Origin: Pseudomonas sp. IAC-BECa141
GTDB lineage: Bacteria; Pseudomonadota; Gammaproteobacteria; Pseudomonadales; Pseudomonadaceae
Assembly (NCBI RefSeq): GCF_020544405.1
Contig: NZ_CP065410.1
Coordinates: 1,922,001 to 1,986,000, forward strand
Length of the DNA: 64,000 nt
Direction: 5' to 3'
Below the pieces are notes generated by a model, which saw nothing but the letters and a program-made list of their open reading frames with translations, had not been told where the DNA came from and ran no database searches. The translations under genes and the position numbers were made by a program. Positions 1-64,000 of the stretch are shown piece by piece. Each line of letters starts with the position of its first letter. Positions within the stretch are counted from its first letter, which is position 1.

Positions 1-1
1 C

Positions 2-1705
2 CTGGCTAAGCGGGTGTCATCGAGGATCAGCAAGACCATCAAGGCCACGCCCGTTCTGCGTAAGCGAGTGGCGTCCAGTCGGTCTCGTGACTCCCGCAAC
101 ACGATGGACACCAAAGAGTTTGAAGGTGGTTCGCTGTACGTTACCACTGCGGGTTCCGCGGCCAACTTGGCCGAGCTCTCAGCGCGTTATGTGTACGGCG
201 ATGAGGTGGATCGTTGGGAAGTCGACGTCGGAGAGGAGGGTGATCCCATCGAGCTGGCAGAGACTCGGGGCAGTACCTTTGGCCGGAATGCCAAGTTCTA
301 CTTCTCCAGCTCACCAACGATCAAAGGTGCTTCGCGTATCAGTGATCTGTTCGAGTCCAGCGATCAACGTTACTTCTACGTGCCGTGTCCAACTTGCGGG
401 CACAAGCAGGTACTGGAGTGGGAACGTTTGCTCTACTCCAAGGATTACCAGCTCATTCACTACCATTGTGCTGGGCCTGAGTGCGACGTGTTGATCGAGG
501 AGCACCATAAGGGCTGGATGCTTGCCAATGGCGAGTGGATAGCCCATGCCGAAGGTGATGGCGAAACGGTTGGCTTTCATCTCAACGCGTTGTACTCGCC
601 ACCAGGCTGGATGGACTGGCGTACGCTGGCCAGGCAGTACGAGAAGGCCAAGCGGGCACAGGCGAAAGGCGATCTTGAACCGATGCAGGTGTTCTACAAC
701 ACCCGACTGGCCAAGGTCTGGGACAGCGCTCAAGAGCAAACTAAAGCCGATGTTCTTATGGACCGGGCGCGTCTGGAAAGCTACGGCCTCGGCTCAATGC
801 CGTCCGGTTCGCTGATGCTTACCGCCGCCGTCGACGTTCAGGCTAACCGTCTGGAGTTGATGGTCATGGGCTGGGGCTTTGGTATGGAGCGTTGGGTGAT
901 TGATCACAAGGTGATCTCAGGCGATCCCGCTGATGAGCGAACTTGGGCGGTACTTGATGACTTGCTCAAAGCTCGCTACCGGCACCCTTGCGGTGTCGGC
1001 TTGGCGATTCTTGCCACGGCTGTCGACTCCGGGGGGCATCACACCGATGAGGTCTACCAGTTCTGCCGCATGCGGCGCTGGCGCAACATCTTCGCCATCA
1101 AAGGTGCGAGCAAGCCCGGCAGACCGGTGATTGCCCAGCGGCCCTCGATGGTCGACGTGACCTGGAAGGGTCAGACCGAGCGCCACGGCGCCGAGCTGTG
1201 GTTCGTCGGTACCGACACCGCCAAGGACTGGATCTACAACCGTTACCCGTTCCCGGATGGACCCGGCTCGCTGCATTTTGCCAACGATTTGCCGGACGAC
1301 TTCTTCGCCCAATGTGTGGCAGAACGCAAGGTCGCTCGCTACGTCCGCGGTCATAAACGTGTCGAGTGGATCAAGGGCAAAGCCGAGCGCAACGAAGCTC
1401 TGGACCTGATGGTGTATTGCCTGGCCATGGCGCATTACCTGGGCATCAATCGGTACCAGGAGCATGACTGGGATCGGGTGCGGCAAGCTTTGGCACAATC
1501 CGGATTGTTCGACGATGCACCGGCCCAGCCTGTTCAGGCCCCACGTGTTGAACAAGCCCAAACAACCGAAACAGCGCCGCCGGCTGTTTTCCGGCAAGCC
1601 CAGCTTGCACCGCCTACACCGGCTGCACCTGTCGCACCCACGCGACCTGCTGCATCGCCATCACCACGCCGCAGCTCTACCAGCGGTTATCTGAAGAGAC
1701 GCTGA
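2..1705 (+). CDS. Phage terminase large subunit, GpA family (5' end outside window)
   Basis: DNA-packaging motor that cuts concatemeric phage DNA and pumps it into the prohead. The reading frame is open from base 2, so the start and the Walker A part of the ATPase lie left of the window; 567 residues are visible. The fragment has the ATPase segment ending in GDEVDRW near visible residue 65, a zinc-ribbon-like pair of cysteine clusters (CPTCGH, then CAGPEC) near residues 120-160, and the nuclease half beginning around AVDVQANRLEL. The C-terminus is a low-complexity Pro/Ala tail ending in basic residues. It heads a tightly packed head-gene run; gpW follows after 1 nt. Family assignment is firm; the true start is unseen. 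Confidence 0.9.
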   Translation: MAKRVSSRISKTIKATPVLRKRVASSRSRDSRNTMDTKEFEGGSLYVTTAGSAANLAELSARYVYGDEVDRWEVDVGEEGDPIELAETRGSTFGRNAKFYFSSSPTIKGASRISDLFESSDQRYFYVPCPTCGHKQVLEWERLLYSKDYQLIHYHCAGPECDVLIEEHHKGWMLANGEWIAHAEGDGETVGFHLNALYSPPGWMDWRTLARQYEKAKRAQAKGDLEPMQVFYNTRLAKVWDSAQEQTKADVLMDRARLESYGLGSMPSGSLMLTAAVDVQANRLELMVMGWGFGMERWVIDHKVISGDPADERTWAVLDDLLKARYRHPCGVGLAILATAVDSGGHHTDEVYQFCRMRRWRNIFAIKGASKPGRPVIAQRPSMVDVTWKGQTERHGAELWFVGTDTAKDWIYNRYPFPDGPGSLHFANDLPDDFFAQCVAERKVARYVRGHKRVEWIKGKAERNEALDLMVYCLAMAHYLGINRYQEHDWDRVRQALAQSGLFDDAPAQPVQAPRVEQAQTTETAPPAVFRQAQLAPPTPAAPVAPTRPAASPSPRRSSTSGYLKRR

Positions 1706-1706
1706 T

Positions 1707-1913
1707 ATGTCCTTTACCCAACAGCACCTCGACGTAATCGAGAAGGCCATCGCGCGCGGTGAAAAAACCGTTCGCTTTGGCGACCGCACCGTCGAGTACC
1801 GCACCATCAACGAGCTTCTGCAGGCGCGCGAAGAAATTCGCACCTCGTTGCTCAACGCTGCCGGGCCGCGTTCACGCGTGGTCCGGCTTTATCACGGAGG
1901 CAAAGGACTGTAA
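1707..1913 (+). CDS. Head-tail joining protein, gpW family
   Basis: Small head-completion protein of 68 residues, the usual size of lambda gpW, which binds the portal vertex after packaging and forms the platform for the tail. The sequence is mostly predicted alpha-helix with a short beta pair around the VRFGDRTVEYRTI segment, as in gpW. It starts directly after the terminase stop, and its TAA overlaps the portal ATG by one base, indicating translational coupling. The call rests on size, position between terminase and portal, and the recognisable sequence. Confidence 0.85.
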   Translation: MSFTQQHLDVIEKAIARGEKTVRFGDRTVEYRTINELLQAREEIRTSLLNAAGPRSRVVRLYHGGKGL

Positions 1914-3391
1914 TGGCTCGTTATCCGACGCTGACCCGTAACGGATTCTTGCTGCCGTCGAATATTAAGGCCAGTTACGAAGGCGCCGGGGAGGGCCGTC
2001 GTTCTGCTGGCTGGGATGCGCCCGACAATGGCTTGAACACCATCAACACGCCAGCGCTGCGCAATCTGCGTTCCCGATCGCGGGCCGCAGTGCGCAACGA
2101 CCCATATGCTTTCAACGTCATCGACAAACGCGTCAGTAACCTGATCGGCACCGGCATTAACCCCCGGCCGAAGACGGACGACGACGCCCTGCGTAAGCAA
2201 CTGCAGGAGCTATGGGAAGACTGGGTCGATGAGTCGGACGCCGATGACCTCACCGACTTCTACGGTCAGCAAGCGCTCGCCGCGCGCACAGTCGAAACCT
2301 CCGGCGAATGTTTTATTCGGCTGCGACCACGCAGTCTGGACGATGGTCATGCGGTACCGCTGCAGTTGCAGTTGCTTGCACCGGAGTTCGTGCCGCACGA
2401 CAAATTCGAAACCACCCGCGACGGTAACGTGATCCGTGCCGGCATTGAATTCAACTCGGTCGGCAAGCGCATGGCGTACTGGATGTACCGCTCGCACCCG
2501 GGCGATCCCTCGGCATTGAATTCCGGCTACAACCAGCTGGTGCGCGTGCCAGCCACGCAAGTGCTGCACATCTTCGAGCCCCTGGAGCCCGGACAGTTGC
2601 GGGGCGTGCCGCGCTTGTCGCCGGTACTCAAGCGCCTGCGCAGCCTCGACAACTACGACGACGCGGTGCTGTTTCGCCAGGAGGTCGCGAACCTGTTTGC
2701 GGGCTTTATCACCCGCCCGCCGCCGGACTCCGGTCCCATGCCGCGCGATCCGGTCACCGGTCAGCCACTGGTGACCGACCGCGACGGCTTCACGCCAATG
2801 GTCGCGCTTGAGCCGGGCACCATGCAGGAACTCGGGCCGGGCGAGGAGGTGGAATTCTCCAAACCACCGGACGCCGGCAACAACTACCCGGACTTCATGC
2901 GGCAGCAACTGATGGCCGCTGCCGCCGGTACCGGCACGCCCTACGAGATCCTCACCGGCGACATGCGCGAGATCAACGACCGCGCCTTGCGCGTCGTGCT
3001 CAACGAGTTTCGTCGGCGGCTCGAGCAGCTGCAGTTCAGCGTTTACGTGCATCAGCTGTGTCGGCCGGTTCGTGCCGCATGGATGGACATGGCGGTGCTG
3101 TCCGGTGCGCTTGTGCTGGAGGATTACGCCCAGCGTCGACGCGAGTATCTGCGCACCCGCTGGGTGCCGCAGGGCTGGGCTTACATTCAGCCGGTGCAGG
3201 ACGTTCAGGCGCGCACGATGGAAGTCAAAGCCGGATTCGCTTCGCGTAGCGAGATGGTGCTGCGCACCGGCTACGACGCCGAAACGGTCGATGCGGAAAA
3301 CGCCGCTGATCTTGCCCGGGCCGTTCGCCTGGGCCTCAACTACAACACCCTCGACGTCATCGAGTCGCTCGACGACAAGGAGCAACCATGA
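1913..3391 (+). CDS. Phage portal protein, lambda gpB family
   Basis: Forms the dodecameric ring at the capsid vertex through which DNA enters and leaves. 492 residues, close to the usual lambda-family length. The N-terminus carries the typical RNDPYAFNVIDKRVSNLIGT region near residue 65, and the segment TGTPYEILTGD near residue 345 is the conserved portal signature. It overlaps gpW by 1 nt and the protease by 4 nt (ATGA). A lambda-type portal next to P2-type tail genes shows the modular make-up of this phage. Confidence 0.93.
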   Translation: MARYPTLTRNGFLLPSNIKASYEGAGEGRRSAGWDAPDNGLNTINTPALRNLRSRSRAAVRNDPYAFNVIDKRVSNLIGTGINPRPKTDDDALRKQLQELWEDWVDESDADDLTDFYGQQALAARTVETSGECFIRLRPRSLDDGHAVPLQLQLLAPEFVPHDKFETTRDGNVIRAGIEFNSVGKRMAYWMYRSHPGDPSALNSGYNQLVRVPATQVLHIFEPLEPGQLRGVPRLSPVLKRLRSLDNYDDAVLFRQEVANLFAGFITRPPPDSGPMPRDPVTGQPLVTDRDGFTPMVALEPGTMQELGPGEEVEFSKPPDAGNNYPDFMRQQLMAAAAGTGTPYEILTGDMREINDRALRVVLNEFRRRLEQLQFSVYVHQLCRPVRAAWMDMAVLSGALVLEDYAQRRREYLRTRWVPQGWAYIQPVQDVQARTMEVKAGFASRSEMVLRTGYDAETVDAENAADLARAVRLGLNYNTLDVIESLDDKEQP

Positions 3392-4557
3392 GCAAACAGG
3401 CGCGACCGCGCATTTACAACAAGGCCGGCGAGCGCGTGCAGGTCTCTGACAAGAGCTGGTACGCCATGCAGGCCAACGGCGACGCCGAGCAGCGCACCAT
3501 TGAAGTGTTCGTCTACGGCGAAATCGGTACCTGGGGCATCACCGCCAATCAGTTTGTCCAGGATCTGCGCGCCATGGATGACGGCGTGTCTCCCGTGGTG
3601 GCTGCTTTCAACAGCGTCGGCGGCGATCTGTTCGATGGGCTGGCGATGCACAACGCGTTGTCGCGATTGGGCGAGCGTTGCACCGGCCGGGTTGATGCAC
3701 TGGCGGCTAGCGCAGCCAGCGTTGCAGTGTGCGGAGCGCACCGAGTGGTGATAGCGTCCAACGCCATGTTGATGATCCATAACCCTTGGACCTACGCCGC
3801 CGGCGACGCCGAGAGCTTTCGCAAGGTCGCCGATGTGCTGGACCAGACGATGGAAGCCATCATCGCGGCTTACAAGGCCAAGGCTCCTGACATCGATGAG
3901 CCCGAGTTGCGCCGCCTGGTGGCGGCCGAGACCTGGTTGACGGCGAACGAAGCGGTGGCCTTGGGTCTGGCCGATGAGATCGGCGATGGCGTCAAAGTCA
4001 AAGCGTGTTTGGGGCAGGGCGCCGTGCTGCAGCGTTTCCAGCATGCCCCGGCCGCGCTGCTGGCTCAACTGGATGAACCGACCGATCCGGAGCCCGAACC
4101 TACACCGGAGCCTGCGCCGCCGATCCCGGATGACCCGCCAGCGCCGGCGACCAATGCCGCACAACTCGCGGTGCTGATCAGCCAGCGTTGCACGGCGGCG
4201 GGTATCAGCAACCTTATCGAGCCGCTGCTCGCTGTCACCAAGCTGGAAAGCGAAGCGGTGGTGCAGGCGTCGCTGACCCAGGCCAAAGCCATCAACGACT
4301 TGTGCGTCGCCGCGCGGTTACCGGAGTTCAGTGCCGAGTACGTTTCGGCGGGCCTGGATACCTCGGCGGTGCGTGCCCGGCTCTTCGACAAACTGGTGGG
4401 CAGCGGCAAAGGGTTCGAGATCGACAACAGCCTGCCGCTGGCCGATGACCCTCCGCCGAAAGTGCAGGCCAAACAGATTGACCAATCCTCGATCTGGTCC
4501 GCACGCCAAGCGGCGCAGACCGGCAAACGAACCTCACTTAATGGAGCTACTGCATGA
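3388..4557 (+). CDS. Head maturation protease, ClpP/S49-like, with scaffold-like C-terminal region
   Basis: Prohead protease comparable to lambda gpC. Residues about 30-220 form the ClpP-like domain: NSVGGDLFDGLAM is the oxyanion/glycine segment and the Ser in LAASAASVAVCG is the likely nucleophile. A Pro/Glu-rich linker follows (about 230-258), then a helical region to residue 389 that resembles a scaffold, as in lambda C/Nu3 where the scaffold is the C-terminal part of the protease gene. I see no in-frame ATG with a ribosome site for a separate scaffold protein. Overlaps portal and decoration genes by 4 nt each. Confidence 0.88.
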   Translation: MSKQARPRIYNKAGERVQVSDKSWYAMQANGDAEQRTIEVFVYGEIGTWGITANQFVQDLRAMDDGVSPVVAAFNSVGGDLFDGLAMHNALSRLGERCTGRVDALAASAASVAVCGAHRVVIASNAMLMIHNPWTYAAGDAESFRKVADVLDQTMEAIIAAYKAKAPDIDEPELRRLVAAETWLTANEAVALGLADEIGDGVKVKACLGQGAVLQRFQHAPAALLAQLDEPTDPEPEPTPEPAPPIPDDPPAPATNAAQLAVLISQRCTAAGISNLIEPLLAVTKLESEAVVQASLTQAKAINDLCVAARLPEFSAEYVSAGLDTSAVRARLFDKLVGSGKGFEIDNSLPLADDPPPKVQAKQIDQSSIWSARQAAQTGKRTSLNGATA

Positions 4558-4898
4558 ACATTCAACGTGAACCGATGCACGCTGGGGAATTCCTCCTCTC
4601 CGAAGGCGCCGGCACCATTTCCCGCGAAGCAATCAACGTCGCCGCCGGCCCCGCGCTGGAGCCTGGCCAGATCCTGGGTCTGGTCACCGCCACCGGCGAA
4701 TTCGCTCCGTACAACCCGACAGCCGAAGACGGCAGCGAGAACGCGCAGGCGATTCTCTTCGGCCCGCTGAGCACGTCCGACATTGTTCGTCGCGGGCGCG
4801 CCGTGGTGCGTCTGGCCGAGGTCAGTGAAGCACACCTGACCGGTCTGGATCTGGCCGCCGAGAAAGCGCTGGCCGCCCATAATGTGATCGTCCGCTAA
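4554..4898 (+). CDS. Head decoration protein, lambda gpD family
   Basis: 114 residues, the normal size for gpD, the trimeric protein that binds the outside of the expanded capsid and stabilises it against DNA pressure. The N-terminal part (EFLLSEGAGTISREAI) matches the gpD pattern in which the arm precedes the beta-rich body. It starts inside the stop codon of the protease gene and sits directly upstream of the major capsid gene, the order seen in lambda (C-Nu3-D-E). Confidence 0.85.
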   Translation: MNIQREPMHAGEFLLSEGAGTISREAINVAAGPALEPGQILGLVTATGEFAPYNPTAEDGSENAQAILFGPLSTSDIVRRGRAVVRLAEVSEAHLTGLDLAAEKALAAHNVIVR

Positions 4899-4921
4899 GG
4901 CGATCGCCTTCAAATTTTCAG

Positions 4922-4942
4922 CCCGCCCTGTGCGGGTTTTTT
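4922..4942 (+). terminator. Hairpin plus T-run between decoration and capsid genes (copy 1 of a repeated unit)
   Basis: Stem CCCGC/GCGGG with loop CCTGT followed by six T. It looks like an intrinsic terminator, but it lies inside the late operon, 20 bp before the major capsid start. Near-identical units occur at 8059 and 18461. It may act as an attenuator, an RNA-processing or stability element, or a leaky terminator. Confidence 0.6.
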
Positions 4943-4961
4943 GTTTTCTGGAGACTGCTGC

Positions 4962-5957
4962 ATGGCTGACATTCAAATCTTTAATGACGAGGCATTCTCG
5001 GTGTCCTCGTTGACCGCCGCGATCAACGAACAGGAATACGTCCCCGGGCGCATTGGCAGCCTGGGCCTGTTCCAGGAGGAAGGCATTACCACCCTGACGG
5101 TGCAGATCGAGAAAGACGGCGACACCCTTGCCTTGGTGCCGGCCGGTGAGCGCGGCACCTCCGGTCTGGTGGTCTCGGGCAGCAAGCGCAACCTGATCCC
5201 GTTCAACACCGTGCACCTGCCAGAACGCTTCACCATCAGGGCTGACGAGATCCAGGGTATTCGTGCCTTTGGATCGCGCTCCGAGTTGCAATCGGTGCAG
5301 GACGTGGTCAATAAGCGTTTGGCCAAGGCGCGCCGTCAATTGGACGTCACCCATGAGTTCCAGCGGCTCGGCGCGCTGAACGGCAAAATCTACGACGCTG
5401 ATGGCAAAACCGTACTGCTCGATCTTTATGATCGCTTCGGGGTTCAACGTCGGTCGTTGTCAATGAAATTGACCGGTGACAAAAAGTCTTTTCGTGTGCA
5501 ATGCGGTGAAGCGCTGGACATGCAGGAGGAAGCTCTGGGCAGTGTGACCCGCAGCGGTTCGCGCGCGTTCTGCGGCAAGAACTTTTGGAATGCAATGTTG
5601 GAGCTTGATGAGGTAAATAGAACGTACCTCAATACGCAGCAGGCGGCTTCGCTGCGTGGTGATGCTCGCGAGAGTTTCGACTACGGAGGCATTACCTGGG
5701 AGCGTTATCGCGGCAAGATCGCCGGCATGACCTTCGTGCATGATGACAAAGCGCTGCTGATTCCCGAGGGCGTACCGGACCTGTATATCTCGGTGTTTGC
5801 ACCGGCCGACTACATGGAAACGGTCAACACTGAAGGCGTGCCGTACTACAGCAAGATCGAACCCTTGCCGTTCAACAAGGGCATGGTCGGTGAGGCGCAG
5901 TCCAATCCACTGCATATGTGCACTCGGCCGCTGGCGCAGATCCTGCTGGAGATGTAG
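4962..5957 (+). CDS. Major capsid protein, lambda gpE family
   Basis: 331 residues, typical of gpE, forming the icosahedral shell. The start was set at the ATG at 4962 (MADIQIFND), which has GGAG 8 bases upstream; an in-frame TTG at 4941 falls inside the hairpin T-run and would only add seven residues. The N-terminus (VSSLTAAINEQEYVPGRIGSLGLF) and the C-terminal RPLAQILLEM are characteristic of this capsid family. It is preceded by a terminator-like hairpin and followed after 2 nt by the head-tail gene. Confidence 0.93.
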   Translation: MADIQIFNDEAFSVSSLTAAINEQEYVPGRIGSLGLFQEEGITTLTVQIEKDGDTLALVPAGERGTSGLVVSGSKRNLIPFNTVHLPERFTIRADEIQGIRAFGSRSELQSVQDVVNKRLAKARRQLDVTHEFQRLGALNGKIYDADGKTVLLDLYDRFGVQRRSLSMKLTGDKKSFRVQCGEALDMQEEALGSVTRSGSRAFCGKNFWNAMLELDEVNRTYLNTQQAASLRGDARESFDYGGITWERYRGKIAGMTFVHDDKALLIPEGVPDLYISVFAPADYMETVNTEGVPYYSKIEPLPFNKGMVGEAQSNPLHMCTRPLAQILLEM

Positions 5958-5959
5958 TC

Positions 5960-6280
5960 ATGGGCATTCGCGAGCTGATGGCCGATGTCGACGACGTCGT
6001 CTTCGAAACCTTGGGCGACCGTGCGCGGATCGAGGGGCGCATCGAACCGGTGCTGGGCATGTTCTCGGCGCCCTGGTTGCAACCGCGTATGGGGCGGATC
6101 AATACAGCCATTCGTGAGCCGCGCTTCGAGGTCCGCGTCGCTGACGCCGATGGTTTGAGCAAGGGGCTGCTGGTAAGCGTCGACGTACCGGAACTGGACG
6201 GTGGTGGGGATTACGACCTGCTGCAGCTTGAGCCTACCGGTGACGGTCTGGTCGCCTTGATTTTGAGGAAACGACCATGA
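5960..6280 (+). CDS. Head-tail joining protein, Gifsy-2-like family
   Basis: 106 residues, starting at the ATG at 5960, three bases past the capsid stop. The sequence (MGIRELMADVDDVVFETLGD...) fits the small head-tail attachment family described from Gifsy-2-type lambdoid phages (often listed under the misleading name ATP-binding sugar transporter-like). It probably occupies the position of lambda gpFII between connector and tail. It overlaps the next gene by 4 nt. Function is inferred from family and position. Confidence 0.65.
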   Translation: MGIRELMADVDDVVFETLGDRARIEGRIEPVLGMFSAPWLQPRMGRINTAIREPRFEVRVADADGLSKGLLVSVDVPELDGGGDYDLLQLEPTGDGLVALILRKRP

Positions 6281-6933
6281 GTGTCGGCAGCTACTTCAAA
6301 CCCTCGGCCGGCGGCGGAATGATCTCGCTGCAAACCTCGGCGGCAGACCTGAAAGCTTTTCAGGATTTCGCCGCTTTGGTACCCAAGGCCGCTGCTGCGG
6401 CACAGCGGCGAGCCATCAACAAAACGTTGCGATGGCTCGCCACGCAAATTGCTCGCGCCGTTGGCCGACAGGAGCGCATTGCGGTTGCTGCTGTGCGGCA
6501 GCGGCTGCGAGCTTACCCGGTCAGCGGTAGTGCGAACAGCGGCAAGCTGTGGTTCGGCCTCAACGCCATGGAAGCCAGCCGCATTGGCCGGCCTCGACAG
6601 AGCCGTTCCGGTGTGTCAGTGGCGGGGCGTCGCTTTGAGGGGGCGTTCTTCAAGAAGGTTTACGGCAACAGCGCGGACGTCTGGATCCGTACAACCAGCA
6701 AGCATTTCAACGCTAGTGACTACCCCGACAGCGACGTCAGTGGCGCGGGTGGGGTCAGTTCGGGCTGGATTGCCGAACACGGCAGTCGTTTCCCGCTGGC
6801 GAAAGCCAAGGTGTCGCTGGAGCAGGCGCGGCCACACTTCGAAAGCTGGATCCGCAAGGCCGACGAACAGTTGCTGCACGTCCTGCAGCAGGAACTCAAT
6901 TTTGAACTGTGGAAACACCTGAAGGGGACATGA
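6277..6933 (+). CDS. Minor tail / tail completion protein, gpZ-like
   Basis: 218 residues. The sequence with alternating helices (AAAAAQRRAINKTLRWLATQIARAVG) and an Arg-rich middle resembles prophage minor tail protein Z, which acts in tail completion and connection to the head. The C-terminus is a long helix ending in HVLQQELNFELWKHLKG. It overlaps the preceding gene by 4 nt and is followed after 1 nt by the next tail gene, so it is part of the connector module between head and baseplate genes. Confidence 0.7.
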   Translation: MSVGSYFKPSAGGGMISLQTSAADLKAFQDFAALVPKAAAAAQRRAINKTLRWLATQIARAVGRQERIAVAAVRQRLRAYPVSGSANSGKLWFGLNAMEASRIGRPRQSRSGVSVAGRRFEGAFFKKVYGNSADVWIRTTSKHFNASDYPDSDVSGAGGVSSGWIAEHGSRFPLAKAKVSLEQARPHFESWIRKADEQLLHVLQQELNFELWKHLKGT

Positions 6934-6934
6934 C

Positions 6935-7474
6935 ATGACGGACCAAGTCGATGAGCCGTTCAGCCTGGAGCAGTTGTATCAAGCCATTGAACGGCATATT
7001 CAGGATCACCTGCCAGGTATTCAGACTGTTGCAGTCTGGCCGCACATTGATGATCGCATCGCATTGCCGGCGGTTCTGATCGAGTTGGCAGAGATGGAGC
7101 CGGGACTCGATCCGGGAACGGGCGAAACGGGTCTGTCCTGCAAGTTTGAGGCGCGGGTGATTACCGACCCGATCCAGCCCGATCACCATCAGCAAGCGGT
7201 GTTCATCGCCGGGCAGTTGGCCGTGCTGCTGCGAATGCAGTCGTGGGGTGTGGAAGTCGAACCGGCAGAGTTTGTTCAGGCCATGCAGGACTGGACCAAG
7301 CCGGAGCTGGACGGCTACACCGTCTGGGTTGTGGAATGGACGCAGCAGATCTACCTCGGTGAAACGCAATGGCCGTGGCCTGATCAACCACCGGGCACGT
7401 TGCTGTTCGGCGTGGAGCCTGACACCGGTCTGGCCAACAAGGACAAGTACTTTGCGCCGGAGGATCTACCATGA
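6935..7474 (+). CDS. Phage tail completion-like protein, function not established
   Basis: 179 residues, acidic, with a Trp-rich second half (WTQQIYLGETQWPWP). No motif allows a precise call. Its position between the gpZ-like gene and baseplate gene V matches the place of P2 tail completion genes R/S, and the conserved feature of a lone ALPAVLIELAEMEPG strand segment suggests the fold of tail terminator proteins. It overlaps gene V by 4 nt. Role is inference from context only. Confidence 0.6.
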   Translation: MTDQVDEPFSLEQLYQAIERHIQDHLPGIQTVAVWPHIDDRIALPAVLIELAEMEPGLDPGTGETGLSCKFEARVITDPIQPDHHQQAVFIAGQLAVLLRMQSWGVEVEPAEFVQAMQDWTKPELDGYTVWVVEWTQQIYLGETQWPWPDQPPGTLLFGVEPDTGLANKDKYFAPEDLP

Positions 7475-8040
7475 GCGGCGGCTACGTTAGCGCCCAGCAT
7501 GACCGCATGCTCGCCGGCCTGGTTAAGGACTGCTACGTGGTGGCGGTGGATCTTACGGCGTCACCACCGGTGTGCCGCGTTTCGGACGGTGAATGGGTCA
7601 GCGGTTGGGTGCGCTGGCATAGCGTCGCCGCCGGCAAGGCACGGCACTGGCGAGCGCCAAGCCTGAATGAGCAGGGCACCTTGATCAGTGCCAGTGGCGA
7701 AGTGGCACAAGGCACGTTCATTCCCGGCTTATACGGTAACGGCGGGCCACCGCCTGACAACCGTGACCACGTCGAAGTCTGGCGCTTTGAGGACGGCGGA
7801 TCCCTGATCTACGACTGGGAAGCTAAGAGCTACACCATCAGTCTGCCAACCGGCACCGTCACCATTAAGGTCGGGTCAACTCAAGCCGAGGTGACCGACA
7901 GTGCTGTCACTGTGAAGTCGGGAACGATTGCTCTCGAAGCCAAGGTGAACATCAAGGGATCGCTGCACGTCACCGGAGACATCACCAGCGACGGCGCGAT
8001 CCTGGACACGACCGGCAACAGCAACCACCACAAACATTAG
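7471..8040 (+). CDS. Baseplate assembly protein V (spike), P2 gpV-like
   Basis: 189 residues. The N-terminal OB-like part is followed by a beta-helical spike region and a C-terminal tip that ends in HHKH. P2-type spikes carry an HxH motif at the very tip that holds an iron ion, and the last residues here fit that. The protein pierces the outer membrane at contraction. It overlaps the preceding gene by 4 nt. After its stop comes one of the repeated hairpins (8059), a break in the otherwise overlapping gene run. Confidence 0.88.
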   Translation: MSGGYVSAQHDRMLAGLVKDCYVVAVDLTASPPVCRVSDGEWVSGWVRWHSVAAGKARHWRAPSLNEQGTLISASGEVAQGTFIPGLYGNGGPPPDNRDHVEVWRFEDGGSLIYDWEAKSYTISLPTGTVTIKVGSTQAEVTDSAVTVKSGTIALEAKVNIKGSLHVTGDITSDGAILDTTGNSNHHKH

Positions 8041-8058
8041 TGAAACCATCCATCTCGG

Positions 8059-8079
8059 CCCGCCTTGTGCGGGTTTTTT
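8059..8079 (+). terminator. Hairpin plus T-run after gene V (copy 2 of a repeated unit)
   Basis: Stem CCCGC/GCGGG, loop CTTGT, six T. It differs from the copy at 4922 by a single loop base and is identical in stem and loop to the copy at 18461. It stands 16 bp before the next phage start codon. Confidence 0.6.
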
Positions 8080-8095
8080 CATGCCCGGAGCAATC

Positions 8096-8329
8096 ATGGC
8101 CAAACCTCAAGACGATACATCGGGGCAGGATCCTGTCGCCGTAATCCTACCGGTTCCGATCACATCCGCAGTGAAATTTCGCGACGCCCTCTACACCTCC
8201 CGCACGGTGGTTCTGCCGGACGGTCGCACCCTTCCCGTGGTCAAGAGCCTGGTCATGGTCGAGGCGGGCGATGACGTCGCGCTGAAATACCTCAAGGCTC
8301 ACCCTGAATACGAGCAGCTCAAGGAGTAG
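8096..8329 (+). CDS. Small phage protein between baseplate genes V and W
   Basis: 77 residues, start at the ATG at 8096 with GGAG 5-8 bases upstream; an upstream ATG at 8081 overlaps the hairpin and lacks a ribosome site. Acidic, with the beta-rich core TVVLPDGRTLPVVKSLVMVEAGD and a C-terminal helix. P2 has no gene at this place. I do not recognise the family; it may be a baseplate accessory gene or a later insertion, since it is flanked on the left by the repeated hairpin. Confidence 0.65.
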   Translation: MAKPQDDTSGQDPVAVILPVPITSAVKFRDALYTSRTVVLPDGRTLPVVKSLVMVEAGDDVALKYLKAHPEYEQLKE

Positions 8330-8334
8330 ACCCG

Positions 8335-8661
8335 ATGATCGGAATGGATCGCCACACCGGGCAGCCCATCTCCGGCATCGAGCATCTACGTCAGTCGGTT
8401 GCGGACATCCTCGGCACACCGTTGCTGAGCCGCCGCGAACGGCCGGAGTACGGCAGCAAGCTGCGGCGCATGGTCGACCTGCCGATCAACGAAGGTTGGA
8501 AGAGCGCGGCGCAGGCTGAGGCCGTGCGGGCACTCAACCAATGGGAGCCGCGACTCAAGCTTGAGCGCATCGTGGTTGTCTCCGTCCTCGGCGGGAAAAT
8601 CAATTTCAAGATCAGCGGCGAATACCTCGGTGAGCGCGGCACGTTGGAGGTGTGGGTATGA
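8335..8661 (+). CDS. Baseplate wedge protein W, gp25-like
   Basis: 108 residues, the common size of the GPW/gp25 family that forms the inner wedge and starts sheath polymerisation. Recognisable segments are MDRHTGQPISGIEHLRQSV at the N-terminus and SRRERPEYGSKLRR near residue 35, including the E-P-R type motif of gp25 proteins (RERPEYGS). It overlaps gene J by 4 nt (ATGA at 8658). Confidence 0.9.
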   Translation: MIGMDRHTGQPISGIEHLRQSVADILGTPLLSRRERPEYGSKLRRMVDLPINEGWKSAAQAEAVRALNQWEPRLKLERIVVVSVLGGKINFKISGEYLGERGTLEVWV

Positions 8662-9542
8662 GTACCCTGGTAGATCTGTCGGAGCTGCCGGCACCGGACG
8701 TGCTGGAACCGCTGGACTTTGAAGACACGTACAGCGAAGCGCTGGGCGTGTTCCGAGGGCACATGGGGCAGAACTGGACCGCCTCGCTGGAAAGCGATCC
8801 AGTGACCAAGCTGCTGGAGGTCGGCAGCTACATCAAGCTCGGTAACCGAGCACGCGTGAACGACGCGGCCAAGGCTCAGCTACTGGCCTACGCCACCGGC
8901 GCCGATCTGGATCACCTGGCCGCCAACGTCAACCTCAAGCGCCTAGTGATCCAGGCGGCGGATCCTCTGGCTGTGCCGCCGATTGCAGCGGTCATGGAAT
9001 CCCATGATGCGTTGCGTGAGCGCGTGCAACTGGCCTATGAAGGGTTGACCACGGCCGGCCCCCGCAATAGTTACATCCTCCATGCACGGAACGCTTCGGC
9101 GCTGGTCGCTGATGCCACGGCGGAAAGCCCAGCGCCGGCCTGCGTGGATGTCACGGTGCTGGGACTTGAGGGTGACGGTACGGCCGAACCGGAACTGCTG
9201 GCCTTGGTCGCGAAGGCGGTGAACGATGACGACGTGCGGCCCGTTGGTGATCGCGTCACCGTGGGCGGCGCCGAGATCCTGCGTTACCGGGTCGACGCCG
9301 TGCTGCACATGAAAGGCGCCGGCCCGGAGAACGACGCGGCGCTTACCGAGGCGATTCGTCGATTGGGAGCCTGGATCAATCCACGGCGCCGGCTGGGCGT
9401 CGAGGTAGCTCGGTCTGGGGTCGATGCGCAGCTGCATGTTGCCGGTGTTGCGCGAGTGGAACTGAAGGATTGGCAGGATCTGAAACCCACCAAGGCGCAG
9501 GCCGCGTACTGCACGGGTTACACCGTCGTGCTGGGAGGCTGA
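8658..9542 (+). CDS. Baseplate wedge protein J, P2 gpJ-like
   Basis: 294 residues. With W and I it builds the wedge arms around the spike. The start is taken as the ATG at 8658, overlapping the W stop; an in-frame GTG two codons earlier is possible. The segment VGSYIKLGNRARVNDAAKAQLLAYATGADLDHLA (split here into VGSYIKLGNRARV and ATGADLDHLAA) is the standard gpJ signature near residues 50-90. Gene I follows after 1 nt. Confidence 0.92.
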   Translation: MSTLVDLSELPAPDVLEPLDFEDTYSEALGVFRGHMGQNWTASLESDPVTKLLEVGSYIKLGNRARVNDAAKAQLLAYATGADLDHLAANVNLKRLVIQAADPLAVPPIAAVMESHDALRERVQLAYEGLTTAGPRNSYILHARNASALVADATAESPAPACVDVTVLGLEGDGTAEPELLALVAKAVNDDDVRPVGDRVTVGGAEILRYRVDAVLHMKGAGPENDAALTEAIRRLGAWINPRRRLGVEVARSGVDAQLHVAGVARVELKDWQDLKPTKAQAAYCTGYTVVLGG

Positions 9543-9543
9543 C

Positions 9544-10149
9544 ATGCGCAGTCTTTTGCCGCTCAACAGCACTCCCCTGGAACGGGGTATCGAGGCGACC
9601 TTCGCCGAGACCACGTTGATTCCGTTGCGCACGTTGTACAACCCCGACACCTGTCCGGAGCACCTGCTGCCGCATCTGGCCTGGGCCTGGTCGGTCGACC
9701 GCTGGGATCCAGCCTGGTCGGAACCGGTCAAGCGCTCGGCCATCAAGGCGTCGTTCTTTATCCACAAACACAAGGGCACCATCGGTGCCTTGCGCAGAGT
9801 CGTCGAACCGCTGGGTTACCTGATCGAGATCGTCGAATGGTTCAACACGGTGCCAGAAGGCGTGCCGGGCACCTTTGCGTTGAAGGTCGGGGTGCTGGAT
9901 ACCGGCATCACCGAGGAAATGTACCTCGAACTCGAACGCCTGATTGATGACGCCAAACCGGTTAGCCGCAAGTTGACGGGTCTGGCCATCAGCCTTGAAA
10001 CGCAAGGCAACCTGAATGTGGGTGCATGCCTTTACGACGGCGACGAACTCGACATTTACCCGCCTGAAATGCAGGACATCAACGTCACCGGCAACTTCGG
10101 TGTGGTTGGGCGGGAACACTCCATTGACACCTTGGACATTTATTCATGA
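9544..10149 (+). CDS. Baseplate protein I, P2 gpI-like
   Basis: 201 residues. The N-terminal sequence RSLLPLNSTPLERGIEATFA and the segment LPHLAWAWSVDRWDP near residue 40 are typical of phage tail protein I, which caps the wedge and attaches the tail fibres. The order W-J-I-fibre is exactly that of P2. It overlaps the fibre gene by 4 nt. Confidence 0.92.
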   Translation: MRSLLPLNSTPLERGIEATFAETTLIPLRTLYNPDTCPEHLLPHLAWAWSVDRWDPAWSEPVKRSAIKASFFIHKHKGTIGALRRVVEPLGYLIEIVEWFNTVPEGVPGTFALKVGVLDTGITEEMYLELERLIDDAKPVSRKLTGLAISLETQGNLNVGACLYDGDELDIYPPEMQDINVTGNFGVVGREHSIDTLDIYS

Positions 10150-12104
10150 TTGATGAGAATTCGAAGTTCTTCGCGATCCTCACGGACGTGGGTGCCGCCA
10201 AGCTGGCGAATGCCAACGTGCTTGGGGTTCCCTGGAACATTACACAGATGGGCCTGGGCGATGCGAACGGCACTGACCCGCAGCCCAGCGCCAAGCAAAC
10301 CAAACTGATCAACGAGTGGCGCCGGCGGCCGCTGAATCAGCTACGCATTGATCCGGTCAATGCGGCAGTAATCATCGCCGAGCAGGTGATTCCAGCCGAT
10401 GAGGGTGGCCGCTGGATTCGTGAGGTCGGACTGTACGATGCGGACGGCGACCTGGTCGCGGTGGCCAACTGCGCGCCGAGCTTCAAGCCAGTTCTGTCGC
10501 AGGGTTCGGGACGCACGCAGGTGGTGCGGATGAACCTCATTGTTTCCAGTACCGCACAGATCAGCCTCAAGATCGATCCGGCGGTGGTGCTGGCAACGCG
10601 CGAGTGGGTCGATTCACGCATTCTTGAGGAACTGAGCAAACTCGACATCAAGCAGTCGGTGCGAGCAGCCACCACGGCTAATATCAACCTGGTCGGTTTG
10701 CAGGTGGTGGACGGGGTTTCGTTGAACGCCGGTGACCGGGTACTGGTGAAGAACCAGACGTTGGCCAAGGACAATGGTCCATGGGTGGCGGCGGTAGGTG
10801 CTTGGGTGCGGGCCAAGGATGCGGACAACAATACCAAGGTGACGCCGAATCTGACGGTGGCGGTCGAGGTTGGCGCAACTCAGGCTGACACGATCTGGCA
10901 GCTGGTAACGGATGGCCAGATTGTTGTGGGCACCACCGCACTGACGTTCAAGGACATCACAGACGGTTTTGCCCGGTTGTTCTCGCCGACGTTCTCCGGC
11001 AACCCCACGGCCCCCACGCCTGCGCAGTTCGATAGCAGCAAGTCGCTGGCGACGACTGAATTTCTCAAGCGGCGCGGTATCGAGTTCTCGGGGTTCACGA
11101 CCAGCGATGCGAGCCTGGTGCTTTCGGCGGCGCACGTCGGAGGCCTTCACAGTTTCTCCGCCGCAGCACAGCTCACGGCGACCTTGCCGCCGACAGCAGG
11201 TGTTGCGCAGGGAGCCACGATCACGTTGGTCAGTGCTGGCCCGGGTGGCTTGAAAGTCGTGGGTTCGGGTACAGACGTGGTGTACACCTCGACCGGTGTG
11301 GCCGGGCCTCTGGTGTTGGCCCTGGGCGACACGGCCGAGTTTATCCGCCTGCAAGACCAGTGGCGACTGGTCGGCGGTTCGGCGCTATTGCGCTTTGCAG
11401 GCACGATGAGCGGCGCGCACTTCATCACGCAGCCGCAGTTCGATAGCGGCAAGGCGCTGGCCACGACGGAGTTTGCGCAGCGAGCACAGGGGAATTTTGC
11501 CGGGCGTGTGGATATCGGGGCGTTGCCCGCTTCACTCACTGCCTCGGCTGCTGGCTGTCGTATTGTGCTGGCGGCGTCAGGGACGCTGACCCTGCCGCCT
11601 CTGACGTCGGTGCCCAGTGGCACGAATTTTTATTTATTCAACTCCGCGCCTGGAGTGATCACCATTGCTCGTCAGGGTGCGGATTTTATTGCCGCGCTTA
11701 CCGGCAATTTGCTGACTTCTGTGACTCTGCAATCGCTTTCTACCATCGTGATAACGGCGGGGAACGGGCAATGGGTCGTTGAAAGCGGATTGTCTGCTTT
11801 GAAATACGCGCCAGAGTTCGCTTGTAATAATGCCGTGGCCGGCTGGGTCAAGAACCCTAGCGGTTTGATCGAACAATGGGGCGTAGGGACAACGGATGCC
11901 AATGGTCAAGTTTACGTTTCTTTCCCGTTAGCCTTTTCCGGGGCCGGTGTGCGTAACGTTTCCCTATTGCATCAAGGCGGGCTGCCTGTGATGGCGTGTG
12001 TCGTCGCAGGAACTTTGAATAATTCCGGCTGCACTCTCCGCGTTGCGCAGGCCTCGGGCGGTCAAGCGGGATGGTCGGTTCTTTGGCGAGTAATAGGTTT
12101 CTAA
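10146..12104 (+). CDS. Tail fibre protein
   Basis: 652 residues. The N-terminal 150 residues (ENSKFFAILTDVGAAKLANA...) are the baseplate-anchoring domain of P2/Mu-type fibres (DUF3751). A short module is repeated: FDSSKSLATTEF near residue 300 and FDSGKALATTEF near residue 437. The C-terminal part (about 560-652) ends in a beta-rich tip with NGQVYVSFPLAFSG, like gp53-type receptor-binding ends. The DNA for the last 500 bases is less GC-rich than the 5' part, which fits exchange of the host-range tip. The fibre chaperone gene follows directly. Confidence 0.88.
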   Translation: MIDENSKFFAILTDVGAAKLANANVLGVPWNITQMGLGDANGTDPQPSAKQTKLINEWRRRPLNQLRIDPVNAAVIIAEQVIPADEGGRWIREVGLYDADGDLVAVANCAPSFKPVLSQGSGRTQVVRMNLIVSSTAQISLKIDPAVVLATREWVDSRILEELSKLDIKQSVRAATTANINLVGLQVVDGVSLNAGDRVLVKNQTLAKDNGPWVAAVGAWVRAKDADNNTKVTPNLTVAVEVGATQADTIWQLVTDGQIVVGTTALTFKDITDGFARLFSPTFSGNPTAPTPAQFDSSKSLATTEFLKRRGIEFSGFTTSDASLVLSAAHVGGLHSFSAAAQLTATLPPTAGVAQGATITLVSAGPGGLKVVGSGTDVVYTSTGVAGPLVLALGDTAEFIRLQDQWRLVGGSALLRFAGTMSGAHFITQPQFDSGKALATTEFAQRAQGNFAGRVDIGALPASLTASAAGCRIVLAASGTLTLPPLTSVPSGTNFYLFNSAPGVITIARQGADFIAALTGNLLTSVTLQSLSTIVITAGNGQWVVESGLSALKYAPEFACNNAVAGWVKNPSGLIEQWGVGTTDANGQVYVSFPLAFSGAGVRNVSLLHQGGLPVMACVVAGTLNNSGCTLRVAQASGGQAGWSVLWRVIGF

Positions 12105-12106
12105 TT

Positions 12107-12550
12107 ATGGATAAAGTTATTTTCTTTAGTCCTTCTACCTGCGGGGCTTACAGGTTGGATGTGCATGGCTCTGATATGCCAGCGGACGTGGTGGAGGTGC
12201 CCGAGGGCAATTGGCTTGGACTGCTCAAAGAGCTTGAAACCAGTCCTAAAAAAATGTCGTCCCGCCCCGACGGTCAGCCAGTGCTGATCGATCCGCCGCC
12301 GCTGGATGCTGCCGAGCTGGGGGCAATCGAGCGGGTTTGGCGTGACGCACAGTTGGCCCTGACTGATCCGTTGGTGTCTCGCCACCGCGACGAACTCGAG
12401 GAGGGTGGCGCGATTTCGCTCGCGGTCGAGCAGTACGCGGAGTTGCAGGCCTATCGCCGGATGTTGCGCGACTGGCCGCAAGGCTCACAATTCCCGCTCG
12501 CAGAACACCGACCGCTGGCGCCGACCTGGTTGGCAACGCAAACCACCTGA
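12107..12550 (+). CDS. Tail fibre assembly chaperone-like protein
   Basis: 147 residues from the ATG at 12107, two bases after the fibre stop. Size, position after the fibre gene and the C-terminal helical part ending in LRDWPQGSQFPLAEHRPLAPTW fit the fibre assembly chaperones of Pseudomonas P2-like phages and pyocins, which often end with a Trp-Pro motif. The first 40 codons share the lower GC of the fibre tip, suggesting the two travel together. An in-frame upstream start at 12071 would overlap the fibre gene and has no ribosome site. Confidence 0.75.
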   Translation: MDKVIFFSPSTCGAYRLDVHGSDMPADVVEVPEGNWLGLLKELETSPKKMSSRPDGQPVLIDPPPLDAAELGAIERVWRDAQLALTDPLVSRHRDELEEGGAISLAVEQYAELQAYRRMLRDWPQGSQFPLAEHRPLAPTWLATQTT

Positions 12551-12576
12551 ACGCCCCGCAATGACGGGGCGTTTTT
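12551..12576 (+). terminator. Intrinsic terminator-like hairpin after fibre chaperone
   Basis: ACGCCCCG / CGGGGCGT stem with six-base loop, followed by a T-run. A second hairpin (AGCCTCGC / GCGGGGCT with one G-U pair, 12607-12633) follows within 30 bp. Together they separate the fibre module from the sheath-tube module. Confidence 0.65.
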
Positions 12577-12606
12577 CATTGCGCCTCACGCAACACCAAC
12601 ACCTCA

Positions 12607-12633
12607 AGCCTCGCAGACACGCGGGGCTTTTTC
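12607..12633 (+). terminator. Second hairpin before the sheath gene
   Basis: Stem of 8 bp with one G-U pair and a T-run, ending 21 bp before the sheath start. Its placement just upstream of a highly expressed structural gene parallels the hairpins before the capsid gene (4922) and gene D (18461). Confidence 0.5.
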
Positions 12634-12653
12634 GTTTCTGGAGAACGAGCCTT

Positions 12654-13820
12654 ATGAGTTTCTTTCACGGCGTCACGACCACAGCGGTCGACACCGGCGC
12701 GCGCACCATCACGCTGCCGTCTTCCTCGATCATCGGTTTGTGCGACACCTTCACGCCGGGTGTGCTCGGCGGCGGCACTGCCAAAGCTGGGGAACTGAAG
12801 CTGATCACCACTGAGCGCGAAGCCATTGCAGCGTTTGGTGCGGATTCGGCAATTACCCGAGCCTGCCAGGCGATCTACAAAAAAGCTAAGGCGGTGATCG
12901 TCGCCATCGGCGTGCCGAAGATGGACGACCCCGCGCTGCAGACCTCGGCGATCATCGGCGGCGTCCTGGCCTCCGGCCAGCGTACTGGCCTGCAGGCACT
13001 GCTCGATGGCAAAAGTCTGTTCAACGCCCAACCGCGTTTGTTGATTGCACCTGGTCATTCGGCCACTAAGGCGGTGGCCACCGCCATCGATGGTCTGGCG
13101 CAGAAGCTACGCGCCATCGGCATCATCGACGGGCCATGCACCACCGACGAAGAAGCCATGGCCTACGCCGACAATTTCGGCAGTCGCAACTTGTTTATGG
13201 TCGATCCCGGTGTGCAGTTCTGGGATTCAGGAGTAAGCAAGACGGTGGATGCTCCCGGCTCTGCCTGGACCTCCGGCCTGTTTGCTTGGACGGATGCGAC
13301 CTACGGTTTCTGGGCCTCGCCGTCGAACAAGGAGTTCACCGGCATCACCGGCACTACTCGCGCGGTCGAGTACCTGGATGGCGACGAGACCTGCCGGGCC
13401 AACCTGCTCAACAACGCCAACATCACCACGATCATTCGCGACGACGGCTACCGCCTTTGGGGTAACCGCACGCTGTCGAGCGATCCGAAGTGGGCGTTCG
13501 TCACCCGCGTACGCACGCTGTTCATCCTCATGGATGCGGTGCAGGCCGGCCACAAGTGGGCGGTCGACCGCTCGATCACCAAGACCTACGTCAAGGACGT
13601 CACCGACGGCCTGGAAGCGTTCATGCGCGACCTGAAGAACCAAGGTGCGGTGATCAACTTCGAAGTGTTCCCGGATCACGAATTGAACACGGCCAGCCAG
13701 ATCGAGCAGGGCAAGGTGTACTGGCGTATCCGCTTCACCGATGTGCCGCCAGCTGAAAACCCGAACTTCCTTTTTGAGGTCACCAACGAGTGGATGACCG
13801 AAGTGCTTGAACCTGCCTAA
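12654..13820 (+). CDS. Contractile tail sheath protein, P2 FI-like
   Basis: 388 residues, the usual size of P2 FI. The start is the ATG at 12654 (MSFFHGVTTTAVDTG) with GGAG upstream; the frame is open further left only because it runs through the fibre chaperone region in another frame. Characteristic segments are SSSIIGLCDTF near residue 25 and the C-terminal YWRIRFTDVPPAENPNF. Sheath subunits polymerise round the tube and contract on infection. The tube gene follows after 12 bp. Confidence 0.95.
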   Translation: MSFFHGVTTTAVDTGARTITLPSSSIIGLCDTFTPGVLGGGTAKAGELKLITTEREAIAAFGADSAITRACQAIYKKAKAVIVAIGVPKMDDPALQTSAIIGGVLASGQRTGLQALLDGKSLFNAQPRLLIAPGHSATKAVATAIDGLAQKLRAIGIIDGPCTTDEEAMAYADNFGSRNLFMVDPGVQFWDSGVSKTVDAPGSAWTSGLFAWTDATYGFWASPSNKEFTGITGTTRAVEYLDGDETCRANLLNNANITTIIRDDGYRLWGNRTLSSDPKWAFVTRVRTLFILMDAVQAGHKWAVDRSITKTYVKDVTDGLEAFMRDLKNQGAVINFEVFPDHELNTASQIEQGKVYWRIRFTDVPPAENPNFLFEVTNEWMTEVLEPA

Positions 13821-13832
13821 GGAGGCACCCTG

Positions 13833-14336
13833 ATGATTCCTGAAGTTCTCTCCAACTGCGCCGGGTTTATCGACGGCGTCAGTTTTGCCGGCGAAATGCC
13901 GAGCCTGACCCTGCCCAAGGTGGTGCTCAAAACCGAAGCCTATCGAGGTGGCGGTATGGCCGGCGAGGTCGAGATCCCGACCGGCGTGGAAAAACTGGAA
14001 GCCGGCTTTACCACCAACGGTGTGCGGCGCGAAGCGCTCAAATTCTTCGGTTTGTCCGACCGCACCGCCTGCAGCGCTGTGTTCCGAGGTTCGTTCAAGG
14101 GGCTCAAGGGCAAGGTCACCCCGGTGATCGTCACCATGCGTGGCGGTATCAAGGAGGTCGACATGGGCGACTGGAAGGCCGGTGAGAAGGCTGAGACCAA
14201 ACACAACATGGCATTGACCTACTACAAGCTCGAAGTCGCCGGCCGGGTGATTTACGAGATCGACATGCTGGGCATGGTGCTGGTCATCGATGGCGTCGAC
14301 CAGCTCGCAGACGAACGTGCGGCCCTGGGCCTTTAA
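13833..14336 (+). CDS. Tail tube protein, P2 FII-like
   Basis: 167 residues, matching the P2 FII length. The N-terminus (MIPEVLSNCAGFIDGVSFAGE) and the C-terminal YKLEVAGRVIYEIDMLGMV are typical. Hexamers stack to form the inner tube. A strong AAGGAGG-like site (13818-13823) lies in front of the ATG. The sheath-tube pair is transcribed ahead of E, tape measure and U, as in P2. Confidence 0.95.
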   Translation: MIPEVLSNCAGFIDGVSFAGEMPSLTLPKVVLKTEAYRGGGMAGEVEIPTGVEKLEAGFTTNGVRREALKFFGLSDRTACSAVFRGSFKGLKGKVTPVIVTMRGGIKEVDMGDWKAGEKAETKHNMALTYYKLEVAGRVIYEIDMLGMVLVIDGVDQLADERAALGL

Positions 14337-14348
14337 GGATTACAAACA

Positions 14349-14663
14349 ATGAAGCAAGACATGCAATCGACCACTGATAAACCGCTGCCTAAGTGGCTGC
14401 AGCTGTCCGACGAAGGCTTTCGCATCAGCCTCAAATACCCGACAGAACTATCAGGTGTCACGGTGGACACCCTGATGATGCGTGCACCGTGCGTGCGTGA
14501 TGTGCGAGCTGCGCAGGCGGCCTCCAACGGTGATGCTGAGCAGCGCGAAATGTCGCTGTTCGCTTCGCTGACCCAAACCCCTGAAGCGGATCTGATGAGT
14601 CTGAAGATGGTCGATTACCTGCGCCTGCAGGCCGGCTACTTTCGCCTGGTCACGGACGAGTAA
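14349..14663 (+). CDS. Tail assembly chaperone E (short frame)
   Basis: 104 residues. Position between tube and tape measure and the pattern of the sequence (TLMMRAPCVRDVRAAQAASNGDAEQREMSLFASLT is the family core, shown here only as MMRAPCVRDVR and REMSLFASLTQTPEADL) identify the P2/Mu-type chaperone that binds the tape measure. In such phages a second protein is made by ribosomal frameshifting into a downstream frame (E'). A matching downstream frame exists here (see 14605-14781). The last coding residues are LQAGYFRLVTDE. Confidence 0.8.
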   Translation: MKQDMQSTTDKPLPKWLQLSDEGFRISLKYPTELSGVTVDTLMMRAPCVRDVRAAQAASNGDAEQREMSLFASLTQTPEADLMSLKMVDYLRLQAGYFRLVTDE

Positions 14664-14781
14664 ATGCGACGGCAATACGTTGAAGATCCTGGCCAAGCGC
14701 ATGGCCAAGGAGACCGGGTTCTCAGCAGCCGAGATCCTGGCCATGCCCTTCAACGAACTGGTGTGGTGGCTCTCTGACTGA
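14605..14781 (+). CDS. E' extension frame of the tail assembly chaperone (probably made by frameshifting)
   Basis: An open frame in the +1 (equivalently -2) register relative to E runs from just after a stop at 14602 to the TGA at 14779-14781, and encodes the GpE-like end KRMAKETGFSAAEILAMPF...LVWWLSD. There is no ATG in it; a TTG at 14680 could start a 33-residue protein but has no ribosome site. A fusion with E through a +1 slip at TTT CGC (14640-14645) would give a product with 46 extra residues after Phe. The coordinates give the open frame, not a proven product. Confidence 0.55.
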   Translation, partial: RWSITCACRPATFAWSRTSKCDGNTLKILAKRMAKETGFSAAEILAMPFNELVWWLSD

Positions 14782-14819
14782 GCCACCGCTCAACTCTTTC
14801 CGACGCATAAGGCACGCAC

Positions 14820-17369
14820 ATGGCGAAGAACCTCGCGCTTGGCTTTGTCATTGGCGGCGCCGTCGATCAGACGGTAGGCAAAGCGTTCAAGGACGTCGAA
14901 AGCAAGATCAAACATCTGGATTCGGTGGGCAGTAAGGCCCGAGTCCTGCAGAACACCATCGGCGACACCATGCGTCTACGCGAAGAGTGGCGCAAGGCTC
15001 ACGCGACCGGCGCCGAAGGCGCGGACAAGCTGCTGGCCAAATATGAAAAGAACCTCGCGCTGCTCAAGAAACAGGGCGTCGAGGTCGGACGGCTGAGCAA
15101 GGCTTACGCGACCATGGGCCGCGTCGCCGCCGGTGCCGAACTGAAAGCGCTGGGACACCGGCAGATCGAGGAGGGGCGGGCCGGCCTGAAAAGCACCCTC
15201 GGTCAGGCTGGTGCGCTGACTGCCGCCGCAGCCATCCCGACCAAGGTCAGCGCCGACTACGGTGCGATCATTCGCGACATCGCGATCAAGGCCAACATTG
15301 CCAATTCACCGGAAGAGGCGCAGTTGTCCAAGACGGTGATCGACACGTCGCGCGACACCGGCATGGCGCGCAACCAAGTGGCCGAGGTAGTCAACGCGCT
15401 GGTCGGCGCCGGTATGGAGCTGGACAAGGCGTTGGCTTATGCACCGACGGCGGCCAAGTTTGCCGTGGGCCAAGGATCGGATGGCACTGAAACGGCCAAG
15501 ATGATCAACGCACTGGGACAGAACGCCAAGATCACTGACCCCAAGGTGATGGAAAAAGCGCTGGAAGCCATCGCCTATCAAGGCCAGGCAGGCAGCTTTG
15601 AAGCGGTCGACATGGCCAAATGGTTCCCCGAGCTGCTGGCCGGCATGGGCAAGCTGGGTATCACCGGCATGGATTCGGTGACGCAACTGGGCGCCATGCT
15701 TCAGGTGCAGATGAAGACCGCCGGCGGTTCGGACGAAGCGGCGAACAACCTCAAAAACTGGATGGAAAAAATCGGCTCCGGCGAGACGGTCGACGCTTAC
15801 AAAAAGGCCGGTATCGACTACAAGGGCTCGATGCAGACCGGTTTGCAAAACGGCATGTCCACACTGGAATCCAGTTTCGCCCTGGCGCAGAAGTACATCG
15901 AAGCGACCGATCCGAAACGGGCCGCCGAGATGGCTAAGGCCACAGCCGCGATCAGCAAAGAGGCTGATCCCGAAAAGGCCAAGGCCATGATGAAGTCTTT
16001 GGAGGAGGCTTTGCGCACCGGTGACCTGTTTGCCGACATGCAGGTGAAAGCGGCTCTGACCGCGTACATGCAGAACAAGGATCTGTACAACCAGCTGAAA
16101 AAGGATTCGGCCGATGCCACCGGGATCCTCGACAAGAACCTCGCCGAACGCCGGCAAACCTCAGCGCAGAAATGGTCCGAGATGGCCCAGTCCATGGATG
16201 ACGCCATGCGCAGCATTGGCGATGCGATCCGGCCGGTTACCGACGCAGTGGCTGACGGCATCAACAACGTCAGCCGCAAGCTATCAGGCTTCGCCGATGA
16301 GTTTCCACGGGTCACGCTCGGCATTGGTACGGCCGTGGCTGGGCTGGTCGCACTCAAGGGTGCCGTCAGCGCTTTTAAGGTCGGCAAGGGGCTGATGAAC
16401 CTCGGGCGCGGCACGCTGATGGGCAACCCGAACATCCCGCAAAAAGTGATCGTCACCAACCTGCCGGGTGCCGGCGGTGGATTGGATGCCGGTGATCTGG
16501 ATGGCGGCGAAGGCAAGAAGGACAAAGGCGGGAAGGACGGGAAGGCCGGCGAAGGCAAGAAGAGCAAAGGCAGCCGGGGCGGCGGTCACGAAGGCGGCGG
16601 TCGCGGTGCCAAGATCGCCGAAGGCGTCAAGGGCCCGGCGTTCTTCGCGGTGGTTGATGCCGGCTTCAAAGCCTACGACACCTACGAAAATGCGGTGACT
16701 CAGGACGAAAAGGCCGAAGGCTACGGCGAGGCAGCAGGTGGGCTGGCCGGCACTTTGGCCGGTGCAGCTGCAGGCGCTGCTATTGGTTCGGCGGTGCCGA
16801 TCATTGGCAACATCGTTGGCGGCATGATCGGCGGTTATCTCGGTTACATGGGCGGCGACGCAGCGGGAGGTTTTCTGGGAAAAAAACTGTTCGGCACCGA
16901 CGAGTCGCTGAAGCGTGTACCGGACGCCGGGCCATTGATGATGGCCGATGCCGGAAAAAACCTGCCGCCGGTGATGGGTGACATCGCCCGATCATTCGCG
17001 CCGAAATCCGCCCCCGGCCCGCTTGCGCCGGATGCAACTTCACCTGCGGTGCCCACGGTCAGTAAGTTGCTCCCTGAGCGCCCAGCCGACGCTGCAGCGC
17101 TGGGCGATGTCGCCCGCTCGTTGACCACGCCTGCTAGCGCTCTGATTCCACCACTTCTGCTGGCCGCGCCGATCCCGGCACCCCGATCCGAAACACCGAA
17201 GGTCGAACAACGGGTCGAGATCTCGGCGCCGCTGCACATTACCGTGCAGGGCGATGCCAAGGATCCGGCACAGATGGCGCGGGAGCTACAGCCCTTCATC
17301 GCGCAGCAAATGCAGCAGGCCACACAACAGCTGCAGAACCGCAAACTCTACGATGAACCGCATGTGTAA
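14820..17369 (+). CDS. Tail tape measure protein
   Basis: 849 residues. Sets tail length and occupies the tube lumen. The N-terminal third is helical, the middle carries the conserved phage tail tape domain (PTKVSADYGAIIRDIAIKAN near residue 140 and the following helices), residues about 495-525 form a hydrophobic segment, about 560-605 a Gly/Lys-rich linker, and about 640-690 a very hydrophobic Gly/Ala stretch (AGTLAGAAAGAAIGS...), which probably inserts into the inner membrane at DNA delivery. The C-terminus is Pro-rich then helical. Confidence 0.93.
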   Translation: MAKNLALGFVIGGAVDQTVGKAFKDVESKIKHLDSVGSKARVLQNTIGDTMRLREEWRKAHATGAEGADKLLAKYEKNLALLKKQGVEVGRLSKAYATMGRVAAGAELKALGHRQIEEGRAGLKSTLGQAGALTAAAAIPTKVSADYGAIIRDIAIKANIANSPEEAQLSKTVIDTSRDTGMARNQVAEVVNALVGAGMELDKALAYAPTAAKFAVGQGSDGTETAKMINALGQNAKITDPKVMEKALEAIAYQGQAGSFEAVDMAKWFPELLAGMGKLGITGMDSVTQLGAMLQVQMKTAGGSDEAANNLKNWMEKIGSGETVDAYKKAGIDYKGSMQTGLQNGMSTLESSFALAQKYIEATDPKRAAEMAKATAAISKEADPEKAKAMMKSLEEALRTGDLFADMQVKAALTAYMQNKDLYNQLKKDSADATGILDKNLAERRQTSAQKWSEMAQSMDDAMRSIGDAIRPVTDAVADGINNVSRKLSGFADEFPRVTLGIGTAVAGLVALKGAVSAFKVGKGLMNLGRGTLMGNPNIPQKVIVTNLPGAGGGLDAGDLDGGEGKKDKGGKDGKAGEGKKSKGSRGGGHEGGGRGAKIAEGVKGPAFFAVVDAGFKAYDTYENAVTQDEKAEGYGEAAGGLAGTLAGAAAGAAIGSAVPIIGNIVGGMIGGYLGYMGGDAAGGFLGKKLFGTDESLKRVPDAGPLMMADAGKNLPPVMGDIARSFAPKSAPGPLAPDATSPAVPTVSKLLPERPADAAALGDVARSLTTPASALIPPLLLAAPIPAPRSETPKVEQRVEISAPLHITVQGDAKDPAQMARELQPFIAQQMQQATQQLQNRKLYDEPHV

Positions 17370-17378
17370 GGAGGACTG

Positions 17379-18224
17379 ATGGCCTACATGGAACAGCTGC
17401 AGTCAGGGCTCAAGCTACTGGCAGCGGCCGGGGAGACCGGGCGGCGTAGCCTCGACGGCATGATGGGACCGGTCAACGGCGCGATCAGCGAGATCAGCGG
17501 CGCGGCCTCGGAGCTGGAAGGCATTCCGATTGTCGGTCCGGCAGTCGGTGAAAAACTGCAGCGCGTGATGCGCGGGGTGAACGCCGCCCAGGCCAAGGTC
17601 GGGCAGGTGGTGGCCACCTACAACAAAGCCACGCGAGCTGTGTCGCAGATCGATGAACGCATGGGCGAGTTGAAGGAGCAGGCGGCGCGAGCGTCGACCG
17701 CGATCACCAAGATTGCTGGCAAGGTCAGCCCGTCGCTGGGGAATATCCTGCCCACCGGATCGCTGGCCGGTGACGCGACGCCGGTACCGGAAGCGGTGAA
17801 GCCATTTCCGCACCTGCTGATCGTACAGCCGCTGGATCCCAAAGCGGTTTCGTATTACTTCAACCTAGACACCGCCGCCTTCGAGGAACTGCGGCGCTCC
17901 ACGGAATACCGCTGGGCCTCGCAGGAACGCCTGACCCGGCGGCCGGCGCAACAGGCGGTTGGCATTGGTGAGGAAAAGATCACGCTCAAAGGCGCGATCT
18001 TTCCGGGCTTCAAGGGTGGGATCAAGCAACTGGATACGCTGCGCAGCCTCGGCGCTCAGCAGCTGCCGCTGACACTTACCACCGGCTATGGCGACGTGCT
18101 CGGCACCTGGTGCTTGAAGAGCGTCGATGAAGAACAGAGCGCGTTGCTGCAAGGCGGGATCCCGCGCAAGCAGGCGTTCACTTTGGAGTTTGTGCGTTAT
18201 GGCGATGACCTGCAGAACGTCTGA
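17379..18224 (+). CDS. Tail protein U, P2 gpU-like, with long N-terminal extension
   Basis: 281 residues, against about 160 for P2 gpU. The gpU-like part is the C-terminal half: SYYFNLDTAAFEEL near residue 158, GIGEEKITLKGAIFPGF, and the terminal GIPRKQAFTLEFVRYGDD. The first 140 residues are an extra helical, Ala/Gln-rich region (AAQAKVGQVVATYNKA) likely to form a coiled coil and hydrophobic pieces. gpU caps the tail or joins tube and baseplate. A GGAGG site precedes the start. Confidence 0.85.
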   Translation: MAYMEQLQSGLKLLAAAGETGRRSLDGMMGPVNGAISEISGAASELEGIPIVGPAVGEKLQRVMRGVNAAQAKVGQVVATYNKATRAVSQIDERMGELKEQAARASTAITKIAGKVSPSLGNILPTGSLAGDATPVPEAVKPFPHLLIVQPLDPKAVSYYFNLDTAAFEELRRSTEYRWASQERLTRRPAQQAVGIGEEKITLKGAIFPGFKGGIKQLDTLRSLGAQQLPLTLTTGYGDVLGTWCLKSVDEEQSALLQGGIPRKQAFTLEFVRYGDDLQNV

Positions 18225-18405
18225 CGGGGATCTGCTCGATACCCTGTGTTACCACGCTTATGGGCATCTCAGCGGAACGGTCGAGGCTGTTCTCGATGCC
18301 AATCAGGGGCTGGCCGATGAGCCGCAGCCGTATCGCGCCGGCATCGTGATCGAACTACCGGACCTGCCTGGTCCCATTCAAGAAGGCCTGGTACTTTGGA
18401 ATTGA
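18199..18405 (+). CDS. Tail protein X, P2 gpX-like (LysM-like fold)
   Basis: 68 residues. The start is placed at the ATG at 18199, which overlaps the end of gene U by 26 nt and has GGAG 10 bases upstream; the next Met at 18205 is also possible. The sequence GDLLDTLCYHAYGHLSGTVEAVLDANQGL is the usual gpX pattern (a short LysM-related peptide, here shown as GDLLDTLCYHAYG and VEAVLDANQGL). It anchors the spike complex. It is followed by a 90-bp gap with a repeated hairpin. Confidence 0.85.
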   Translation: MAMTCRTSDGDLLDTLCYHAYGHLSGTVEAVLDANQGLADEPQPYRAGIVIELPDLPGPIQEGLVLWN

Positions 18406-18460
18406 TGGTCTACAGTCATAGCGTAGCCGTTGTTGTACCTGCAGCTACACCCCTTCAAAA

Positions 18461-18482
18461 CCCGCCTTGTGCGGGTTTTTTT
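18461..18482 (+). terminator. Hairpin plus T-run before gene D (copy 3 of a repeated unit)
   Basis: Stem CCCGC/GCGGG, loop CTTGT, seven T, 13 bp before the gene D start. The same stem and loop occur at 8059, and nearly the same at 4922. Confidence 0.6.
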
Positions 18483-18495
18483 ATGGAAAAAATAA

Positions 18496-19545
18496 ATGAC
18501 CCCAAACTTTCGTGTCGTGGCCGACGGCGCCGACATCACCCAGCGGATCAATGACCGCTTGCTGCAGCTGAAAACCACCGACAAACCCGGTATGGAGTCC
18601 GACGAGTTTGAATTGCGCATCGACGACCGCGACGGCGCGGTGGTGCTGCCGCCGCGCGGAGCCAGCATCGAGATTTACCTGGGCTACGCGGAAACCAAAC
18701 TGACCCGCATCGGCCGTTACGTCGTCGATGAGATCGAGCTGTCCGGCCCGCCGGACACGTTGGTGATCAGCGGCAAGGCCAGCGACATGCGCGGCAGTGG
18801 CAAAACCACTCGCAGCGGCAGCTGGGAAAATGTGCCGTTGTCGCGGATCGTCGCTGATGTCGCCGCACGCAACGGCTGGCAGGCGGTCTGCCCGGTGCAG
18901 ACCAAGGTGCCGCGCGCCGATCAGCTCAACGAGTCGGATTTCAATTTCATCACGCGCTTGGCCAAACAATACGACTGCACGGCCAAGGTGGCCGACGGCA
19001 AGTTGTTGGTCATGCCACGGCAAGCGGGGCAGAGCGCCTCGGGCAAGGCGTTCGGGGTGGTGACTATTCAGCGTCGGGATGTAAGCCGCTTTCAGTTCCG
19101 ACTCGGCGACCGCAATACCCACAAGGCCGTGTCGACCAAGCACCAGGACAAAAAGACTGGAAAGCTCGCCGTGGTCACCCTCGACAACGACGAATCGCCG
19201 GATGGCTTGCCGCCGGTGCACACCGACCGCCATATCTACCCGAACAAGTCAGCGGCCGAGGCGGCAGCCCAGGCGCGTCTCACCGCATTCAACCGCTCCA
19301 CGGCCGGCGTTCGGCTGGAGATGGCGGGGCGCACTGATCTGTTTGCCGAACGATCAATCAACGCCCAGGGCTTTAAGGTCGGGCTCGATGGCGAGTACCT
19401 GGTCGACTCGGTGGAACAGGTATTCACTCAGGCCGGCTGGAGCACGACAGTCGAGTGCAACGGCGGCAAAAAGGGTAAGGCGAAAGCCAAAGGCAAGAAG
19501 AAAAAGCCGGCGAAGGATCTGAAGGTTGTTCAGATCAAGCAGTAG
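18496..19545 (+). CDS. Late protein D, baseplate hub / phage late control D family
   Basis: 349 residues. The hub protein joins tube and spike. Typical segments are VVADGADITQRINDRLLQL at the N-terminus, SGKASDMRGSGKTTRSGSWE (as SGKASDMRGSGKTTRSG) near residue 95 and ESDFNFITRLAKQYDC near residue 150. The C-terminal 25 residues are an unusual Lys/Gly/Ala-rich tail (GKKGKAKAKGKKKKPAK). The gene follows a repeated hairpin with only a weak ribosome site, and is followed by the lysis genes. Confidence 0.93.
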   Translation: MTPNFRVVADGADITQRINDRLLQLKTTDKPGMESDEFELRIDDRDGAVVLPPRGASIEIYLGYAETKLTRIGRYVVDEIELSGPPDTLVISGKASDMRGSGKTTRSGSWENVPLSRIVADVAARNGWQAVCPVQTKVPRADQLNESDFNFITRLAKQYDCTAKVADGKLLVMPRQAGQSASGKAFGVVTIQRRDVSRFQFRLGDRNTHKAVSTKHQDKKTGKLAVVTLDNDESPDGLPPVHTDRHIYPNKSAAEAAAQARLTAFNRSTAGVRLEMAGRTDLFAERSINAQGFKVGLDGEYLVDSVEQVFTQAGWSTTVECNGGKKGKAKAKGKKKKPAKDLKVVQIKQ

Positions 19546-19575
19546 CGCGGCATTCCCATCACCCAGGAGAAATTC

Positions 19576-20139
19576 ATGTCACTAACGGAACAACAGCTGC
19601 AACGCATCATGCCCAACGCCCGCCGCCAAGCGGGCGTTTTTGTTTCCGCGCTCAATGCCGCTATGGCCTACCGGCAGATCAACACACCGAAACGCCAAGC
19701 CGCATTTCTCGCCCAGGTCGGACACGAATCCGGCGAGCTGAATTACGTGCGCGAATTGGGCGGTGACCAGTACCTGAGCAAGTACGACACCGGCACTCTG
19801 GCCGTGCGGCTGGGTAACACGCCCGAGGCCGACGGCGATGGCCAGCGTTACCGGGGCCGGGGCCTGATTCAGATCACCGGCCATAACAACTACCTGCGCT
19901 GCAGCTTGGCGCTGTTCGGCGATGAGCGATTGCTGCGCACGCCGGAGCTGCTAGAGTTGCCGCAGTGGGCTGCCGAGTCGGCCGCGTGGTTCTGGTGGGT
20001 TCGCGAGCTGAATGCCCTGGCGGATCAGGGCGAGTTCGAGGCAATCACCCGCAAGATCAACGGCGGCCTGAACGGTCTGCAGGAGCGCCTGCAGTTGTGG
20101 GGGCGGGCGAGGGCGGTGTTATGCGTCTCGGCGAACTGA
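19576..20139 (+). CDS. Endolysin, glycoside hydrolase family 19
   Basis: 187 residues, cytoplasmic muralytic enzyme with the chitinase-19 fold. The catalytic region AFLAQVGHESGELNYVRE near residue 45 carries the likely acid Glu, and the segment YRGRGLIQITGHNNY near residue 95 is the family hallmark. There is no signal sequence, so release to the cell wall would need a holin, and no holin gene is seen beside it. AGGAGA precedes the ATG. It overlaps the Rz gene by 19 nt. Confidence 0.92.
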   Translation: MSLTEQQLQRIMPNARRQAGVFVSALNAAMAYRQINTPKRQAAFLAQVGHESGELNYVRELGGDQYLSKYDTGTLAVRLGNTPEADGDGQRYRGRGLIQITGHNNYLRCSLALFGDERLLRTPELLELPQWAAESAAWFWWVRELNALADQGEFEAITRKINGGLNGLQERLQLWGRARAVLCVSAN

Positions 20140-20663
20140 TTCCGGCGCCGTATCGGCTGCTGGTCAGCGTGTTGCTGCTGGCAATTCTCGCCGGCGGATC
20201 CGCGGCCACCGTCTGGCAAATTCAAGATTGGCGCTACGGCAAACAGCTCGCCGAGCAGGCGCGCCTTCATACCGAAACCCTCAATCAACTGGCCCTGGCC
20301 TCGGCCGCACAGCAGCGTGTCGAACAAGACAAACGCCTCGCGATCGAGCAGCGTCTGGCAGCCAGCGAACAAACCCATTACCGAGCCTTGAGCGATGTCC
20401 AACGTGATCAAGGTCGCCTGCGCGACCGCCTTGCCACTGCTGATCTGCGCCTGTCAGTCCTACTCGATGCCGCCACCGTTGCCGGCAAAGGATCGGTGTC
20501 AGCCACCACCGCCACCGGCGGCGTGGTTTATGGCCCCACAAGAGCCGAACTTGACTCAGCGCATGCTCAACGAATTATCGGCGTCACCGACGACGGCGAC
20601 CGGGGGCTGATTGCCCTTGCAGCCTGTCAGGCATACGCCAAAGAAGTCTCAGCACCGAAGTGA
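20121..20663 (+). CDS. Inner-membrane spanin, Rz-like
   Basis: 180 residues from the ATG at 20121, overlapping the endolysin gene end. One N-terminal membrane segment (LLVSVLLLAILAGGSAATVW, residues about 11-30) is followed by a periplasmic coiled coil rich in Gln/Glu/Ala, the standard i-spanin layout. The last 60 residues are less helical. A second lipoprotein gene in the +1 frame lies inside it (20395-20610). The pair fuses inner and outer membranes at lysis. The longer open frame to the left is only overlap with the endolysin gene. Confidence 0.85.
   Translation: MRLGELIPAPYRLLVSVLLLAILAGGSAATVWQIQDWRYGKQLAEQARLHTETLNQLALASAAQQRVEQDKRLAIEQRLAASEQTHYRALSDVQRDQGRLRDRLATADLRLSVLLDAATVAGKGSVSATTATGGVVYGPTRAELDSAHAQRIIGVTDDGDRGLIALAACQAYAKEVSAPK
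20395..20610 (+). CDS. Outer-membrane lipoprotein spanin, Rz1-like, nested inside Rz
   Basis: 71 residues in the +1 frame within the Rz gene, the same nested layout as lambda Rz/Rz1. It has a short signal sequence (VACATALPLLICAC) with a lipobox-like end before Cys 20, then a Pro-rich body (PPPLPAK, PPPPPAAW), which is characteristic of o-spanins. No strong ribosome site is visible before the ATG, so expression may depend on translation of Rz. The Cys in the lipobox is preceded by Ala as required. Confidence 0.75.
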   Translation: MSNVIKVACATALPLLICACQSYSMPPPLPAKDRCQPPPPPAAWFMAPQEPNLTQRMLNELSASPTTATGG

Positions 20664-20780
20664 AAAAGAGCGGCCGGTCCGGATGCGCCAACATCCGGAT
20701 CGACCGCCGTCCCTGCAGATTGTCCCTGCAAGTCCAGCCAAGGCTCTTGCTCCGTGCACAAAGCGCGGCGAGCCTAGCAC

Positions 20781-20796
20781 CTGTTTATACATACAG
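20781..20796. promoter_or_regulatory. LexA box upstream of the DNA methylase gene
   Basis: CTGTTTATACATACAG: CTG-N10-CAG with a TA-rich centre, the gamma-proteobacterial LexA pattern. It ends 16 bp before the methylase ATG, so LexA bound here would block transcription of that gene until DNA damage. Confidence 0.75.
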
Positions 20797-20812
20797 TAAA
20801 GGTCTTGCTTTT

Positions 20813-21607
20813 ATGTCTACACCCATCATCCCTTGGATGGGCGGCAAACGCCGCCTGGCCGACCGCCTCCTTCCGCTTTTTCCGCCACACGAATGCTACG
20901 TCGAAGTCTTTGCCGGCGGAGCCGCGCTGTACTTCATGAAGCCCCAGCCATCGCCGGTCGAAGTCCTCAATGACATCAACGGCGACCTGGTCACGCTTTA
21001 CCGCGTCGTGCAGAACCACCTCGAAGAGTTCGTGCGCCAATTCAAATGGGCGCTCAGCTCGCGACAGGTGTTCGAATGGCAGAAAATGACCCGCCCCGAA
21101 ACCCTCACCGACATCCAGCGCGCCGCACGATTCTTCTACCTGCAGCACCATGCCTTCGCCGGCAAGGTCTCCGGTCAGACGTTCGGCACGGCGACTACCG
21201 CTCCGGCCATCAACCTGCTGCGCATCGAGGAAAATCTCTCGGCCGCGTGGCAGCGCCTGTCCGGCACCTACGTCGAAAATCTCCCCTGGCTTGAATGCGC
21301 GGAACGCTATGACCGTGCCCATACCTTCCACTACATGGACCCGCCTTACTGGCAGACCGCCGGCTATGGCGTGGACTTTCCGTTTGAGAACTATGAACGG
21401 ATGGCCGACTTCATGGGCCGCTGCGAAGGCAAGGTGATGGTCAGCATCAACGATCATCCCGATATCCGCCGTGTGTTCAAAGGCTTCCACTTTGAGACTC
21501 TGGACATCCGCTACACCACAGCCAATCAGCGGCAGGGGAAGGCTGAAGTCAGTGGCGAGCTGGTAATCATGAACTGGGAGCCGGTAGTGTTGGGTGGATT
21601 GTTCTGA
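20813..21607 (+). CDS. DNA adenine methyltransferase, D12 class (Dam-like)
   Basis: 264 residues from the ATG at 20813; longer in-frame starts would cross the LexA box. Motif order is that of N6-adenine methylases of the alpha group: PWMGGKRRLADRL at the N-terminus (AdoMet site), EVFAGGAALYF near residue 35, and catalytic DPPYW near residue 178. It transfers a methyl group to adenine in DNA; GATC specificity is likely by family but not shown. No restriction enzyme gene is adjacent. A LexA box directly upstream implies induction with prophage SOS response. Confidence 0.88.
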   Translation: MSTPIIPWMGGKRRLADRLLPLFPPHECYVEVFAGGAALYFMKPQPSPVEVLNDINGDLVTLYRVVQNHLEEFVRQFKWALSSRQVFEWQKMTRPETLTDIQRAARFFYLQHHAFAGKVSGQTFGTATTAPAINLLRIEENLSAAWQRLSGTYVENLPWLECAERYDRAHTFHYMDPPYWQTAGYGVDFPFENYERMADFMGRCEGKVMVSINDHPDIRRVFKGFHFETLDIRYTTANQRQGKAEVSGELVIMNWEPVVLGGLF

Positions 21608-21697
21608 CGGATGTTGGTTGTCATTTCTTTAGTCCCCGCCCTCCCGTTTATCCGATATTTCCTACAAAAATTGACCGAGTGCCGTTCTGAACGTTAA

Positions 21698-21713
21698 CTG
21701 TATATTCGTACAG
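21698..21713. promoter_or_regulatory. LexA box upstream of umuDC
   Basis: CTGTATATTCGTACAG: CTG-N10-CAG, close to the E. coli consensus CTGTATATATATACAG. It lies 18 bp before the umuD start, the usual SOS arrangement. Confidence 0.85.
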
Positions 21714-21731
21714 TATCGGAAGTCGTGCGTC

Positions 21732-22157
21732 ATGAGCTTTTCAATCCTAAGCCCTATTGCTGTGGCCGGTCGGAAATTACCTCTCTGTCTTTTTCGGGTG
21801 CCGGCAGGCTTTCCTTCGCCGGCAGCGGATCACATCGAAACCCATATCTCGCTCGACGAAGTGCTCAATATTCGTGCCCCGCATGTTTACTTGGTGAGAA
21901 TTGCCGGAGAGAGCATGCAGGGCGCAGGAATCTTTGACGGCGATTTGGCGGTAGTGGATCGCTCACTGGAGCCGGCGCACGGGCATATTGTTGTTGCGCT
22001 GCTTAACAATGATCCGCTTTGCAAGCGGCTGTGCATCCGTGGAAAAGAGGTGATCCTCCTGTCTGAAAATCCCAAGTATCCACCGCGCTACGTGCTGGAA
22101 AGCGACGAGCTTGCGATCTGGGGCGTGATCATTGGCAGCGTGCGCAGTCATGTCTAA
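21732..22157 (+). CDS. umuD: UmuD-like error-prone repair protein, S24 peptidase
   Basis: 141 residues, the UmuD length. Self-cleavage would occur at Ala-Gly in RVPAGFPSPAADH (E. coli cuts Cys-Gly at the same place). The nucleophile Ser is in AGESMQGAG near residue 61 and the general-base Lys in LCKRLC near residue 98. RecA-stimulated cleavage gives UmuD', the partner of UmuC in DNA polymerase V. It overlaps umuC by 8 nt and is led by a LexA box, so the pair is SOS-induced. Confidence 0.93.
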   Translation: MSFSILSPIAVAGRKLPLCLFRVPAGFPSPAADHIETHISLDEVLNIRAPHVYLVRIAGESMQGAGIFDGDLAVVDRSLEPAHGHIVVALLNNDPLCKRLCIRGKEVILLSENPKYPPRYVLESDELAIWGVIIGSVRSHV

Positions 22158-23427
22158 GCGAGTGCCGGTGTTCGGCCTGATCGATTGCAACAGTTTCTAC
22201 GCCAGCTGCGAGCGAGTGTTTCGTCCTGACCTGGCAAAGGTCCCCATCGTTGTCTTATCGAATAATGACGGCTGCGTCATCGCCCGCAGCTACGACGCCA
22301 AGCCTTACGTGAAGATGGGCGAGCCGTACTTCCAGATCAAACACAAGCTTAAGCAGCACGGCATCGTCCCGTTCTCCTCGAACTACGCGCTTTACGGAGA
22401 CATGAGTGAACGCGTCATGACGCTGATTGAGTCGATGGTGCCGGCCGTTGAGGTCTATAGCGTCGATGAAGCCTTCGTCGAGCTCACCGGCATCAACGAT
22501 TTGGACGGCCTTGGTCGAAAAATTCGGAGTCAGGTACTGAAGTGCGTTGGCATTCCAGTCGGGGTTGGTATTGCTCAGACCAAGACACTGGCCAAGTTGG
22601 CCAACCATACGGCCAAACGCCTACAGGCGCAGACGGGCGGTGTCGTCAATATTTGCGACCCAACTAAGCGTGACTGGGTGCTGCGCAACACTGATGTTTC
22701 AGAGGTGTGGGGTATAGGGCGTCGAATGAAAGCGCACCTGGATACGATGGGAATCAAGAGTGCGATGGATCTGGCAAAAGCTGATCCTTGGACGCTACGT
22801 AAAAACTTCAGTGTGGTGATCGAAAAGACGGCGCGAGAACTGGCCGGCACTCCCTGTCTGGAACTCGACGAGCCCGAACCTCCGAAGCAGGAGATCTGCT
22901 GCAGTCGAATGTTCGGCACCCGGCTGACGGAACTGGCACCGATCAAGGAGGCGGTGGCCACGTACATGATGCGAGCCTCAGAAAAGCTCAGGGCGCAAAA
23001 CTCGCTGTGCAAGAAAGTGCGCGTGAGCATTCGCACCGGCATGTTCAATCCGGAGGAGGCGAAGTACGCCAATGGTGTGGTGATCGATATGCCTTACCCC
23101 ACGGATGACGTCCGGCTACTGACCAAGTCCGCAGTCGATGCGCTGGATCGGGTATATCGCCCAGGGTTCAAGTACAGCAAGGCGGAAGTATTGCTGATGA
23201 ACCTGTGTCAGCCAGGTGAATACACGGATGATCTGTTTGCGGCTTCTCAACCGACTGAATCTACCAAGGTCATGGCCGTACTTGATCAGATCAACGAACG
23301 GTGGGGAAGGGGGACGTTGCGAGCAGCTAGCGTCCCTAGCAACCCGGAGTGGGCCATGCGGCGAGAAATGATGAGCCAGAGCTACACTACACGGCTGGAT
23401 CAGCTATGGACTGTGAATTGCAAATGA
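22150..23427 (+). CDS. umuC: DNA polymerase V catalytic subunit UmuC, Y family
   Basis: 425 residues, full length. The start is the ATG at 22150, inside the umuD stop region. The palm motif FGLIDCNSFYASCERVF opens the protein and the second acidic pair is in VYSVDEAFVEL near residue 100. It bypasses lesions with reduced fidelity when bound to UmuD'2. Carriage beside prophage lysis genes means that SOS induction of the phage coincides with mutagenic repair; such cargo umuDC copies are known from phages and plasmids. No terminator is obvious after it. Confidence 0.95.
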   Translation: MSKRVPVFGLIDCNSFYASCERVFRPDLAKVPIVVLSNNDGCVIARSYDAKPYVKMGEPYFQIKHKLKQHGIVPFSSNYALYGDMSERVMTLIESMVPAVEVYSVDEAFVELTGINDLDGLGRKIRSQVLKCVGIPVGVGIAQTKTLAKLANHTAKRLQAQTGGVVNICDPTKRDWVLRNTDVSEVWGIGRRMKAHLDTMGIKSAMDLAKADPWTLRKNFSVVIEKTARELAGTPCLELDEPEPPKQEICCSRMFGTRLTELAPIKEAVATYMMRASEKLRAQNSLCKKVRVSIRTGMFNPEEAKYANGVVIDMPYPTDDVRLLTKSAVDALDRVYRPGFKYSKAEVLLMNLCQPGEYTDDLFAASQPTESTKVMAVLDQINERWGRGTLRAASVPSNPEWAMRREMMSQSYTTRLDQLWTVNCK

Positions 23428-23518
23428 CTCAACAGATGCGCTGATAGTCGCGTTTATATCGTGCATAAGCACTGATACCTGCCGAGTACAAAGCGAGGGC
23501 AGGGACGATACACGATGA

Positions 23519-23926
23519 TCAGGCAGAGGCTCTGGCTTTTGGGTATAACAAGGTAAGAATGGTAGTAATTAACAGATCTGGCGACCACTGTTTGTGCAGA
23601 TAGGTGATGTGAGCGGGAATAGTGGCGGGTTCCAAAAGGTGTCCGGAGGTGAGAATAGAGCGTACCGCCGGCCATTTTGCCCTAACCATTTCAATGAACT
23701 CACAGCCCTGAATCTTTCCTGGTAATCCCTGGTCGACAATCACCAGCGAACAATGGGCGTGCGTGCCAAGAAGATAGTTGAACGCCTCGTCAGCGCTGGT
23801 GAAAAGCACGGATTTGGCCCCAATTTCGTCGAGAATATCCTTTACCAACATCCGTATAACTGGATCGTCTTCGACCACGATTACAGTCCCGAAGATGGGG
23901 CGAGCCAACTCCCAATTCGCGTTCAT
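23519..23926 (-). CDS. Stand-alone response regulator receiver protein
   Basis: 135 residues from the ATG at 23926 with GGAG upstream; the residue before it is an in-frame TTG. All receiver residues are present: acidic pair in VIVVEDDPVIRML, phospho-acceptor Asp in LVIVDQGLPG near residue 60, Ser/Thr in ILTSGH, Lys in YLHKQW. There is no output domain. It sits alone between the prophage and the fimbrial operon on the opposite strand. It may be a diffusible phosphate carrier or the receiver partner of the EAL protein at 29394; both ideas are inference. Confidence 0.8.
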   Translation of the reverse strand: MNANWELARPIFGTVIVVEDDPVIRMLVKDILDEIGAKSVLFTSADEAFNYLLGTHAHCSLVIVDQGLPGKIQGCEFIEMVRAKWPAVRSILTSGHLLEPATIPAHITYLHKQWSPDLLITTILTLLYPKARASA

Positions 23927-24365
23927 CAATCAGGCTCCAAGGATTGGTAAGCCGCAATTGCGACGAACGCAGTTCTATCACCCTACTCCTTATAGTTGTA
24001 CACGGCGATGCTTTTCACGGTCGGAGCCTAATTCTTTTTTCTGATGGCACACGGCTATGGCATGAGCACCGAGGTCCTAACGTCCGCTAACGGACGTTCG
24101 CATGCGACCGCTATCGGCCAGAAGCGGACATTCACATGCCACCGCTATCGGCAACCAGGGGATGCTCATGAGCGACCGAGCCGAGTCCAGACAGTTCGGG
24201 GCGTCAATACGAAACCAGTATTGAAGTGGAGATTCGCACAAGAAGTTTCTTGCTCTCAATCGAGACGCGTCCCGCTCCAAAACTCATTCTCAATTTTTAG
24301 AATTTCCTTGCGCTAAATCAATGCGCTATCCGCCTGATACAACACTGCAAGGAAGTTTTATCTCC
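23927..24365. other. Intergenic region between receiver gene and fimbrial operon
   Basis: 439 bases without a convincing gene. It must hold divergent promoters for the receiver (leftwards) and fimbrial (rightwards) genes. The middle has an imperfect direct repeat: two copies of a 14-base block around ACCGCTATCGGC (about 24108 and 24141) and a small inverted repeat GTCCGCTAACGGAC (about 24082). A 90-codon frame at 24044 lacks a ribosome site and any known pattern, and I do not call it. An AAGGAAG ribosome site for the pilin gene is at about 24350. Confidence 0.5.
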
Positions 24366-24956
24366 ATGAAAGCAATTAAGTTTCTGATGCTCGCCTCGGC
24401 TGCATTCACGATGACCAGTAATGCCTTCGCCGCCGATGGCACCATAAATTTCACCGGTGAAATTGTCGCTGCATCTTGCGTCGCTTCTGCAGGTGCAGGC
24501 TCCACCGTGGGTGGCAGCGCTGGTCAGCAGATTGTCGATGTCAATCTCGGCAAGATCAGCATGGACGCTATCAATGGTGCAGGTGAAGGCAATATCGCCG
24601 CCGGCACTGCTATCAACCTCAACCTGGACTGTGGTAACACGGCTGCCGGCCTTACAACTGTCAAGTTTAGTTTCGACCCGATGTCCGGCTCCGGTGTCGA
24701 TCCTAAAAACAACAGTCTGCTGAAAATCACGGGCAGTGCTGAGGGCGTGGGCATCGGCATGTTTGACGATAACAACCAACTAATCAACATGTCTGGCAAC
24801 GAAACCTACTCTGCTCCTTTGGTCGTTGAAGGTGAAGGTAAAGACGCGAAGTATTCAGCAGCTATGCGCATGCGGGCTTCTTACGTAGCCAATGGCGCCG
24901 AGCTAAAGCCCGGCACTGCCAATGGCACTCTGCCGTTCACTCTGACATACGAGTAA
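24366..24956 (+). CDS. Major fimbrial subunit (chaperone-usher pilin)
   Basis: 196 residues from the ATG at 24366. Signal peptide of about 23 residues (KFLMLASAAFTMTSNAFA) with cleavage before ADGTINF. The mature protein has the immunoglobulin-like pilin pattern: INFTGEIVAASC and LNLDCGN supply the disulphide pair, and the C-terminal strand GTLPFTLTYE has the penultimate Tyr used in donor-strand exchange. It is the first gene of a four-gene operon and is separated from the chaperone by 54 bases, a gap common after highly expressed pilin genes. Confidence 0.9.
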   Translation: MKAIKFLMLASAAFTMTSNAFAADGTINFTGEIVAASCVASAGAGSTVGGSAGQQIVDVNLGKISMDAINGAGEGNIAAGTAINLNLDCGNTAAGLTTVKFSFDPMSGSGVDPKNNSLLKITGSAEGVGIGMFDDNNQLINMSGNETYSAPLVVEGEGKDAKYSAAMRMRASYVANGAELKPGTANGTLPFTLTYE

Positions 24957-25010
24957 ATCGTCCTAAAAAAGGGAGGGCTTATATGTCCTCCCGTTTTCTG
25001 CGAGTCGCTG

Positions 25011-25730
25011 ATGAATACCGGTAACTTTGTTCGTATCTGCGTACTGTTCACGCTCTTATTGCTATCTGGAGTAACACTCGCAGGTATTCAAGTGAGTGGG
25101 ACGAGAATCGTTTTTCCAGCGTCGGATCATGAAGCTTCGCTTCAGGTTCGTAACGAGGGTAACGATGACATTATGATCCAGTCTTGGATTGAGGCGGGTG
25201 CAGGAGAGGCCAATGGTGAAATCCCTTTTGCGATAACACCATCACTTGCACGCCTTAGCTATCGCAAGCAGCAGACGTTGCGCATTTTCTACCAAGGCAA
25301 AGGGCTGCCAGAAGACCGGGAGACTGCAGTCTGGGTGAGTGTTCAGGAAATACCTCAGGTCAGTGGTTCAGAAAACAGCTTGCAGGTGGCTTTCCGTCAA
25401 CGCTTGAAGTTGTTTTATCGCCCTAACGGTTTGCCAGGGAGCGCAGATGAAGCCGCCGGCACGTTGAAGTGGAATATTCTGAGAACAGCAGGCCAAGCAG
25501 TATTGTTGGTAACCAATGACTCAGCCTTTCATGTCTCGTTCGCCAAGGTGAGCGTAATCGCGGATCAGAAAGAATATGTACTTGAGCCTACCATGATTGG
25601 TCCGCGTGGCTCCCAGAAGATGGCAATCAAGGGACTTCCAGCGTCGGTCGGAGGCGACGCACAAGTTGTCTGGGAATCTATCAATGACTACGGCGCGCTG
25701 ATCGATCACAAGGCATCGATCAAATTCTGA
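25011..25730 (+). CDS. Periplasmic fimbrial chaperone
   Basis: 239 residues. Signal peptide (CVLFTLLLLSGVTLAG), then two immunoglobulin-like domains. The pilin-binding Arg in VSGTRIVFPASD and Lys in QRLKLFYRPNGLPG are both present. The chaperone caps subunits by donating its G1 strand. It follows the pilin gene on the same strand and precedes the usher by about 80 bases. Family is certain; the FGS subclass is my reading. Confidence 0.93.
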   Translation: MNTGNFVRICVLFTLLLLSGVTLAGIQVSGTRIVFPASDHEASLQVRNEGNDDIMIQSWIEAGAGEANGEIPFAITPSLARLSYRKQQTLRIFYQGKGLPEDRETAVWVSVQEIPQVSGSENSLQVAFRQRLKLFYRPNGLPGSADEAAGTLKWNILRTAGQAVLLVTNDSAFHVSFAKVSVIADQKEYVLEPTMIGPRGSQKMAIKGLPASVGGDAQVVWESINDYGALIDHKASIKF

Positions 25731-25813
25731 CGTAGCTGCATCTTTTTTAGCAATGTGATCCGCGCACGCCATGGGGAAGTCCCCAGTATTCCCCGTGCAC
25801 AGGAAGTCGCTTT

Positions 25814-28370
25814 TTGACGGAATTTCGGCCTTATTCCATGCAAATTAGAAAATACAGAAGGAAGTCGCGGAAGGCGTGTGCTCAGCAGAAGCCTAGTAAA
25901 TATCTTTCCTGCTTGGCCGCTGCAAGTATGTTGGGCGCTTCTGCTGCGTCCGCTGCGCAGTTCAACCCAATGTTCTTGAAGGACAAAGGCGCAAAGGTCG
26001 ACCTGCGTTTCTTTGAACAATCAAATGGCGTAATGCCTGGCGTTTATAGCGTTGATGTTTATCTAAACCAGCGTCTTGAGCGACGCCAAGATATCTCTTT
26101 CGTTGCTGACGAAGATACGCCAAATGCTGATGCGCACCCCGTCCTGAGCTTCGGTTTGCTTCGTGAATTAGGTGTGGACGTCGAGCGGCTACTAAAAGAG
26201 GGCATTGTATCTAAAGGAGTTACAGAAGAAGAGCCCGTTAGCATATTGCGTATAGACGGGGCGGTAGTGGAAATGGATGTTTCCAAGTTGTCTCTGTCTA
26301 TCAGTATTCCACAGGCGTATATCAAGCGGCGTTCGCGCGGCTATGTTGATCCATCGCTGTGGGATGACGGGATCACTGCTGCATTTACGAACTATCAGCT
26401 GAACTTCAACCGTAATACGGGGGGGGATTTGAGAGTAACTACGGGTATCTCGGATTACGTAACGGCTTCAACATAGGGCAATGGCGCTTTCGTAACAATT
26501 CTTCGCTCAGCCAGAGCACCGGTATGTCGCGAAGCTTTTCAAGCAACCGCACCTATCTTGAACATGACGTGACGTCCATCAAAGGCCGATTTGCAGTCGG
26601 ACAGCTTTATACAAATGGCGACATTTTCGACAGTAGCCGCTTTCGAGGAATTCAGCTCGGTTCAGACATCGGTATGCTTCCTGATGACGAATCAGGTTAT
26701 GCACCCGTTGTGCGCGGCATTGCTGAAACCCATGCCACTGTCGAAGTTCGTCAGAACGGTTACGTTATCTACTCTACCACTGTCTCGCCAGGTGCCTTTG
26801 AGATTCACGATATTTATCCTGGTGGTTCCAACGGCGACTTAGAAGTCACGATCATTGAATCCGATGGACGTCAGCGCAAATATACTCAAGCATATTCCTA
26901 TTTGCCGGTGATGGTACGGCAGGGGACGTTCCAGTACAGCCTGTCTTTGGGCAAATACGACAACGAAGGGATGGAGTCTCCGAATTTAATTCAGGGAACA
27001 GCGGTCTACGGTGCAACCGATAATCTGACCACGTATGGAGGTGTGCTTAGTGCCGAAGGCTACAACGCTTTTAACTTTGGCCTCGGCCTGAACACGGGAA
27101 TGGGGGGATGTCGCTCGATATCACCAACAGTCAATCGCGTCCGGATACTGGCAAGGCCACAACCGGGCAAAGTGCGCGCTTTCTTTATTCGAAAACTCTC
27201 AATAGCACCAATACAACATTCACGATGGTGGGTTACCGTTATTCCACATCGGGTTATCGAACGCTAAGCGAGCACATTCAGGAAAACAGCGAAGCTGACC
27301 AACAAAATTTCATCAGTGGTCGCCCCAAGAGTCGACTCGATCTGAACATCAACCAGACTATTGGTGGGCGTGGTTCTGTTTTTGTCAGTGCGGGTGAGAC
27401 TAACTATTGGAACCGTGCCGGTAGTACCCGACGTCTGCAGCTGGGGTACAGTGGTAGTGTTGGCGAAGTTACCTACAGTATTACTGCTTCACATACGCAG
27501 AGTGGTGGCCGATCGCGGGAATCAGATAACCAACTTGCGTTCGCCGTGAGTATTCCCTTTGGTTCTAGTTCCCGTTCTCAGCGTGTATATAGCAACTTTA
27601 CCCGTTCGGTCAAAGATGACGACAGTCTTCAGACTGGGGTTTCAGGTTATCTCGACGATGCCGGCAAGCTCTCTTATTCCGCCCAAGCGGGTACCTATGG
27701 TAGTCAGCGTTCCAGCAGTGTCGGTATGGGCTGGGATGCTCCAATGGCCAAAGTGGCAGGAAATTACTCGATGGCTGGCTCCTCCCGTCACATGGATCTA
27801 TCCGCGTCTGGGTCTGTGGTCGCTCACAGTAGTGGTGTCACTTTTGGCCAACCTGTCGGCGAAACTTTCGCGCTGGTGGAGGTGCCGGGTGTCAAGGGCG
27901 CAACCGTCAATGGCGCAACTTCACGTACCGATAGCTCCGGATACGCGATTGAAAGTTACGTACAGCCTTACCGTTATAACGATATTGGTCTCGACACCCA
28001 GACACTTGGCACAGATGTGGACGTTCTTGAAACTTCTGCGCGAGTTGTGCCGCGCCGTGGGGCTGTGGTCAAGGCGCACTTCGATGCATCGTCTGGAAGA
28101 CGTGTGCAGATCGATCTTGTACTACATGACGGAAAGAAGCTGCCATTTGGTGCTCAGGTAGAAGATGAGGGGGGCAAATTATTGGCAGTGGTTGATAACC
28201 AGTCGCGTGCACTGGTCTTCGGTATCAAGAATGAAGGATGGTTGAAAGTGAAGTGGGCGGACGGAATATGCTCCGCGCCTTATAAGTTACCTCCAAAAGA
28301 CAATGCGTTGACCTATGACCGAATGAATATCACCTGCGGTTTTCAGGCTGATCGAGGAACCAAAAATTGA
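25814..28370 (+). pseudogene. Outer-membrane fimbrial usher, FimD/PapC family, interrupted by two frameshifts in G runs
   Basis: Three consecutive frames together cover a complete usher: N-terminal domain with signal peptide (25814-26476), barrel and plug (26430-27100), barrel end and C-terminal domains (27108-28370). The first break is at a run of eight G (26409-26416), the second at a run of six G (27102-27107). Adding one G at each (or removing two) restores a frame of about 852 residues, the normal usher length. The TTG at 25814 has AGGAAG at good spacing; an ATG at 25838 is the alternative. It is either truly broken, phase variable, or a sequencing undercall. The adhesin gene overlaps its end by 4 nt. 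Confidence 0.88.
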
Positions 28371-29347
28371 AGTGTCTAATGTCTGTTTTTTTAACCATTT
28401 TTTTCATGATGATAGGTAGTAATGCCAGAGCAGATAATTCTGCCAGATGTTATTGGTATGTAGGTGGTGTCAACCAGTATGTTAAAAGATTTTTTACTTC
28501 TGCGCCTTCGCCAAAAACACTTTATTTCGCTAAGATTGGCGATCGAATGGCTTATCAGTCAATAAATCTGGCGGCGCAGAGTTTAAATTACGTGAAGTGC
28601 CCAGGGTTAACATCTATTAATTTTACTTATACGATGGATGGTGAATTGGTTGATGGATTTAGTGATGTATATCAGACTAACATACCAGGGGTTGGAGTGC
28701 GTATGAAAAATCCGGAGCTCAACCAGAGTGTGCCCTTTTCGGGGAGTGGTAGAAGCTGTGCAAACTGTGTGGTAGGGCTTCCGAATAAATTTGACGTTGA
28801 ATATGTTCGCACTGGTAGGGATGTGAAGACGGGGAATGTTTCGTTGAACTTTAAGGTTCGCGCTATGTTTCAAGACTGGGATGCTGCAGAAATTTCAATT
28901 ATTGGTACGAATGAACTAAGCTCGCAAACCTTTTTTTCTGGATGTTCTGGTAGCAAAACTCAAGACATCCCTCTTGGTAAAGTGGCGATTGCTCTTCTTG
29001 AACAACAGACACCTCGCAATGTTGGCCTAGAAATCTTGTGCACCGGAGTTTTACCAGGGACGAAACTGCCCTTGAAAGTTTACTTTGAAGGGAGCAATGA
29101 CGGCCCAGGGATGCTCAATCTGACACCAGGCGGCGCGGAGGGTATTGGTATCTCGCTGACCACGGCAAGCGGAGTGAAGCTACCTTTCAATAAGGCAGGG
29201 GGGCTTGCTATGAAATGGGTGAAAACCGAGCAAGACGGCGAATTGTATTCCTTCGATTTCGACGCGAAGTACGCACGCAAAGGGGGTGTTGAACCAAAAC
29301 CCGGGCGGGCGGATGCTGTGTTGAACTACATCCTGGATTACAACTGA
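28367..29347 (+). CDS. Fimbrial tip adhesin (two-domain)
   Basis: 326 residues with a signal peptide (CLMSVFLTIFFMMIGSNARA). The N-terminal part (about 25-190) contains a spread of Cys residues and would be the receptor-binding domain; the C-terminal part from about 200 is a pilin-like domain with Cys in FFSGCSG and LEILCTG and a final strand VLNYILDYN with penultimate Tyr. It overlaps the usher end by ATGA. The first 500 bases are clearly AT-rich compared with the core genome. The receptor cannot be told from sequence. Confidence 0.82.
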   Translation: MKCLMSVFLTIFFMMIGSNARADNSARCYWYVGGVNQYVKRFFTSAPSPKTLYFAKIGDRMAYQSINLAAQSLNYVKCPGLTSINFTYTMDGELVDGFSDVYQTNIPGVGVRMKNPELNQSVPFSGSGRSCANCVVGLPNKFDVEYVRTGRDVKTGNVSLNFKVRAMFQDWDAAEISIIGTNELSSQTFFSGCSGSKTQDIPLGKVAIALLEQQTPRNVGLEILCTGVLPGTKLPLKVYFEGSNDGPGMLNLTPGGAEGIGISLTTASGVKLPFNKAGGLAMKWVKTEQDGELYSFDFDAKYARKGGVEPKPGRADAVLNYILDYN

Positions 29348-29393
29348 AGCCACTGTTTGCAGGTCGAGTGTTCAATGCTCGACCTACATGAAA

Positions 29394-30242
29394 TCACGCT
29401 GCAAAATTATTGTTTCGCGAGGTGAGTCCCGCTAGGAGGGATTCAAATGGCATCGGGCGTGCGCAGTAATAGCCTTGCCCGATCCTTACTCCCATCTCTG
29501 ACAGGCAGCAACGCTGCTCTTCCGTTTCTATTCCTTCCACAACCAGTTGTATGCCCAGCTCTCTAGCCAGCATGACCGTCGTCCGGGCGATACTGCGGTG
29601 TTTTGACGAACTGAGTATCTGCCGCGTGAATTCGCCAGCTAGTTTAATTTCATCGAAAGGTAGTTGGCACAAGCGAAACAGCGACGACTGGCCTGTCCCA
29701 TAATCGTCTAGTGACAGACGTACACCGAGCTGACGAAGGCGAATTACACTCTTAATACAGACTTCGTCCGCTATTGTAGGACCATCCTCTGTTATTTCGA
29801 AAGTTACCGATGCCAAAGGTAGGGGATGCTTTTCTAGGCGACTGATCAGCTTTTCGAGAAAATTGGTATTGGATAATTGTGACAGGCTTAAATTAAAGGC
29901 GAATCCAAATCTATGACCTTTGTCGTGTAGGACAATTTGATGAGCAAGACCTTGCTGGAGGAGGTTGTGCAGCAAATCATCGAGCAGATTTTCGCGGAAC
30001 ATCGTTGGTATGAATACGGCGGGTGCCAAAAGGCCATGGTCAGGATGCTTCCATCGCGCAAGGACTTCCACTGAAAGCAGTGCATTGCTGTTCAGATCAA
30101 ATTTCGGTTGTAGAAACGCCTTGAATTCGCCTTGACGCAACCCTTTACGAATTTCTTGGGCCTGCACTGTGTCAGTCTTTAACTGTGTGTCAGGTCGATT
30201 AAGGTCGCTGTCGGTATTTATGATGCAGAATGCAGTGCGCAT
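29394..30242 (-). CDS. EAL-domain cyclic-di-GMP phosphodiesterase without receiver domain
   Basis: 282 residues, of which about 35-275 form the EAL domain. The signature is EVL (SVEVLARWKHP) with the catalytic Glu kept; the Asn in NLSLSQL, Glu in TFEITEDG, Asp pair in LDDYGTG, Lys in IKLAGEF, Glu in VVEGIET and the QGYY motif are all present, so activity is plausible. Only about 34 residues precede the domain, so the receiver domain found in RocR-type proteins is absent. It lies downstream of the sensor kinase on the same strand, 127 bases apart, and convergent with the fimbrial operon. Confidence 0.88.
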   Translation of the reverse strand: MRTAFCIINTDSDLNRPDTQLKTDTVQAQEIRKGLRQGEFKAFLQPKFDLNSNALLSVEVLARWKHPDHGLLAPAVFIPTMFRENLLDDLLHNLLQQGLAHQIVLHDKGHRFGFAFNLSLSQLSNTNFLEKLISRLEKHPLPLASVTFEITEDGPTIADEVCIKSVIRLRQLGVRLSLDDYGTGQSSLFRLCQLPFDEIKLAGEFTRQILSSSKHRSIARTTVMLARELGIQLVVEGIETEEQRCCLSEMGVRIGQGYYCARPMPFESLLAGLTSRNNNFAA

Positions 30243-30369
30243 GTCGTGAAGCCCTGGTTAAAATTTTCGACCAAGGGTATGTGAGTAATTAATTATGGCT
30301 TCAGAGATGTATCTGGATTGAATTCGAGATAAATCTTGAATTGGCCTGAGATTTTTCTTGGTGTCTAAG

Positions 30370-33300
30370 TCAGCGTACTAGCAGTGATTTATTTATGTTT
30401 TCCAGACAGCTGAGGATTGCCTGTCCTGAATCGTTAATGTCCCTGCCGATTCTTCCACTAGCAAGTTCTTCCATTTCTAGGCAACGTTCCAATAGAATCT
30501 GGTGATTCAACAGGTAAGCAGTGCCTTTTATTTTGTGGACAATGCGCTTGATTTCTACGAGATCGTGGGTTTCCAGCGCTCGGCGTAGCGCAGCACTTTC
30601 ACCCTCGTTGCTCCTCGTAACCTGCTCGGCCATTTTTGCGCGGATATTACTCGTCCAGGATGGACCGCCGTGCGCGTTAGGCTGCTCGTGTCCAAACTTG
30701 GGAATCATCTGATTGAGCGCAGCGAGATCAGTAGGTTTCGCCAGCACGTGATCCATACCAGCAATTCGGCATGCTTGCTGGACTTCGCGCTGAGCATCCG
30801 CCGTCAGACCAATGATCAGACCGGGTTTAATGCCTCTGCCTTTCTCAATACGTCGAATCGACCGGGTCATTTCTAACCCATCCATTTCGGGCATGTTGCA
30901 ATCAGTGATCACGATATCGACCTCATGCTCACTCCAGACTCCAAGTCCCTCCAGACCATTGTTAGCGGTTAGTGTGCGATGTCCTAGGTATTCAATTTGC
31001 TGAACGAGTAAATATTGACTCGGCAGGTGGTCTTCGACGATCAATACGGTGAGTATTTCATGAGCTTCTTGGGGCGCTTGTGCCTTCAGAGAAGGTAATA
31101 CAGTAGCGTCAACGATCACCTTTTCAAGATTGATTGAAAAACTCATCTGGGTGCCGCTACCCAACTCGCTCTGGACCTGCAGGGTGCTTTGCATCAGCTT
31201 ACAAAGTGCTTGGCTGATGGCCAGTCCTAGCCCGGCACCCGCATTAGGATCACTCACGGCGCCATCGGCCAGGTAAAATGGTTTGAATAGCTGATCCAGA
31301 TGTATTGAATGGATACCCGCTCCGGTATCGCTGACACTGATACAAAAGCTCAATGTAGAGCTTCCAACTGCCTGTACCGAGCACTGGATACTAATTGTCC
31401 CGTACTCAGTGAACTTGATTGCGTTACTCAGCAAGTTTGAGACGATCTGTTTGATCTTGACGGCATCGGCCCAAACCTGTTCCTCCGCCAGTGCATCGAT
31501 ATTCAGTTTTATATGCAGCTGTTTCTGCCGTGCGAGTCCAGAGAACACATTGCTCACAGACTCCAGCAGATCCTTCATCCGCACCGGTTCAGGCGTCAGA
31601 ACTAACTTGGCCGACTCTATGCGTGAGATATCAAGGATGTCGCCGATCAGGGCCAATAGGCTGATGGCCGATTCGTAGGCAATATGAATGGACTGCCGAT
31701 TTAGCTCGGCGTCTACCTTGCGTGTCAGCACCAGCTCCAGCATGCCTATGATGGCATTGAGCGGAGTGCGAATCTCATGGCTCATCGTCGCGAGAAACAC
31801 ACTTTTGGCACGGCTGGCCCGATCCGCTGACTCTTTGGCAACCTGCAGTTCGTCCAGTAGCAACTGGCGCTGTTGTAAATCTAGCCGTTTACGACGGATA
31901 CGACGACGCTGAGCTAGAATCAGGAGGCCAGCAACAACAAGCAAGACGCCGAGCACCTCAAAAGAACGCCAGACGTACGATGTTACCCCCTCCCAGTACT
32001 TGTCATCAGTCGCCGAGTTAGCGCGCCATCTACCAATAATCTGTAAGTTCTTGCGAGGCGTTATGTCAAGCATTGCCTTGTCGAGTATGGATATGAATAA
32101 CATCTGATCCTTCGGTGCTGCAAACACGATTCCCACACCTGGACCGTTGAAGACACCTCCGATCCTCAGGCTACTTTCATATTTGTAGGATAGGTAGTAG
32201 CGGGCTACGTTGGCGGGCGCCAAGACCATATCGGCACTGCTTTCCCGTACCAGCTTGAAAGCCTCTCCCATCGTCTCGGTTTCTTTAAAAGCAACATTTG
32301 GATACTGGCGGCGCAACGATTTGGGATCGGCATAGCCTTTCGCAAACGCGACCACAGTTCGGCTTTTCGCATCAAGGTTGACTTGTGCTGCTTCTTGACG
32401 TTGTACAAAGAGATAGGGGGCTGTAGTCAGTGGCCTGGTATGAAGATACGGCAATGAAGTTGGTGATGTGGTCGGCAGTATGCTGAGAATCGCTTTGCCG
32501 TGATCAAGTAGCTCGTCAGCCTCGGTGATCGAGCTGACGCGATGAATATCGAAACGGATGCCTGCCTTGCGTCGAATGATGTCCAGAACGTCAGATGCGA
32601 TGCCGTTGAACCGTCCTCGGCTATTGAAGAAGGCGTAAGGTGCCAGATCCTCACTGACAGCCAACGGCACCGTTGGAGACCGGTCGAGCCATTCACGTTC
32701 CGCGGCGCTGAGTCGATTACGAAACTCGCTCGGATTACAGTCCTCGGTATCGCCCCACAGGTATTGGGCATTGATGATTTGGCAGCGGTCCAGCCCCCCC
32801 AGCATTCGGTCAATAATGTCCTGCAATATTTTGTCATCCGGCCTCAGACCGAATCCGACTTTTACCTCAGGTAGCTTCGCACTTTGGTTAACGACAAGTT
32901 GACTGCTGAATAGCTGGCTGGACAAATAATGGCTGGAGAGTGTGTCACCCAGAAATACATCGTTCTCCCCGGTCAGCACCGATGCCATTGCCAGCAGGGC
33001 GGAGGGGTAATGTTGGAAGCGCCCCCGGCCTCCAATACTTTCAAACATGTCAAGAATTTTACTGTTGGAGAAGGCAATCCGGGTTTGTCCATCCTTGGTG
33101 CTGTATTCGTGTAAATCTCCGCCTTCGGAAAAAAGCGCTAGGTCTGTCAAAGCATAAGGAGAGCTAAGACTCAAACCCTGATTTTTGGCCATCAACGGGG
33201 TGACGTTGCTAACCATATCGATGGTTCCGTCACGCAGTGCAGCATACATGGCTTCGCGAGTTTGGAATGATTGCAGTCGAGTAGGAACGTGAAGCTCTCG

Positions 33301-33585
33301 CTGAAACGCCATCAGGTAGTCAGCCATCAAGCCTTCGAAGCGTTGGTCTTCCTCAAAGATTCGAAAGGGCGGCAGTGAATCCTCAAATACACCAACAACG
33401 AGCACTTTTTTCCGTGCAAGCCATTGCTGATCCGATTCGGAAAGATGGGCTACTAGCTCACTCAGTGATTGTCGTGCAACGGGTATCAATTCTTGGGCAT
33501 ATAAAAGCTTGCCGGAGCCACAGAGTAAAAGAAGCAATACTGACAGGATTTGAACGGGCTGCAGGTAGGCTTTCACGTGAGGCAC
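30370..33585 (-). CDS. BvgS-like hybrid sensor histidine kinase
   Basis: 1071 residues. Layout: signal/anchor segment at about 12-30; two periplasmic solute-binding-like domains (about 50-285 and 290-525); membrane segment [16 protein letters not shown] near 550; HisKA with [14 protein letters not shown] near 605; ATPase with [16 protein letters not shown] and GAGLGLAIS; receiver with [10 protein letters not shown]... and Asp in [12 protein letters not shown] near 890; C-terminal Hpt with [11 protein letters not shown] near 1020. There is no PAS domain, unlike BvgS itself. The start is GTG at 33585, two bases after the regulator gene, so the two are coupled. It matches RocS-type kinases that control cup fimbriae in P. 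aeruginosa. Confidence 0.92.
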
Positions 33586-33587
33586 CG

Positions 33588-34205
33588 CTATATCAAATTA
33601 TGCCGGCGAGCAATGTCGGCCAGTTCGATCAGCGAGTTAGCACCCAACTTGCTTTGGATGTTGACCTTGTGCCCACTGACTGTCTTGGTGCTCAGGTTTA
33701 GGCGAGTAGCAATCTCAGCATTGGAAAAACCCTCAGCCAGCAACTTGAAGATCTGCAACTCCCTGTCGGTAAGACCTTCGACGTCGGTTGTCAGCTCGAC
33801 GTTGCCAAGTAGAGGCATGGCATCTTTTGGAAAAAAAATGTATCCGTCTGCCACTGTCTCCATCGCTTTGACCAGCTTGCTGATAGGTTCGCTTTTGCTG
33901 ACGAAACCACTGGCACCGGACTGCAGGCACCGCGATGCGTAGTTTTCCTTGGCCTGGGAGGTGTAGACCAGCACGCGGGTATCTAGCTTGTCTCGCCTGA
34001 TGCGTTTTAGCACCGTCAGGCCGTCGACTTTTTCCAACCCTATGTCCAGGATCACTATGTCGGGCTTGAGCGACTCAATCATTCGCACGGCTTCAACGCC
34101 GTCGGCAGTTTCGCCTACGGCCTCAAAGCCGACCGGTTCGAGAGCTGAGCGAATGGCATGGCAGATCAGTGGATGATCATCAACGATCAGGATTTTTTTA
34201 CTCAT
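33588..34205 (-). CDS. BvgA-like LuxR-family response regulator
   Basis: 205 residues. Receiver: ILIVDDHPLICHAI, phospho-acceptor in DIVILDIGLEKVDG near residue 53, VYTSQ and Lys in FVSKSEP. Linker, then LuxR-type helix-turn-helix from LTDRELQIFKLLAEGFSNAE to the end. It is probably the transcriptional output of the adjacent kinase through its Hpt domain, and the fimbrial genes are the natural target. It is transcribed first, ahead of the kinase, and faces a small receiver-like gene across a 310-base divergent region. Confidence 0.92.
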   Translation of the reverse strand: MSKKILIVDDHPLICHAIRSALEPVGFEAVGETADGVEAVRMIESLKPDIVILDIGLEKVDGLTVLKRIRRDKLDTRVLVYTSQAKENYASRCLQSGASGFVSKSEPISKLVKAMETVADGYIFFPKDAMPLLGNVELTTDVEGLTDRELQIFKLLAEGFSNAEIATRLNLSTKTVSGHKVNIQSKLGANSLIELADIARRHNLI

Positions 34206-34515
34206 TCAGTCACCGAAATATGATGGCGTTTCACTCTGAGAATACGAGGAAGAGTCTTGGCTCACTTGGGTGATTTGCTCACCCCCTAATGCATTAGCCC
34301 ACGTCCATTGACAACACGTTTCTCGCACTTCATCTGAAACCAGTGCTAATTCGTTAAACCAGTGTCGCAATGATATCTCTGGAGAACACGTCAGACATCC
34401 TTTCGTGTTGTTCGGGGTATTTTTCGAGGAAAAACCTCATGTTAAACAAGATTTTTCTTGTCTACCGCGCTCGCTCATTTGCATAGGCTGCTTGGAGTTA
34501 TTCAGGAGCACAGTA
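34206..34515. promoter_or_regulatory. Divergent promoter region between regulator and receiver-like gene
   Basis: 310 bases with promoters expected in both directions. There are several short palindromes (for example TAATGCATTA at about 34290) and AT-rich stretches near 34370-34460, but no operator that I can name. CAGGAG at 34503-34508 is the ribosome site of the rightward gene. Confidence 0.4.
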
Positions 34516-34905
34516 ATGCATCGTCAACAGGAACGAGTCGCCGTGATCGGCAAGCGCCCCGGCGGACTGCTGGAGTTCACGCGCTTGCTGAACGAGCTGG
34601 GACTTTTCGACATTTCACTTCGAAATACGGCAAATCAAATTGTGGAGTTGCTGGACAAAGGTCATCGGTTCAGTGCGCTTTTTTTTGACAACTTCGACAT
34701 ACACAAAGACGGCGAAAGCGTTAAGTCCATTGCGTGTTACAGAGCAATCGACCAGATCATCCTCACGGCAGACGTAAATTCTCAGGAGCGCCGCCAGCTC
34801 CTGGAGTGGGGTAAAAAGCGTTCAGTAGCGATGCTGCAAGTCATGCAGTTACCCATTCGTACCGAGGATTTGAAAAAGGTAATGAATCCGCCGCTTACGC
34901 GTTGA
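34516..34905 (+). CDS. Small receiver-like protein with degenerate active site
   Basis: 129 residues, start at the ATG at 34516 with CAGGAG upstream. The alternating beta-alpha pattern resembles a CheY-like receiver: first strand RVAVIGKRPG, an Asp after a hydrophobic strand in SALFFDNFDI, IILTADVNSQ for the Thr strand, and LQVMQLPIRTEDLKK at the Lys/Pro position. The acidic pair of the first loop is missing (GKRPG) and the conserved Lys is not evident, so normal phosphorylation is unlikely. It is divergent from the BvgA-like gene. It may be an allosteric partner in the same circuit; this is inference. Confidence 0.6.
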   Translation: MHRQQERVAVIGKRPGGLLEFTRLLNELGLFDISLRNTANQIVELLDKGHRFSALFFDNFDIHKDGESVKSIACYRAIDQIILTADVNSQERRQLLEWGKKRSVAMLQVMQLPIRTEDLKKVMNPPLTR

Positions 34906-35022
34906 ATCGCCCGTCCTACTGTAGAAACTTCAAAGGCTCAAGAAACGGCGATTAACGCTGCGAAACCGTCTGCTTTTGGCCGGAAGCCGCCATTCGATTT
35001 ACGGCCAGGCTATCTTTCAACA
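34906..35022. other. Short region before the long inverted repeat
   Basis: 117 bases with no gene or motif that I can support. Confidence 0.3.
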
Positions 35023-35069
35023 ATGAAACAAGCCCCGCATCGTTTCGAGCGATGCGGGGCTTGTTTCAT
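35023..35069. repeat. Perfect 20-bp inverted repeat with 7-base loop
   Basis: Arms beginning ATGAAACAAG and continuing through CCCCGCATCG pair perfectly with 35050-35069 around loop TTTCGAG. It could be a terminator for either side, but it has no T-run beyond the arms. It lies about 130 bp inside the island border at folE. Confidence 0.75.
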
Positions 35070-35089
35070 GTACGTGGGATCTAAATGCC

Positions 35090-35109
35090 GTACCAATTTC
35101 TGTACCAAT
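35090..35109. repeat. Tandem GTACCAAT repeats near the island border
   Basis: GTACCAAT at 35090-35097 and again at 35102-35109, twelve bases apart. Closely spaced short direct repeats beside an insertion border are typical arm or excisionase sites of tyrosine recombinases; that reading is inference because no integrase is in the window. Confidence 0.45.
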
Positions 35110-35179
35110 AACCGTGTTTTAGCACGAAATTCTGAGTTTTCCTCGGTGCTAAGCCCCTGATTTCATTACCCCTGAGAAC

Positions 35180-35227
35180 CTACTCCCACCCCCTAAACAT
35201 GGCGGTGTAATTCTGTTCCAGGGACAT
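35180..35227 (-). pseudogene. folE: 5' fragment of folE (GTP cyclohydrolase I) at the accessory-region border
   Basis: The minus strand from the ATG at 35227 reads MSLEQNYTA, which is the N-terminus I recall for Pseudomonas FolE (continuing ILGQLGED in intact genes), then changes to MFRGWE and stops. In P. aeruginosa folE2 (PA1674) lies directly beside the Smr-domain gene PA1675, as it would here. So the first nine codons belong to the core genome and the sequence to their left is foreign. The remaining folE should lie at the other, unseen end of the element, with a new 5' end. Confidence 0.7.
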
Positions 35228-35304
35228 GAAACTACCTGTGGGGATTTTCGCAAAGGGCAAGGGTACGGTGGCGGACACGACCCTGCAAGTTCGGTGTAAC
35301 GGGA

Positions 35305-35862
35305 TTATTCGTCGCGGCCTTCCATCATGGTGCGTTTGAGCATCACATACACGGCGCCGGCACCGCCATGTTTCGCCTGGCACGAGCAGAAACCGAGCAC
35401 TTGCGCGTGCTGGCGCAGCCAGGTGTTGACGTGGCTTTTGATCATCGGCCGCTTGCCGTCCAGACGCACAGCCTTGCCGTGGGTGACGCGCACGCAGCGG
35501 ATTTCGAATTTGGTCGCTTCGGCCAGAAAGGCCCAAAGGGTTTCGCGGGCCTTTTCCACGCTCATGCCGTGCAGGTCGAGGCTGCCTTCGAACGGGATCT
35601 GCCCGATCTTGAGCTTGCGCATCTGGCTTTCCTGCACCCCGTCGCGAGCCCACATCAGCTCGTCTTCCGGGCCGACGTCAATCACGAACTGATCGGACAA
35701 GCCGTCAACGGTCGTGGTGTCGGTGCGCACGGTGGCAGACTGGCGCAGCTTGGCGATCCGGTCACGGTCAGCCTTGGGTTTGCCGGTGTCGGCGCGGTCG
35801 TGCTTGATCGGCTTGACGCCTTGGATCGCACTTTTGAACAGGGAAAAATCGTCGTCTTGCAT
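35305..35862 (-). CDS. Smr/MutS2-type endonuclease domain protein
   Basis: 185 residues from the ATG at 35862; the frame runs on upstream without support. The Smr domain covers about 95-185, with the SLDLHGMSVEKARE motif near residue 97 and the VTHGKAVRLDGKR motif near 130, the two conserved blocks for nicking or binding nucleic acid. The N-terminal 90 residues are charged and typical of the YdaL/SmrB-like stand-alone proteins, which act on collided ribosomes or DNA; which applies here is unknown. It corresponds by position to PA1675 and marks the start of core chromosome. Confidence 0.88.
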   Translation of the reverse strand: MQDDDFSLFKSAIQGVKPIKHDRADTGKPKADRDRIAKLRQSATVRTDTTTVDGLSDQFVIDVGPEDELMWARDGVQESQMRKLKIGQIPFEGSLDLHGMSVEKARETLWAFLAEATKFEIRCVRVTHGKAVRLDGKRPMIKSHVNTWLRQHAQVLGFCSCQAKHGGAGAVYVMLKRTMMEGRDE

Positions 35863-35936
35863 GTCAGCCTCCGCGAAGGGCGGCCAGTTTACCCAAACAG
35901 ACACAAAACGGCCCGGCAAAAAGCCAGGCCGTCGAT

Positions 35937-36257
35937 TCAATCATGTTTTTTCATCAGGTGCGGGGACATGTTCAACTCCCGCGATTGCCGTGCGCGACGC
36001 CGGCACCGACGCCACAGGGCCACACCGAAATACAGGAACAGCAGGCCGACCGCGAGAATGATTGCCGAGCCGAGCGGTGTTGCATTCAGATCGCCGAGCG
36101 CCGGCGGGCGCCCCAGCAGGCTGGCGGCCCCGGCCATCGCCAGCAGCACGCCGAACGTGGCCAGAATGGCCGCGATCGCCGCGCCGAATCGAAATCGCCA
36201 GTTGCTTTGGCCTTTGGGCCGCAAGCGGCGTGCGTCAAATCCATCGGATAACTTCAT
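35937..36257 (-). CDS. Small two-helix membrane protein
   Basis: 106 residues from the ATG at 36257. Two membrane segments: FGAAIAAILATFGVLLAMAG (about 26-45) and LGSAIILAVGLLFLYFGVAL (about 63-82), followed by a strongly basic cytoplasmic stretch (WRRCRRRAR). I do not recognise a functional family. It sits between the Smr and hydrolase genes, as PA1676 does in P. aeruginosa. Confidence 0.75.
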   Translation of the reverse strand: MKLSDGFDARRLRPKGQSNWRFRFGAAIAAILATFGVLLAMAGAASLLGRPPALGDLNATPLGSAIILAVGLLFLYFGVALWRRCRRRARQSRELNMSPHLMKKHD

Positions 36258-36388
36258 TCCGACCTTCCTCAATGGGTATCGGCCCTTCGACCGGGAGTTG
36301 ACCGGGTTGTTCCTGAGGCTAGGGTAATTGAAGCAAATGCGAGGTCTTTGCAGATGAGCGGCGGGCTGAGCCGCTCATTTTCGGTCGA

Positions 36389-36979
36389 TCAGATCAGATC
36401 CTGGGTCAGCGCGAGGGTGGCGAAGTTGTCGGCCATGATTGCCATTTCCGCTTCCTGCACCTGTTCGGCGCTGAGCACGCGGCCCTTGAACGGCAGATCG
36501 CGGGTGGCGCAGGCGTCTTCGACGAGGGTGCAACGGAAACCCAGGTTTTTCGCCGCGCGCACGGTGGTGCTGACGCTGGAGTGGCTCATGAAGCCGCAGA
36601 CGATCAGGTCCAGCGAGCCGATGGTTTGCAGACGATCGTAGAGTTCGGTGCCGTGAAAGGCGCTCGGCAGCAACTTGCCGATGATGGTTTCATCGCCCTG
36701 GGGTTCCAGGCCGGGGATGAACTCGCCGCGCTCGCCCTGCGGGTCGAACAGACCGCCGACAGTGCCGAGGTGACGCACGTGCACGATCGGCCGGCCGGCT
36801 GCACGGGCGGCGGCAACCAGTTGTTTGATGTTCGCAACCGCCGCGTCCATGCCGCTCAGGGCCAGCGGGCCGCTGAGGTACTCTTTCTGGGCATCGATGA
36901 TGACCACGGTGGCATGGCTCAACGTGGCCGCTGCGTAACCGCGACCGCTGAGTTGAAACATCGTTTTTGGAACGGACAT
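36389..36979 (-). CDS. Isochorismatase-like hydrolase with Ser at the nucleophile position
   Basis: 196 residues from the ATG at 36979 with AAGGAG upstream. The catalytic Asp is in VVIIDAQKEYLSG near residue 28, the Lys in the GKLLPSAF region near 110. In cysteine hydrolases of this fold the nucleophile is Cys in a motif like GF-THxCVDTTVR; here the motif reads GFMSHSSVSTTVR, with Ser at that place. Isochorismatases proper also lack the Cys. The substrate is unknown. Position matches PA1677. Confidence 0.85.
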   Translation of the reverse strand: MSVPKTMFQLSGRGYAAATLSHATVVIIDAQKEYLSGPLALSGMDAAVANIKQLVAAARAAGRPIVHVRHLGTVGGLFDPQGERGEFIPGLEPQGDETIIGKLLPSAFHGTELYDRLQTIGSLDLIVCGFMSHSSVSTTVRAAKNLGFRCTLVEDACATRDLPFKGRVLSAEQVQEAEMAIMADNFATLALTQDLI

Positions 36980-37218
36980 TCTGGGGCTCCTTCGGGTGGG
37001 GCTTTTGCGACATTGTCCTCTGGCTGAGCGGTTCTGTGAATCGCTACCATCGTAGGCACCGTCGTTGCTGGCCTGCAGCCTTGTCAAGTTACACGATCTG
37101 TTCAATAGCCGAGTGGAAAATCGGAAGCGTCCTACCGTCGCCCCGGAATCCTTCCTGCGTCGTCGTGGAGCGTTTTGGCTGCTAGAATCGCCAGTCGTTT
37201 TTTCTGGAGTTCTGCCCC

Positions 37219-38127
37219 GTGATCACTTCCCGACTTCGTACCCTGCGCGACCACATCCGTTGGGCCGTCAGCCGCTTCCATGGGGAGGATCTGTTTTTCG
37301 GCCATGGCACCGACAATGCCTGGGACGAAGCCCGACAGCTAGTGCTCGGTGCCTTGCACTTGCCATGGGAAATCGCCGACAGCTATCTCGATTGCGCGCT
37401 GGAAGACGATGAGCTGGTCAACCTTCAGCGCCTGCTCAAGCGCCGCATCGAAGAACGCATTCCGACCGCTTACCTGCTGGGCGAAGCCTGGTTCTGCGGC
37501 ATGTCGTTCATCGTCGATGAACGCGTGCTGATCCCGCGTTCGCCGATTGGCGAGCTGATCGAAAACCGTTTTGCCCCATGGATCGGTGACGAACCCGCGC
37601 GCATTCTCGATCTGTGCACCGGCTCCGGTTGCATCGGTATCGCGTGCGCATACGAGTTCCAGAGCGCCGAAGTGGTGCTGGCGGATCTGTCATTCGAAGC
37701 GCTGGAAGTGGCGAACCAGAACATCGAGCGTCATGGCGTCGATGAGCGTGTGTTCACCGTGCAGGGCGATGGTTTCGATGGGCTTCCGGGTCAACGTTTC
37801 GACCTGATCGTGTCGAACCCGCCCTACGTCGATGCGGAAGATTTCGCCGACATGCCGGACGAATACCAGCACGAGCCGGAACTGGGCCTGGCCTGCGGCG
37901 ACGATGGTTTGAACCTGGTGCGTCGGATGCTCGCCGAAGCGGCGGATCATCTGACCGAGAAGGGTTTGCTGATTGTCGAGGTGGGCAACAGCCAGGTACA
38001 CGTCGAAGCGCTGTACCCGGAAGTCGATTTCGCCTGGCTGGAGTTCGAGCGCGGCGGGCATGGCGTGTTCATGCTGACTGCCGAACAGTGCCGCGAACAT
38101 CAGGCGCTGTTCGCTTCCCGCGTCTGA
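37219..38127 (+). CDS. prmB: Protein N5-glutamine methyltransferase for ribosomal protein L3
   Basis: 302 residues, starting with GTG at 37219 (CTGGAG at -15). PrmB methylates Gln150 of ribosomal protein L3. It has the AdoMet motif [16 protein letters not shown] near residue 135 and the catalytic [14 protein letters not shown] near residue 203. The PrmB-type ending with [12 protein letters not shown] and the position beside aroC match PA1678 in P. aeruginosa. An inverted repeat that may end transcription follows at 38136. Confidence 0.95.
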
Positions 38128-38135
38128 CCTGAAAC

Positions 38136-38163
38136 GATCGTTCCCACCCCGGTGGGAACGATC
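38136..38163. terminator. 13-bp inverted repeat between converging genes
   Basis: Arms GATCGTTCCCACC and GGTGGGAACGATC with a 2-base loop, no T-run. It lies between prmB (rightwards) and the gene at 38170 (leftwards), so it may stop both, though it could equally be one of the dispersed Pseudomonas repeats of the GTTCCCAC type. Confidence 0.5.
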
Positions 38164-38169
38164 ATTGGC

Positions 38170-38961
38170 TTAGCGGTGCGTTGCAATCCAGATCAGCAGC
38201 CCGGCCTGAAACACCGCAAACGCCACCAGGCAGGTAATGGTGAAGCGCAATCCGGCGTCTTCGCGCTTGAACTTGCTGACCTTGTCTTCCTGCTTCTTCA
38301 GCTTCACTTCCTGCTCGGCCAGATTCTGCTCGGCCTGCTGCAGCATCTGTGCAGCTTCAAGAATTTCGACGATCTGCAGCTTTTCGCTGTTCCAGTCGCC
38401 CAGCAGGTCACCGACCTGGACTTCCTTGACGCTACCCTTCAAATGCTGGGCGTCGGCGTAAACCACGTCGAAGCCATGCACCCGCAGAAAGTGGTCGCGG
38501 CGCAGGCGGGTGTCTTCGTTCAGCGCGTCCTTGTTGTTCAAGTCCATGCCGTCGACGGTGTAGGTGGGCCAGCGCTTTTTCGCCCAATTGATGCCCTGGG
38601 CGGCCATGAAACGGCCGATGCCACGGTTCATCGGTTCGATCTGCAAACCGCTGTCCGGGCCGAAATGCACGCGTTTGGTCGCGTGGTCGACCCACACGTC
38701 CAGATGATTCTGTTCCTTGCGAACGCGCTGAGCGGGCAACTTGATCGCCATGCGCATCAGGCTGTGTTCTTTGCTGTTGCGTTCCGCGTAACCGAACTCA
38801 ACGAAGCGCAGCGGCCGTCCGCCGGTGTTGCGGTCGGTCTGTAACGGCGCCAGGCGGAGCATCTTGTGGTGCTCGACGTGGACGTCCGCCCATGGCAGCT
38901 CGACCGCTGGCGGTGCGTCTTTTTCAGCGGTGGTGTCGGGTGAAGTCTGGGTATCAGTCAT
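38170..38961 (-). CDS. Conserved protein with coiled coil and C-terminal membrane anchor
   Basis: 263 residues. The first 190 residues are soluble with a pattern I do not recognise (VEHHKMLRLAPLQTDRNTGG near residue 30). A coiled coil follows at about 200-235 (LEAAQMLQQAEQNLAEQEV, KLKKQEDKVSKF), and the C-terminus is a single membrane segment, TITCLVAFAVFQAGLLIWIA. So it is likely tail-anchored in the inner membrane with a cytoplasmic body. Position corresponds to PA1679, which has no known role. Confidence 0.75.
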   Translation of the reverse strand: MTDTQTSPDTTAEKDAPPAVELPWADVHVEHHKMLRLAPLQTDRNTGGRPLRFVEFGYAERNSKEHSLMRMAIKLPAQRVRKEQNHLDVWVDHATKRVHFGPDSGLQIEPMNRGIGRFMAAQGINWAKKRWPTYTVDGMDLNNKDALNEDTRLRRDHFLRVHGFDVVYADAQHLKGSVKEVQVGDLLGDWNSEKLQIVEILEAAQMLQQAEQNLAEQEVKLKKQEDKVSKFKREDAGLRFTITCLVAFAVFQAGLLIWIATHR

Positions 38962-39051
38962 AACGGCGAGATCCTGTCCAAGCTGCTTGCCGCCAGCCGG
39001 TACGCTGGCGACAAAGGCTTATCGGCCGTTTTTCAAAGTCCTAGAGGGTCT

Positions 39052-39103
39052 GGGGGCGTTCTCAGCTAGTTTTTACGCGTGAAAACTAGCTGAGAACGCC
39101 CCC
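39052..39103. repeat. Perfect 22-bp inverted repeat, likely terminator of the hydrolase gene
   Basis: Arms GGGGGCGTTCTCAGCTAG plus TTTT, and the exact complement at 39082-39103, with loop TACGCGTG. It lies 6 bp after the stop of the minus-strand hydrolase. The stem is far longer than normal terminators here and could also be a dispersed repeat. Confidence 0.7.
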
Positions 39104-39109
39104 TAGCGC

Positions 39110-40063
39110 TTAACGGGTGCGAAGTCCGTCAATAAATTCAAGGACGCGGGTCCCCAGCTCCGCCGCCAGGGGCAAATTCGGGTCCTTGTAGGAAGCCAGT
39201 TGCCGCTTCACGTCGTTGGGCACGATGCGCAACACGTGGTTCATGCCTTCGATCAGCGCCAGTTGCGCGTCCGGTTTGGCGGCCTTGAGCAATTTCGCAT
39301 CATCGACCTGAACTTGAATGTCGTTGCTGCCTTGCACGATCAGCGCCGGCATTTTCAGCCGGGCGAAGGCCGCTGCCGGATCCTGACGGAACAGCGAAAT
39401 GAGGTACGGCTGCACGCTCGGACGGAAAATCACCTGCAACGGCGCCGGCACATTGTCGTCGGTGCGCCCGGCCTTGAGGCTGTCGAGCAGTTCATTGCTG
39501 CGCAGCATCAGCGCAGGAGGGAGGCTGCGGGCCAGTTGCCGGCGCAGCACCTGATCGATCGGTCGAGCCGTGCCGGAGAGCGAAATGACCGCCGCTGCGT
39601 CGACCTTTGGAGCAGCAAGGCTGGCAATCAGCGCGCCTTCGCTGTGGCCGAGCAGGATCAACGGGCCGAAGCGCGGATCGGCTTTCAGCTTCTGTCCCCA
39701 GGCCACGGCGTCCGCCACATAGGCTTCCACCGACAGGTTTCGCTCATCCGGGGTCGCCGCCAGGCTGGCAGCCACGCCGCGCTTGTCGAAACGCACACTG
39801 GCGACGTTGTGTCTGGCCAGCACCCAGGCCAATCGCTTGAGGCTGTCATTGCGCCCGCCATCGGGGTTGTTTCCGTCACGATCCGTAGGACCCGAGCCAG
39901 AAAGGATCAGGACAACCGGCACGGGGTTGTCGGATTTCGGCAGCAACAGCGAGCCGAAAAGTTTGCCGTTGTCGGTAGTCAACGTGACCGGACGTTGCAG
40001 GACAGTCGCCTGGACGAAGCCGGTAAACAGGGAAAGACTCAAGATCAAAACTCGCAGCATCAT
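39110..40063 (-). CDS. Secreted alpha/beta hydrolase
   Basis: 317 residues from the ATG at 40063, giving a signal peptide (MLRVLILSLSLFTGFVQA). The fold is an alpha/beta hydrolase: oxyanion segment VVLILSGSGPTDRDG near residue 40, nucleophile elbow LLGHSEGALIA near residue 132, and the acid/His part near VQGSNDIQVQVDD and EGMNHVLR. Most related proteins are esterases or dienelactone hydrolase-like; the substrate is unknown. It corresponds to PA1680 by position. Upstream, it diverges from aroC. Confidence 0.85.
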   Translation of the reverse strand: MMLRVLILSLSLFTGFVQATVLQRPVTLTTDNGKLFGSLLLPKSDNPVPVVLILSGSGPTDRDGNNPDGGRNDSLKRLAWVLARHNVASVRFDKRGVAASLAATPDERNLSVEAYVADAVAWGQKLKADPRFGPLILLGHSEGALIASLAAPKVDAAAVISLSGTARPIDQVLRRQLARSLPPALMLRSNELLDSLKAGRTDDNVPAPLQVIFRPSVQPYLISLFRQDPAAAFARLKMPALIVQGSNDIQVQVDDAKLLKAAKPDAQLALIEGMNHVLRIVPNDVKRQLASYKDPNLPLAAELGTRVLEFIDGLRTR

Positions 40064-40193
40064 CACGCCATCATTTGCCAAGGTGCCGGTTGGACTCACC
40101 CGCACCGCTAAGGTTCGAGGATGAACTACTCGGTTAGCCTGCGTATACTGGCGCGCATCACGAATTTGGGTTCGATTTCACGGAGCGTCCTGC

Positions 40194-41285
40194 ATGTCCG
40201 GCAATACCTACGGCAAGCTGTTCACTGTCACCACCGCGGGCGAAAGCCATGGTCCGGCGTTGGTCGCCATTGTCGACGGCTGCCCGCCGGGCCTGGAGAT
40301 TTCCCTTGAAGACCTGCAGCGCGACCTCGACCGTCGCAAGCCGGGCACCAGCCGCCACACCACCCAGCGCCAGGAAGCCGACGAAGTCGAAATCCTTTCT
40401 GGCGTGTTTGAAGGTCGCACCACCGGCTGCTCCATCGGCCTGCTGATCCGCAACACCGACCAGAAATCCAAGGACTACTCGGCGATCAAGGACCTGTTCC
40501 GCCCGGCCCACGCCGACTACACCTACCACCACAAATACGGCGAGCGCGATTATCGCGGCGGCGGTCGCAGCTCCGCGCGGGAAACCGCCATGCGCGTCGC
40601 CGCTGGCGCCATCGCCAAGAAGTACCTGGCCAGCCAGGGCATCGTCATTCGCGGCTACATGAGCCAGCTGGGCCCGATCGAAATCCCGTTCAAGACCTGG
40701 GAATCGGTCGAGCAGAATGCATTCTTCAGCCCGGATCCGGACAAAGTGCCGGAGCTGGAAGCCTACATGGACCAGTTGCGCCGCGATCAGGACTCCGTCG
40801 GGGCGAAGATCACCGTGGTTGCCGAAGGCGTGATGCCGGGCTTGGGCGAGCCGATCTTCGACCGCCTCGACGCCGAACTGGCCCACGCGCTGATGAGCAT
40901 CAACGCGGTCAAAGGCGTGGAAATCGGCGCCGGTTTCGCCTGCGTCGCCCAACGCGGCACTGAGCACCGTGACGAACTGACCCCGCAAGGTTTCCTCAGC
41001 AACAACGCCGGCGGCATCCTCGGCGGGATCTCTTCGGGTCAGCCGATCGTCGCGCACCTGGCCTTGAAGCCGACCTCGAGCATCACCACTCCGGGCCGTT
41101 CGATTGACATCGATGGAAACCCGGTCGAAGTGATTACCAAAGGCCGCCACGATCCGTGCGTCGGCATCCGCGCCACGCCGATTGCCGAGGCGATGATGGC
41201 CATCGTGTTGATGGATCACCTGTTGCGTCACCGTGGCCAGAACGCCGACGTGCGTGTAAGCACTCCGGTGCTGGGTCAGCTTTGA
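40194..41285 (+). CDS. aroC: Chorismate synthase
   Basis: 363 residues, full length. It turns 5-enolpyruvylshikimate-3-phosphate into chorismate, the last step of the shikimate pathway, using reduced FMN. The N-terminal [20 protein letters not shown] and the segments [14 protein letters not shown] and [13 protein letters not shown] are the family signatures. It is followed 31 bp on by the MFS gene. Start at the ATG with a GGAG-like site at -15. Confidence 0.98.
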
Positions 41286-41316
41286 TGGGTGATCTCAAAG
41301 CCGCCGCGGTCTGACC

Positions 41317-42462
41317 GTGGCGGCGCTCCCGTACTGGCGGCTGTCCAGTTTCTATCTGTTCTATTTCGCCTTGCTTGGCTCGACGGCGCCGTTTCTGGCG
41401 CTGTACTTCGATCACCTCGGATTCAGCGCCGCGCGCATCGGCGAGCTGGTGGCGATCCCGATGCTGATGCGCTGCGTGGCGCCGAACATCTGGGGCTGGC
41501 TTGGCGATTACACCGGCAGACGCCTGGCGATCGTGCGCTTTGGCGCGGTGTGTACGCTGCTGACCTTCTCACTGATCTTCGTCAGCAAGACCTACGCCTG
41601 GCTGGCGATGGTCATGGCCTTGCACGCTTTCTTCTGGCACGCGGTGCTGCCGCAGTTCGAAGTCATCACCTTGGCGCATTTACAGGGCCAGACCGCCCGC
41701 TACAGTCAGATTCGCCTGTGGGGCTCGATCGGTTTCATCATCACCGTGGTCGCCCTCGGGCGCCTGTTCGAATGGCTCAGCCTCGACATTTACCCGGCGG
41801 CGCTGGTGTTGATCATGGCCGGCATCGTGCTCAGCAGTTTGTGGGTGCCGAACGCTCAGCCGCCTCAGGGTAACCGGCCGACGGGCGAAGGCTTTCTCAA
41901 ACAGTTGCGCAATCCCGGCGTGTTGGCGTTCTACGGTTGCGTGGCGCTGATGCAGATGAGTCACGGGCCGTATTACACGTTTCTGACCTTGCACCTCGAA
42001 CGACTGGGTTACAGCCGTGGCGTGATCGGCATGCTCTGGGCGGTCGGCGTGGTGGCGGAAGTGCTGATGTTCATGGCCATGAGCCGGATCCTCGCGCGTT
42101 TTTCCCTGCGGCGGGTGCTGATGGCGAGTTTTCTGCTGGCGGCGCTGCGCTGGTTGCTGCTAGGTTCGTTCGCCGAATTCCTGTGGATCCTGTTGTTTGC
42201 CCAGGTGCTGCACGCGGCGACGTTCGGAAGCTTTCATGCGGCTGCCATCGCGGTCGTGGAACGTAGCTTCGGCGCGCGCCAGCAAGGGCAGGGCCAGGCG
42301 TTGTACGCAGCGCTGGCCGGCACGGGCGGTGCGCTCGGCGCGTTGTATTCCGGCTACAGCTGGAATGCCCTCGGCGCGACATTGACCTTTAGTATTGCCA
42401 GTCTCGCAGCGCTCGCCGCTGCCGTTATCATTGCCATTCGAATGCAAGAGGACAGGCCATGA
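41317..42462 (+). CDS. MFS transporter, PPP (phenyl propionate permease) type
   Basis: 381 residues from a GTG at 41317. Eleven to twelve hydrophobic helices are visible, beginning with SSFYLFYFALLGSTAPFLAL. The 'MFS_1_like' subfamily pattern LGDYTGRRLAI follows helix two. This gene (PA1682 position) sits between aroC and the methionine salvage genes, with mtnB overlapping its end by 4 nt, so it is in the same transcript as mtnB-mtnD-mtnC. Whether it carries a thio-sugar or other metabolite is unknown. Confidence 0.88.
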   Translation: MAALPYWRLSSFYLFYFALLGSTAPFLALYFDHLGFSAARIGELVAIPMLMRCVAPNIWGWLGDYTGRRLAIVRFGAVCTLLTFSLIFVSKTYAWLAMVMALHAFFWHAVLPQFEVITLAHLQGQTARYSQIRLWGSIGFIITVVALGRLFEWLSLDIYPAALVLIMAGIVLSSLWVPNAQPPQGNRPTGEGFLKQLRNPGVLAFYGCVALMQMSHGPYYTFLTLHLERLGYSRGVIGMLWAVGVVAEVLMFMAMSRILARFSLRRVLMASFLLAALRWLLLGSFAEFLWILLFAQVLHAATFGSFHAAAIAVVERSFGARQQGQGQALYAALAGTGGALGALYSGYSWNALGATLTFSIASLAALAAAVIIAIRMQEDRP

Positions 42463-43085
42463 GCCTTACCCGTGAACAGCTCGCCCAGCAAATTGTCGAC
42501 GCCGGGCGTTTTCTTTATGGTCGCGGCTGGTCGCCGGCCACCAGCAGCAATTACTCGACGCGCCTGTCACCGAGCGAAGCGCTGCTGACCGTGTCCGGCA
42601 AGCACAAGGGCCAGTTGGGTCTGGACGATGTGCTCGCTACCGACCTGTCCGGCAACAGCCTGGAACCGGGCAAAAAACCGTCCGCCGAAACCCTGCTACA
42701 CACCCAGCTCTATAGCTGGCGTCCGCAAATCGGCGCCGTGTTGCACACCCATTCGGTGAACGCCACGGTGCTGTCGCGCCTGACGCCGGAAGACTTTATC
42801 GAGTTCGAAGACTACGAACTGCAAAAGGCCTTCAGCGGCATCTCCACCCACGAATCCCGGGTGCGCGTGCCGATCTTCGACAACGATCAGGACATTGCGC
42901 GCCTTGCCGCCAAGGTGCAGCCTTGGCTCGACGCCCATCCCGATTGCGTCGGTTATCTGATTCGTGGCCACGGCCTCTACACCTGGGGCGCGCAGATGAG
43001 CGACGCGTTGCGCCAGATCGAAGCCTTTGAATTCCTGTTTGAATGCGAGTTGAAGACCCGCAGCGTCATGAACCGCCAAGGCTGA
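42459..43085 (+). CDS. mtnB: Methylthioribulose-1-phosphate dehydratase
   Basis: 208 residues. Class II aldolase fold. Zinc ligands are in the HTHSVNA motif near residue 95 and the second His cluster RGHGLYTWG near residue 170. It dehydrates methylthioribulose-1-phosphate in the salvage of methionine from methylthioadenosine. It overlaps the transporter by 4 nt. The next genes are mtnD and mtnC, so the order of genes follows the order of the pathway except for the last two. Confidence 0.93.
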   Translation: MSLTREQLAQQIVDAGRFLYGRGWSPATSSNYSTRLSPSEALLTVSGKHKGQLGLDDVLATDLSGNSLEPGKKPSAETLLHTQLYSWRPQIGAVLHTHSVNATVLSRLTPEDFIEFEDYELQKAFSGISTHESRVRVPIFDNDQDIARLAAKVQPWLDAHPDCVGYLIRGHGLYTWGAQMSDALRQIEAFEFLFECELKTRSVMNRQG

Positions 43086-43176
43086 CTTCACCAGAACCAG
43101 CCCATTTGCCTGATGAATGCAGTGCCCGACCGGTCTGAAAGAACCGGACGGCAAGGCCGATACCGAGGAGTGCCCC

Positions 43177-43722
43177 ATGAGCAGCCTGTCCGTCTATCAC
43201 GTTTCCAGCCCCGAAATTCCGAACAAGGTGCTGACCCATTTCGAAGACATCGCCTCGACCCTGGCCGAGCAGGGCGTACGCTTCGACCGCTGGCAGGCCG
43301 CCGCGAAAATCCAGCCCGGCGCCAGCCAGGAAGAGGTGATCAGTGCCTATAAAGAGCAGATCGACAAACTGATGACCGAGCGCGGCTACATCACGGTGGA
43401 TGTGATCAGCCTCAACAGCGACCATCCACAAAAAGCCGAATTGCGCGCCAAGTTCCTCGAAGAACATCGCCATGGCGAAGACGAAGTGCGTTTCTTCGTC
43501 GCCGGTCGTGGCCTGTTTACCCTGCACATCGACGATTACGTCTACGCCGTGCTGTGCGAGAAGAACGACCTGATTTCGGTGCCGGCCGGTACCAAGCATT
43601 GGTTCGATATGGGCGAGAACCCGCATTTCGTGGCGATCCGCCTGTTCAACAACCCTGAAGGCTGGGTTGCCAACTTCACCGGCGAAGACATTGCCGGCCG
43701 CTTCCCGCGTCTGGAGGACTGA
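43177..43722 (+). CDS. mtnD: Acireductone dioxygenase
   Basis: 181 residues from the ATG at 43177 (GAGGAG upstream). A cupin protein; metal ligands are in [12 protein letters not shown] near residue 95 (HxH and Glu) and the second His in GTKHWFDMG near residue 140. It oxidises the acireductone to the keto-acid precursor of methionine; with Ni bound it would give a different off-pathway product. It is separated from mtnB by 91 bases and from mtnC by 4 bases. Confidence 0.95.
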
Positions 43723-43726
43723 GCCG

Positions 43727-44410
43727 ATGTCGATCAAGGTCATTCTCACCGACATCGAAGGCACCACCAGCGCGGTGAGTTTTGTGTTCGACGTGCTGTT
43801 CCCGTACGCAGCGAAACATCTGCCGGACTTCGTTCGCCAGAATGCCCAGCGCGCTGACGTCGCCGAGCAACTGGACGCGGTGCGCCGCGACAGCAACGAA
43901 CCGCACGCCGACGTTGAGCGGGTCGTGGAAATTCTGCTGGCGTGGATCGCCGAAGACCGCAAAGCCACGCCGCTGAAAGCGTTGCAGGGCATGGTCTGGG
44001 AACAGGGTTATCAGGCCGGGCAGTTGAAGGGGCATGTTTACCCGGACGCCGTCGAAGCGCTCCAGCGCTGGCATCAGGCCGGATATCAACTGTTTGTTTA
44101 TTCGTCCGGTTCGATCCAGGCGCAGAAGCTGATTTTCGGCTGCTCGCAAGCCGGGGATCTGACGCCGCTGTTCAGCGGCTACTTCGACACCACGTCGGGC
44201 CCGAAGCGCGAAGCGCAGTCATACAGCAATATCCAACAGGCCATCGGAGTGGAGCCGAAAGAAATTCTGTTCCTGTCCGACATCGTCCAGGAACTCGACG
44301 CCGCCAGGGCCGCCGGTTTGCAAACTTGCGGGCTGGCCCGTGAGGGCGGGGAGCTGGAAGGGCATGTGACCGTCGACAGCTTTACCGGGATCGAACCGGA
44401 AGCCTTCTGA
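43727..44410 (+). CDS. mtnC: Enolase-phosphatase E1
   Basis: 227 residues from the ATG at 43727. A HAD-family bifunctional enzyme: the nucleophile region is [11 protein letters not shown], and [11 protein letters not shown] holds the Ser and Lys for the phosphatase step. It enolises and dephosphorylates the diketo phosphate intermediate of methionine salvage. The operon ends at a hairpin terminator (44431). Confidence 0.95.
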
Positions 44411-44430
44411 GTTCACACAATCGACGCGTA

Positions 44431-44474
44431 AAAAAAACAGGCCTTGAAGCGAAAGCTTCACGGCCTGTTTTTTT
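44431..44474. terminator. Bidirectional intrinsic terminator after mtnC
   Basis: Long stem with loop GAAA, with an A-run on the left and a T-run on the right, so it can stop mtnC (plus) and the minus-strand gene ending at 44487. Confidence 0.85.
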
Positions 44475-44486
44475 ACGGTGTTCGAA

Positions 44487-44765
44487 TTACATCGAGTGAT
44501 AGGTCGGCAGGGCAAAACGCTGCTGACTTTGCAGCATGCCGATTTGCGGCAGCTCGCTGGCTTGTTCCGCGAGATCACGGCGGATCGCGCTGATCGCCCA
44601 CGATAATTGGTCGGCGGCGTGCAATTGCTGATAGGAGAGCACGCGTTTGAACACTTTGCCGTCGGCACTCTTCAGGGTCAGCAAAATCCCGCCATCAGGA
44701 CGTGGCGCAGTGGTGACGGCGAAGTTGGAGAACAGGGAAGTAAATTTTTCTTGGATCAGGTTCAT
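44487..44765 (-). CDS. DUF3509-type small protein
   Basis: 92 residues with GGAG 8 bases before the ATG at 44765. The pattern MNLIQEKFTSLFSNFAVTT and ILLTLKSADGKVFKRVLSYQQL matches the Pseudomonas DUF3509 family (small cytoplasmic proteins of unknown role, often several per genome). It converges on mtnC across a shared terminator. Confidence 0.75.
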   Translation of the reverse strand: MNLIQEKFTSLFSNFAVTTAPRPDGGILLTLKSADGKVFKRVLSYQQLHAADQLSWAISAIRRDLAEQASELPQIGMLQSQQRFALPTYHSM

Positions 44766-45152
44766 GTCTTTCGCTCCGTATGCACTTGAATGGCAAGCAT
44801 GCGTAGGGAGTTGCAGCGATTGTGCCAGTATTTTCGTTTTTAAAAATCCTTATAAATCAACAAGATATAAAATTCATTGATTTCTCCTGTCGTGCAATCT
44901 GCATGAATGGCCATCGTGCATCCTGCATTTTGCGGGATCGTTGTCGATCTGATGGAACCATTCCGGACTGCCGCAATCGCGCTTCGTCTTGTAGCGCTGG
45001 CGGATACAAAACATTGCAAAAACCGCGTGTACAGCCCGCGAATCCCTGACGTATTTTCGGCCTCGACCCTCGCTCGAGAAGCGCCGGTTGCCTCACCCGA
45101 TTGCCCGACAATAAAAATCCGGCCTGCACGTCAAGGTCGAACGGGAGCTGCC
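44766..45152. other. Intergenic region upstream of the acyl-CoA synthetase
   Basis: 387 bases, AT-rich near 44825-44885 (TTTTTAAAAATC...), GC-rich after. It should hold the promoters of both flanking genes. I find no operator that I can name, and no small gene that I can support. Confidence 0.4.
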
Positions 45153-46991
45153 ATGCGCCACGCGCCGAGCGACACGATTACCTGGGGCATGATGCTCCGC
45201 AAACTGCCGACGATTGCCAGAGCCATCCCGCGGGTGGTGAAAGGCATGAAGGTGGCCAACGTCAAGGATCCGACCCAAACCTGTGGCCTGGGCTGGACAT
45301 TCGAGCAAGCGACCCTGCGTAACCCCGATGGCCCTGCGCTGCTCTCGGGCGAGGTGGTGCTGAGTTATTCACAGGTCAACCAGTGGGCCAACCGCATCGC
45401 CCACTATCTGATCGGGCAGGGCATAGGCAAGGGCGATGTGGTGGCGGTGTTCATCGAGAACCGCCCGGAACTGCTGGTGACGATTCTGGCGCTGGCCAAG
45501 GTCGGCGCCGTCAGCGCGCTGCTCAATACCTCGCAGACCCGCGATACGCTGATTCACAGCATCAATCTGGTGACGCCGGCGGCGATCGTCGTCGGCGAGG
45601 AACTGCTGCCGGCATTTGCGGCGGTACGCGAGCAAGTGTCGATCCCTGCAATGCGCATCTGGTTCGTCGCCGATCAGGATACCTTCAGCCATCCGGGCAT
45701 CGCGCCCGAGGGCTATATCAACCTGATCAGCGCCAGTGCCGACGCCTCGGGCGACAACCCGGCCAGCAGCCGGCAGATTTTTTTCGACGACCCCTGTTTC
45801 TATATCTACACCTCCGGCACCACCGGTTTGCCGAAAGCCGGCGTGTTCAAGCACGGGCGCTGGATGCGCAGTTCGGCGAGCTTCGGCATGATCGCCCTCG
45901 ACATGCGCCCGGACGACATCGTCTACTGCACCCTGCCGCTGTACCACGCCACCGGGCTTTGCGTGTGCTGGGGCTCGGCGGTCAACGGCGCGTCCGGCTT
46001 CGCCATTCGCCGCAAGTTCAGCGCCCGGCAATTCTGGAGCGATGTGCGCCGCTACCGCGCCACCACCATCGGTTACGTCGGCGAGTTGTGCCGGTATCTG
46101 GTGGATCAGCCGCTCAGCGCCGACGACAGCCGTCACGACGTGCGCAAGATGATTGGCAATGGTCTGCGGCCCGGCGCGTGGGCCGAGTTCAAGACCCGTT
46201 TCGGGGTGCAACACATTTGCGAGCTTTACGCCGCCAGCGACGGCAATATCGGCTTCACCAACATCCTCAACTTCGACAACACCATCGGTTTCTCGCTGAT
46301 GGCCTGGGAGCTGGTCGCCTACGATCAGGACAGCGGCGAGCCGATTCGTGGCGCTGACGGGTTCATGTGCAAGGTCGACCGGGGCGAGCGGGGCCTGCTG
46401 CTGGCGCGAATCGACGACAAGGCGCCGCTGGACGGTTACACCGATCCGCAGAAAACCGCCAAGGTCGTGCTGCAGGACGTATTCACCAAGGGCGATCGCT
46501 TTTTTAACACTGGCGATCTGCTGCGCAACATCGGTTTCGGTCATGCGCAGTTTGTCGACCGCCTCGGCGACACCTACCGCTGGAAGGGCGAGAACGTCTC
46601 GACCACCGAGGTTGAAAATCTGCTGCTCCAGCACCCGCACATTTCCGAAGCCGTGGCCTATGGCGTGGAAATCCCCAACACCAATGGCCGCGCCGGGATG
46701 GCGGCTATCACCCCGGCCGAGTCGCTGGCAACCCTGGATTTCGCCGAATTGCTGGCCTTCGCCCGCCAACGGATGCCGGCCTACGCGGTGCCGCTGTTCT
46801 TGCGGGTCAAGGTGAAAATGGAAACCACCGGCACCTTCAAATACCAGAAGACGCGCTTGAAAAACGAAGGCTTCGATCCTGGCCTGACGGGGGATGACCC
46901 GATCTATGCCTGGTTGCCGGGGACCGAAACCTACGTGCAGTTGACGGATGAAATTCTCGCGGATATCCGGGCAGGCAAGTACCGCTATTGA
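45153..46991 (+). CDS. Long-chain acyl-CoA synthetase, FATP/VLCS type
   Basis: 612 residues from the ATG at 45153 (GGGAG upstream). Adenylates a fatty acid and transfers it to CoA. The AMP-binding signature FYIYTSGTTGLPKAGV lies near residue 213; GDLLRNIGFGHAQFVDR and RYRWKGENVSTTEVEN-like text near residue 470 (DTYRWKGENVSTTEVE) are the VLCS-type C-terminal hinge. The N-terminal segment LRKLPTIARAIPRVVK is a possible membrane-binding helix. It stands alone with its own promoter region. Confidence 0.9.
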   Translation: MRHAPSDTITWGMMLRKLPTIARAIPRVVKGMKVANVKDPTQTCGLGWTFEQATLRNPDGPALLSGEVVLSYSQVNQWANRIAHYLIGQGIGKGDVVAVFIENRPELLVTILALAKVGAVSALLNTSQTRDTLIHSINLVTPAAIVVGEELLPAFAAVREQVSIPAMRIWFVADQDTFSHPGIAPEGYINLISASADASGDNPASSRQIFFDDPCFYIYTSGTTGLPKAGVFKHGRWMRSSASFGMIALDMRPDDIVYCTLPLYHATGLCVCWGSAVNGASGFAIRRKFSARQFWSDVRRYRATTIGYVGELCRYLVDQPLSADDSRHDVRKMIGNGLRPGAWAEFKTRFGVQHICELYAASDGNIGFTNILNFDNTIGFSLMAWELVAYDQDSGEPIRGADGFMCKVDRGERGLLLARIDDKAPLDGYTDPQKTAKVVLQDVFTKGDRFFNTGDLLRNIGFGHAQFVDRLGDTYRWKGENVSTTEVENLLLQHPHISEAVAYGVEIPNTNGRAGMAAITPAESLATLDFAELLAFARQRMPAYAVPLFLRVKVKMETTGTFKYQKTRLKNEGFDPGLTGDDPIYAWLPGTETYVQLTDEILADIRAGKYRY

Positions 46992-47088
46992 TATTGGCTA
47001 TCGGAGGTCTTGGAAAAAAGGGGATGACAGCTATCGCCGCGCTCGGGAAACTATCGGCTTTCCGATTGACCGAAAGTGGAGTTGCCCA

Positions 47089-47607
47089 ATGTCCGACCAA
47101 AGCCGCCAGATGACCCCCGAAGAAGCTGCCGAATTCACCGAACAGGTATTCAATAAGGCGCGCGAGGGCGATGCGGTGATGCTGGATCGCCTGATCACTG
47201 CGGGCCTACCGGTGAACCTGACCAACAGCAAGGGCGACACCCTGCTGATGCTCGCCAGTTACTACGGTCACGTGGACGCGGTGCAAGTGCTGCTCAAGCA
47301 CAAGGCCGACCCGGAACAACGCAACGGCAACGGCCAGAGCCCGATTGCCGGCGCGGCGTTCAAGGGTGATCTGGCGGTGGTCAAGGCATTGGTCGCCGGT
47401 GGGGCGCAGATCGAAGGCGCTTCCTTTGACGGACGCACGGCGCTGATGATGGCGGCGATGTTCAACCGGGTTGAAATCGTCGACTACTTGATCGACCAGG
47501 GCGCGGACCCGAAAGCCAAGGATGCCAACGGCATCACCGCGCTGGACGCTGCCCGCACCATGGGCGCTGTGGACACCACCGCGCAGCTGGAAAAACTGCT
47601 GGGCTGA
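47089..47607 (+). CDS. Ankyrin-repeat protein
   Basis: 172 residues from the ATG at 47089. Four ankyrin repeats fill the protein: NSKGDTLLMLASYYGHVDAV, GNGQSPIAGAAFKGDLAVVK, FDGRTALMMAAMFNRVEIV and ANGITALDAARTMGAV. No signal peptide, so probably cytoplasmic. Ankyrin proteins of this size next to catalase genes protect that enzyme in P. aeruginosa (AnkB), but no catalase gene is present here, so no partner can be assigned. Confidence 0.88.
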   Translation: MSDQSRQMTPEEAAEFTEQVFNKAREGDAVMLDRLITAGLPVNLTNSKGDTLLMLASYYGHVDAVQVLLKHKADPEQRNGNGQSPIAGAAFKGDLAVVKALVAGGAQIEGASFDGRTALMMAAMFNRVEIVDYLIDQGADPKAKDANGITALDAARTMGAVDTTAQLEKLLG

Positions 47608-47697
47608 AGTCGCTGGCCGGAACCCGCTCTGTGGCGAAGGCGAGAATGCGCTATCCTTCGCGCCCTCAAAATTCCCTTCGCCACAGGATCCGCCCCC

Positions 47698-48228
47698 ATG
47701 AAAGCCGCACTCGCCGAACTCATCAGCAAAATCAGCTCCGGCTGCATGGGCGAAGACGAGATCCTGAAGGTCGCTGACGAAGCGGCACAGGCCTACGCCG
47801 ATGCCGACGCCTTTCTGACCGCCAACCCGGACATCAACTACGACGACACTTTCCCGATTCCGCTGGGCGAGTGGGTCGTGGTCGGCAGTCTGCCGGAGAC
47901 CGTGCTGTTCCAGGCCGACACCTACGTTGACCTGTTCGCGCAGATCATTGCCTCGTTCGGGCCAGGCGTCGAGTTCAACCTCAAGCCCAAGCAACTGGCC
48001 AAGACCGAAGCGCTGACCGCGCTCAACCGCATCCAGGTGCAGATGAGCAGCCTGAACAAGGAAAACGGCGGTTACACGCTGATGAACTTCAGCCAGTTGC
48101 TCGACGACGAGCTGCAAGTGGTGCTGGTCTACGGCAACGACGTGCCACGGGTAATGGAACTGTGCGCCGAAGTCGGCATTGCTGCCGCGCCGTCGCTGGA
48201 GGCCCTGAAGGTCGCCGTTCACGTCTGA
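47698..48228 (+). CDS. Conserved protein of unknown function
   Basis: 176 residues, acidic (many Asp/Glu), with no membrane segment or signal peptide. It begins 90 bases after the ankyrin gene behind a good ribosome site. The sequence EWVVVGSLPETVLFQADTYV near residue 60 and NGGYTLMNFSQLLDDEL near residue 123 are strongly biased to codons typical of core Pseudomonas genes. I do not recognise the family. Confidence 0.7.
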   Translation: MKAALAELISKISSGCMGEDEILKVADEAAQAYADADAFLTANPDINYDDTFPIPLGEWVVVGSLPETVLFQADTYVDLFAQIIASFGPGVEFNLKPKQLAKTEALTALNRIQVQMSSLNKENGGYTLMNFSQLLDDELQVVLVYGNDVPRVMELCAEVGIAAAPSLEALKVAVHV

Positions 48229-48299
48229 ACGCAATAAAAGGGAACCCTGTGCGCGGCCGTCTATCCTAAAAGTGCATGCCACTATTCTGGAGCGACACT

Positions 48300-48491
48300 A
48301 TGGGTTCCACGTTCAACGGCCTGGTCGGCCTGATCATTCTTGCGCTCGACATCTGGGCGATCATCAATGTGCTGAAAAGCGGCGCCGAGACCGGGATGAA
48401 AATCCTTTGGGTGCTGCTTATCATCCTCTTGCCGGTTTTGGGCCTGATCATCTGGGCGATTGCCGGGCCGCGAGGCAACGTGCGGATCTGA
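48300..48491 (+). CDS. Small membrane protein with PLDc_N-like domain
   Basis: 63 residues from the ATG at 48300 with GGAG at -12 (an upstream ATG at 48276 lacks this). Two membrane segments: GLVGLIILALDIWAIINVL and ILWVLLIILLPVLGLIIWAI, the pattern of the cardiolipin-synthase N-terminal domain when found alone. Role unknown. Confidence 0.75.
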   Translation: MGSTFNGLVGLIILALDIWAIINVLKSGAETGMKILWVLLIILLPVLGLIIWAIAGPRGNVRI

Positions 48492-48625
48492 CCGTTCGCA
48501 CCCTGATTGGGTCGGACCGATGAACTGAGGTTCGACCTGTCATCTTCGGCAACGTAGAATGCGCGCCTTTCCCGGGCAATCGAACCTGACGATTGGCGCC
48601 CGCGCATTCATCGGAGCACTTCACC

Positions 48626-49501
<876 letters not shown>

Positions 49502-49516
49502 TCCTTCGCGGGTAAG

Positions 49517-49565
49517 AAAAAGCCGAGGCCGGTGTGCGAAAACACACCGGCCTCGGCTTTTTTTT
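49517..49565 (+). terminator. Intrinsic terminator of speE
   Basis: 16-bp perfect stem (AGCCGAGGCCGGTGTG with its complement) and loop of six bases, with an A-run before and a T-run of about nine after. Confidence 0.92.
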
Positions 49566-49658
49566 AATGTTCAAGGCTGCAATCCCCGGGAACGATCAAT
49601 CCTGACAAAAGTCGAGATAGATGTAAGCCCACTTGCGGGTTTGATCGAGGAGGCTCCG

Positions 49659-49892
49659 ATGTCAAAGTGGAAAGTCACTTTCGTGGACGATCATGGTGAA
49701 ACGATCGACGAAGTCTTCGAGTGCGAGGAATGCCCCAGCCATGAACGGGCAGCCCGCCTCATCAAGGAACGATTGCTGCCGGTCGCCGCCGAGCTTGACC
49801 TGAACGACCTGGAAGGGCGCACCGCCGATGCCGGCGTAAAAAGCCTGAAAACCCAGCACAGCATCGAAATCCGCAGCATCACCCCAATCTGA
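49659..49892 (+). CDS. Small conserved protein of unknown function
   Basis: 77 residues from the ATG at 49659 with AGGAGG at -12, which decides the start over the upstream ATG at 49641. The sequence WKVTFVDDHGETIDEVFECE at the N-terminus shows two beta strands; a single Cys-containing segment CEECPS is present. No function can be given. Confidence 0.7.
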   Translation: MSKWKVTFVDDHGETIDEVFECEECPSHERAARLIKERLLPVAAELDLNDLEGRTADAGVKSLKTQHSIEIRSITPI

Positions 49893-50101
49893 ATCTTCTT
49901 TTACATTACTTGCCAGGCCTTGGCAGCGGCTCTCTCTTGGGGCTACTCTGCAAGCGAGATCAGCGAACGGATCGCTAAGGTCTGGTCTTGTCAGCTACAT
50001 GCTTGTTTCCCGGCGGCAACGCGGTTGCCGTAATGCCTGGGCTGTTCGGCCAGGTGCAGGGAATACGGAAAGTCTATCCATCTATGCGAGGGGGACGTTT
50101 C

Positions 50102-50449
50102 ATGAGCACAGCCTATCAAGAAGACATCAGCAGCAGCGTGCTGCGCCGCATGAAAGAAGGCGGTTTCGATTTTTCCCGATTCCATCCCATCGAGTTCTAC
50201 GCCATTTTCCCGGACGAGGAGCGGGCGCGCAGGGCGGCAGGCAAGTTTCGCGGTGAATCCATCAATGCCCAGGTCAGTGCGCGCGACGACGGCGCCTGGT
50301 CGCTGGAATTGAGCAAGGTGATGTACGCAACCTACGACGATATTGGCGATTTCGAGCAGGGCTTTTCGGCGGTGGTCGAGCCTTTGGGCGGCATCATCGA
50401 AGGCTGGGGCGTGAAACAGGAGATCCGCAGCCGGCACCGTTTGAACTGA
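50102..50449 (+). CDS. RraB-like ribonuclease E inhibitor family protein
   Basis: 115 residues from the ATG at 50102. The alpha/beta pattern (FHPIEFYAIFPDEERARRAAG, then WSLELSKVMYATYDDIGDFE) fits the RraB fold, a small acidic protein that binds RNase E and modulates mRNA decay in E. coli. Whether this Pseudomonas protein does so is not known. The 5' region contains a long open frame but no earlier ribosome site. Confidence 0.75.
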   Translation: MSTAYQEDISSSVLRRMKEGGFDFSRFHPIEFYAIFPDEERARRAAGKFRGESINAQVSARDDGAWSLELSKVMYATYDDIGDFEQGFSAVVEPLGGIIEGWGVKQEIRSRHRLN

Positions 50450-50926
50450 TTACTCTCGCAACACGTCGAGCTACGGCTGACCTTCGGGTCGGCCGTTGTC
50501 GTTTCTGCACCTTGAACATTGCACGGCAAAACCCTGAAACAAGAAACCGGCGCAAAAAAAAGCCACCTGAAGAGGTGGCTGAAAGGGAAGACCGGAAGGA
50601 GAGGAAACCGGTCAGGGTTACGGCCGGGAGGGCTGCCGAGGCAAGCCGGATCAGTGGGGCTGCGGGCTTCGTCAGGGACGTTTTTGCAGCGGATGCGCGG
50701 ATTATCCTCAGCCGCCGGCGGGCAGTGAAATCAACTCTGACTATGCTGGTGATAGGCGACGGGACTGCGTCGCAATGAAGCGGGGGCGATCAGGTTGGGG
50801 CATTTGCCGCACAGGAATGGTGCGGTGCGTGCGACGTGAATATCCAACCGATTGATATCAAAGCGTTTATGCCGATGGCACGGGCCTTGCGATGGCCTGT
50901 ATGTCCGGAGTGACAAGGAGTACGGC
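50450..50926. other. Intergenic region between RraB-like gene and ATP-grasp gene
   Basis: 477 bases. It contains the candidate minus-strand small RNA (50551-50750), and the ribosome site AAGGAG at 50915-50920 for the ATP-grasp gene. An open frame at 50512 covers the hairpins, lacks protein-like features and is not called. Confidence 0.5.
50551..50750 (-). ncRNA. Candidate small RNA on the minus strand
   Basis: On the minus strand, a hairpin GCCACC-TCTTCA-GGTGGC followed by eight T (50551-50579) is a strong intrinsic terminator with no coding gene in front. Two further hairpins precede it: GACCGG / CCGGTC (50590-50613) with pyrimidine-rich loop TTTCCTCTCCTT, and CGGC / GCCG (50621-50638) with loop AGCCCTCCCG. 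C-rich loops could pair with ribosome sites. The 5' end is not visible and the 50750 limit is a guess. Confidence 0.4.
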
Positions 50927-52336
50927 ATGATCCGCACCTATTTTGATGAAATGTACGATGCCGGCGGCCAGATCCGCCCGCATTACCGGGAGTTTGCCCG
51001 CTGGCTGGCCGAGACGCCTGACGAATTGCTGGCCCAGCGGCGACGCGAGGCCGATCTGCTGTTCCATCGTGCCGGGATCACGTTCACGCTCTACGGGGAC
51101 GAGCAAGGGACAGAACGCCTGATTCCCTTCGACACCATTCCGCGCAGCATCCCCGCCAGCGAGTGGCGGATTGTCGAGCGCGGCTGCATCCAGCGGGTCA
51201 AGGCGCTGAACATGTTCCTCGCCGACCTTTACCACGAGCAGCGCATCATCAAGGCCGGGATCATTCCCGCCGAGCAGGTGCTGGCCAACGAGCAATACCA
51301 GTTGGCGATGCAGGGGCTGGATCTGCACCGCGATATCTATTCGCACATTTCCGGCGTCGATCTGGTGCGCGACGGCGACGGCACGTATTACGTGCTCGAG
51401 GACAACCTGCGCACGCCGAGCGGCGTGAGCTACATGCTCGAAGACCGCAAGATGATGATGCGCCTGTTCCCCGAACTGTTCGCCGCCCAGCGCATCGCCC
51501 CGATCGACCATTATCCGAACCTGTTGCTCGACACCCTGAAAAGTTCAAGCCCGATCGACGACCCGAGCGTCGTGGTGCTGACACCAGGTCGTTTCAACAG
51601 CGCGTTTTTCGAGCACGCGTTCCTCGCTCGGGAAATGGGCGTGGAACTGGTGGAGGGCGCGGACCTGTTCGTGCGCGACGACAAGGTTTTCATGCGCACC
51701 ACCGACGGCCCGAAAGCGGTGGACGTGATCTACCGCCGGCTCGACGACGCGTTTCTGGATCCGCTGGCCTTCCGCCCGGATTCGATGCTCGGCGTGCCGG
51801 GGCTGCTGTCGTCCTATCGCTCGGGCAATGTGGTGCTGGCCAACGCGATCGGCACCGGCGTGGCGGACGACAAATCGGTGTATCCGTTTGTCACCGAGAT
51901 GATCCGTTTCTACCTCGACGAAGAACCGATCCTGAAGAACGTGCCGACCTGGCAATGCCGTAATCCGTCCGAGCTTTCCCACGTGCTGGCCAATCTTCCC
52001 GATCTGGTGGTCAAGGAGACTCAGGGCTCCGGCGGTTACGGCATGCTCGTGGGGCCCGCAGCGACGACAGCGGAAATCGATGCATTCCGCGAGCGGATCA
52101 AGGCCAAGCCTCACGCCTACATCGCGCAACCGACGCTGTCGCTGTCAACCTGTCCGACCTTTGTCGAAAACGGCATTGCGCCGCGCCATATCGACCTGCG
52201 CCCGTTCGTATTGTCCGGCCGCGAAACCCGGGTCGTGCCCGGCGGTTTGACCCGTGTCGCCCTGCGTGAAGGCTCCCTGGTGGTGAATTCATCCCAGGGC
52301 GGCGGGACCAAGGACACCTGGGTGGTCGAGGATTGA
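50927..52336 (+). CDS. Circularly permuted ATP-grasp protein (DUF404/DUF407 type)
   Basis: 469 residues from the ATG at 50927 with AAGGAG at -12. The family has a circularly permuted ATP-grasp core; here the segments YYVLEDNLRTPSGVSYMLE near residue 160 and LVVKETQGSGGYGMLVGP near residue 365 carry the ATP/Mg residues. ATP-grasp enzymes join acids to amines, so a peptide-bond-type ligase is expected. It heads an operon with an alpha-E protein and a transglutaminase, a known conserved trio; its product is unknown. Confidence 0.88.
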   Translation: MIRTYFDEMYDAGGQIRPHYREFARWLAETPDELLAQRRREADLLFHRAGITFTLYGDEQGTERLIPFDTIPRSIPASEWRIVERGCIQRVKALNMFLADLYHEQRIIKAGIIPAEQVLANEQYQLAMQGLDLHRDIYSHISGVDLVRDGDGTYYVLEDNLRTPSGVSYMLEDRKMMMRLFPELFAAQRIAPIDHYPNLLLDTLKSSSPIDDPSVVVLTPGRFNSAFFEHAFLAREMGVELVEGADLFVRDDKVFMRTTDGPKAVDVIYRRLDDAFLDPLAFRPDSMLGVPGLLSSYRSGNVVLANAIGTGVADDKSVYPFVTEMIRFYLDEEPILKNVPTWQCRNPSELSHVLANLPDLVVKETQGSGGYGMLVGPAATTAEIDAFRERIKAKPHAYIAQPTLSLSTCPTFVENGIAPRHIDLRPFVLSGRETRVVPGGLTRVALREGSLVVNSSQGGGTKDTWVVED

Positions 52337-52348
52337 AGGAAGCCTGCC

Positions 52349-53299
52349 ATGTTAAGTAGAACTGCCTCGGATCTATACTGGATGTCGCGTTACCTGGAGC
52401 GGGCGGAAAACCTCGCACGGATGCTCGATGTCAGCTATTCGCTGTCGCTGATGCCGCAGGACGGCCGTGGCGACGGTCTGCACGAACTGGCGATGCCGCT
52501 GCTGATCACCGGCACGCTGGACGATTATCTGGAACGCCACGGCGAGTTGCATGCCGAACGATTGCTGCACTTTTTCGCCCTCGATGCGGCCAACCCCGCG
52601 AGCATCTACAGCTGTCTCGGTGCGGCGCGAGCCAGCGCCCACGCGGTGCGCGGGCGAATCACTGCCGACATGTGGGAAAACATCAACGCCACCTGGCTGG
52701 AGATCCGCGGGATCGCCAATCAGGGCCTCAGCCGCTATGGCATGAGCCGCTTCTGCGAGTGGATCAAAGAACGTTCGCATCTGTTCCGGGGCGCGTCCTA
52801 CGGCACCATCATGCGTAACGATGCGTTTCGTTTCATTCGCCTGGGCACGTTCATCGAGCGCGCGGACAACACGCTGCGACTACTCGATGCTCGCTATGAA
52901 ATGGCGGGTGATCAAGCCGAAGCGGTCAGCGATGGCACCGCTCACGCCTATTACCAGTGGAGTGCGCTGTTGCGAGCGCTGTCATCGTTCGAGGCCTACA
53001 CCGAGATCTATCGCGATGCGCCGGGCGCCCGGCATGTGGCCGAGTTGCTGCTGTTGCGTGCCGATGTGCCGCGTTCCTTGCGGGCCTGCACTGAAGAAAT
53101 CGACCAGATCCTGGCGCAGTTGCCGGGGGCCAACGGTCGTCCCGCGCAACGGCTGGCGGCGGAAATGGACGCGCGTCTGCGCTACACCGGCATTCAGGAA
53201 ATTCTCGAGGAAGGGCTGCACGCCTGGCTCACCGAATTCATCCCGCTGGTGCGCCAGCTGGGCAACGCCATTCACAGTTCTTACCTGGAGGCCGCATGA
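52349..53299 (+). CDS. Alpha-E domain protein (DUF403 type)
   Basis: 316 residues, all-helical, with the opening MLSRTASDLYWMSRYLERAE that marks the family and conserved Glu/Arg residues (RAENLARM, FIERADNTLRLLDARYE). It is a predicted partner of the ATP-grasp enzyme, perhaps binding the substrate or product. It starts 12 bases after the ATP-grasp stop and overlaps the transglutaminase gene by 4 nt. Confidence 0.88.
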   Translation: MLSRTASDLYWMSRYLERAENLARMLDVSYSLSLMPQDGRGDGLHELAMPLLITGTLDDYLERHGELHAERLLHFFALDAANPASIYSCLGAARASAHAVRGRITADMWENINATWLEIRGIANQGLSRYGMSRFCEWIKERSHLFRGASYGTIMRNDAFRFIRLGTFIERADNTLRLLDARYEMAGDQAEAVSDGTAHAYYQWSALLRALSSFEAYTEIYRDAPGARHVAELLLLRADVPRSLRACTEEIDQILAQLPGANGRPAQRLAAEMDARLRYTGIQEILEEGLHAWLTEFIPLVRQLGNAIHSSYLEAA

Positions 53300-54105
53300 G
53301 ACTTTCCATCAGCCACGAGACCACCTATCACTACGAAGATCAGGTGCGCGCGAGCATCCAGTATCTGCGCCTGACGCCCCACGACAGCGAGCGTCAGCAT
53401 GTGCTGAGCTGGCAGCTCGACCTGCCGCGCCCGGTGCGCGCCCAGCTCGATCCGTTCGGCAACATCCTGCATGTGTTGACCATGGACGAGCCCCACGAGG
53501 CGATCATCATCGGCGCCCGGGGGCAGGTCGATATCGACGAGTTGCGCGAGGCGGAGCACGAGAGCCAGTCGGCGCTGCCGTTCCTGCGTTTCACCCGGCT
53601 CACCGAAGCTGACGAGGCATTGCGGGCGTTTGCCGAGAAATCCTGCAAACAACGGCGTGACCGCAACGCTCTGATCGACCTGATGCACGGGCTTAACCAG
53701 CACATGACCTACAAGCCGGGCGCCACCGAAGTCGACACCAGCGCCGCGCAGGCGTTTGCCGGCCGCGCGGGTGTTTGCCAGGATCATGCTCACGCGTTTC
53801 TGGCCTGCGCACGCAGCCTCGGGGTGCCGTCACGTTATGTGTCGGGTTATCTGTACAGCGAGGATTGCGAGCATCTGGCCAGCCATGCCTGGGCCGAGGC
53901 CTGGATCGATGACGCCTGGTACAGCTTTGATGTGACCAATGAACTGGCGCGGCCGGAGCGGCATCTGAAACTGGCAGTAGGGCTGGATTACCTCGACGCC
54001 TGCCCGGTGCGCGGCATGCGCCGGGGCGGCGGGTCTGAGCAGATGCACGCGAAAGTGCTGGTGTCGCCGACACCAGCGCCAATCATCTCGGTGCAGCAGC
54101 AGTAA
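53296..54105 (+). CDS. Transglutaminase-like protease/amidase
   Basis: 269 residues. The N-terminal beta domain (HETTYHYEDQV) precedes the catalytic core: Cys in RAGVCQDHAHAFLACARS near residue 158, His in ASHAWAEAWIDDAW near 197 and Asp in WYSFDVTNE near 212. It would cleave or cross-link amide bonds made by the ATP-grasp partner. No signal peptide is seen. It ends the three-gene operon; the next gene converges from the other strand. Confidence 0.9.
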   Translation: MRLSISHETTYHYEDQVRASIQYLRLTPHDSERQHVLSWQLDLPRPVRAQLDPFGNILHVLTMDEPHEAIIIGARGQVDIDELREAEHESQSALPFLRFTRLTEADEALRAFAEKSCKQRRDRNALIDLMHGLNQHMTYKPGATEVDTSAAQAFAGRAGVCQDHAHAFLACARSLGVPSRYVSGYLYSEDCEHLASHAWAEAWIDDAWYSFDVTNELARPERHLKLAVGLDYLDACPVRGMRRGGGSEQMHAKVLVSPTPAPIISVQQQ

Positions 54106-54119
54106 ACGATGTGGTCGGT

Positions 54120-54947
54120 TTACTTGGCGGGCGCAATCTTGCGCCCGGCCATGTGCTGCAAATACCCGATCAGTTTCTGCAGATCCGCATCCGGCAACAC
54201 CTCGGCGGAAAATCCCGGCATCTTCGCTTGCGGCCACTGACGCAGACTCTGTGGATCGCGGATATAGCGCTTGAGGAAATCCGCGCCGAAGTACTCGGTC
54301 GGGTTGTACGGAATATTCAGGTCCGGCCCGAATTGCGCATCCCCCGCGCCATTCAGGCGATGGCAGGCCAGACAATTCTTCTGGAACAGCGCAAAACCCT
54401 GATTCACCGGGTCAACGGCCTTCAAGGCAGGGTCCGGCAGCAGGGCAGGGAAGCGTTCGGCCACTGGGGCGATGCGCTTGATGCTCGCCACTTCAAACGG
54501 CCATTGTTCCGGGCTGATATTGCCGGCCTGCGGATCGGTCCACACCAGATAGAACGGCCCGGCGCTGTGCTTGCCTTCCGACAGCGGCGGCCAGGGCTGC
54601 GCCGGATCCTCGATGGCCAGCCATGCGCGTGAACCCTTGTTGTTCAGGAGCGGCGCGGCAGACAGCTCTGCGGCAAAACCGTCCAGCGCCACGGCTTGCA
54701 GGTGATCCTCGGGTTTGATGCCGGTCAGCAGCGCGGCAACCGGCACGGCGCGATAAGTCATGTCCTTTTTGTAAGACACATCATTCTTGATCGTGAGGGT
54801 TTGCACCTGAGGATGCTTGAGTAATTCCTCTGTCTGCCAAGTGCGGCTGTTCGCGCCCAGCTCCAGGTTCAGCTGCGCGGCACACAGGGGCATGCTCAGC
54901 AGCATGGCCCCAAACATAATGAGCTTTTTCAAGTGATCGCCATCCAT
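54120..54947 (-). CDS. Secreted cytochrome c with N-terminal molybdopterin-protein-like domain
   Basis: 275 residues from the ATG at 54947. Signal peptide IMFGAMLLSMPLCAAQ. The first domain (about 25-165, with TYRAVPVAALLTGI and GPFYLVWTDPQ) resembles the cofactor-linked domain of sulphite-oxidase-type proteins. The second is a mono-haem cytochrome c: FQKNCLACHRLNGAGD near residue 190 supplies CxxCH, and the axial Met is probably in AKMPGFS. It is likely periplasmic electron transfer; partner unknown. Confidence 0.85.
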   Translation of the reverse strand: MDGDHLKKLIMFGAMLLSMPLCAAQLNLELGANSRTWQTEELLKHPQVQTLTIKNDVSYKKDMTYRAVPVAALLTGIKPEDHLQAVALDGFAAELSAAPLLNNKGSRAWLAIEDPAQPWPPLSEGKHSAGPFYLVWTDPQAGNISPEQWPFEVASIKRIAPVAERFPALLPDPALKAVDPVNQGFALFQKNCLACHRLNGAGDAQFGPDLNIPYNPTEYFGADFLKRYIRDPQSLRQWPQAKMPGFSAEVLPDADLQKLIGYLQHMAGRKIAPAK

Positions 54948-55041
54948 GTCGTGGAAATGCGCAAGGTTGGCACAGCCACGCTGGCCCGGGTAGCGGGCCA
55001 GGCACATTTTCAGTGGCGATGAACAATACCTGCCGCTTGAA

Positions 55042-55137
55042 TCAGCCGATGACCTTGGTCAGGTTCGGCAGAATCAACAACAGCGTCGTGGCGAAAAGAA
55101 TGAGCCCTGCTTGACGAACTTTCGGTTGTTTGAACAT
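55042..55137 (-). CDS. 31-residue membrane microprotein
   Basis: MFKQPKVRQAGLILFATT..., then LLLILPNLTKVIG: a short basic head and one membrane helix. The start at 55137 is preceded by AAAGGCGG at a proper distance. It is upstream of the cytochrome c gene on the same strand (95 bases apart). Its small size makes it easy to miss, and its role is unknown. Confidence 0.6.
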   Translation of the reverse strand: MFKQPKVRQAGLILFATTLLLILPNLTKVIG

Positions 55138-55528
55138 GGCTTGACCGCCTTTTTTGTTATTTCCTGATGCTTGCCTGCATATCCATGACGGCAAGCGCTG
55201 CACTTCCTGTAGCGAACGCCTGTCTCGGCAAAACCCGACGACAATGACGTACATCTTCACCTTAGGGCCCGCGTCACGCTTCGCTTAGATCCATTTCGTA
55301 TGTATTTCATACTGATCGCGATTAAAAAGGCATGAGGCCCATTGCCAGCTTCTTTGTCGCCCTTTTGCTAGACAGCTCGCGCACCTGAACCGGTTAACCA
55401 AGGCACGGATGACCGTCCGTCTGAGCGTGCGCGTCAACGTCATTGAGCGCTGTGGTCATTGAATCCATGACCTGCGAAGACAACAGTGACAGCACGAATT
55501 TCACTCACCGCACAGGTTCGAGGACGTC
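55138..55528. other. Intergenic region upstream of the thiolase-hydratase operon
   Basis: 391 bases between the microprotein (leftwards) and the thiolase (rightwards). It contains a 5-bp-arm palindrome GTATGTATTTCATAC at 55298-55312, a candidate operator for the beta-oxidation pair, and an AT-rich stretch at 55318-55334. Confidence 0.45.
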
Positions 55529-56734
55529 ATGACCCAAGCTTTGATTTTCGACGCGTTACGTACGCCCCGTGGCAAGGGCAAGGCCGACGGTTCGCTGCAC
55601 AGCGTCAAACCGGTGAACCTGGTGGCCGGGCTCTTGAGCGCTTTGCAGGTTCGTACCGAACTGGACACCAGCCAGGTCGATGACGTCGTGCTCGGTTGTG
55701 TCACGCCGATTGGCGATCAGGGCTCGGACATCGCCAAGACTGCCGTGCAGGTGGCCGATTGGGACGTCAGCGTCGCGGGCGTGCAGATCAACCGCTTCTG
55801 CGCGTCAGGGCTGGAGGCGGTAAACCTGGGGGCGATGAAAGTGCGCTCCGGGTTCGAAGACCTGGTGGTGGTCGGCGGTGTGGAATCCATGTCCCGCGTG
55901 CCGATGGGTAGCGACGGCGGCGCTTGGGCGCTGGATCCGCAAACCAATTTGCACAGCCATTTCACACCGCAAGGCGTCGGCGCGGATCTGATCGCCACGC
56001 TTGAAGGTTTCAGCCGTCAGGACGTCGATGCCTACGCGCTGCACTCGCAGCACAAAGCCGCTCGCGCCCGGGCCGACGGTTCGTTCAACAAGTCATTGGT
56101 GCCGGTGCAGGACCAGAACGGCATCATCCTGCTCGATCACGATGAGTTCATTCGCGCCGAGTCGACCCTTGAAGGTCTGGGCAAGCTCAAGCCGAGCTTC
56201 GAGATGATCGGCCAGATGGGGTTCGACGCCACGGCATTGCGGGTCTACAGCCATGTCGAGCGCATCAACCATGTGCACACGCCGGGCAACAGTTCGGGGA
56301 TCGTCGACGGCGCGGCACTGATGTTGATCGGCTCCGAGGCCAAGGGGCGGGCGCTGGGCCTGCAACCCCGGGCGCGGATCGTCGCCACGGCGGTCACCAG
56401 CACTGACCCGACCATCATGCTCACCGGCCCGGCGCCGGCCACTCGCAAGGCGCTGGCCAAGGCCGGGCTGCGGGTGGAAGACATCGACCTGTTCGAGGTC
56501 AACGAGGCGTTTGCCTCGGTGGTGCTGAAATTCATCAAGGACATGGCTGTCGACCCGGACAAGGTCAACGTCAATGGCGGCTCGATCGCCATGGGCCACC
56601 CGTTGGGGGCCACCGGTTGCGCGATCCTCGGCACCTTGCTCGATGAACTGGAAGCCCGACGCCTGCGCTACGGCCTCGCGACGCTGTGCGTCGGCGGCGG
56701 CATGGGTATCGCGACCATCATCGAACGCCTCTGA
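55529..56734 (+). CDS. Acetyl-CoA C-acyltransferase (thiolase)
   Basis: 401 residues. Performs the last step of fatty acid beta-oxidation, splitting 3-ketoacyl-CoA. The catalytic Cys is in [14 protein letters not shown] near residue 90; His in [14 protein letters not shown] near 357; the third catalytic Cys in [14 protein letters not shown] near 388. It is directly followed after 17 bases by the multifunctional dehydrogenase/hydratase gene, the same order as PA1736-PA1737 in P. aeruginosa. Confidence 0.95.
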
Positions 56735-56751
56735 CCCCAAGGAATCCTGTC

Positions 56752-58896
56752 ATGACCCAAGCCATTCGTTACGAAAAAGGCCAGGACGGCATCGTCCTCC
56801 TGACCATCGACATGCCGGGCCAGAGCGCCAACACCATGAACGCGGTGTACCGCGAGGCCATGGCCGAAAGCGTCGCCCGATTGCAGGCGGAAAAAGATGA
56901 CATCGCCGGGGTGATCATCACGTCGGCCAAGAAAACCTTCTTCGCCGGTGGCGACCTGAATGAACTGATCAAGGTTGGCAAGCCCGAAGCCAAGGCTTTC
57001 TACGACATGGTGCTGACCCTCAAGGGTCAGTTGCGCACCCTGGAAACCCTCGGCAAACCGGTGGTCGCGGCGATCAACGGCGCGGCGCTCGGCGGCGGCT
57101 GGGAAATCTGCCTGGCCTGCCACCACCGCGTGGCCCTGGACGATGCGTCGGTACAGCTCGGTTTGCCGGAAGTGACCCTCGGGCTGTTGCCGGGCGGCGG
57201 TGGCGTGGTGCGCATGGTGCGCATGCTCGGTATTGAAAAGGCTCTGCCATATCTGCTCGAAGGCAAGAAGGTTCGTCCGCAACAGGCATTGCAGGCAGGT
57301 TTGATCGATGAGCTGGCGGCGGATCGCGATGAATTGCTGGCCAAGGCCCGGGCCTGGATTCTGGCCAATCCTGCGGCCGTACAGCGTTGGGATGTGAAGG
57401 GCTATCAGATCCCCGGCGGTACGCCGTCGAACCCGAAAGTCGCGCAGATGCTGGCGATTGCGCCGTCGATCCTGCGCACCAAAACCCAGGGCACGTTGCC
57501 GGCGCCGGAGAAGATTCTGTGCGCGGCGGTGGAAGGCGCGCAGGTGGATTTCGACACGGCGCACCTGATCGAAACTCGTTATTTCACTGAACTGACCACT
57601 GGCCAGATCTCGAAAAACCTGATCGGCACCTTCTGGTTCCAGCTCAATGAAATCAATGCCGGCGGTTCTCGGCCGCAGGGTTTTGCGCCTTATGTGACGA
57701 AGCGTGTGGGCGTCCTCGGCGCGGGCATGATGGGCGCGGGAATCGCCTATGTCAGCGCGTCGGCCGGGATCGACGTCGTGCTCAAGGACGTCAACCTCGC
57801 GGCTGCGGAAAAGGGCAAGGCGCATTCGGCGGCGTTGCTGGACAAGAAAGTTGCTCGCGGGCAGATGACTGCGCAACAACGTGAAGCTGTTCTGGCGCGT
57901 ATCCAGACCACTGAAAGCGATACCGATCTGGCAGGCTGCGATCTGATCATCGAGGCGGTGTTCGAGGATCGTCAACTCAAGGCCAAGGTCTCGGCAGCGG
58001 CGCAGCAAGTGGTCGGCGCCGACGCGGTGATTGCTTCCAACACCTCTACCTTGCCAATCACTGGTTTGGCGACCGCAGTACCGGATCAAGGCAAGTTCAT
58101 CGGCCTGCACTTCTTCAGCCCGGTGGAAAAAATGCCGTTGGTGGAAATCATCAAAGGCGCGCAAACCAGCGACGAAACCCTCGCACGCGGGTTCGATTTC
58201 GTACTGCAAATCAAGAAAACCCCGATTGTGGTCAACGACAGTCGCGGCTTCTTCACTTCGCGAGTATTCGGCACCTTCATCAATGAAGGCATTGCGATGC
58301 TGGGTGAGGGCGTCAGTGCGCCGATGATCGAGACCGAAGCGCGCAAGGCCGGCATGCCTGTCGGGCCGCTGGCGATCTCTGACGAAGTTTCCCTCAGCCT
58401 GATGAGCCATATCCGTCAACAAACGGCCAAAGACCTTCAAGCAGAAGGGAAACCGCTGATTGAGCACCCGGCGTTTGCCGTGATTGACTTGCTGCTCAAC
58501 GAATACAAGCGGCCGGGCAAGGCCGCGGGAGGCGGTTTTTATGAGTACCCGTTGGGTGGGCAGAAGCATCTGTGGCCCGAACTGAAAACCCGCTTCGAGA
58601 AAGCCGACGGGCAGATTTCGCCGAAGGACGTGCGTGATCGACTGCTGTTCGTGCAGGCGATTGAAACCGTACGTTGCGTGGAGGAGGGCGTGCTGACGTC
58701 GACGGCGGATGCGAACGTCGGCTCGATTTTCGGTATCGGCTTCGCGGCATGGACGGGCGGTGCGCTGCAGTTCATCAACCAATATGGGGTGAAGGACTTT
58801 GTCGCGCGGGCGCAGTACCTGGCGGAACAGTACGGTGAGCGTTTCGCACCGCCAGCGCTGCTGCTGGAGAAGGCTGCGAAAGGCGAGTTGTTCTAA
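56752..58896 (+). CDS. Multifunctional 3-hydroxyacyl-CoA dehydrogenase / enoyl-CoA hydratase
   Basis: 714 residues from the ATG at 56752, typical of FadB/FadJ-like enzymes. N-terminal crotonase domain: AINGAALGGGWEICLACH near residue 105 gives the oxyanion hole; TLGLLPGGGG follows. The dehydrogenase starts at VGVLGAGMMGAGIAYV near residue 320, with HFFSPVEKMPLVEII near 455. Together with the thiolase it forms a beta-oxidation complex. A second copy of fadBA elsewhere is usual; this is a paralogous set in Pseudomonas. Confidence 0.95.
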   Translation: MTQAIRYEKGQDGIVLLTIDMPGQSANTMNAVYREAMAESVARLQAEKDDIAGVIITSAKKTFFAGGDLNELIKVGKPEAKAFYDMVLTLKGQLRTLETLGKPVVAAINGAALGGGWEICLACHHRVALDDASVQLGLPEVTLGLLPGGGGVVRMVRMLGIEKALPYLLEGKKVRPQQALQAGLIDELAADRDELLAKARAWILANPAAVQRWDVKGYQIPGGTPSNPKVAQMLAIAPSILRTKTQGTLPAPEKILCAAVEGAQVDFDTAHLIETRYFTELTTGQISKNLIGTFWFQLNEINAGGSRPQGFAPYVTKRVGVLGAGMMGAGIAYVSASAGIDVVLKDVNLAAAEKGKAHSAALLDKKVARGQMTAQQREAVLARIQTTESDTDLAGCDLIIEAVFEDRQLKAKVSAAAQQVVGADAVIASNTSTLPITGLATAVPDQGKFIGLHFFSPVEKMPLVEIIKGAQTSDETLARGFDFVLQIKKTPIVVNDSRGFFTSRVFGTFINEGIAMLGEGVSAPMIETEARKAGMPVGPLAISDEVSLSLMSHIRQQTAKDLQAEGKPLIEHPAFAVIDLLLNEYKRPGKAAGGGFYEYPLGGQKHLWPELKTRFEKADGQISPKDVRDRLLFVQAIETVRCVEEGVLTSTADANVGSIFGIGFAAWTGGALQFINQYGVKDFVARAQYLAEQYGERFAPPALLLEKAAKGELF

Positions 58897-58991
58897 CGGG
58901 CTGGGAACGCATTTCGGGGCTTGCCTTGCCGGGTGGTTTCAAGGCAGGCTCTGGGGTGTGCATTATTCCCATCACGTGTCAGGTATTTTTT

Positions 58992-59714
58992 ATGTCGCTA
59001 CGCATCTGCATTCTGGAAACCGACATCCTGCGTCCGGAACTGGTCGATCAATATCAGGGTTACGGGCAGATGTTCCAGCGCCTGTTCTCGCAGCAACCGA
59101 TCGCCGCCGAGTTCACGGTCTACAACGTGATGCAGGGCGATTATCCGAGTGATGACCTGACCTTCGATGCTTACCTGGTGACCGGCAGCAAGGCCGACTC
59201 GTTTGGTACCGATCCGTGGATCCAGACACTCAAGCAATACCTCCTGACCCGTTATGAGCGCGGCGACAAACTGCTGGGCGTGTGCTTCGGCCATCAGTTG
59301 CTGGCACTGCTGCTGGGTGGCAAGAGCGAGCGTGCTACGCAAGGTTGGGGCGTCGGCATTCACAATTACAAACTGGCGGCCAAGGCACCGTGGATGAGCC
59401 CGGTGCGCGAAGAGCTGACGCTTTTGATCAGCCACCAGGATCAGGTGACGGCGCTGCCGGAGAACGCAACGGTGATTGCTTCCAGCGATTTCTGCCCGTA
59501 CGCGGCGTACCACATCAACGATCAGGTGCTGTGCTTCCAGGGACATCCGGAATTCATTCACGACTATTCGCGAGCGCTGCTGGATCTGCGTCAGGAAGCG
59601 CTGGGCGAGCAGGTCTACAGTAAGGGCGTGGCCAGTCTGGAACATCAGCACCACGGCACCACCGTGGCGGAATGGATGATGCGCTTCGTGGCGCACAAAC
59701 CGACCGCTGCTTGA
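58992..59714 (+). CDS. Class I glutamine amidotransferase domain protein
   Basis: 240 residues from the ATG at 58992. Triad: Cys in LLGVCFGHQLLALLLGGK near residue 100, His in CFQGHPEFIHDYS near residue 182 and the Glu that follows. As a stand-alone GATase, it resembles GMP-synthase-type proteins that lack the synthetase and act as gamma-glutamyl hydrolases or on polyamines (PuuD-like); the exact substrate is unknown. An intrinsic terminator follows at 59721. Confidence 0.88.
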   Translation: MSLRICILETDILRPELVDQYQGYGQMFQRLFSQQPIAAEFTVYNVMQGDYPSDDLTFDAYLVTGSKADSFGTDPWIQTLKQYLLTRYERGDKLLGVCFGHQLLALLLGGKSERATQGWGVGIHNYKLAAKAPWMSPVREELTLLISHQDQVTALPENATVIASSDFCPYAAYHINDQVLCFQGHPEFIHDYSRALLDLRQEALGEQVYSKGVASLEHQHHGTTVAEWMMRFVAHKPTAA

Positions 59715-59720
59715 GCCCTG

Positions 59721-59754
59721 ACGCCCTCGTGCCTTGCAACGGGGGCGTTTTTTC
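59721..59754 (+). terminator. Intrinsic terminator of the amidotransferase gene
   Basis: ACGCCCTCGT / ACGGGGGCGT stem with one G-U pair and a T-run. It lies between converging genes and precedes the corA stop. Confidence 0.8.
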
Positions 59755-60726
59755 TTATAGCCAGCCGGATTTCTTGAAGCTTGCCCACAGGCTCACGCAG
59801 CCGACCGTGATAAATCCCAGCACGCCGAAATAGCCGTAATGCCAGCTCAGCTCCGGCATGTTCTGGAAGTTCATCCCGTAAATCCCGGCCACCGCCGTCG
59901 GGAACGCCAGAATCGCCGCCCACGCAGCGAATTTACGCTGCACGACGCTCTGGCGTGAGGCTTCCAGCAGCACGCCGATTTCGATGGTCTGGCTGGCGAT
60001 GTCGGCCAGGGTGGTCAGATCTTCCATCTGCCGGTTCACGTGGATCTGTACGTCGCGAAAGTACGGGCGCATGTTCTTGTCGATGAAGGGGAAGCTCAGC
60101 TTCTGCAGTTCCTCGCCGATTTCCACCATCGGCGCGGCGTATCGACGCAAACGCAGGACATCGCGACGCAGGCCGTGAAGCTTCTGGATGTCGTGCTCAT
60201 TCAGTGCGCTGCACAACACGTTGCGCTCCAGTTCATCTATCTCGGCGTGGATCGCTTCACCCACCGGCTGATAGTTTTCGATGACGAAATCCAGCAGCGC
60301 ATACAGTACGAAATCTTCCCCGTGTTCCAGCAACAGTGGCCGCGCCTCACAGCGTTGGCGGACATGGGCGTAGGACGCCGAGTGACCGTTGCGGGCGGTG
60401 ATGATGTAGCCCTTGCCGGCGAAGATGTGGGTTTCGATGAACTGCAGAATTCCGTGTTCGCGCACCGGCGAGTAGGTGACGATGAATAGCGCGTCGCCAA
60501 AGGTTTCCAGCTTCGGCCGGCTGTGCTTTTCCAGGGCGTCTTCAATGGCCAGTTCGTGCAGGTTGAACTGGCGTTGCAGGTTGGACAGTTCCTGAGCGTT
60601 CGGCTCTTCGAGGCCGATCCAGACGAAGTGGCCGGTCTTGGCGGCCCAGGCCGCGCCTTCGTCGAGGGAAATATTGGTGACTTTCTTACCGGCGCTGTAA
60701 ACCGCAGCAGCAACAACTCGACCCAT
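59755..60726 (-). CDS. corA: Magnesium/cobalt channel CorA-like
   Basis: 323 residues. Large N-terminal cytoplasmic domain, then two C-terminal membrane helices (WAAILAFPTAVAGIYGMNF, and YFGVLGFITVGCVSLWAS). The GMN motif (IYGMNFQNMPELSW) at the end of the first helix is the ion-selectivity site. It is a pentameric divalent-cation channel. It converges with the amidotransferase gene. Confidence 0.94.
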   Translation of the reverse strand: MGRVVAAAVYSAGKKVTNISLDEGAAWAAKTGHFVWIGLEEPNAQELSNLQRQFNLHELAIEDALEKHSRPKLETFGDALFIVTYSPVREHGILQFIETHIFAGKGYIITARNGHSASYAHVRQRCEARPLLLEHGEDFVLYALLDFVIENYQPVGEAIHAEIDELERNVLCSALNEHDIQKLHGLRRDVLRLRRYAAPMVEIGEELQKLSFPFIDKNMRPYFRDVQIHVNRQMEDLTTLADIASQTIEIGVLLEASRQSVVQRKFAAWAAILAFPTAVAGIYGMNFQNMPELSWHYGYFGVLGFITVGCVSLWASFKKSGWL

Positions 60727-60833
60727 GGTGGTGATTCACTTCTTCTTGGCAGATGGCAGGGGGAAACATGACTTCAGCTTAGCCATGTCGCTGCTTGAGA
60801 GTCAGTGAAATCTGCACAGTTCACTGGGCAAAA

Positions 60834-60863
60834 GAAAACCCGCACTGGGCGGGCTTCTTTTTT
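60834..60863. terminator. Terminator at the end of the PlsC-type gene
   Basis: CCCGC / GCGGG stem, loop of five bases, flanked by A-run and T-run on both sides; it serves the minus-strand gene stopping at 60862 and could act in both directions. Confidence 0.65.
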
Positions 60864-61596
60864 ATGCGGCTTGCAGTTGCCGATCCATTGCATCGATGCA
60901 CTCGCGCATCTGCTCGCGGCACTGGCTGATGAGCATGGGCATGTCGTCCATGGTCAGTCCGGCGGTAGGAATGGCCGGCAGCGAGCGTATGAGAATTTTC
61001 CCGCTGTGCCAACGGTTCAGGCGCATGTGCTTGATGTAGCTGCTGACACACACCGGAACGATCGGCACTCCGGCGGCGATGGCCATCTGGAATGCGCCTT
61101 TTTTGAACGGCAGCATTTCCTCACCCAGGTTGCGGGTGCCTTCCGGGAAGACCCAGATCGAGGTGTCCTTGTGCTGCAAGGTGTCAGTGGTGGTCAGCAT
61201 CGAACGGCGCGCCTTGTGCGCGTTCCCGCGATCGATCAACACATTGCCCGCCAGCCAGAACAGCTGCCCGAACAGCGGCACCCACTTCAGGCTTTTTTTG
61301 CCGATGCACACCGTACGACGCGGCACCACGTTACCGAACACGAACAGGTCGTAGTTGGACTGGTGGTTGGCAATGATCACGCAGCTGTCGGGTTTGTTCA
61401 TCAATGGGCCCACATCGGCCTTCACCCGCAGACGCAAAATGCACATGGCCGGCAATGCATAGAGGCGGGCACACAGGCGACTGTTGTCCGGATTGAATGG
61501 CCGGCACAGCCCGAGTATCACTCCGAGTATTCCCGCAAGAATAAAGTGCAGGCTCATCAATAACATACGAAACACAAACAGCATTTTCAGGCCCAT
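60862..61596 (-). CDS. 1-acyl-sn-glycerol-3-phosphate acyltransferase, PlsC type
   Basis: 244 residues. Acyltransferase motif I is NHQSNYD near residue 78 (H and D four apart), and motif III is the FPEGTRN segment near residue 150. An N-terminal hydrophobic helix (VFRMLLMSLHFILAGILGVI) anchors it in the inner membrane. It makes phosphatidic acid from lysophosphatidic acid. It is one of several plsC-like genes in Pseudomonas genomes. Confidence 0.9.
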   Translation of the reverse strand: MGLKMLFVFRMLLMSLHFILAGILGVILGLCRPFNPDNSRLCARLYALPAMCILRLRVKADVGPLMNKPDSCVIIANHQSNYDLFVFGNVVPRRTVCIGKKSLKWVPLFGQLFWLAGNVLIDRGNAHKARRSMLTTTDTLQHKDTSIWVFPEGTRNLGEEMLPFKKGAFQMAIAAGVPIVPVCVSSYIKHMRLNRWHSGKILIRSLPAIPTAGLTMDDMPMLISQCREQMRECIDAMDRQLQAA

Positions 61597-61748
61597 CGGG
61601 ACAAAAGGTGGCGCAGTGTACGGATGTGCACTGTTTTCGGCAATTGCCGCTAAAGAGTCCGGAGATGGGCGATGTTTAAGCGCATGTTTCCGACTTGTTG
61701 GTCAGAGGCGTCCTAGAGCTGCTGCCGAGTTTTCAACAGAGCGTGCAA

Positions 61749-61780
61749 GAAAAAGCCCGACACGACGGTCGGGCTTTTCT
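61749..61780. terminator. Intrinsic terminator near the crotonase gene
   Basis: AAAAGCCCGAC / GTCGGGCTTTT, 11-bp stem, six-base loop; it lies after the stop of the minus-strand crotonase gene and upstream of the PlsC gene. Confidence 0.8.
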
Positions 61781-61800
61781 GAATCGGGGCGAGCCGGGTA

Positions 61801-62490
61801 TCAGCCCAGATGCTCCTGATCCTGGATGATCGCGTTGTCCAGAGTTTCCAGCAGCGCCTTGCGCACCTTCAACTTGGTGTTCTTGTGCGCAGTCATATTG
61901 ATCTTCTTCAGCTGACGCGCGGCGGCGAGGGCGGCACCTTGCAGTTCCTCGGCAGAAACTACTTTGTCGAGGAAACCGGCATCCACTGCACTTTGCGGAT
62001 CAAACATCTCGCCGTTGATCACCGAACGGTGGAAAGCCGAGCGACGCAGGCGATCACGGGCCAGCTCGATGCCGGCGTGGTGCATGGTCATGCCGATCTG
62101 CACTTCATTCAGACCAATGCTGAACGGGCCGTCGACACCGATCCGATAATCGGCGGACAACAGAATGAACGCACCTTTGGCCACGGCATGTCCCGGGCAC
62201 GCAACGATCACCGGGAACGGGTGCGACAACAGGCGGCGGGCCAGGGTGGAACCGGCGGTCACCAGCGACACCGCTTCCTTAGGGCCGGCAGTCATCACTT
62301 TCAGGTCATAGCCGCCAGAGAGAATGCCCGGCTGACCGGTGATGATCACGACGGCACGATCCACCACTGCCTGATCCAGCGCCGCGTTGAAGGCTGCGAT
62401 CACGTCCGGGGAAATGGCGTTGACCTTGCCGTTGCTCAGGGTCAGGGTCGCGATACCGTCTTCGAGGTGGTAGGCAATCAGGTCGCTCAT
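61801..62490 (-). CDS. Enoyl-CoA hydratase/isomerase family protein
   Basis: 229 residues, crotonase fold. The N-terminal LEDGIATLTLSNGKVNAIS and the segment FPVIVACPGHAVAKGAFILL near residue 95 give the oxyanion hole. The catalytic Glu positions of true hydratases are not clear (FSIGLNEVQIGMTM contains one Glu), so it could be an isomerase or hydrolase. It corresponds to PA1748 by position, and a tRNA-Ser gene is next to it. Confidence 0.88.
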   Translation of the reverse strand: MSDLIAYHLEDGIATLTLSNGKVNAISPDVIAAFNAALDQAVVDRAVVIITGQPGILSGGYDLKVMTAGPKEAVSLVTAGSTLARRLLSHPFPVIVACPGHAVAKGAFILLSADYRIGVDGPFSIGLNEVQIGMTMHHAGIELARDRLRRSAFHRSVINGEMFDPQSAVDAGFLDKVVSAEELQGAALAAARQLKKINMTAHKNTKLKVRKALLETLDNAIIQDQEHLG

Positions 62491-62786
62491 GGCGCAATTC
62501 CTTATAAGAAAGATGGGCAGACGTTACCCACCGTCGCCGGTCAGGTAAAGCACTGTGACTGACCCGCCAGTCACTGTTTGCCGACTGACACGACGCGTGG
62601 CTGACGCATTCGCGCCCATATAGAAGGGCTGCGCTCACCGGAGATTGGCCGGATCGTCATCGTTCCTTGAGGGGGGTAACGACTTTTTCTCTTAACCGCA
62701 TGAAAATTCTGAAAAAAGTTTGCCATCAGAAAAGCTTTCGACTACATTAGCGCGCCTCGACAGACAGAACATGTTTGAAGAGATAC
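62491..62786. promoter_or_regulatory. Upstream region with tRNA-Ser promoter
   Basis: A sigma70-type promoter for the tRNA: TTGCCA at 62720-62725 and TACATT at 62743-62748, 17-base spacer, then a GC-rich discriminator, the usual mark of stringently controlled stable RNA genes. The left 220 bases contain the crotonase promoter on the minus strand. Confidence 0.7.
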
Positions 62787-62876
62787 GGTGAAGTGTCCGA
62801 GTGGCTTAAGGAGCACGCCTGGAAAGTGTGTATACAGGAAACTGTATCGAGAGTTCGAATCTCTCCTTCACCGCCA
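62787..62876 (+). tRNA. tRNA-Ser(GGA)
   Basis: 90 nt with encoded CCA. The acceptor GGTGAAG pairs with CTTCACC, discriminator G as in all serine tRNAs. The anticodon loop CTGGAAA gives anticodon GGA (codons UCC, UCU). The long variable arm (TACAG-GAAA-CTGTA) and T loop GTTCGAATC are intact. Nothing has inserted into the 3' end. Confidence 0.97.
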
Positions 62877-62890
62877 AATTCGATGTAAAC

Positions 62891-62924
62891 AAAACCCCTA
62901 GTTTCTATGGAAACTAGGGGTTTT
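62891..62924 (+). terminator. Terminator of tRNA-Ser
   Basis: AAAACCCCTAGTTTC and GAAACTAGGGGTTTT, a perfect 15-bp stem with 4-base loop, 14 bases after the tRNA. Confidence 0.9.
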
Positions 62925-63029
62925 GTGCATTCTGGCGCCAGTATTTTTTGGTCACAGAGACGGATTCGGCTTCCTTTTGCCAGGGCATTACAATCGCGGC
63001 TATTTCCTGCATGTAAAAGGACGACCTCC

Positions 63030-63350
63030 ATGATCATTTCTACCACCCACTCCATCGAAGGCCGGCAAATTACGGCTTATCTGGATATCGTCAGTGCCGA
63101 GTCGGTGCAGGGCGTGAATGTGATTCGCGATATGTTTGCCGGGATGCGGGACTTTTTCGGCGGGCGTTCGCAGACGCTGGAGCGGGCGTTGAAGGAGGCG
63201 CGTGTTCAGGCGACTGACGAGATCAAGGAGCGCGCGCGGGCTTTGCAGGCGGATGCGGTGGTCGGGGTGGATTTCGAGATCAGCATGCCGGCAGGGAAGG
63301 GTGGCATGGTAGTGGTGTTTGCGACCGGCACGGCGGTCAAGTTGCGCTGA
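63030..63350 (+). CDS. YbjQ/UPF0145 family protein
   Basis: 106 residues from the ATG at 63030. The family pattern VSAESVQGVNVIRDMFAGMRD, ERALKEARVQATDEIKERA and the strand VVGVDFEIS fill the chain. These proteins form pentamers; function is not established. No signal peptide. Confidence 0.85.
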   Translation: MIISTTHSIEGRQITAYLDIVSAESVQGVNVIRDMFAGMRDFFGGRSQTLERALKEARVQATDEIKERARALQADAVVGVDFEISMPAGKGGMVVVFATGTAVKLR

Positions 63351-63631
63351 GGCATGTGAGCCCATTCAATGGAATGGGCCCTTTACTGACAATCAGCCCT
63401 GTGGTTTGAGCAGCGCGGTGCCTTTCAAGTCGTAGGTCAGCAGCGTTTTTAGCGGCGCGGGACCAATGGTTCGTCATTGTGTTTAATTTCCGTAGGCCAT
63501 TCGTCGGCCCCCAGATGATCTGAATCACAAGTCCAGGAATGACCGGCTAGTCTCAAAAGCCTTGGAGGTCGATATTTTTTCAGGCAAAAGGGTTTGCCGG
63601 TGTCGGCCCGCATTTGAAAAGGGGTGATGAG
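63351..63631. other. Intergenic region with a possible gene remnant on the minus strand
   Basis: 281 bases. The minus strand from about 63530 to 63393 reads as two protein-like pieces in different frames: DEWPTEIKHNDEPLVPRR and LLTYDLKGTALLKPQG, separated by a frameshift, with no start. The second piece ends in a stop at 63393. This may be a decayed gene end; I do not recognise the protein. Confidence 0.3.
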
Positions 63632-63820
63632 ATGACTGATCCGTACATCGAAGACGACGGGGCTGAATTTCCATTCAACAATTGCGTGCGCTGCGGCCAG
63701 ACGGAGTATCAGGCCGGGTTTGGCGAGGACCCGGTGCAGACCGGCAAGATCAAGTCCACGGCACCCAAGGGGCCGAAGGCGAAGTTCCTGCCGAAGGTCA
63801 CCACTCGCTCCAGAAAGTGA
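63632..63820 (+). CDS. Small protein with CxxC motif
   Basis: 62 residues from the ATG at 63632 (GGGGTGATGAG upstream). The motif FNNCVRCGQTEYQ may bind zinc; the C-terminal half is rich in Lys (KGPKAKFLPKVTTRSRK). It resembles no family I can name. The short length and basic tail suggest nucleic-acid contact, which is only a guess. Confidence 0.55.
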   Translation: MTDPYIEDDGAEFPFNNCVRCGQTEYQAGFGEDPVQTGKIKSTAPKGPKAKFLPKVTTRSRK

Positions 63821-64000
63821 TCCTTATCCTGCAAAGCCTCGTCATTGAACGGGGTTTTTTATGCTCTGCCTTGGTCAGGAAGCGTCTTACATCGATTGAG
63901 GATTTTGTCCGGTTTTTTTCACAAACTTTTCACACCTGCGTTAGTAGGGTGAAGCCATCCGTTAGAAAGCAAGTCTCCAGCCCGTCTCCCCAGCGGGCTT
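63821..64000. other. Intergenic region to the window end
   Basis: 180 bases. A weak hairpin with a T-run follows the preceding gene (about 63837-63860), and a stem AGCCCG / CGGGCT at 63979-64000 is cut by the window end. Nothing else recognised. Confidence 0.4.

Follow-up and report, generated by a model that had tools for sequence, protein, structure and literature searches.

The 48-bp feature analysed here is very probably the attR of a 48.2-kb tyrosine-integrase prophage that occupies a 20-bp site in folE (codons 3–9) and restarts the gene with sequence of its own. Integration cuts folE off from its ATG-TCC start and from the Smr-side leader, the left junction keeps the complete rest of the gene, and the left end of the element gives it an in-frame GTG-ACA. 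Positions without a prefix (Table 1) are those of the window, the whole 64,000-nucleotide stretch that we analysed (G000:C1:1922001-1986000); it comes from a genome of one 6.22-Mb contig (G000, the own genome).

Table 1. Features of the window, with positions counted from its first nucleotide.
Feature	Position	Strand	Basis
Prophage right part	1..21607	+	PHROGs
Portal	1913-3391	+	PHROGs
Tail fibre	10146-12104	+	PHROGs
Tail sheath	12405-13820	+	PHROGs
PHROG 'head closure' match	13833-14336	+	PHROGs
Tape measure	14820-17369	+	PHROGs
Tail protein	18496-19545	+	PHROGs
DNA methyltransferase	20660-21607	+	PHROGs
UmuD-like peptidase and UmuC-like polymerase, last conserved prophage genes	21732..23427	+	Homologues in G016, G074, G130, G162, G210
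Cargo between umuC and attR, ~11 kb	23519..34905	.	ORFs and family matches
GTACCAAT repeat pair, 12-bp period	35090..35109	+	Possible integrase arm sites (putative function)
Native folE start remnant (MSLEQNYTA, six element codons and stop)	35180..35227	-	Read directly; same start in ten empty-site loci
attR core, 20-bp direct repeat, folE codons 3-9 minus last base	35202..35221	.	Identical to attL G000:C1:1908990-1909009
Native Smr-folE leader with ATG-TCC, now severed from folE	35222..35304	-	Sequence, empty-site comparison
Smr-domain ORF, chromosomal flank	35305..35940	-	PF01713, E = 1.7e-24

The two junctions of the element

Read on the minus strand, the feature (35180-35227) begins with the nine codons ATG TCC CTG GAA CAG AAT TAC ACC GCC and continues with ATG TTT AGG GGG TGG GAG TAG. 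Its translation, MSLEQNYTAMFRGWE, is MSLEQNYTA joined to MFRGWE and followed by the stop. The original prediction had described just this, a minus-strand start that diverges to a stop after six codons and adjoins a Smr gene. The Smr-domain ORF lies 77 bp upstream of the 48-bp folE remnant, and a check for an intact folE adjoining the Smr gene in G000 found none. In P. aeruginosa, the gene beside Smr is presumably folE2.

The rest of folE, looked for to the left of the window, lies there at attL, 13.0 kb away and ~48 kb to the left of the remnant (G000:C1:1908476-1909006, minus strand). This folE is complete, has zero internal stops and gives full-length matches over the cut-off to PF01227 (252 bits, E = 2.7e-75) and TIGR00063 (251 bits). 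The 20-mer GCGGTGTAATTCTGTTCCAG that forms the attR core recurs exactly once in the 81 kb examined, inside the complete folE; the next-best matches in the same 81 kb have 5 mismatches. A degenerate core search of the whole G000 genome with at most one mismatch returned these two places only. The two copies have the same orientation and are 48,212 bp apart.

Occupied and empty folE sites in Pseudomonas genomes

A query that joins the two flanks matches all of 249 Pseudomonas genomes (own included) and, among the matches listed (to about E = 9e-92), is contiguous in most relatives. In the comparison with strains that lack the insert, the joined folE–Smr sequence is unbroken and the core is single-copy in the empty sites. 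Also among the matches listed, the match of the joined query begins no more than 3 bases from the core in G000, G010, G016, G036, G062, G074, G162, and G210. The predicted integration within the first folE codons is borne out by the two junctions, the 20-bp direct repeat, and the unbroken joined sequence in relatives.

By pattern search, 214 of the 249 genomes contain the core, and 26 of them contain it at least twice. Both junctions were confirmed by reading in at least 15 of the 249 genomes (own included), namely the genomes just listed together with G130, G137, G139, G155, G184, G197, and G237. This count is a lower bound, because 11 genomes were left out for having their second copy on a different contig, on the opposite strand, or far off (G060, G085, G118, G123, G138, G152, G154, G180, G185, G208, and G228); G016 was retained despite cores on two contigs, both of its junctions having been read. 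The shortest core-to-core distance is 1.5 kb (G010), and the longest is 50.0 kb (G139 and G155). The left end of the element is recognisably similar in all 15 occupied genomes, and Smr lies beyond the right end in 14 of them (own included); the G184 contig stops ~1 kb beyond the core, and this stretch has no Smr match.

We give next to no credence to the idea that MSLEQNYTA is a chance match, or a fragment of an old folE duplication with no integration scar. The coding match alone spans nine residues, as such an origin would allow, but the exact 20-bp repeat, the folE body at the other end, the unbroken sites in relatives, and the recurrence in at least 15 of 249 genomes refute it.

G137 has a third core on another contig (G137:C1:140730; L045, core at 15731), at the right end of a prophage; its flank differs from the folE/Smr leader, and the left end of that prophage was not found. 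In G155 (L049, 13385-14600), ~1.2 kb with two small ORFs, which by eye resemble a toxin–antitoxin pair, separates the attR core from Smr. This stretch starts with the element-left-end sequence TGTCACAGGG and is perhaps the remnant of a tandem element.

Predicted reconstruction of the folE start

Ten empty-site loci (L005-L014), which are the best 10 matches of the joined query and hence unbroken by selection, all have the native ATG-TCC, with the ATG six bases before the core. At the occupied sites, all 15 genomes have an element-borne, in-frame GTG at −6, exactly where empty sites have the native ATG, and the folE body that follows is without a stop in every one. The original prediction had envisaged a rescue of this kind, through a new start at the other end of the element. 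Specifically, the left end of the element in G000 supplies GTG-ACA in frame where ATG-TCC stood, and the resulting FolE is predicted to be changed by one residue, Ser2 to Thr (M-T-LEQNYTA vs. M-S-LEQNYTA).

An in-frame ATG further upstream (MESAS- or similar) is found in 11 of the 15 occupied genomes and is absent in G137, G139, G184, and G197; an in-frame TAA at −15 rules out a longer N-terminus in three of the 15 (G137, G139, and G197). Because of these four absences and three stops, the common start of the rebuilt folE is probably the GTG. Possible alternative starts are present at the first core codon, as ATG in G184 and as TTG in G139 and G197. The motif GGAA, kept nine bases before the GTG in all 15 genomes, may be a ribosome-binding site.

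Scans for sigma-70-like consensus sequences returned no site on the folE strand near attL of G000 and no site in the native leader region, and in G062 one weak site inside int, where 0.8 are expected by chance. A strong terminator-like hairpin lies on the folE strand ~0.7 kb upstream of folE in G000 (L003:4706-4752, minus strand; −23.8 kcal/mol, z −5.6); it was picked by eye and is not in the terminator-scan list. Between it and folE, within the int remnant, is a weak terminator-like match. Given the position of the hairpin, a transcript from deeper in the element should end there, so that any folE promoter of G000 is to be expected in the ~0.7 kb that separate the hairpin from folE. We infer that the element would supply the folE promoter: folE would be transcribed from the element, either in an int–folE unit or from a promoter inside the 3′ end of int.

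The absence of a convincing promoter in the scans at attL of G000 and in G062 also fits a different account, in which the insertion knocked folE out, a second copy does the work, and the GTG is a by-product. Such a copy, the other route of rescue that had been predicted, is present in G000 over the Pfam cut-off (G000:C1:1038230), and a second folE-like match occurs in all eight occupied genomes searched. The loss of the Smr-side leader to folE upon insertion and a locus without a folE body (L082, described below) point the same way. We nevertheless regard a knockout as improbable: the GTG is at the exact native start position in all 15 genomes, even where the upstream ATG is missing and a stop intervenes, and the folE body is stop-free in all 15, whereas decay in some of them would be expected were the gene dispensable. 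Restart of folE by the element is the reading that we prefer.

Integrase, arm-like repeats and relatives of int

The tyrosine integrase was identified by PF00589, PF12167, and PF22022, and int-related sequence is found at attL in all 15 occupied genomes. Seven of them (G016, G062, G074, G130, G139, G155, and G210) have a full-length int that ends beside folE on the same strand, so that integration there results in an int–folE tandem; the distance from the int stop to the GTG is 22 nt in five of the seven (not in G130 and G139). The attL copy of int is shortened, frameshifted, or a remnant in the other eight.

In G000, ~70 C-terminal codons of the original int are left at attL, and a complete int copy of 396 residues, with different last codons and without the C-terminal codons that carry the arm-like repeats, lies 2.2 kb inward. 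Between the two is a gene pair resembling a toxin–antitoxin module (antidote family PF21716 over the cut-off; Gp49-like partner PF05973 just below it). A search for the insert between remnant and copy as a mobile unit gave little: 18 of the 249 genomes match it, and outside G000 these matches cover at most ~690 of its 1951 bases, mostly the toxin–antitoxin part.

Three otherwise unrelated sequences join the 3′ end of int near one point, just before CGGCAATACAACTGC (int codons RQYNC), and leave a C-terminal remnant of int: at L003:4250-4290 in G000, at attL of G162 (L050), and at attL of G010 (L034). G000 and G162 each have one more int copy deeper in the element, and the 3′ end of that copy differs. 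The point before CGGCAATACAACTGC may be a second, nested insertion site within the int gene.

The GTACCAAT pair beside the right core (Table 1) has its match at the left end of the element, at G000:C1:1909061 and 1909072, where repeats of this type are encoded by the last int codons (..IGTKLVQ..). They are probably integrase arm sites. We tentatively propose that the 3′ end of int serves as arm site and folE leader at once, and that folE of the lysogen is under prophage control as an int–folE transcription unit; such a double role would account for the retention of the int 3′ end in shrunken islands of 1.5–3.1 kb.

An int-alignment scan of named genomes gave 20 loci, 16 of which have a complete folE downstream of int. 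In 15 of these 16, no more than 30 nt separate folE from the matched end of int; at L073 (same as G162), folE comes after an insert and not directly behind int. The named loci L064, L066, L071, L072, L073, and L078 were judged to be G016, G074, G210, G130, G162, and G155, respectively, which are already counted. Two more distant int relatives are without folE (L080, 64 per cent; L081, 61 per cent), and L083 is a 25 per cent int match outside Pseudomonas. At L082 (Pseudomonas sp. TH31, 7186-9400), an int relative with a partial core is followed 2.2 kb on by another int 3′ end with a core. We read this locus as a rearranged or secondary site; since int and core-like sequences are present there and the folE body is missing, it indicates that the rescue of folE can fail. 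Across the order, 6 of 293 genomes have int relatives at E ≤ 1e-60, with no folE match in ~4 kb, own locus excepted.

Prophage body and right-end cargo

The original prediction was of an inserted accessory block; the insertion stands, and the element is now seen to be a prophage with cargo rather than an accessory block alone. Besides the functions in Table 1, PHROGs name a primase and a terminase in the element, and terminase, portal, sheath, tape measure, and integrase are thus found together in one element, as in a contractile-tail temperate phage. Where the fetched stretches cover them, the structural genes have about 74–97 per cent protein identity to those of G016, and the packaging genes 79–88 per cent to those of G210. 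The terminase of G000 is only 32–33 per cent identical to those of G062, G074, and G130; the folE site is therefore shared by different phages whose integrases are related.

The cargo of G000 encodes a response regulator, a fimbrial subunit, a chaperone, an usher, an adhesin-like subunit, an EAL protein, an EvgS/BvgS-like hybrid kinase, a LuxR-type regulator, and an ORF without a Pfam match. The fimbrial usher is in three pieces and frames (25814-26476, 26524-27267, and 27108-28370, with PapC_N followed by two Usher pieces) and looks broken.

Different cargo occupies the stretch from umuC to the right core in G016, G074, G130, G162, and G210; G062 also has right-end cargo, and the piece fetched from it gave no umuC match. 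Of 58 right-end ORFs, ten were compared with protein families. In the right-end cargo, this comparison gave a Shedu SduA homologue (G210), an ATPase matching HEC-03B together with an RNA ligase domain (G162), a C5-methyltransferase adjoining an AAA ATPase (G074), an OLD-like ATPase (G130), a PDC-M53A match (G062), and a NACHT match below the Pfam cut-off (G016). AriA/AriB-like proteins are encoded in the prophage by the third core of G137, a prophage that may lie elsewhere than at folE. Judged by these genomes, cargo varies in the stretch that runs from the last conserved prophage genes to the right core, and by family matches some of the tested cargo proteins (Shedu, AriA/AriB, methyltransferase with ATPase, and HEC-03B) resemble anti-phage defence.

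The cargo of G000 is unlike phage genes, and the element could be composite, that is, a prophage and an independent fimbrial island in tandem at the folE site, with the internal repeat lost. An ORF in the 6-kb island of G036 that resembles the fimbrial subunit (32 per cent over 66 per cent) and the possible tandem remnant at attR of G155 would agree with this. However, a search of the G000 element between its two ends gave no further core at fewer than 5 mismatches, the GTACCAAT repeat pairs are at the two outer ends only, and the prophages of relatives carry unrelated cargo at the same place, so that cargo is normal there. A composite origin is thus unlikely, and we treat the element as one prophage with its own cargo.

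Comparison with known systems

The closest described case is the dusA family, in which dusA-specific islands, as well as prophages that carry dusA-associated integrases (DAI), put sequence of their own in place of the dusA 5′ end (PMC4482086). Both systems have a tyrosine integrase by a housekeeping gene at its 5′ end, short direct repeats, a site common to prophages and islands, and element sequence that replaces the 5′ end of the gene. The dusA islands replace a stretch that includes a beta strand, whereas the folE replacement comprises the start codon and one further codon. The target of the present integrase is folE and not dusA, the target of the DAI, and the likeness described here is one of layout.

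SXT supplies a new start and promoter to prfC. SXT/R391 elements integrate site-specifically in the 5′ end of prfC (PMC2791158, PMC2786100, and PMC3715440) and resemble the folE elements in their tyrosine recombinase, their choice of the 5′ end of a conserved gene, and their formation of a family with varied cargo; they are conjugative elements in prfC, whereas the folE elements are prophages in a different gene. Another insertion in Pseudomonas that splits a nucleotide-metabolism gene is the 65-kb island in tmk of Pseudomonas putida KT2440, a gene of essential function (PMC10653934). There, tmk stays broken and an island-borne kinase substitutes for it, whereas the split folE itself receives a new start.

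At the level of sequence, the folE element has three features of SXT/prfC- and dusA-type integration: an integrase gene at the element end, a 20-bp direct repeat, and an in-frame replacement 5′ end. Integrases of six Pseudomonas phages (PseuP_224, JBD44, MD8, TC7, PS-1, and vB_Pae_U7) are 62–47 per cent identical, and their last codons carry a similar GGTAC-type repeat pair. The best match to the folE core in the six phage stretches has at least 7 mismatches, the records of PS-1 and U7 ending at int. A literature search, mainly of open-access papers and by title or abstract start, did not find folE as a prophage or island target; other mentions were unrelated (folE copy number, a ybhL/folE region list in Photorhabdus/Xenorhabdus, and GTP cyclohydrolase II in Helicobacter). 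These comparisons support folE as a new target for the known strategy of gene-restoring 5′-end integration.

Implications

What emerges is a prophage attachment site within a folate-synthesis gene that is used repeatedly in Pseudomonas, and an integrase family with a defined 20-bp target. The repair of the gene would be near-seamless, with one residue changed and the position of the start codon unchanged. Because folE is rebuilt and a second folE is present, the site may be a safe landing place that is reused by different phages. The attachment site allows a direct approach to how phages occupy 5′ gene ends harmlessly, and it also marks prophages with varied right-end cargo that in part resembles anti-phage defence. 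If the tentatively proposed int–folE unit is real, a pterin/folate enzyme of the lysogen would come under prophage control.
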